This document shows positions 1 to 21,475 of a stretch of DNA of 21,475 nucleotides, piece by piece. This DNA comes from a virus. Position 1 is the first letter of the stretch. The number at the start of each line of letters is the position of its first letter. The DNA is taken from IMG/VR virus record IMGVR_UViG_3300020578_005955, positions 1-21,475 of that record. One strand, 5' to 3'. Both the position numbers and the translations under genes were made by a program. Under the pieces are notes generated by a model. It was given only the letters and a program-made list of their open reading frames with translations, ran no database searches and had not been told where the DNA came from.

Positions 1-1484
1 ATACACCAACGAACACAGGAACTCCAACAAATACACCAACAGGAACAGCAACAAATACACCTACACAAACACCAACACCTACAAATACACCTACAAATAC
101 CCAAACACCAACGTCACCTCTTCAAACATTTAGTATTACTTCGGGTGGTACCTCAAATGAGGCTTGTAATGCGGGAGTTGCAGGAAATATATACGCTTTC
201 GACCCAATATTTGACGATAACAATCAATTCTATAATGTTCCAACAGGTGTTGTTACAGTAGATATGTCAGGGTTCTATAGTGATGGAACGTCTGTTGTTC
301 AATTGAATTCATTAGGTACAACAATAAGTGGATTTGACCTTTGTACATTTCTCGCAACACCGACTCAGACACCAACGAACACAGGAACTCCAACAAATAC
401 ACCAACGAACACAGGAACTCCAACAAATACACCAACTAAGACACCTACAGGAACTCCAACAAATACTCCAACTCCGACGCAGACACAAACACCGACACAA
501 ACATTTGCATGGTACACCTATAGTTTGGGAACTGGCGCTACTGCGTTAGATGCTTGCACAGCTTTTAGTGTATCACCACAAACTATTTATGGTACAATTG
601 CTGGTGGAATTGGACCTAACGTGGGTGAATATCTATACCAAACTGCTGGTAGACCATTAACAAATGTTGTACCTAATGGATTCTATTCTAACGGAACCGA
701 TTGGTACCAAGTTAGTGGAGGACTCGGACAAATTACAACAGCCGACCCTAATGGTTGTTTAGAAATACCAACACAAACTCCAACAAACACTGCGACTAAT
801 ACACCAACACCATCGGTTACTGTAACAAATACTCCAACAAATACACCGAGTAAAACACCAACTCAAACACCTACTCCTACACAAACTTCCACACCGATTG
901 TCAGTCCAACACCAACAACTACTCCAACACCAACTCCAACACCTTATAGAAATATGTTCTTTAGTAATAGTAGTAGTGGTTCAGAAATTACAGGATTTAC
1001 AGGTTCTTTCACTTCATTATTGAGCTTTAGTTTCCCTGTAACTGGTCCGCCATCAGTAAACGCATTCCACGGACCAATCACTGATTCAGTAGATACTATT
1101 GAAGTATATGTGACAGGAGGAACAAATGTCAAGGTGGTGATAGCTAAAAATGGTGTGGGAATATCAGAAGAGTTCGGTACGGCTCCGTTTACATCACAAT
1201 ATACATTCAATACAAATCTTACAGAGAATGACCAGTTGGCTATTTATTTGAATGATGGTGCTGTGACTAATTCGCTTGGATATGACGCGGCTTCATCGGC
1301 AACAGCTTGTGCAAATTTCATATCATCTCCATCAAACTACTATAGTTCAATCGCACTAACTACAGGAGTTAATATTTTCACAGACACTTCACTTACAACT
1401 TTGGCACCTGATGGATATTATTCTGACGGAACAAATTATTATCAGGTCAGTGGCGGTTCCAATTTAGGACCAGTTGCTTGTTAA
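1..1484 (+). CDS. Modular Thr/Pro-linked virion surface protein (5' end outside window)
   Basis: The frame is open to the left edge (first full codon at base 3), so the N-terminus is missing; an internal ATG at 264 is not the true start. Seen: three copies of a module of about 60-70 residues, each bounded by a Cys near its start (EAC, DAC, TAC) and a Cys at its end, with a shared core of type GFYSxGTxxYQVSGG. The modules lie at about bases 129-350, 504-765 and 1270-1484. They are joined by low-complexity Thr/Pro/Asn/Gln linkers (bases 3-128, 357-503, 768-944) built on TPT, TNTPT and TQTPT. A different beta-rich domain without the Cys pattern follows the last linker (945-1270). Thr/Pro stalks joining small Cys domains suit a tail fibre, head fibre or adhesin displayed outside the particle. 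The Thr-rich linkers are plausible O-glycosylation targets for the enzymes encoded next. Function is inferred; no enzymatic motif is visible. Confidence 0.75.
   Translation, partial: TPTNTGTPTNTPTGTATNTPTQTPTPTNTPTNTQTPTSPLQTFSITSGGTSNEACNAGVAGNIYAFDPIFDDNNQFYNVPTGVVTVDMSGFYSDGTSVVQLNSLGTTISGFDLCTFLATPTQTPTNTGTPTNTPTNTGTPTNTPTKTPTGTPTNTPTPTQTQTPTQTFAWYTYSLGTGATALDACTAFSVSPQTIYGTIAGGIGPNVGEYLYQTAGRPLTNVVPNGFYSNGTDWYQVSGGLGQITTADPNGCLEIPTQTPTNTATNTPTPSVTVTNTPTNTPSKTPTQTPTPTQTSTPIVSPTPTTTPTPTPTPYRNMFFSNSSSGSEITGFTGSFTSLLSFSFPVTGPPSVNAFHGPITDSVDTIEVYVTGGTNVKVVIAKNGVGISEEFGTAPFTSQYTFNTNLTENDQLAIYLNDGAVTNSLGYDAASSATACANFISSPSNYYSSIALTTGVNIFTDTSLTTLAPDGYYSDGTNYYQVSGGSNLGPVAC
5..34 (+). repeat. 30-bp direct repeat, copy 1 (Thr/Pro linker)
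   Basis: This 30-mer begins ACCAACGAACACAGG and ends CCAACAAATAC. It recurs without a mismatch at 371-400 and 401-430. It encodes ten residues of the Thr/Pro/Asn/Gly linker and keeps frame, so recombination between copies would change linker length without breaking the protein. Confidence 0.9.
371..430 (+). repeat. Tandem 30-bp direct repeats, copies 2 and 3
   Basis: Two head-to-tail perfect copies of the 30-mer also found at 5-34, inside the second Thr/Pro linker. Thirty is a multiple of three, so copy-number change is in frame. Base-level identity, rather than only similar amino acids, points to recent duplication or ongoing gene conversion. Confidence 0.9.
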
Positions 1485-1509
1485 AATATATAAATAATTG
1501 TAAATTAAA

Positions 1510-1541
1510 CCCTCTACTTTCGTGGAGGGTTTTTTATTTTT
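1510..1541 (+). terminator. Rho-independent terminator after the surface protein gene
   Basis: CCCTCTAC (1510-1517), a four-base TTTC loop and GTGGAGGG (1522-1529) form an 8-bp stem with one G-U pair, followed by six Ts, an A and five more Ts. It closes the surface-protein transcript 25 bases after its stop codon and separates it from the glycosyltransferase operon. Confidence 0.85.
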
Positions 1542-1557
1542 AATCAAAATATATTTC

Positions 1558-2826
1558 ATGAGCAAAATCTTTATTCAGATTGCGTCCTACAGAGACCCTG
1601 AATTAGTTCCAACAATAAGAGATATGTTGGCAAACGCAAAAAAACCTGAAAACCTTGTTTTAGGGATTGCACGTCAATATTCTGAAACTGATGGATTTGA
1701 TAATCTCGATGAGTGGAGAAATGATAAAAGATTTAGAATTTTGGATATTCCCTATCAAGAGGCTAAAGGTGTTTGTTGGGCAAGACATTTGGTTCAACAG
1801 TTATATAAAAATGAAAAATACACAATGCAAATCGACTCGCACATGAGATTTGTTAAAGATTGGGATGAAATTCTAATCAATATGATAAAGGGTCTCCAAA
1901 AGGACGGGTATAAAAAACCTCTACTTACGGGTTATGTACCCTCCTTTGACCCTGATAATGACCCAGCGGGAAGAGCAACAGATGCTTGGAGAATGACTTT
2001 TGATAGATTTATTCCTGAAGGTGCTGTATTTTTCCTTCCTGAGACAATACCAGGTTGGAGAGAAATGACAAAACCTGTCACCGCTAGATTTTATTCTGCA
2101 CACTTTTGTTTTACTTTGGGTGTATTTTCCAAAGAAGTTCAACACAATCCTGAATATTATTTTCACGGAGAAGAGATTTCAATTGCCGCGAGGGCTTATA
2201 CTCATGGATATGATTTATTCCATCCTCACATACCTGTTGTATACCACGAATATACTCGTAAGGGTAGAACGAAACAGTGGGACGATGACAAAACATGGGG
2301 AGATAAAAACAAACACTCTCACCTAACAAATAGAAAGTTATTCGGAATGGATGGAGAGGTACAAGAAGGACACGACGGTCCTTATGGATTCGGTACAGTA
2401 AGAACACTTAGAGATTACGAAAAATACAGTGGTTTGTTATTCGAAAAACGTGCAGTACAAAGATATACTTTAGATAAAAATTATCCTCCAAATCCTTATA
2501 ACTATGAAACTGAGGAAGATTGGAAAAAAGATTTTGCATCTGTTTATAAACATTGCATTGATGTAGGATATTCAAGTGTTCCCGAAAAAGATTATGATTT
2601 TTGGGTTGTTGCATTCCATGGACCTAATGATGAAACATTGTTCAGAAAGGATGCTGATAAATCAGAAATCAATAGACTGATGAACGACCCTGACAAATAC
2701 TGTAAAATTTGGAGGGAATTTCAAACTGACGTTCTTCCAAAGTATTGGGTTGTGTGGCCACACTCAGAGTCGAAGGGATGGTGTGATAGACTTACAGGAC
2801 AACTAAATCATAATCACGTTAGCTAA
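1558..2826 (+). CDS. GT60-like polypeptide N-acetylglucosaminyltransferase (PF11397 type)
   Basis: Predicted cytoplasmic GT-A glycosyltransferase of 422 residues. Seen: an N-terminus of type IFIQIASYRDPELVPTIRDM (residues 4-23), AKGVCWAR (69-76), QIDSHMRF (91-98, the metal and nucleotide-sugar site, equivalent to DxD), and FHGEEISIAARAYTHGYD near residue 215, followed by HIPVVYH. This order matches the Skp1/mucin GlcNAc-transferase family (CAZy GT60), whose studied members attach GlcNAc to hydroxyproline or to Thr in Pro/Thr-rich proteins. A C-terminal region of about 130 residues is not recognised. The ATG at 1558 is chosen because the upstream GTG at 1522 lies inside the terminator hairpin. 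The stop overlaps the next start (TAATG). The neighbouring Thr/Pro-rich protein makes a protein acceptor plausible, but substrate is inferred. Host-glycan modification is an alternative. Confidence 0.75.
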   Translation: MSKIFIQIASYRDPELVPTIRDMLANAKKPENLVLGIARQYSETDGFDNLDEWRNDKRFRILDIPYQEAKGVCWARHLVQQLYKNEKYTMQIDSHMRFVKDWDEILINMIKGLQKDGYKKPLLTGYVPSFDPDNDPAGRATDAWRMTFDRFIPEGAVFFLPETIPGWREMTKPVTARFYSAHFCFTLGVFSKEVQHNPEYYFHGEEISIAARAYTHGYDLFHPHIPVVYHEYTRKGRTKQWDDDKTWGDKNKHSHLTNRKLFGMDGEVQEGHDGPYGFGTVRTLRDYEKYSGLLFEKRAVQRYTLDKNYPPNPYNYETEEDWKKDFASVYKHCIDVGYSSVPEKDYDFWVVAFHGPNDETLFRKDADKSEINRLMNDPDKYCKIWREFQTDVLPKYWVVWPHSESKGWCDRLTGQLNHNHVS

Positions 2827-3560
2827 TGATTTTCACAGATTCTCCGAAATTTGTTGTAAATTTGGAGAGACGAAAAGATAGGTTCGAATCCATCAAAAAG
2901 GAGATGGAGTATATCGGTTGGGAATACGAGTATTTTCCTGCGGTGGATACAAACAGTCATGTTGGGTGCACAAAATCACATTTGGAAATTATAAAGCTTG
3001 CCAAAGAGAGAAATTATGATAAGGTTCTCATAGTTGAAGATGATTGTACCATAATGCCTTATGCAAAATCTTTCATCGAAAAATGCGAATCTACAACAGA
3101 AAATTTTGAGTTTTCCGTTGTAAACTTAGCTCCCACTTTGAACAGACCGGTCAATAGAAGTGAGAAATTTCCTTGGTTTTTGGATGCAACTAATCTACCT
3201 CCCAAGGAGGAACATCATAGGGGAATTTTTGCTACCAACATGATAATGTATCATAGTTCAGTTTATGATAAGGTTTTAGAAATAGAAGAGGCTTCAAAAT
3301 TGAATTATTTTGCAATTGATGACTTTATCTATCAATTTATTACAAGTATTTATCAGAGTTATGTACCCATAGTACCAATAGGACCTCAAATTTCTGATTG
3401 GTCAGATGTGTCACACGGACAGTATAATAATTTTTATACTCAAACTTATAATTGGAATCAATACTCTCCTGTGAAAATACCTGGTGAGTTTTTAAGTTTA
3501 CATAACAATAAATCTACAAAAGAACAAAATATTCATATAGAATTTACCCATGCGAACTAA
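2826..3560 (+). CDS. Glycosyltransferase family 25-like protein
   Basis: A 244-residue GT25 (LPS/LOS glycosyltransferase, PF01755) type enzyme. Seen: FVVNLERRKDRF (9-20), the family's opening strand and nucleotide loop; VGCTKSHLEIIKLAK (46-60), the conserved GC-xSH region; and KVLIVEDDC (66-74), whose EDD is the metal-binding motif. GT25 enzymes usually add galactose or glucose to glycans, and eukaryotic relatives glycosylate collagen hydroxylysine. It overlaps the gene before by one base and the next gene by 11 bases, so translation is probably coupled along the operon. It could extend a sugar laid down by the GT60-like enzyme or act on host surface polysaccharide. The donor cannot be told from the sequence. 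Confidence 0.75.
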   Translation: MIFTDSPKFVVNLERRKDRFESIKKEMEYIGWEYEYFPAVDTNSHVGCTKSHLEIIKLAKERNYDKVLIVEDDCTIMPYAKSFIEKCESTTENFEFSVVNLAPTLNRPVNRSEKFPWFLDATNLPPKEEHHRGIFATNMIMYHSSVYDKVLEIEEASKLNYFAIDDFIYQFITSIYQSYVPIVPIGPQISDWSDVSHGQYNNFYTQTYNWNQYSPVKIPGEFLSLHNNKSTKEQNIHIEFTHAN

Positions 3561-4431
3561 ATTTATAACTTGTATCTACAGTGATTTGGCTGGTACAGGG
3601 TTTGGAGGAAGAAGCTCAAGAGGCGGTCATTATCAATACAGTTTACTTTCACTTTTGAAAATCACAGGTGCTGATTTTGTTTGTTATACCTCAGATAGAG
3701 AGATAGAAAGATTAAAAAGGTTTTTTTATACCGAAAATAATATTAGTGAAGATAAACTTCAATTTGTAATCTTTGATTTGAAAAAAACTAAATTCGAAGA
3801 ACTCCTTTCCAAACACAAAAATTATGAAGATGCTAAAACTGGTGACAGATGTATTGAAATTCAGTGGTCAAAATTTGCTTGGTGGTGGAATGAAGATAAA
3901 TCTTATGATTATTATTTTTGGATTGACGCAGGTTTATCTCACTGTGGTCTTATACCAAACAAATACCTTACAGGTAGTTTACACCCTCAAGGTAGGTATT
4001 ATGAAAGTAATCTTTTCAGTAATAGTTTTCTCAAAAATTTGATTGAGGATACTGAAGGCAAGTTCTTGATATTGGGAAAAGACAATGAAAGAAATTATTG
4101 GTCTGGAACTGTGAATGAAAAGTGGTACAACAATTACGATAGAAGTATTCATATTATAGGTGGAATGTTTGGAGGTCATAGGGACCTGTGGGACAATGTT
4201 GTTGGTATTTTTGAAAATTATGTTAATCAAATAACACCAGTCGAAAGAGTATATCATGAAGAGGTTATTATGAGCTTGATGTATCAAAATCATAAAGACT
4301 TGTTTGTACGTAAGCACTTTGACATTTGGTGGTGTCCTGATAATTGTCCATCAGGCACGAATCCAAAACTGTTTGAAGAAAATAAAAGTTTTTACAGAAT
4401 ATTAGAAGAATTTAATAGAATTTATGAGTAA
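3550..4431 (+). CDS. HtrL/YibB-like putative glycosyltransferase
   Basis: A 293-residue protein resembling the HtrL/YibB family (PF09612), found in surface-polysaccharide loci and thought to be GT-A glycosyltransferases. Seen: an N-terminal strand KFITCIYSDLAGTG; YYFWIDAGLSHC (121-132), giving a D-x-G candidate metal site; a GGMFGGHRDLW segment; and a late YHEEVIMSLM. The same landmarks in the same order occur in the next gene (FWIDGG, GGFFGGPRE, GTEESIFS), so the two are probably paralogues. Trp/Tyr clusters (KFAWWWNEDKSYDYYFW, 108-124) are striking. It overlaps the gene upstream by 11 bases and the next gene by 8. Family assignment is moderate and donor and acceptor are unknown. Confidence 0.6.
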   Translation: MRTKFITCIYSDLAGTGFGGRSSRGGHYQYSLLSLLKITGADFVCYTSDREIERLKRFFYTENNISEDKLQFVIFDLKKTKFEELLSKHKNYEDAKTGDRCIEIQWSKFAWWWNEDKSYDYYFWIDAGLSHCGLIPNKYLTGSLHPQGRYYESNLFSNSFLKNLIEDTEGKFLILGKDNERNYWSGTVNEKWYNNYDRSIHIIGGMFGGHRDLWDNVVGIFENYVNQITPVERVYHEEVIMSLMYQNHKDLFVRKHFDIWWCPDNCPSGTNPKLFEENKSFYRILEEFNRIYE

Positions 4432-6100
4432 TATAACATTAGTCACAGGTATATGGGACATCGGTAGGTCCGAATTGAGTGAAGGTTGGTCACGACCTTA
4501 TCAACACTATTTAGATAAATTTGAAAAATTGTTAGAGGTTGATGCTAACATAATTATCTATGGCGATAAAGAATTAGAAGAATTCGTTTTCTCAAGAAGA
4601 AAACAGTCCAATACACAATTTATAGAAAGACCCCTTTCTTGGTTTCAAAACAATGAATTTTTCCCTTTGATTCAAAATATCAGAAATAGTAATAGTTGGA
4701 AAAACTTGGCTGGTTGGTTGAAAGACTCAACACAAGCTCGTTTGGAAAATTATAATCCATTGGTAATGTCCAAAGTATTTCTGTTGAACGATGCTAAAAT
4801 AATGGATAAGTTTAATTCTGAATATCTTTTTTGGATTGATGGTGGATTAACAAATACGGTGCACCCTGGTTATTTTACACATGATTTGGTTTTAGATAAA
4901 CTATCCAAATATATTTCAAAATTCTCTTTTATCTGTTTCCCTTACGATGCTGAAAGGGAGATTCATGGTTTTGAATATAATAAATTGAATGAAATTGCTG
5001 GTGCCAAAGTTAACAAAGTTGCTCGAGGTGGGTTTTTTGGAGGACCGAGAGAAACGATATCAAACTTGAATTCAATCTATTATGGATTATTAAGGTCCAC
5101 TTTGGAAGAAGGTTTCATGGGAACTGAGGAGTCTATCTTCAGTATAATCTGTTATAAACATGCAGACCTTGTAAATTATTTCGAAATTGAATCCAATGGA
5201 TTAATTGGTAAGTTTTTTGAAGACTTGAAAAATGACAAGCTCGTGCCGAAAAACGAAAAGTCGGCTACCATACAAAACAAGCTTGATACAAGTAAAGTGG
5301 GTTTATATGTCATTGGTTTTAACAGTCCCAAACAATTTCAAACGTTGATTGATTCAATGATGGAATATGATAAAGATTTTTTACTCAAAACAAAAAAGTT
5401 TTTATTGAATAATTCAACTGACCGAAACACAGATTTAATTTACAGTCAGATTTGTGATGAATATCAATTTGAAGAAATAAAAAAAGATAATTTGGGTATT
5501 TGTGGTGGACGCCAATTTATTGCAGAACACTTTGAAAACGAAACCGATTTGGATTACTATTTGTTTTTTGAAGATGACATGTTCTTTTTCTGTAAACCAG
5601 ATGAAGTGTGTAGAAATGGTTTCAACAGAATGGTTCCAAATCTTTTCACAAAGTCATTAGAAATTACTAACAAAGAAAATTTTGATTTCCTCAAACTTAA
5701 TTATTCTGAGTTTTTTGGTGACAACAGTATTCAATGGTCTTGGTATAATGTACCACAACATGTGAGAGAAGAATTTTGGCCAGGAAAACCAAGGCTACCC
5801 CAAATGGGACTTGACCCAAATGCTCCCAAAGCAAAATATGATTCTATTCTATCTCACAAAGGAGTTCCATACGCAACAGGAGAAGTTTATTATTGTAATT
5901 GGCCTCAGATTGTTTCAAGACCTGGTAATGTCAAGATGTTTTTGGACACCACTTGGGCGCATCCTTTTGAACAAACTTGGATGAGTCATATGTACCAATT
6001 GACAAAGAAGGGTGAATTGAAACCGGGTATTTTATTACTCACTCCAACGGAACACAATAGATTTGAACATTACAGTAGAGATTTAAGGAAAGAGTCATAA
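4424..6100 (+). CDS. Two-domain glycosyltransferase: HtrL/YibB-like domain fused to a second GT-A domain
   Basis: A 558-residue fusion. Residues 1 to about 270 match HtrL/YibB: ITLVTGIWDIGR (4-15), LFWIDGGLTNT (135-145), RGGFFGGPRE (201-210) and GTEESIFSIICYKHADL (233-249). After a Lys/Asn-rich linker (about 270-290) a second Rossmann-like GT-A domain starts with KVGLYVIGFNSPKQF (291-305), with GICGGRQF (358-365) and YLFFEDDMFFF (379-389) as the DxD-type metal site. Two nucleotide-sugar sites suggest a bifunctional enzyme adding two sugars in turn, as in some capsule synthases; that is inference. It is the last gene of the four-gene overlapping set. No terminator follows, and an ATATTTAT motif comes immediately after. 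Confidence 0.7.
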   Translation: MSNITLVTGIWDIGRSELSEGWSRPYQHYLDKFEKLLEVDANIIIYGDKELEEFVFSRRKQSNTQFIERPLSWFQNNEFFPLIQNIRNSNSWKNLAGWLKDSTQARLENYNPLVMSKVFLLNDAKIMDKFNSEYLFWIDGGLTNTVHPGYFTHDLVLDKLSKYISKFSFICFPYDAEREIHGFEYNKLNEIAGAKVNKVARGGFFGGPRETISNLNSIYYGLLRSTLEEGFMGTEESIFSIICYKHADLVNYFEIESNGLIGKFFEDLKNDKLVPKNEKSATIQNKLDTSKVGLYVIGFNSPKQFQTLIDSMMEYDKDFLLKTKKFLLNNSTDRNTDLIYSQICDEYQFEEIKKDNLGICGGRQFIAEHFENETDLDYYLFFEDDMFFFCKPDEVCRNGFNRMVPNLFTKSLEITNKENFDFLKLNYSEFFGDNSIQWSWYNVPQHVREEFWPGKPRLPQMGLDPNAPKAKYDSILSHKGVPYATGEVYYCNWPQIVSRPGNVKMFLDTTWAHPFEQTWMSHMYQLTKKGELKPGILLLTPTEHNRFEHYSRDLRKES

Positions 6101-6104
6101 CAAT

Positions 6105-6112
6105 ATATTTAT
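6105..6112 (+). promoter_or_regulatory. ATATTTAT motif, candidate late promoter
   Basis: The octamer ends four bases before the ATG at 6117. If it acts as a -10 element, the transcript would be almost leaderless. The same octamer lies in sense orientation before five other genes in the window (6522, 10786 reverse, 14543, 17046, 21197). No constant -35 element is visible, as in T4 late promoters. Confidence 0.4.
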
Positions 6113-6116
6113 TGTT

Positions 6117-6497
6117 ATGGAATTTTATATCGCTAAGAATGCTACCCTTCCGTTGCTTAAAATGCAGGTTGTTCAAGACGGGAGGTCGAGTTATTTGGAA
6201 CTGATGAAGTCGTTGCCGTATTCAACAATCTTTTTCACAATGGTTGATGTTTATACAGGTATTCCGAAAATTGTCTCAGCTCCTTGTTATATAGTTTCAT
6301 TGATATTGCCTGAGCCAGGAGCATTGACAGAGTATTATATTTATTTTCAATTTACATCGATGGATACTGATACACCAGGAAGATATCAAGGTCAGTTTTT
6401 GATAAAAAACGATGAAGGCAATTTAATTCTTCCACTTAGAGAACAACTATATATTAATATCGAAGACAGTTTTATCGCAGAATCTGCCTGTTGTTAA
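6117..6497 (+). CDS. Small beta-rich phage protein, BppU-N/Ig-like (putative baseplate or tail)
   Basis: A 126-residue protein with no signal peptide or membrane segment. The N-terminal MEFYIAKNATLPLLKMQV, the central TIFFTMVDVYTGIPKIV and TDTPGRYQGQFLIK, then LILPLREQLYINI, follow the layout of phage baseplate upper protein N-terminal/Ig-like domains: an input-type strand, a hydrophobic core strand, a T-x-P-G-x-Y turn and an edge strand ending in a Pro. It ends in Cys-Cys. Such domains sit in baseplates, fibres or neck structures. The gene stands alone between the glycosyltransferase operon and the polymerase, with an ATATTTAT motif on each side. The fold call is from pattern only; it could be another small virion Ig-like protein. 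Confidence 0.5.
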   Translation: MEFYIAKNATLPLLKMQVVQDGRSSYLELMKSLPYSTIFFTMVDVYTGIPKIVSAPCYIVSLILPEPGALTEYYIYFQFTSMDTDTPGRYQGQFLIKNDEGNLILPLREQLYINIEDSFIAESACC

Positions 6498-6521
6498 TTT
6501 GATTGGTAATCCCTTTTTATT

Positions 6522-6529
6522 ATATTTAT
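6522..6529 (+). promoter_or_regulatory. ATATTTAT motif upstream of DNA polymerase
   Basis: The octamer lies in the 64-bp gap between the BppU-like gene and the polymerase start. It is six bases before an ATG (6536) that opens a nine-residue reading frame and 32 bases before the polymerase GTG. It is probably the polymerase promoter if the motif is functional. Confidence 0.4.
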
Positions 6530-6535
6530 TATTGA

Positions 6536-6565
6536 ATGAGTAAGGTGAACTTCACGATAGTGTGA
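6536..6565 (+). CDS. Possible 9-residue leader peptide ahead of DNA polymerase
   Basis: ATG at 6536 opens MSKVNFTIV, with its TGA at 6563-6565 overlapping the polymerase GTG start (6562-6564) by two bases. A leader overlapping a hairpin-covered start codon could couple or attenuate translation of the polymerase. It is too short to have coding evidence of its own. A single-base indel that split the true polymerase N-terminus is another reading. Confidence 0.25.
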   Translation: MSKVNFTIV

Positions 6566-6566
6566 A
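6551..6566 (+). promoter_or_regulatory. Hairpin over the DNA polymerase start codon (candidate translational operator)
   Basis: TTCAC (6551-6555), loop GATAGT and GTGAA (6562-6566) form a 5-bp stem whose 3' arm contains the GTG start codon. An overlapping perfect palindrome GTGAACTTCAC lies at 6545-6555. T4 DNA polymerase is known to repress its own translation by binding an RNA hairpin at its start site, so an analogous operator is plausible. The stem is short and binding is inferred. Confidence 0.35.
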
Positions 6567-9324
6567 AGCTAATAAGCCACTCGGAAAATATATGATATCA
6601 AGTCAAGAAATTGAGGACTTTCTCCACGGAAATGACCCAGAACAATTTATAATAGCTATCGAGTTTGACTACGTTTCAAATTCAATTTACAAAGTAAAAG
6701 AAATACCAGGTAAAGGAAAAGACATCCGTAAAGACCATTTCATACCATTTGCTTGGGTTGGAGACCTTAGAGGTTGTGGTTTTTATAATGATTCAAAGTT
6801 AGCACAAAAAGAAGCAATGTCCAAACATGGAATTGTGATTGAAAAACTTGAAACGAAAGGAGATGAAAGACTAGAAAAAGGTCTATTATATTTGGTAAAA
6901 TCACTAAAAGGTTATAGAGAACTAATACAATTTTTTAGAGATGGTAATTTTGACCCTTGGAGTGATAAGTCAAAAGATAAAATTTTAATCCTCCCTCCTG
7001 TTGAACAATATTTTATTGCGAAAGAAAAAAGATTATTTAAAGGATTCTATGATTACGACCAAGTGACTCGTTTGGTTTTTGACTTGGAAACAAACGCATT
7101 GGACCCGAAAGACGGACGCATATTGATGATTGGAATTAAAACGAACAAGGGATATAATAAGGTTATTGAATGTCTTAATGAATCTCAAGAAAAGGGTGCA
7201 ATCGTCGAATTTTTTAATATAATCGACCAAATAAAACCTTCAATTATAGGAGGTTACAACTCAGCAAATTTTGATTGGAATTGGATTTTCGTAAGAGCAC
7301 AAATACTTGGTATTGACCTAAGAAAAACAATTAAATCTCTACACCCACAACATTCTTATACAAGAAAGGAAAGTATTTTAAAACTTGCAAATGAAGTTGA
7401 GGATTATCTTCAAACTTCAATTTGGGGGTACAATGTTATTGACATCCTTCACTCAGTTCGTAGAGCTCAGGCAATTAATTCAAATATTAAAGCTGCAGGT
7501 TTAAAATACATTACAAAGTTTATTAATAGAGAAGCCAAAGACCGTATATACATAGAGCACGCACATATCGGAAAGATGTACGCTGCTAAAGAAGAGTATT
7601 GGTTGAATATTCAAAACGGTAATTACAAAAAAATTGGAACAGACGAAAAAATAGATGAGGTTTGTAAAAAGAGAGACGATGTTTACATCCGAACTACAGG
7701 GGATAATCTCGTTGAAAGATACTTAGAGGACGACTTGGAGGAATCTTTGGCAGTCGATAAGGAATTTAATCAAGCTTCATTTTTGCTTGCCTCTATAATA
7801 CCTACGACTTATGAAAGGGTCTCAACAATGGGAACTGCGAGTCTATGGAAAATGTTAATGATTGCTTGGTCTTATAAAAATGGATTAGCGATACCTCAAA
7901 AACAACCCAAGACAAACTTTGTAGGAGGTCTTTCACGACTACTCAAGGTAGGATACAGTAAGAATGTACTCAAATTAGACTTTTCTTCCCTATACCCATC
8001 TATTCAACTTGTACATGATATATTCCCTACATGTGATGTCACGGGAGGTATGAAGGGAATGTTAAAACATTTTCGTGATACTCGTATCAAATACAAACAA
8101 CTCGCTGAGGATTACTATTTTACAGACCAAGAAAAATCACTTTCATATTCGAACAAACAACTACCAATAAAAATATTCATCAACTCAATGTTTGGTGCTT
8201 TGTCAGCTCCTCAAGTATTTGCTTGGGGTGACATGTATATGGGTGAGCAAATCACTTGTACTGGTCGTCAGTACCTTCGTCAAATGATTAAGTTTTTTAT
8301 GTGCAAAGGTTACACCCCTTTAGTTATGGATACGGATGGCGTTAATTTCTCAAGTCCAGAAGATTCAGACACTCATAGATATATTGGTCGTGGTTTGAAT
8401 TGGAAAGTAGATGCGGGTAAAGTGTATTTTGGTCCCGAAGCTGACGTCGCGGAGTATAATGATATATTCATGAGAGGGGAAATGGCTCTTGACACAGACG
8501 GCATATGGCCTTCATGTATAAATTTATCGAGAAAAAACTATGCTGTGATGGATTCTAAAGGAAAAGTAAAGTTGACTGGAAACTCTATAAAATCAAAAAA
8601 ACTTCCACTATATATTGAAGAATTTTTAGACAATGGTATTAAAATTCTGTTAGAAGGTAAGGGAAAAGAATTTATAGAGTATTACTATCAATATCTACAA
8701 TTAATATTCGACAAAAAAATTGCTTTATCTAAAATTGCCCAAAGAGCTAAGGTTAAATTGACACTAGATGATTATAAAAAAAGATTGTCTCAGCGAACCA
8801 AAGCGGGTAATCAGATGTCAAGAATGGCACATATGGAATTAATATTACAAAACAATCTTACTGCAAATTTGGGCGATGTAATAATGTATGTTAATAATGG
8901 CGTAAAAGCATCTCACGGAGATGTTCAAAAGAAGGGTGAGGGTGTTCAAATAAATTGTTATATGTTGGATTCCGACATTCTAGATATTAATCCTAATATG
9001 ACCGGCGATTATAATGTTCCGAGAGCGGTTGTTACTTTTAACAAGAGAATTGAACCTTTACTAGTTGTATTTAAACAGGAAATCAGAGATGCATTAATTG
9101 TGAACGACCCAGCTGAAAGAGGAATATTTACTACATCTCAATGTGAACTTATCAACGGCATACCTTTCAATAGTGGAGACCAAGATAAATTGGAAGAAGA
9201 CGTTCTTCAAATAACTGAACAAGAATTGGAATATTGGAAAAGAAGAGGATTAGAGCCTGATTACATTTACAATCTGGCTGATGAAGGATGGGAGAAAAAA
9301 TTAGGATTGTTTCAATCCGTCTGA
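6562..9324 (+). CDS. Family B DNA polymerase with 3'-5' exonuclease (T4 gp43-like)
   Basis: The replicative polymerase, 920 residues from a GTG start; ATG at 6592 (residue 11) is the alternative and no in-frame start lies further upstream before the stop at 6541. Exonuclease motifs: Exo I FDLET (173-177), Exo II GGYNSANFDW (230-239), Exo III YLEDD (387-391). Polymerase motifs: A LDFSSLYPSIQ (472-482), B KIFINSMFGA (537-546), C VMDTDG (588-593), then RKNYAV (657-662) as the KxY-type element. All catalytic Asp/Glu are present, so it should be active. Oddities: Phe for the usual Tyr in motif B, DTDG where DTDS is usual, and only about 55 residues between motifs A and B, much shorter than in T4, implying reduced fingers. 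The first 165 residues do not look like T4 gp43. The C-terminal KKLGLFQSV could be a sliding-clamp-binding tail. The 3' end overlaps the convergent gene by 24 bp. Confidence 0.95.
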   Translation: MKANKPLGKYMISSQEIEDFLHGNDPEQFIIAIEFDYVSNSIYKVKEIPGKGKDIRKDHFIPFAWVGDLRGCGFYNDSKLAQKEAMSKHGIVIEKLETKGDERLEKGLLYLVKSLKGYRELIQFFRDGNFDPWSDKSKDKILILPPVEQYFIAKEKRLFKGFYDYDQVTRLVFDLETNALDPKDGRILMIGIKTNKGYNKVIECLNESQEKGAIVEFFNIIDQIKPSIIGGYNSANFDWNWIFVRAQILGIDLRKTIKSLHPQHSYTRKESILKLANEVEDYLQTSIWGYNVIDILHSVRRAQAINSNIKAAGLKYITKFINREAKDRIYIEHAHIGKMYAAKEEYWLNIQNGNYKKIGTDEKIDEVCKKRDDVYIRTTGDNLVERYLEDDLEESLAVDKEFNQASFLLASIIPTTYERVSTMGTASLWKMLMIAWSYKNGLAIPQKQPKTNFVGGLSRLLKVGYSKNVLKLDFSSLYPSIQLVHDIFPTCDVTGGMKGMLKHFRDTRIKYKQLAEDYYFTDQEKSLSYSNKQLPIKIFINSMFGALSAPQVFAWGDMYMGEQITCTGRQYLRQMIKFFMCKGYTPLVMDTDGVNFSSPEDSDTHRYIGRGLNWKVDAGKVYFGPEADVAEYNDIFMRGEMALDTDGIWPSCINLSRKNYAVMDSKGKVKLTGNSIKSKKLPLYIEEFLDNGIKILLEGKGKEFIEYYYQYLQLIFDKKIALSKIAQRAKVKLTLDDYKKRLSQRTKAGNQMSRMAHMELILQNNLTANLGDVIMYVNNGVKASHGDVQKKGEGVQINCYMLDSDILDINPNMTGDYNVPRAVVTFNKRIEPLLVVFKQEIRDALIVNDPAERGIFTTSQCELINGIPFNSGDQDKLEEDVLQITEQELEYWKRRGLEPDYIYNLADEGWEKKLGLFQSV

Positions 9325-9636
9325 TGAGAGAATATACCAATTACCCCTAACGAATCTAAACTCCACACAAGCAAATTTATCTAATTCAACTTCATTAAAC
9401 TCTTCATCGATTAAACCCAAATCAGGTATTACCACTAGTTTTGTCATTGATTTTACAACCACATGGTCACTTGTCTTTGAATTTAAATAAAGAATTGATT
9501 CTTGAATTCCTCTTACAACAACACAAGCTTCACCCTGAATTGTATAAGATGGCTCTGATACAATTGCGACTTCAGAGGTTTCAATTTTAAACCCATTTAT
9601 AATTCTTATGGAAGGTATTGATTTTACAATTGCCAT
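9301..9636 (-). CDS. Small putative virion protein, unknown function
   Basis: A 111-residue protein, acidic, predicted mostly beta: an N-terminal MAIVKSIPSIRIINGF, regularly spaced hydrophobic strands and a C-terminal FRFVRGNWYILSSDG. I do not recognise a named family, although the ending resembles short phage structural proteins. Its ATG overlaps the stop of the neck-protein gene by one base (TAATG), so it is translated from the same message and may be a partner or decoration protein of the neck or head. Its last 24 bases overlap the end of the convergent polymerase gene. No terminator is visible between them, so transcripts from the two strands must overlap here. Confidence 0.6.
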   Translation of the reverse strand: MAIVKSIPSIRIINGFKIETSEVAIVSEPSYTIQGEACVVVRGIQESILYLNSKTSDHVVVKSMTKLVVIPDLGLIDEEFNEVELDKFACVEFRFVRGNWYILSSDGLKQS

Positions 9637-10763
9637 TAGATTACGTAAATTTGACGGGGCATCGCTCTATATCTCATTTGTTTGTTAAGATTTTCTGCAA
9701 TTGTGGCTTCTCTCTCCATTACTTTTTCAGGTCTAAGTCTTGTTAACCATCCTTCAGGACCTGTCAGTTCCTCGAGTAATTTTAATTTTTCGTCTTTGGA
9801 TTCAGTTGATAAACTTTGATAATCCAAAGTAATTTCACTATCAGGAGTTTTCAAATTACCTGAGTATTTTCCTCTTACTCGCGCCAATGTCTCTTTACAA
9901 TAGGCGGTAAACCATCTACGGACCCATTGTTGGCCAGGAACGTTTATGTCTTCCCAAGAAAGGGATTCGATTGGAACGTCTGTTGGTAGTTTTATGACGT
10001 CTGGGTTCGCTTTGAGACAATCTAGTCTATCATCGGGCCCTACATCATAATACCAATACCAAACAGTTTTTCCAACATACAAGCTGTAATTACTCCAGTT
10101 GAATCTTCCACCGGGTGTATTATAAAGAAATATATTTTTCTTACCATCGGGTAAACCTGTTATTCTATAAGTTAATGAACCTCCTAAGATTCTGTTTAAA
10201 ATATTTGCTTCTTGCATTCTTATCAAGTAGTCAAAACCTGACATCATAAAGTATGAGCCTTGATAACCCATTTGAGCATAACCTGCTTGGTCTGCACCCA
10301 AACCTATACCACCAAAACCAAATCCACCAATACCCCCTATTCCTAATGCGTTGAAAGGTCGGTTCGAGAACCATAGAAGTTCGTTTACTTCACGACCCGC
10401 AGGAATTTCGTAATTTTGTGTATTGGCACTAAGTTCAAAATAATCTTTTTTCAACACCCAAGGTCCTACTGTTTGTAGTCCCACAATTTTAGAATATGAG
10501 TATGAAAATTGTTGCTCAAAGTCCATAGTTCTTGTTATCAAAGCTCTAGCGACAGATTTTTCATTCATGTTCAAATTGACAAGGTTGACCCATTGAGAAT
10601 CAATCAACCACTGTAGAATATACTCTTCATAATCGCCAATTGAAAGTTCCATCAAAGAGTCAAGCATTTCGTCAGTAAGTTCTACACTACGTAAAGGCGC
10701 TCCAAGTTGATTTCTTAATCTATTATAGATTCTACTTCTTTCTGGTTCAGGGATTACTGCCAT
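9636..10763 (-). CDS. Neck (head completion) protein, T4 gp13-like
   Basis: A 375-residue protein. The opening RIYNRLRNQLGAPLRSVEL and the following helical LTDEMLDSLMELSIGDYEEY match the start of T4-type gp13 neck proteins, as does the late part: WVRRWFTAYCKETLARVRGK, a LDYQSLSTES segment and KLKLLEELTGPEGWL. T4 gp13 (about 309 residues) joins the filled head to the tail with gp14. This one is longer, with a Gly-rich insertion (GIGGIGGFGFGGIGLG, near residues 140-156) and an aromatic stretch KTVWYWYYDVGPDD. ATG at 10763 is preferred over the TTG one codon upstream. An ATATTTAT motif in sense lies 15 bases upstream. It is encoded on the opposite strand to the sheath and tube genes, unlike in T4. 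The family call rests on pattern, not alignment. Confidence 0.6.
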   Translation of the reverse strand: MAVIPEPERSRIYNRLRNQLGAPLRSVELTDEMLDSLMELSIGDYEEYILQWLIDSQWVNLVNLNMNEKSVARALITRTMDFEQQFSYSYSKIVGLQTVGPWVLKKDYFELSANTQNYEIPAGREVNELLWFSNRPFNALGIGGIGGFGFGGIGLGADQAGYAQMGYQGSYFMMSGFDYLIRMQEANILNRILGGSLTYRITGLPDGKKNIFLYNTPGGRFNWSNYSLYVGKTVWYWYYDVGPDDRLDCLKANPDVIKLPTDVPIESLSWEDINVPGQQWVRRWFTAYCKETLARVRGKYSGNLKTPDSEITLDYQSLSTESKDEKLKLLEELTGPEGWLTRLRPEKVMEREATIAENLNKQMRYRAMPRQIYVI

Positions 10764-10778
10764 CAAAATGATTTAGCT

Positions 10779-10786
10779 ATAAATAT
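10779..10786 (-). promoter_or_regulatory. ATATTTAT motif upstream of the neck-protein gene
   Basis: Read on the minus strand, the octamer overlaps the last base of the upstream SOD gene's stop and ends 15 bases before the neck-protein ATG. It would give the two structural genes a promoter separate from the SET-SNF2-SOD group. The plus strand reads TATAAATA here, but no plus-strand gene starts nearby. Confidence 0.4.
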
Positions 10787-12315
10787 CATCTCAAGGTATA
10801 AATAAAATCACTCACGGGAAACTTGTAGGCATTTATTCCTTTTTCGATATTTTTGTTTTCGAATACGATAGTTTCGAATGAATTACTGAAAATCATCCAA
10901 TCAACATTATATTTTTTTACACTACTTGGTGTTAGTACAACATAATTTTCATCCTCAATAAAGTATGTTGAAAATGGCTTTATTTGTGATTTGTAAATTT
11001 TACCGTCAACCTGAATTTCGCAATCTAACCCCTCAGAATCAGATTGTGCCCCGAAAGAACTTTTTATTTCTACATTACCTTCTCCAAATTCTTTTTCCAA
11101 TCTTTCTTTGGACCATGATTCTACTTTTCCTCCTTTTATTTTACTTTCACCTAAGTTTGACATAATAGCAATGTAAAAAGCAGAATCTTCTTTAAAAATT
11201 TTGTCAGCGCCCATTACAAGTATTTTGACAAGTCTTTTGATTCCCTCAATTTGTTCTTCGGGTTTTTTCCCCCGCAATAAAATTTTTGGTTTTCCCAAAG
11301 AAGAAAGTAGGGCGTTCACACTTTTTGTTATCATACAAAAAGCCCTGTGATTACCAGCTAAATAACTAATGTCGTGCCTTATTCCATCTTTATAGAAACC
11401 TTGCATTCTGTTTTGACTGATGTCTTTTTCTTTGAATTCTAACCAAGAAATTTTTTTGAGAGCGGTATAAATTCCACCACCATATATTTTACTAATCTCG
11501 TTGTTTTCTAATAAGGATTGAAAAAAGTTATCATCCTCTTTACCACAAGATTGAATAAAATTTTTTTTACCTTCCATTAGTAACCCTTGACCAATTTTTG
11601 ATTCAATGAGGTTCGTTTTGGATTTCATTTCGAATAGTTTGGAAACAAAATCCCAATTTACAACTTTCCAAAAGTTTGTGATGTATTCGTCTCTTTTGTT
11701 TCTGTATTTGAGATAATAAGCATGTTCCCATAAGTCCAAACCCAATAATGGAAATCCCCCACCTTCAACAACGTTCATAAGTGGGTTGTCTTGATTTGGA
11801 GTAGACATTATTTTCAAATTTCCGTTCTTAGTTAATAGTAACCAAACCCATCCTGACCCAAACCTGTCTTTAGCAATCGTTTCAAATTTCTTTTTGAAAT
11901 TGGTGAATGTACCATATTCTTTGGTAATCTTTTTATAAAGTTCGCCAGTCAATTTTTTTGGCTTCGGTGTTAACATATTCCAAAACATTGCGTGGTTGAA
12001 TGCTCCACCAGCGTTATTTCTTATTACTTTGTCGTACCTTGAAATATTTTTAATTATTTTTTCAAGTTCCAAATCACCGTAATTCTTTTTGGCTAATGCG
12101 TCGTTCAATTTATCTACATAACCCTTATAATGTTTGTTGTAGTGAAATTCCATTGTCTCGGGGTCAATGAATGTTTTGAGGGCTGAGTAAGAATAGGGTA
12201 ATTTTTCTATCCCTATTTTTTTCATTTCTGTGAGGAGTAAATTTTTCTCTTCGTTCACTTTGTTTTCCAAAATCTTATATTCGATTTTTTGGATTTCTTC
12301 TTGTAATTTTTTCAT
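10786..12315 (-). CDS. Mn-type superoxide dismutase fused to a putative PD-(D/E)XK nuclease domain
   Basis: A 509-residue fusion. Residues 38-230 form a full Fe/Mn superoxide dismutase: LPYSYSALKTF, METAL-ligand His58 in MEFHYNKHYKGYV (with His62 and Tyr66), His108 in NNAGGAFNHAMFW, and Asp194 and His198 in GLDLWEHAYYLKY. Gly104 at the FeSOD-Gln position and Gln175 in STPNQDNPLM indicate the manganese type. All four ligands are kept, so it should convert superoxide to peroxide and oxygen. A helical extension of about 37 residues precedes it. The 270-residue C-terminal part is not SOD. It is helical, then ends with SEGLDCEIQVDGKIYKSQIK (427-446) and VDWMIFSN (471-478), a D(x)n-QxK layout typical of PD-(D/E)XK nucleases (Asp431, Gln444, Lys446). 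The nuclease call is inference. The start at 12315 is the only upstream ATG and no Shine-Dalgarno is present. Confidence 0.85.
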   Translation of the reverse strand: MKKLQEEIQKIEYKILENKVNEEKNLLLTEMKKIGIEKLPYSYSALKTFIDPETMEFHYNKHYKGYVDKLNDALAKKNYGDLELEKIIKNISRYDKVIRNNAGGAFNHAMFWNMLTPKPKKLTGELYKKITKEYGTFTNFKKKFETIAKDRFGSGWVWLLLTKNGNLKIMSTPNQDNPLMNVVEGGGFPLLGLDLWEHAYYLKYRNKRDEYITNFWKVVNWDFVSKLFEMKSKTNLIESKIGQGLLMEGKKNFIQSCGKEDDNFFQSLLENNEISKIYGGGIYTALKKISWLEFKEKDISQNRMQGFYKDGIRHDISYLAGNHRAFCMITKSVNALLSSLGKPKILLRGKKPEEQIEGIKRLVKILVMGADKIFKEDSAFYIAIMSNLGESKIKGGKVESWSKERLEKEFGEGNVEIKSSFGAQSDSEGLDCEIQVDGKIYKSQIKPFSTYFIEDENYVVLTPSSVKKYNVDWMIFSNSFETIVFENKNIEKGINAYKFPVSDFIYTLR

Positions 12316-12336
12316 AAATAATGAAAGGCGTTTTAT

Positions 12337-12344
12337 ATAAATAA
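12337..12344 (-). promoter_or_regulatory. TTATTTAT motif upstream of SOD fusion gene
   Basis: This is a one-mismatch version of the ATATTTAT motif, read on the minus strand in the 43-bp gap after the helicase gene, ending 21 bases before the SOD start. Weak evidence on its own. Confidence 0.25.
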
Positions 12345-12358
12345 CACGCTTTCTGATA

Positions 12359-14113
12359 TTATCTCATTTCGTTGATGCGGTTCATTATTTCTTCCACGAA
12401 GTCCGCAGAATTTTGAATGTCCCCCATAACAGTAGCAATAACGTTTTTCTTTTGGTTTAATATGTCATAGATTATACCCTCGATTGTGTTTTCAAAGATG
12501 GGGTAATATACCAATACATTGTTCTTTTGACCGTATCTGTATGCTCGGTCTTCGGCTTGAGAGTGGTCGGATGGTAAAAAAGATAAGTCGTTCATTATTA
12601 CAGCTTCGGCTGACGTGAGTGTGATACCGACACCAGCGGCCTTAATGTTTCCAACAAACACCGTAATTTTTTCGTTTTCTTGAAATTGGTCGACTGCTAA
12701 TTGTCTTTCGGGTTTTGACATTGAACCATCAAGTTTAACTGCTGACTTACCAAAATGTTCACAGATTTTATTTAGAGAGTTAGTAAAATTACAAAATATT
12801 ATAACTTTTTTTCCTTGTTCTAATATGTTTTCGGCAAGCTCAATCGTTTGATTTGTTTTCTCATCTGCAATAATTTGTCTTACTTTTGTGAGTTTTGTAA
12901 ATTGAACAGTGAGAGATTTGGATTCTTCAGGGTTTTTTTCATACCAATTATAATATTCACCCATGAGTTCTTCATACTCTTTAGATTTAAGTCTAAGATA
13001 TACAGGTGTAATAATCTTGTCAGGCAAATCTAAAACATCTTCTTTTAATCTTCTGAGTAATAATGATGATGTTCTGTCTCTTAATTCTTCCAAGTTTGAT
13101 GCTCCCATCACATTCCAAACTTTTCTTGGACCAACCCTAAATTGATATCCCGAACAATATCTGATAACATAGGCCATCCAATTCTTGGCAACAGGTGAAT
13201 CTACAAGACTTAACAAGTTATAATAATCAATTGGTCTTGATGTCATAGGTGTGCCTGTTAAAAGCCATAGTCGGTCAACTTTTTTGACTATGTCATTAAT
13301 TAATTTTGTTCGTTGGGCTTGAGGATTTTTGATATAGTGTGCCTCATCAACAACCACCAAATCGAAATTCGCATTATTAATTTGTGACTCACTTTTTTTC
13401 TTAATGTCATGGAAATTTTTTATTATATCGTAATTTATAATAACAAAGTCGTGTTCTGTTGAAAAATTCTTTCCCTCCGCGATAAAAATACTTTTGTCAG
13501 TGTAGTTCTCAATTTCCCTTTTCCAATTTATTTTCAATGTTGCAGGACAAATAATAAGTATTTTTTTCGCACCTGTTTCAAGAGCGGATATTATTGTTGA
13601 AGTAGTCTTACCAAGACCCATGTCATCAGCCAATATGAATTTTTTGTTTTCTACTAGTTTTTGAACCGCCTCTTTTTGATGATTAAGAGGAGGTCTTACA
13701 GAATATTTTTCGTAGTTAATCACCACATCCTTAACGGTATTATCTTTTATTACAGCCGCCTTTGGAAGCCAAAAATCGTGAATTTCTTCAGAATCAAAAA
13801 TTTTTCCCCAAATGTGAAAAGATTTTTCCCTTTCCGCTAATAATTTTTCCACCCATATTTTTGTTGGAATTTCAGTATATAATTTGTCGTCTGCGAGTTT
13901 TTGTGCAAAATAAGCATCTAAGATTATCCATTTTCGAGCAATTTTAGGGGAAATCTCATAGTTTTCAATTATGTATTCTGATTGACTTCTTGTTGGATAA
14001 AATTTTTTATTAATTTGAGACTTTCTTTTCAGCTCCAAAATGTAGTTGTTAGCCCCCTGATAGGTTTCGAGTAATGTGATGGCTTTAGACTCTAAACTAA
14101 TTTCAGAACTCAT
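12359..14113 (-). CDS. SNF2-family DNA translocase/helicase (SMARCAL1-like)
   Basis: A 584-residue superfamily 2 ATPase. Seen: motif I DDMGLGKT (163-170, Walker A), Ia ICPATLKINW (188-197), II DEAH (256-259), III LTGTP (285-289), IV KVIIFCNF (436-443), V AAGVGITLTSA (492-502), VI QAEDRAYRYGQ (519-529). QxxxRxxRxGQ in motif VI is the SNF2 signature and the short spacing suggests the distant SMARCAL1/HARP branch, known for reannealing and fork remodelling. T4 UvsW performs fork regression and may be the functional counterpart. Residues 1-137 are a helical N-terminal domain that I do not recognise. ATG at 14113 overlaps the stop of the SET gene by one base. An intact core predicts activity; substrate is inferred. 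Confidence 0.92.
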   Translation of the reverse strand: MSSEISLESKAITLLETYQGANNYILELKRKSQINKKFYPTRSQSEYIIENYEISPKIARKWIILDAYFAQKLADDKLYTEIPTKIWVEKLLAEREKSFHIWGKIFDSEEIHDFWLPKAAVIKDNTVKDVVINYEKYSVRPPLNHQKEAVQKLVENKKFILADDMGLGKTTSTIISALETGAKKILIICPATLKINWKREIENYTDKSIFIAEGKNFSTEHDFVIINYDIIKNFHDIKKKSESQINNANFDLVVVDEAHYIKNPQAQRTKLINDIVKKVDRLWLLTGTPMTSRPIDYYNLLSLVDSPVAKNWMAYVIRYCSGYQFRVGPRKVWNVMGASNLEELRDRTSSLLLRRLKEDVLDLPDKIITPVYLRLKSKEYEELMGEYYNWYEKNPEESKSLTVQFTKLTKVRQIIADEKTNQTIELAENILEQGKKVIIFCNFTNSLNKICEHFGKSAVKLDGSMSKPERQLAVDQFQENEKITVFVGNIKAAGVGITLTSAEAVIMNDLSFLPSDHSQAEDRAYRYGQKNNVLVYYPIFENTIEGIIYDILNQKKNVIATVMGDIQNSADFVEEIMNRINEMR

Positions 14114-14511
14114 TATTTGATATTAATATCTTTTCTACCATCATTCCAATATTCTTCACCACCATAGAAAATTAGAATTTCTTCATCTTTATCTATGTCT
14201 CTTGTTGCGTAAAACTCGAATGTATCATGTACTTTATTGGACCTCCAATTTGCATTTGGTGTGTTACTGTGATTATAAAAACTCGAAAAGCCTAAACCAA
14301 CGACTTGTAATTCCCATTCTGATGTCCCCATAGGCCAATTAAATCGATGGTTAATCAAAATTGGGCTAGATGTTTTTTTAGGAATATTCAAATCCAAGTA
14401 TGGGCATATTTCGAAAACTTCATTAATAAGAATTTTTTCAGAGGCAAATATTCCTCTACCGTGGATTGGACTTTTGTCCAAATAAATTTTGGTCGGTGGA
14501 TTTACACGCAT
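14113..14511 (-). CDS. SET-domain protein (putative protein lysine methyltransferase)
   Basis: A compact 132-residue SET domain with almost nothing else. Seen: KIYLDKSPIHGRGIFASE (8-25; the GRGxFA S-adenosylmethionine site), FYNHSNTPNANW (78-89; the NHSxxPN pseudoknot motif) and YATRDIDKDEEILIFYGG (101-118; the GEEL-type end with the catalytic Tyr). The size resembles the stand-alone viral vSET of chloroviruses (about 119 residues), a histone methyltransferase. The phage or host target is unknown; nucleoid proteins, ribosomal proteins or virion proteins are possible. The ATG at 14511 is chosen because a GTG at 14580 would overlap the start of the divergent gene and add a segment unlike SET. 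It is translationally coupled to the SNF2 gene (TAATG), so the two products are made together. Confidence 0.85.
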   Translation of the reverse strand: MRVNPPTKIYLDKSPIHGRGIFASEKILINEVFEICPYLDLNIPKKTSSPILINHRFNWPMGTSEWELQVVGLGFSSFYNHSNTPNANWRSNKVHDTFEFYATRDIDKDEEILIFYGGEEYWNDGRKDINIK

Positions 14512-14542
14512 AGTACTTAGTCGAAATATAATCTTTGAAACA

Positions 14543-14550
14543 ATATTTAT
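14543..14550 (+). promoter_or_regulatory. ATATTTAT motif in the divergent SET/virion-protein intergenic region
   Basis: The octamer ends four bases before the ATG at 14555, the same distance as at 6105-6112. It belongs to a 14-mer AATATTTATCAATA (14542-14555) that recurs exactly at 17045-17058 upstream of the tail sheath. The 43-bp gap (14512-14554) must also hold the promoter for the minus-strand SET operon. Confidence 0.45.
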
Positions 14551-14554
14551 CAAT

Positions 14555-15070
14555 ATGAGAGAAAATTTAGTTCCAATCACAAGACTCGGTAAGTTTTTCG
14601 GTGGTGAAGATTATGTTCTTGATATTGGTATGGGTGAGGAGTGGTTAATTGGAGATATGAATTTTACTGTCATTCTTTATAGAATAGATAGATATAAAAC
14701 TAAAACTGATGATGTGTATGGTGAGGTTTTGGAAGATGGGATTCAATTTCTGGCACCTGTTGAAATAAAAGGATATGTCCAAGTTTCTTCTCCGACTAAT
14801 AAATTATTGGGGACCTCAAAAGTTAAACAGCAAGAACCAGGTAATATGAGATTTAGTGTTTATCAAAAAACTTTAGAAGATTTAGGGGTTGAGATTTTTA
14901 TGGGAGATTATTTGGGATACTATGAAAGTGAAGATAGAGTAAGATACTATGTTGTAGAGGACGATGGATATGTAAGGTCAGATAACAAACATACTTACGG
15001 TGGTTACAAACCGTTTTATAGAACAATTGTAGCTACTATGGTAAGTGAGAACGAATTTAAAGGAATTTAA
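14555..15070 (+). CDS. Unknown protein, probably virion (neck/head-closure candidate)
   Basis: A 171-residue protein, beta-rich, no membrane segment. It opens MRENLVPITRLGKFFGGEDY. The C-terminal half has IFMGDYLGYYESEDRVRYYV, then VEDDGYV, SDNKHTYGGYKPFYRTI and a final NEFKGI. The GDYxxYYE strand pattern followed by a YYVVE strand is reminiscent of phage head-closure/stopper proteins, but I cannot assign a family. ATG at 14555 is preferred because an upstream GTG (14489) would run through the SET gene start. It heads a plus-strand cluster (3-bp gap, then 6-bp gap) ending with the gp15-like gene, which supports a role in particle assembly. Confidence 0.65.
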   Translation: MRENLVPITRLGKFFGGEDYVLDIGMGEEWLIGDMNFTVILYRIDRYKTKTDDVYGEVLEDGIQFLAPVEIKGYVQVSSPTNKLLGTSKVKQQEPGNMRFSVYQKTLEDLGVEIFMGDYLGYYESEDRVRYYVVEDDGYVRSDNKHTYGGYKPFYRTIVATMVSENEFKGI

Positions 15071-15073
15071 TTT

Positions 15074-15763
15074 ATGAGATATATTCTTAAAGAATCACAA
15101 CATAATATGTTAATCGAAACAGCCACTTTCAGTTCTGATGTCGAAAGAATTCAGAAAGTATTGGTTAGTAAAGGTTATGATTTAGGAAAGTATGGTCCTA
15201 ATAAAGATGGTGTTGATGGTTTACTTGGTCCTCTCACAAGAAAAGCGGTTGAAAAAGAATTCGGACTTTCAGTCCCAAAGGATATAAAATTCCCTGAAAA
15301 AACTATTGGTGGTTACGATGCTGTCTTGGTTGGTGGGTTAGACTACAGGGTTGGTGATTTAAAAATTGGTTCTCAAGCTAATTTATTAAAACAAGGTTTG
15401 GGTGTTGATAAAAAGGTCAAAGAATTTACATATAATACACCAACCTCAACTATAGTTGAATTCATAAACCAAAACCAAAATATACCTGTGTATCTTTTCA
15501 GTGCGGGTTGTAGGAAATCCAGCGATATTGCAAGTGCTATGGGCACATCCAAAAACATGCTTTATATAATAGAGCCGTACGCTCTTGGTCCTGAGACAAA
15601 ATCAAGTGTTAGAAGTGCAGTTGATAGCGGAGTACCGGCTTCAAATGTATTTGTTGGAAATTCCCAAGGTAGAGGGCTCGGAATAGTTAATGGTGCAAGT
15701 TCTTCCAAGTCCTCTTCTCATTGGAACGCATTGACGACTGTGGCTTCGATGACAAAAAATTAA
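15074..15763 (+). CDS. Peptidoglycan-binding protein with hydrolase-like C-terminal domain
   Basis: 229 residues, no signal peptide. Residues 21-66 are a PF01471-type peptidoglycan-binding domain: DVERIQKVLVSKGYDLG, then DGVDGLLGPLTRKAVEKEFG (45-64). Residues 80-229 look like an alpha/beta-hydrolase: strand YDAVLVGGLDY (81-91), elbow-like VYLFSAGCRKS (139-149, Ser143), strand MLYIIEPYA (162-170, Glu167), strand NVFVGNSQG (191-199, a GxSxG with Ser197) and His216 in SSSHWNAL. Which Ser is the nucleophile is unclear. Wall binding plus an esterase-like fold suggests a lysin or a virion enzyme that cuts an envelope layer on entry. The first residues MRYILKESQHNMLIE look like a detachable N-terminal tag. 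It lies in the virion cluster, which favours a particle-associated role. Confidence 0.65.
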   Translation: MRYILKESQHNMLIETATFSSDVERIQKVLVSKGYDLGKYGPNKDGVDGLLGPLTRKAVEKEFGLSVPKDIKFPEKTIGGYDAVLVGGLDYRVGDLKIGSQANLLKQGLGVDKKVKEFTYNTPTSTIVEFINQNQNIPVYLFSAGCRKSSDIASAMGTSKNMLYIIEPYALGPETKSSVRSAVDSGVPASNVFVGNSQGRGLGIVNGASSSKSSSHWNALTTVASMTKN

Positions 15764-15769
15764 TATACT

Positions 15770-16810
15770 ATGCCGTTACCAAAACAAGTAAAACCAACTA
15801 TTCAATTAGTACCAAACAAAACTTTGAGCGCAAGGAGAGAACAATTATTGGAATATATAAAAAAAGATGGAACTTATTTGCCAAAATCAGTATTACATGC
15901 TGATTTGGATAAGGGTATGTTAGAGTTTTGTAAAACAGAACTAAAGGTGGTCACTTCTGGAAAAATTGTTCCTTTTTTAGATATTATTATTACAAGTCAA
16001 AATTGGACTCAGTATTTGGAAACATCTAGTTTTGTAGATTTGGATTTTAATCCGAGTCCTCCTTTTATAACCCTTGTTAGAGTACCTGAAGTAAAGTTTG
16101 GCTCGAATCCTGCCACGAAATATAACATTCCGAATCGTAAACAGTTTTATTATGCTTCTGTCCCTACTTGGGATGGTAATATGCAAGGGATGGATATATA
16201 TACAATTCCCCAACCTGTTCCTGTTGACATCAACTATAGTTTGAAGATTATTTGTAATAGAATGAGAGAGTTGAATCAGCTCAATAAAAACGTGATGTCA
16301 ATCTTCGCTTCTAGACAAGCTTACACATTTATTAAAGGCCAGTATGTTCCTATAATTTTAAACAATGTAGGTGACGAGTCTCAGATGAATATTGAATCAA
16401 GAAAGTATTATATACAAAACTATGATTTCACAATGTTGGGTTATTTGATAGACGAGGAAGAGTTTGAGGTAAAACCTGCAATTCAAAGAATTACACAAAT
16501 TGTTGAAGTTGACACTTCAACACTGAAAAAGAAAAGAAAAACTTGGCCACAAAATCCAAGTCAATTTCCATCTGATTTTTTATTTTTATCTGGTGTAACT
16601 TCTTTGAGTGAAAAAATAGATTTTACTGCTAAAATGTCGATTATATCAACAGATAATGTTTTGTCTTATGATGTTTATATCAACGGAGATTTTTATGGTA
16701 CAAATGTTAATTTTATTCAAATTACTTTCAATGATATGTTAAGAGTAGATGTTGAAAAAGAAAATAACAGTAAACCCTCCTCTATAAAATTTGATAATAA
16801 ACTTTTCTAA
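15770..16810 (+). CDS. Tail completion / sheath stabiliser protein, T4 gp15-like
   Basis: 346 residues. The central part has PQPVPVDINYSLKIICNRMR (146-165), QLNKNVMSIFASRQAY, GQYVPIILNNVGDES, SRKYYIQNYDFTMLGYLIDE and EEFEVKPAIQRITQIVEV. This fits T4 gp15, which caps the tail tube and sheath and meets the neck: a beta strand ending in a Tyr-x-Leu pair, a helix around MSIF, and a long strand before the DEEEFEV segment. A C-terminal beta domain (about 260-346: FLFLSGVTSLSEKIDF, NGDFYGTNVNF) is additional. It follows six bases after the hydrolase gene, in one transcript. Its stop overlaps by four bases the stop of the opposite-strand small gene. Family assignment is by pattern; other tail terminator families are possible. 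Confidence 0.6.
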   Translation: MPLPKQVKPTIQLVPNKTLSARREQLLEYIKKDGTYLPKSVLHADLDKGMLEFCKTELKVVTSGKIVPFLDIIITSQNWTQYLETSSFVDLDFNPSPPFITLVRVPEVKFGSNPATKYNIPNRKQFYYASVPTWDGNMQGMDIYTIPQPVPVDINYSLKIICNRMRELNQLNKNVMSIFASRQAYTFIKGQYVPIILNNVGDESQMNIESRKYYIQNYDFTMLGYLIDEEEFEVKPAIQRITQIVEVDTSTLKKKRKTWPQNPSQFPSDFLFLSGVTSLSEKIDFTAKMSIISTDNVLSYDVYINGDFYGTNVNFIQITFNDMLRVDVEKENNSKPSSIKFDNKLF

Positions 16811-16968
16811 TTTTCACCGTAGATATCCCTTTTTTCCTGACAATTTTGTATTATCAAATTTTCCAAAAATTTATAAATTTTCATACCTCTTTTGTCGCAA
16901 TACTTTTTTAATATTTCGTGGACCTTAGGGTCTATTTTTATGTTTTTTATTTCTCTCTTAATTCTCAT
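16807..16968 (-). CDS. Small ribbon-helix-helix-like putative DNA-binding protein
   Basis: A 53-residue reading frame in an otherwise empty 277-bp gap. Translation gives a basic strand REIKNIKID (5-13), helix PKVHEILKKYCDKRG (14-28), turn, and helix MKIYKFLENLIIQNC (29-43). This is the strand-helix-helix layout and hydrophobic spacing of CopG/Arc/MetJ proteins, which bind operators as dimers through the strand. The ATG at 16968 is followed by a full-length frame ending in TAG. It is read toward the gp15-like gene and overlaps its end by four bases. Divergently placed next to the sheath promoter region, it could repress its own or the sheath promoter; that is inference. Length and composition make it a better call than chance. 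Confidence 0.65.
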   Translation of the reverse strand: MRIKREIKNIKIDPKVHEILKKYCDKRGMKIYKFLENLIIQNCQEKRDIYGEN

Positions 16969-16973
16969 AGTAG

Positions 16974-16998
16974 AAAAAAGGTAGAATTTATTCCTACC
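16974..16998 (-). promoter_or_regulatory. Hairpin plus T-run in the leader of the small RHH gene
   Basis: On the minus strand GGTAG (16998-16994), a nine-base loop and CTACC (16984-16980) are followed by six Ts (16979-16974), five bases before the RHH start codon. It resembles a weak terminator and may attenuate the RHH transcript or stop antisense reading. A 5-bp stem is marginal. Confidence 0.3.
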
Positions 16999-17045
16999 GT
17001 TTATAAATAGATAATGAAAAGTAAAGTTTTTTCATTCCTATTAGA

Positions 17046-17053
17046 ATATTTAT
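17046..17053 (+). promoter_or_regulatory. ATATTTAT motif, candidate late promoter of the tail sheath gene
   Basis: The octamer is followed by an A-rich leader of exactly 34 bases to the sheath ATG, the same leader length as for the tail tube gene (21197-21204). The 14-mer AATATTTATCAATA here repeats the one at 14542-14555. A T4-style TATAAATA also lies 36 bases further upstream (17002-17009). Confidence 0.45.
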
Positions 17054-17087
17054 CAATAAAATAAATCTCACAGAATAATTTAAAATA

Positions 17088-20000
17088 ATGGCAACAACAA
17101 CTGTAAACCAAAAAGTTTATGTTTCACCGGGCGTCTACACTTCAGAGACCGACTTATCGTTTGTAGCACAAAGCGTTGGTGTAACAACATTAGGTTTAGT
17201 GGGAGAGACTATCAAGGGTCCTGCATTCGAACCTGTTTTCATAACAAATTTTGACGAGTTTCAAGCCTTCTTCGGAGGTACTGAACCAACAAAGTTTGTA
17301 AATACACAAATTCCCAAGTATGAAGCCGCGTATATAGCTAAATCATATTTACAACAATCTAATCAACTATTTGTTACAAGAGTATTGGGATTGTCTGGAT
17401 ACGACGCGGGCCCGTCTTGGAGTATATCCATAGTAGCTAATCCTGACCCAAAAACAATCGGAATTAATGCGAGCGTCGCTCAAGTAAATTTCACAAGTAA
17501 TTTCTCAGGTAACACGGGAGGTACCGTCAATTGGACTAGCTTACCCGCTTCTATTTCTACGGTATTCAATAATGTTTACACACTTAATAACGGAAGTACG
17601 TCATCTTACAATGCTAGTTGGAATACTGCTATACAATCTATTTTTTCTAATACCTCTTTATCAGGTAACACTGTTTTCTCTTGGGGTTCTATTCCTAGCA
17701 ATAATTATTTCAATTTAATTAACGCTGGTTTTACAGGATTCACAGATGGGTTTGATGTTGACAATGTCAATCTTGATAATAATGAGTTGACGGATGGCCA
17801 AAATGATGCTTGGTTCTATGCTAACTTCGATTTACAGAGTGGAGATAATTATTCAGGGACATCTGTATCTTGGACCGTTAATCAATTGACAAATCCAAGT
17901 ACGGGAGTTTTCTCGGGCTCTGTATCAGGTAGTATCTTTACTTACTCCGGCACAGCTTTCCATGATTGGAACAATATGGTTGTTGCTACATTAAGGTCAA
18001 GAGGAATTTCTTTATATACAAATAACTCATCAAGTCAAAATCATGGTCCTGTATATGAAGTAACAGGTCTTACTGATGTCAAATTGGTTTGTGATGGTCA
18101 ATATAGTGGGGTAACTCAAAATCCATTATCTTTGTTCGGGGTTTCAGGAGTTACAAAAAATGGAGAAAGCTTTCAATTTGAAACTTCGTTGCAGTCTACT
18201 TCATCAGAATACATTACAAAAGTATTAGGAGTAGAAAATTTTCAAAAACCGAGAAATGAAGTACCTTTATTTGTTGAGGAAATTTACCCTGGTTCTCTAT
18301 CCTATGGATATAATTCAAGTTATGTAAGAGGTCTTAATTGTAATTTAATTTCTTTACCTGGTTCAAGACCTGCTGCGGGGACCCCGTCTCAAACATCAAT
18401 AGCGTGGAAATTACAAAAATATCAATCACCGAAAACACCTTTCTTAGTGTCTGAGTTGAGAGGTAATAAAGTTTATGACTTATTCAGATTTATATCAATT
18501 TCTGATGGTAATGCGGCAAACACTGAAGTGAAAGTATCAATTACTAATTTGTCATTTAATAATATGTCTTTTGATGTCTTAGTCAGAAACTTCTTTGACA
18601 CAGATACAAATCCAATTGTTATTGAAAAGTTTACCAACTGTAATTTGGACCCAAGTTCTAACAATTTTATTGCTAAAAAAATTGGTTCATCAGACGGTGA
18701 ATATATTTTGTTATCAAAATATATTATGATTGAAATGGCGGAAAACGCTCCAATAGATGCATTACCATGTGGTTTCAACGGGTATACTCAGAGAGAATAT
18801 GGTTCATCTTCTAATTATGCTCCATATATCGTTTACAAAATAAAATATTATTATCCCCAAGAACCTATTTTTAACCCACCTTTTGCGTCTACAGTAAATT
18901 CACCTGGTGATGTTATAAGAAGAAGTTACTTAGGTTTTTCATCATATTTTGGCATTGATGATTCATTTCTTCAATATTTGGGTCAACAAAACCCACAGAT
19001 TGATTGGGCAGATACAACTGAATCAATCCCTTGGAATGGATTAACTAAAGGATTTCATATGGACTCTGGTGCTACGGTTGTTACAATAGGTAACGTTTAC
19101 ACAACTAGTGGTGAACCTGCATATGAATGTGGAGTAGCTACATTTACATCAGACCCTGAGTCACAAGAAAATCCTTATTATTTTATATTTGCTAGGAAAT
19201 ACACAGTATGTTTTGCTGGTGGTTTCGATGGATGGGACATATACAGAGAATTTAGAACTAATAAAGATGAATTCCAACTTGGTTCTTCTGGATATCTTGC
19301 AGGAGCAGCGACCTCTATAAGATATCCCAATGCTACAGGTGAAGGTATTTTCAAGAGAATTATTGTAGAAAATAACACTCAAGATTTTGCTAATACTGAC
19401 TATTATGCTTACTTACTTGGTATTCTTACTTATAGAAATCCAGAGTCAACAAACATCAATTTGTTCGCAACCTCGAGTATAGACTACGTAAACAATTCTA
19501 ATTTGTGCGAAGAGGCAATTGACATGATTCAATTCCAGAGAGCAGATAGTGTTTATATAGTGACTACACCTGATTACGACATGTACACACCTGATTCAAC
19601 TGATTCACTTCAAATTATTTACCCACAAGAAGCGGTCGACAACCTTGATAATACTGGTATCGACTCAAACTATACAGCAACATATTACCCTTGGATTTTA
19701 ACAAGAGATACCGTAAATAATACTCAAATCTATCTACCGGCAACTGGTGAAGTTTGTAGAAATTTAGCACTTACTGATAATATCTCTTTCCCATGGTTCG
19801 CAACAGCGGGTTATACGAGAGGTTTAGTAAATTCAATTAAAGCTCGTATCAAGTTGACTCAAGAAGATAGAGATACTTTATATCAAGGAAGATTAAATCC
19901 TATAGCAACATTTGCAGATGTTGGAACTGTAATATTTGGAAATAAAACACTTCAAATTGCAGATACAGCTTTGAATAGATTGAACGTAAGAAGACTGTTA

Positions 20001-20285
20001 TTACAAGCTCGTAAGTTAATCTCAGCTGTAGCTGTAAGATTACTATTCGAACAGAACGACCAAATAGTAAGACAACAATTCTTAGATAGTGTTAACCCAA
20101 TCCTTGATGGTATCAGAAGAGATAGAGGTCTTTACGATTTCCGTGTGACCGTTTCTTCTTCTCCAGAAGATTTGGACAGAAACACTCTCACAGGTAAAAT
20201 TTACCTTAAACCAACTAAAGCTCTTGAATTCATAGATATTGAATTCTTTATTACACCCACAGGAGCTTCGTTCGAAAATATATAA
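17088..20285 (+). CDS. Tail sheath protein, T4 gp18-like, unusually large
   Basis: The contractile sheath subunit, 1065 residues against about 659 in T4 gp18. Seen: KVYVSPGVYTSETDLSF (9-25), the classic sheath N-terminus; GLVGETIKGPAFEPVFITNF (36-55); FVTRVLGLSGYDAG (95-108). The conserved C-terminal core runs from about residue 786 (DMIQFQRADSVYIVTTPDYD, YPWILTRD, GEVCRNLALTDN, LNPIATFADVGTVIFGNKTL, LNVRRLLLQARK) to the end; this part packs on the tube and hands over strands between rings. Extra material is inserted after about residue 110 (to about 365) and again around 580-780, both rich in Ser, Asn, Gly and aromatics, probably outward-facing domains. No frameshift is seen. A strong terminator follows at once, so sheath transcripts probably end there. 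Confidence 0.95.
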   Translation: MATTTVNQKVYVSPGVYTSETDLSFVAQSVGVTTLGLVGETIKGPAFEPVFITNFDEFQAFFGGTEPTKFVNTQIPKYEAAYIAKSYLQQSNQLFVTRVLGLSGYDAGPSWSISIVANPDPKTIGINASVAQVNFTSNFSGNTGGTVNWTSLPASISTVFNNVYTLNNGSTSSYNASWNTAIQSIFSNTSLSGNTVFSWGSIPSNNYFNLINAGFTGFTDGFDVDNVNLDNNELTDGQNDAWFYANFDLQSGDNYSGTSVSWTVNQLTNPSTGVFSGSVSGSIFTYSGTAFHDWNNMVVATLRSRGISLYTNNSSSQNHGPVYEVTGLTDVKLVCDGQYSGVTQNPLSLFGVSGVTKNGESFQFETSLQSTSSEYITKVLGVENFQKPRNEVPLFVEEIYPGSLSYGYNSSYVRGLNCNLISLPGSRPAAGTPSQTSIAWKLQKYQSPKTPFLVSELRGNKVYDLFRFISISDGNAANTEVKVSITNLSFNNMSFDVLVRNFFDTDTNPIVIEKFTNCNLDPSSNNFIAKKIGSSDGEYILLSKYIMIEMAENAPIDALPCGFNGYTQREYGSSSNYAPYIVYKIKYYYPQEPIFNPPFASTVNSPGDVIRRSYLGFSSYFGIDDSFLQYLGQQNPQIDWADTTESIPWNGLTKGFHMDSGATVVTIGNVYTTSGEPAYECGVATFTSDPESQENPYYFIFARKYTVCFAGGFDGWDIYREFRTNKDEFQLGSSGYLAGAATSIRYPNATGEGIFKRIIVENNTQDFANTDYYAYLLGILTYRNPESTNINLFATSSIDYVNNSNLCEEAIDMIQFQRADSVYIVTTPDYDMYTPDSTDSLQIIYPQEAVDNLDNTGIDSNYTATYYPWILTRDTVNNTQIYLPATGEVCRNLALTDNISFPWFATAGYTRGLVNSIKARIKLTQEDRDTLYQGRLNPIATFADVGTVIFGNKTLQIADTALNRLNVRRLLLQARKLISAVAVRLLFEQNDQIVRQQFLDSVNPILDGIRRDRGLYDFRVTVSSSPEDLDRNTLTGKIYLKPTKALEFIDIEFFITPTGASFENI

Positions 20286-20291
20286 TTAAAC

Positions 20292-20314
20292 GGGGGGAGA
20301 AATCCCCCTTTTTT
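20292..20314 (+). terminator. Rho-independent terminator after the tail sheath gene
   Basis: GGGGGA (20293-20298), a GAAA tetraloop and TCCCCC (20303-20308) form a 6-bp stem that a G-T pair extends, followed by six Ts. It is the strongest terminator in the window and isolates the abundant sheath message from the HAD gene, whose ATG is only eight bases beyond it. Confidence 0.92.
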
Positions 20315-20322
20315 AGCCTCAT

Positions 20323-21147
20323 ATGGAAATTGTTTTAACAGAAGCATTCAAAGACGAAAAGACACCTGAACTGAAATACTATGCTTTTGATTGGGATGAT
20401 AATATCGTTCATATGCCTACTAAAATTATGGTAAAGGATGATAAAGGAAATGAAGTGGGTATGTCAACCGAGGATTTTGCTGAGCACCGTCATCACATCG
20501 GAAAGAAAGATTTTGACTACAAAGGAAAAACAATCGTTGGTTTTACAGATAACCCATTTAAATATTTCAGAAGTGAGGGAGATAAAGATTTTTTAATTGA
20601 TGCAATGAAAGCAGAAACTGGACCAGCGTTCAATGATTTTAGAGAAGCGATTAACAACGGTTCAATATTTTCAATCATTACTGCTAGAGGACACAACCCA
20701 AATGTAATTAGAGAAACAATCTACAATTATATCGTTTCAGGTTTCAATGGCATTGACAAAGACAAACTGATTAAAAACCTAAAAAAGTACAGGTCATTTG
20801 TAGGTGAAGATGAAATGTCTGATGAAGAATTAATCAAAACTTATTTGGCTCTAAATAAGTATCATCCTGTGTCGTTCGGAGACGAATCAGGAGCAACTAA
20901 TCCTGAAGAAGCAAAGGTGAAAGCAATGAAAGATTTTGTCGAATATATAAAAGGGATGGCTGCAATCCTAAATAAACGAGCTTGGTTAAAAAATGATGTA
21001 GGAAATAAGTTTATTCCATCTGAGCCAGAGATAGGATTTTCAGATGATGACCCAAAAAATGTAGAAGTAATTAAGAAAGCTTTTGATAAAGATGATATGG
21101 TTAAAACTTATTCTACTGCTGGGGGAGTTAAGAAACGAGTAAATTAA
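20323..21147 (+). CDS. HAD-superfamily phosphatase-like protein
   Basis: 274 residues. Seen: motif I YYAFDWDDNIVHMP (19-32; nucleophile Asp23, acid Asp25), motif II SIITARG (117-123; Thr120), and motif IV EIGFSDDDPKNVEVI (236-250; Asp241/Asp242). A cap or insert lies between motifs I and II (33-110) and a helical Lys-rich part between II and IV. All four HAD elements are recognisable, though the motif III Lys is not certain (Lys199 or Lys201). Likely a phosphomonoesterase; substrate unknown, with nucleotide 5'/3' ends, sugar phosphates or phosphoproteins possible. It begins MEIVLTEAF, a short segment ahead of the fold. It sits between sheath and tube genes, which are adjacent in T4. The terminator just upstream and the lack of an ATATTTAT motif leave its promoter unclear. 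Confidence 0.8.
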   Translation: MEIVLTEAFKDEKTPELKYYAFDWDDNIVHMPTKIMVKDDKGNEVGMSTEDFAEHRHHIGKKDFDYKGKTIVGFTDNPFKYFRSEGDKDFLIDAMKAETGPAFNDFREAINNGSIFSIITARGHNPNVIRETIYNYIVSGFNGIDKDKLIKNLKKYRSFVGEDEMSDEELIKTYLALNKYHPVSFGDESGATNPEEAKVKAMKDFVEYIKGMAAILNKRAWLKNDVGNKFIPSEPEIGFSDDDPKNVEVIKKAFDKDDMVKTYSTAGGVKKRVN

Positions 21148-21193
21148 TAATTAAAAAATGGGGTCAAAAGTCAATAGAAATATTTTCCAACAC

Positions 21194-21207
21194 CCTATAT
21201 TTATAGG
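21194..21207 (+). promoter_or_regulatory. ATATTTAT motif inside a perfect inverted repeat, upstream of the tail tube gene
   Basis: CCTATA (21194-21199), TT, TATAGG (21202-21207) is a perfect 6-bp inverted repeat; ATATTTAT is at 21197-21204, inside it. The leader to the tube ATG is 34 bases. The symmetry makes it a possible operator as well as a promoter. The minus strand reads TATAAATA across the same bases. Confidence 0.4.
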
Positions 21208-21238
21208 ATATAAACAATAGAAACAAAAACTTAATGAT

Positions 21239-21475
21239 ATGGCTGATTTATTAATGAAAATGCCGATACCGTATGAACCGAAACGACAAAACCGATTTAT
21301 TTTGAGGTTTCCTTCTTCTTTAGGTATTAATGAATGGTTTGTTGAGTCAACATCTAGACCATCAATTAAAATTGCATCAAAAGAAATAGAATTCCTAAAC
21401 ACATCTACATACGTTGCGGGAAGATTCAATTGGGATGAAATACAAGTTAAATTCAGAGACCCCATTGGACCATCC
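21239..21475 (+). CDS. Tail tube protein, T4 gp19-like (3' end outside window)
   Basis: The first 79 residues of a tail tube subunit, cut by the window edge; the frame stays open. Seen: PIPYEPKRQNRFILRFPSS (9-27), the N-terminal strand with the RxNRF/RF core; GINEWFVESTSRPSIKI (29-45); EIEFLNTSTYVAGRFNWDEI (51-70); KFRDPIGPS at the edge. The strand order and the (E/S)xxRPxI turn, FLNTSTYV and DPI elements are those of myovirus tube proteins related to gp19 and Hcp. The tube polymerises inside the sheath, and gene order sheath then tube matches T4 apart from the HAD gene in between. The antisense frame over the same bases is a shadow. Confidence 0.85.
   Translation, partial: MADLLMKMPIPYEPKRQNRFILRFPSSLGINEWFVESTSRPSIKIASKEIEFLNTSTYVAGRFNWDEIQVKFRDPIGPS

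Follow-up and report, generated by a model that had tools for sequence, protein, structure and literature searches.

A candidate phage system for mucin-like O-glycosylation: a PF11397 enzyme, its exchangeable glycosyltransferase cassette and Thr/Pro-linker virion proteins

The window analysed here, a viral DNA stretch of 21,475 nucleotides, encodes a protein with Thr/Pro-rich linkers and, behind it, a glycosyltransferase operon headed by a PF11397 enzyme. We consider it likely that phages with this arrangement carry out a mucin-like O-glycosylation of their virion proteins in the host cytoplasm, initiated on the Thr/Pro linkers by the PF11397 enzyme. To our knowledge, glycosylation of phage virions has seldom been described and the machinery is mostly unassigned; the present system offers a concrete initiator, an acceptor motif and an extension cassette, and is conserved over hundreds of aquatic jumbo-phage contigs. 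If the proposal is correct, mucin-type O-glycosylation would be a viral strategy in bacteria too, the virion surface would be diversified by cassette swapping, and the soluble enzyme might be useful for glycosylating Thr/Pro peptides in bacteria. Parts of the system are already on record, namely XacN1 ORF334, phrog_24687 and the core glycosyltransferase groups of the moraphages; a literature search combining phage, GT60 and glycosyltransferase returned no paper naming GT60 in a phage.

The linker protein, the terminator and the operon

The features discussed are as follows.

3..1484, + strand: Thr/Pro-linker protein, C-terminal 493 aa (phrog_15511), proposed glycan acceptor
3..128, + strand: Thr/Pro linker 1, 42 aa with 20 Thr and 9 Pro
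342..509, + strand: Thr/Pro linker 2, 56 aa with 26 Thr and 11 Pro
762..959, + strand: Thr/Pro linker 3, 66 aa with 26 Thr and 16 Pro
1507..1541, + strand: conserved intrinsic terminator between the linker gene and the glycosyltransferase operon
1558..2826, + strand: GT60-like polypeptide glycosyltransferase (PF11397), proposed initiator
2826..3560, + strand: GT25-family glycosyltransferase (PF01755, 1e-12), proposed extender
3550..4431, + strand: HtrL/YibB-like glycosyltransferase (profile match), proposed extender
4424..6100, + strand: two-domain glycosyltransferase, HtrL_YibB (2e-16) with a C-terminal GT-A domain, conserved last cassette gene
6117..6497, + strand: 126-aa protein, conserved boundary gene

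The reading frame at 3-1484 is open at the left edge of the contig, so that its N terminus is truncated and its 5' end lies off the contig. Within the part that is present, globular repeat domains (GFYSNGTxWYQVSGG...C) are joined by the three linkers that the original prediction had described, which together hold 72 Thr in 164 aa. These Thr residues stand mainly in the contexts PTN, NTP, PTP and PTQ, and the linkers are encoded by mixed ACN/CCN codons; an example of a linker peptide is PTNTPTPTQTPT. Proteins with such linkers match families annotated as 'virion structural protein'. The linker gene is followed by a terminator with an 11-bp stem, a UUUC loop and a U-run (z=-6.2), the stem pairs of which covary. 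The operon does lie directly after the linker gene, as had been predicted, but because of this covarying terminator the two are probably separate transcripts, and a single transcript running from the linker gene into the operon is no longer the simplest reading. A T4-type late promoter, TATAAATA, was considered at 1489 and rejected as no better than chance.

The predicted operon of four overlapping glycosyltransferase genes was borne out by profile matches, comprising the PF11397 enzyme, GT25, an HtrL-like protein and a two-domain HtrL/GT-A protein. The third product (3550-4431) has no Pfam match; it is homologous to HtrL (hhalign 97.9%) and its profile matches the last cassette gene's N-terminal domain. 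A DNA polymerase gene adjoins the operon, and homologues of the 6117-6497 protein in other phages carry a C-terminal Thr/Pro linker extension. The operon keeps its first and its last enzyme, whereas the middle genes are exchanged between phages. Among relatives, GT60 identity (0.86) exceeded that of PolB (0.78) in 27/27, while the GT25 gene is variable (identity 0.51) and is frequently swapped for GT10, GT7-like, FkbM or other sugar genes.

Family and predicted fold of the GT60-like enzyme

The gene is taken as 1558-2826, since the GTG start at 1522 falls inside the terminator and is spurious. Its product carries all of the GT60 signatures noted originally (SYRDP, QIDSHMRF and HGEE), and it matches PF11397 over the catalytic domain with E=1.5e-69 and 235.6 bits (curated cut-off 21) and phrog_24687 with E=2e-167. 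The DSH metal motif occupies aa 93-95 and HGEE aa 203-206, followed by a C-terminal beta domain at aa ~326-415. Across 24 diverse phage homologues, D93, S94, H95, G204 and E206 are invariant, and HGEE is kept in 23/24, the exception being L223, which has AGDE instead. We describe the enzyme as GT60-like by PF11397, and it presumably transfers GlcNAc. PF11397 also covers a hydroxyproline transferase and bacterial genes with unknown acceptor.

The predicted structure (pLDDT 88.6) is closest to mucin-type polypeptide GalNAc-transferases. In a Foldseek search against the PDB, ranks 1-26 were all polypeptide GalNAc-transferases (E 5e-10 to 1e-8), with a moderate whole-chain TM-score of about 0.45-0.53 and an identity of 9-16% in the structural alignment. 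The DSH of the phage enzyme corresponds to the DXH Mn motif described for these transferases (PMC6994419, PMC9996832). Membership of GT27 was rejected, as a PDB sequence search with a 24-sequence profile gave no match at E<=5, although the PDB includes GalNAc-transferases. The GT27 enzymes, which in animals initiate on Thr/Ser of Pro-rich peptides, are thus the closest PDB folds and share the metal motif, with no detectable sequence similarity.

By family, the phage enzyme shares PF11397 with the GT60 enzymes TcOGNT1 and Skp1 Gnt1 of Dictyostelium and Toxoplasma. TcOGNT1 forms GlcNAc-alpha-O-Thr on mucins, and KPPTTTTTTTTKPP serves as an acceptor for the T. cruzi activity in the presence of Mn2+ (PMC9472816, PMC3769586). 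The T. cruzi substrates are Thr/Pro mucins, on which the alpha-GlcNAc-Thr is then lengthened by other transferases. Unlike the T. cruzi and Skp1 enzymes, the phage enzyme presumably acts in the bacterial cytosol and has a C-terminal beta domain. With mucin-type O-glycosylation the phage system would share a polypeptide-transferase GT-A fold, as modelled, and a tandem Thr/Pro acceptor encoded alongside, as read from the sequence.

Association of PF11397 genes with Thr/Pro linkers

A lack of association with Thr/Pro-rich proteins in related phages had been named beforehand as refuting, and the association was found: among the 69 relatives whose sequence extends 1 kb or more upstream of GT60, a Thr/Pro-linker ORF lies within 3 kb upstream in 69/69 and ends no more than 400 bp away in 65/69, whereas it is the next gene downstream in 0/80. 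When the lineage was sampled by its DNA polymerase and not by GT60, the enzyme was present in 27/27, with a Thr/Pro ORF no more than two genes upstream in 25/26. Much of this adjacency is shared descent inside one lineage.

A further sample of 89 records was picked by a Thr/Pro DNA pattern alone. PF11397 was present in 37/89 of these, compared with 3/50,697 phage records, a background obtained by tblastn with the GT60-like protein of the window as the single query. The enzymes from this sample are 32-76% identical to that of the window and occur in different gene contexts, mostly with a Thr/Pro ORF within a few kb; the pairing is also seen in other gene orders and with enzymes of no more than 32-62% identity. 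The median distance from PF11397 to the nearest Thr/Pro motif was 5.3 kb, where 20 kb was expected (P=0.007). GT60 was not detected in the remaining 52 of the 89 records; many of these are fragmentary, yet several are more than 140 kb long, which indicates that Thr/Pro linkers can occur without the enzyme and may then be mere spacers. Among 70 neighbours of Thr/Pro genes in GT60-negative records there were few glycosyltransferases (GT1/GT4, GT9/TibC-like), so a general substitute was not found in that set. Bacterial GT60 relatives gave a weak signal, with an adjacent Thr/Pro ORF in 5/58, where 1.3% of ORFs are Thr/Pro-rich. In a 317-kb GT60-positive contig the strict Thr/Pro motif was not found, and a shorter motif occurred 27 times versus 3 in the control.

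The cultured phages with the system are XacN1, RAS14 and CM1. XacN1 and RAS14 contain 29 and 19 (TP)3 motifs, respectively, whereas 11 GT60-negative phages contain none in ten cases and one in the other. XacN1 ORF334 (PF11397, 260.8 bits) is orthologous to the enzyme of the window (47% identity) and is accompanied by matching first and last cassette genes. The linkers of XacN1-like phages are spread across the genome and do not lie beside GT60; in XacN1 they occur in ORF325, ORF350, ORF372 and ORF384. Proteomics of XacN1 virions detected at least two glycoproteins; the main text of that report does not give their identity, nor does it tie the enzyme to Thr/Pro linkers, GT60 or a multi-gene cassette (PMC5852040).

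Proposed mechanism and alternative explanations

We propose that a jumbo myophage itself O-glycosylates the proteins of its virion while in the cytoplasm of the host. An alpha-linked HexNAc would be placed by the PF11397 enzyme on Thr within the Thr/Pro linkers of large virion proteins; this sugar would most likely be GlcNAc, donated by host UDP-GlcNAc in a metal-dependent reaction. The GT25, HtrL-like and two-domain HtrL/GT-A enzymes would then add sugars in sequence. Swapping of the middle genes would alter the outer glycan, leaving the acceptor and the first sugar unchanged. The benefit could lie in stiff, extended, protease-resistant stalks, in a variable coat that counters host receptors, decoys or grazers, or in both. 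The original prediction that O-glycosylation starts on the linkers is supported by the association, by the fold and, from the literature on a relative, by the glycoproteins reported for XacN1; Thr as the acceptor and GlcNAc as the sugar are what we infer. The linker protein may be a fibre or stalk of this virion, and its sugars might hide the virion or bind lectins, as was also suggested originally. In a broader form, to which we give an even chance, jumbo phages of a widespread class would make true mucin-like virion proteins. The highly conserved GT60 initiator would prime Thr in the tandem linkers that several of their tail or fibre proteins carry, and an exchangeable fucosyl-, galactosyl- and methyltransferase cassette would provide each phage with a glycan coat of its own, which would be the phage equivalent of antigenic variation.

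It is possible, though rather unlikely, that virion proteins are glycosylated elsewhere, on the capsid, the tail tube or globular fibre domains, and that the linkers are bare spacers. Mycobacteriophages, which resemble the proposed system in having glycosylated virion proteins, bear these glycans on capsid and tail-tube subunits, at the C-termini (Freeman et al. 2023, as cited in PMC12619734), and both the unnamed XacN1 glycoproteins and the 52 Thr/Pro records without detected GT60 are compatible with such sites. This explanation, however, leaves unaccounted for the tracking of Thr/Pro linkers with PF11397 across 32-95% enzyme identity and varied gene contexts, as well as the fold and family match to transferases acting on Thr/Pro peptides. 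Mere linkage between functionally unrelated neighbouring core genes of one jumbo-phage lineage would fit the adjacent cases, which are mostly orthologous loci, but the non-syntenic association in XacN1/RAS14, L223, L225, L238, L236 and the Thr/Pro-first sample, together with the fold and the family chemistry, makes it scarcely credible.

The glycosyltransferases might instead alter the surface polysaccharide or LPS of the infected host, as in superinfection exclusion or serotype conversion. This is suggested by the names of the GT25 and HtrL families, which derive from LPS loci, and by a cassette exchange that looks like that of O-antigen loci. We regard it as very unlikely, since the linked genes are virion genes and the cassettes lack a flippase, a polymerase or any other multi-pass membrane protein (0/761 proteins with at least two predicted membrane segments); nor is a lipid acceptor known for PF11397. 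Glycosylation of hypermodified bases in phage DNA, as in T4 and related phages, is likewise highly improbable. The operon adjoins a DNA polymerase gene, that of XacN1 includes a carbamoyltransferase, and DNA-modifying phage glycosyltransferases are common; yet divergent phages have the enzyme beside Thr/Pro genes without the polymerase, and we know of no PF11397 enzyme acting on DNA. A PF00303 search returned only canonical thymidylate synthases in single copies and no dCMP-hydroxymethylase. The six thymidylate synthases examined keep the catalytic LPPCH and the Asn (FN or YN), which is typical of thymidylate synthases; this dUMP-binding Asn is absent in dCMP-hydroxymethylases.

The phages in which we propose cytoplasmic O-glycosylation of Thr/Pro linkers resemble a described group, the moraphages. 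These aquatic jumbo myophages have four core glycosyltransferase groups, to which no function is assigned, along with uvsW, gp13, sheath and PolB (PMC12619734). The gene content of the window and its relatives agrees with that of the moraphages and, judged by it, the lineage of the window may be the same.

Organisation of the glycosyltransferase cassette

Myophage genes in the 21,475-base window encode a tail sheath, a head-tail adaptor, a B-family DNA polymerase and a helicase; the following features make up the cassette and its surroundings.

3-1484 (+): linker gene, open at the left edge; the last 493 aa of its protein, within the first 6.1 kb, have globular repeat domains alternating with three Thr/Pro-rich linkers
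1507-1541: intrinsic terminator between linker gene and GT60, -16.2 kcal/mol, z=-6.2
1558-2826: GT60-like enzyme (PF11397, E=1.5e-69; phrog_24687, 2e-167)
2826-3560: GT25 enzyme, following the GT60-like enzyme in the cassette
3550-4431: HtrL-like protein, without a Pfam match, homologous to HtrL_YibB (hhalign 97.9%)
4424-6100: last cassette enzyme, 558 aa, an HtrL_YibB domain plus a second domain
6117-6497: 126-aa boundary protein, next after the cassette

The structure model of the 558-aa enzyme (mean pLDDT 88) found its closest matches mostly among tandem GT-A enzymes (LH3, LARGE1, chondroitin polymerase, COLGALT1). Together with the GT25 family match and the HtrL_YibB homology, this bears out the original prediction of three more glycosyltransferases behind the GT60, the HtrL-like protein by homology only. 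Threonine accounts for 72 of the 164 linker residues of the linker protein, in mixed codons. Homologues of the boundary gene in other phages (L228, L230, L232 and L241) have a C-terminal Thr/Pro linker extension; the 126-aa protein may therefore be a further virion acceptor, lacking its linker in the window.

The linker gene adjoins the glycosyltransferase operon, but the two probably do not form one transcript, since a conserved and covarying terminator separates them. The terminator is conserved in about 45 distinct relatives, and its stem has 14 cells changed on both sides vs 4.5 in shuffles (15 sequences); the operon is thus probably transcribed by itself. Given the terminator, GTG 1522 was rejected as a spurious GT60 start in favour of ATG 1558. 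Across window positions 1507-1560 and these relatives, an A/T-rich stretch (AAAATATA...) follows the terminator at a fixed distance ahead of GT60 and is perhaps the operon's promoter.

Elsewhere in the window, the tail sheath (17088-20285) is very large at 1065 aa, with sheath domains recognisable only in the last ~230 aa. At 10786-12315 on the minus strand, a 509-aa protein begins with an Fe/Mn superoxide dismutase of ~230 aa (PF02777 2e-39, PF00081 2e-22), which is unusual for a phage; the C-terminal half of the protein matches no family. A small SET-domain protein (14113-14580, minus strand; PF00856 1e-13) is a possible protein methyltransferase.

Association of GT60 with Thr/Pro linkers

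Examined in four ways, the PF11397 genes of related phages were associated with Thr/Pro-rich proteins. Two of these samples largely represent one lineage: among the best 80 of 346 GT60 relatives in viral contigs (identity 84-95%, on contigs of at most 326 kb), a Thr/Pro ORF ended ≤400 bp upstream in 65/69 and ≤3 kb upstream in 69/69 loci with at least 1 kb of upstream sequence, and was the next gene downstream in 0/80, with 15.5% of all ORFs at these loci being Thr/Pro-rich; in loci selected by DNA polymerase, to remove selection by GT60, 25/26 had a Thr/Pro ORF ≤2 genes upstream.

Independence comes from the other two. Thr/Pro DNA pattern alone picked 89 records, 37 of them with PF11397. In the 20 such loci that were read, enzyme identity to the window's is 32-76%, gene order takes several unrelated forms, and a Thr/Pro ORF mostly lies a few kb or less from the PF11397 gene. 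Across 12 long records, the median distance from GT60 to the closest motif was 5.3 kb, vs 20 kb when positions were random (P=0.007). The cultured phages XacN1 and RAS14 encode orthologous GT60s (47% and 45% identity) and share the last cassette gene with the window. They contain 29 and 19 (TP)3 motifs, respectively, vs none in 10 and one in 1 of 11 GT60-negative phages, which include RaK2, CBB and 121Q; the XacN1 authors placed the structural genes of their phage nearest to those of RaK2-like phages (PMC5852040). Long XacN1-like contigs also have (TP)3-type motifs. In L222/L223, an enzyme 37% identical to that of XacN1 lies directly behind a Thr/Pro protein, and the other glycosyltransferases are absent.

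The Thr/Pro proteins of relatives are long, the largest in the GT60-adjacent set having 1,843 aa; one carries beta-propeller and laminin-G/ConA-like domains, and that of L062, another relative, matches virion structural family phrog_8510. XacN1 ORF325, after the baseplate wedge genes, bears a Thr/Pro linker close to the C terminus and matches virion structural family phrog_10938 (6e-73). The XacN1 authors reported at least two virion glycoproteins and proposed that ORF328 and ORF334 make them (PMC5852040); ORF334 is the GT60 orthologue.

A constant first enzyme and its proposed chemistry

GT60 was present in all 27 polymerase-selected loci and in each of them is conserved above DNA polymerase (median identity 0.86 vs 0.78). 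GT25 shows 0.51 identity and was seen in at most 15/27, and the gene count between GT60 and the HtrL/GT-A gene ranges from 0 to 10. Intervening genes in relatives encode GT10 fucosyltransferases, GT7/GT2-like and GT1-like enzymes, FkbM and RMNT-type methyltransferases and a HAD-nucleotidyltransferase fusion; the XacN1 cassette includes a carbamoyltransferase. A simple hydropathy scan found multi-pass membrane proteins in 0/761 cassette proteins. A fixed first step, exchangeable later steps and no membrane export fit the stepwise glycosylation of a soluble protein within the cell.

The AlphaFold2 model of GT60, built with a 24-sequence alignment (mean pLDDT 88.6, pTM 0.82), has polypeptide GalNAc-transferases as its matches 1-26 in the PDB (human T2 and T4, T1, Toxoplasma T3, Drosophila; E=5e-10 to 1e-8); transferases of bacterial teichoic-acid and galactofuranosyl type rank below them. 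Mn binding in the GalNAc-transferases involves a DXH motif together with another His (PMC9996832, PMC6994419); D93-S94-H95 and H230 are invariant in the 24 phage sequences, H230 being a candidate third metal ligand. The 24-sequence profile gave no sequence-level match to GT27, so that the phage enzyme resembles GT27 in working without membership. The characterised GT60 TcOGNT1 adds alpha-GlcNAc to mucin Thr (PMC9472816), and T. cruzi extracts used KPPTTTTTTTTKPP as acceptor with UDP-GlcNAc and Mn2+ (PMC3769586).

Beyond these results on genes, families, fold, association, conservation and terminator, we consider it probable that the GT60-like enzyme would place the first sugar, a HexNAc (GlcNAc), on Thr of the Thr/Pro linkers, and that the other cassette glycosyltransferases would extend the glycan in sequence; a fibre or stalk role of the acceptor and a benefit to the phage are likewise inferred. 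In 52 of the 89 linker-bearing records, many of them fragments, no GT60 was seen, which limits the association and speaks for virion glycosylation at other sites; we regard that alternative as improbable beside the association of GT60 with the linkers.

Phage PF11397 genes were already annotated (phrog_24687; 'Glycosyltransferase, GlcNAc' in BFVD), and virion glycosylation was known from mycobacteriophages, as cited in the moraphage paper, which counted four core glycosyltransferase groups and gave no role (PMC12619734). Our literature search found no paper naming GT60 in phages or tying a phage PF11397 enzyme to Thr/Pro linkers, and no description of the constant-initiator/variable-cassette layout.

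PF11397 genes and linkers in other settings

PF11397 genes are tandem or paired in L225 (G013; 1-15000), L265, L276, L297, L301, L303, L305 and L269. Two copies flank a Thr/Pro-rich ORF in L305 and L269 (Jiulongibacter sediminis), and a comparable system may therefore exist in cellular bacteria. Burkholderiales and Neisseriaceae genomes (L277, L278, L284, L295) have PF11397 near a recurring 626-aa gene, mostly also with ~350-aa genes, which is a different conserved cellular neighbourhood. In GT60-negative records, the surroundings of the linker proteins include papain-like proteases and proteins with collagen or SprB repeats, and one neighbour is similar to TibC/GT9, a known protein glycosyltransferase family.
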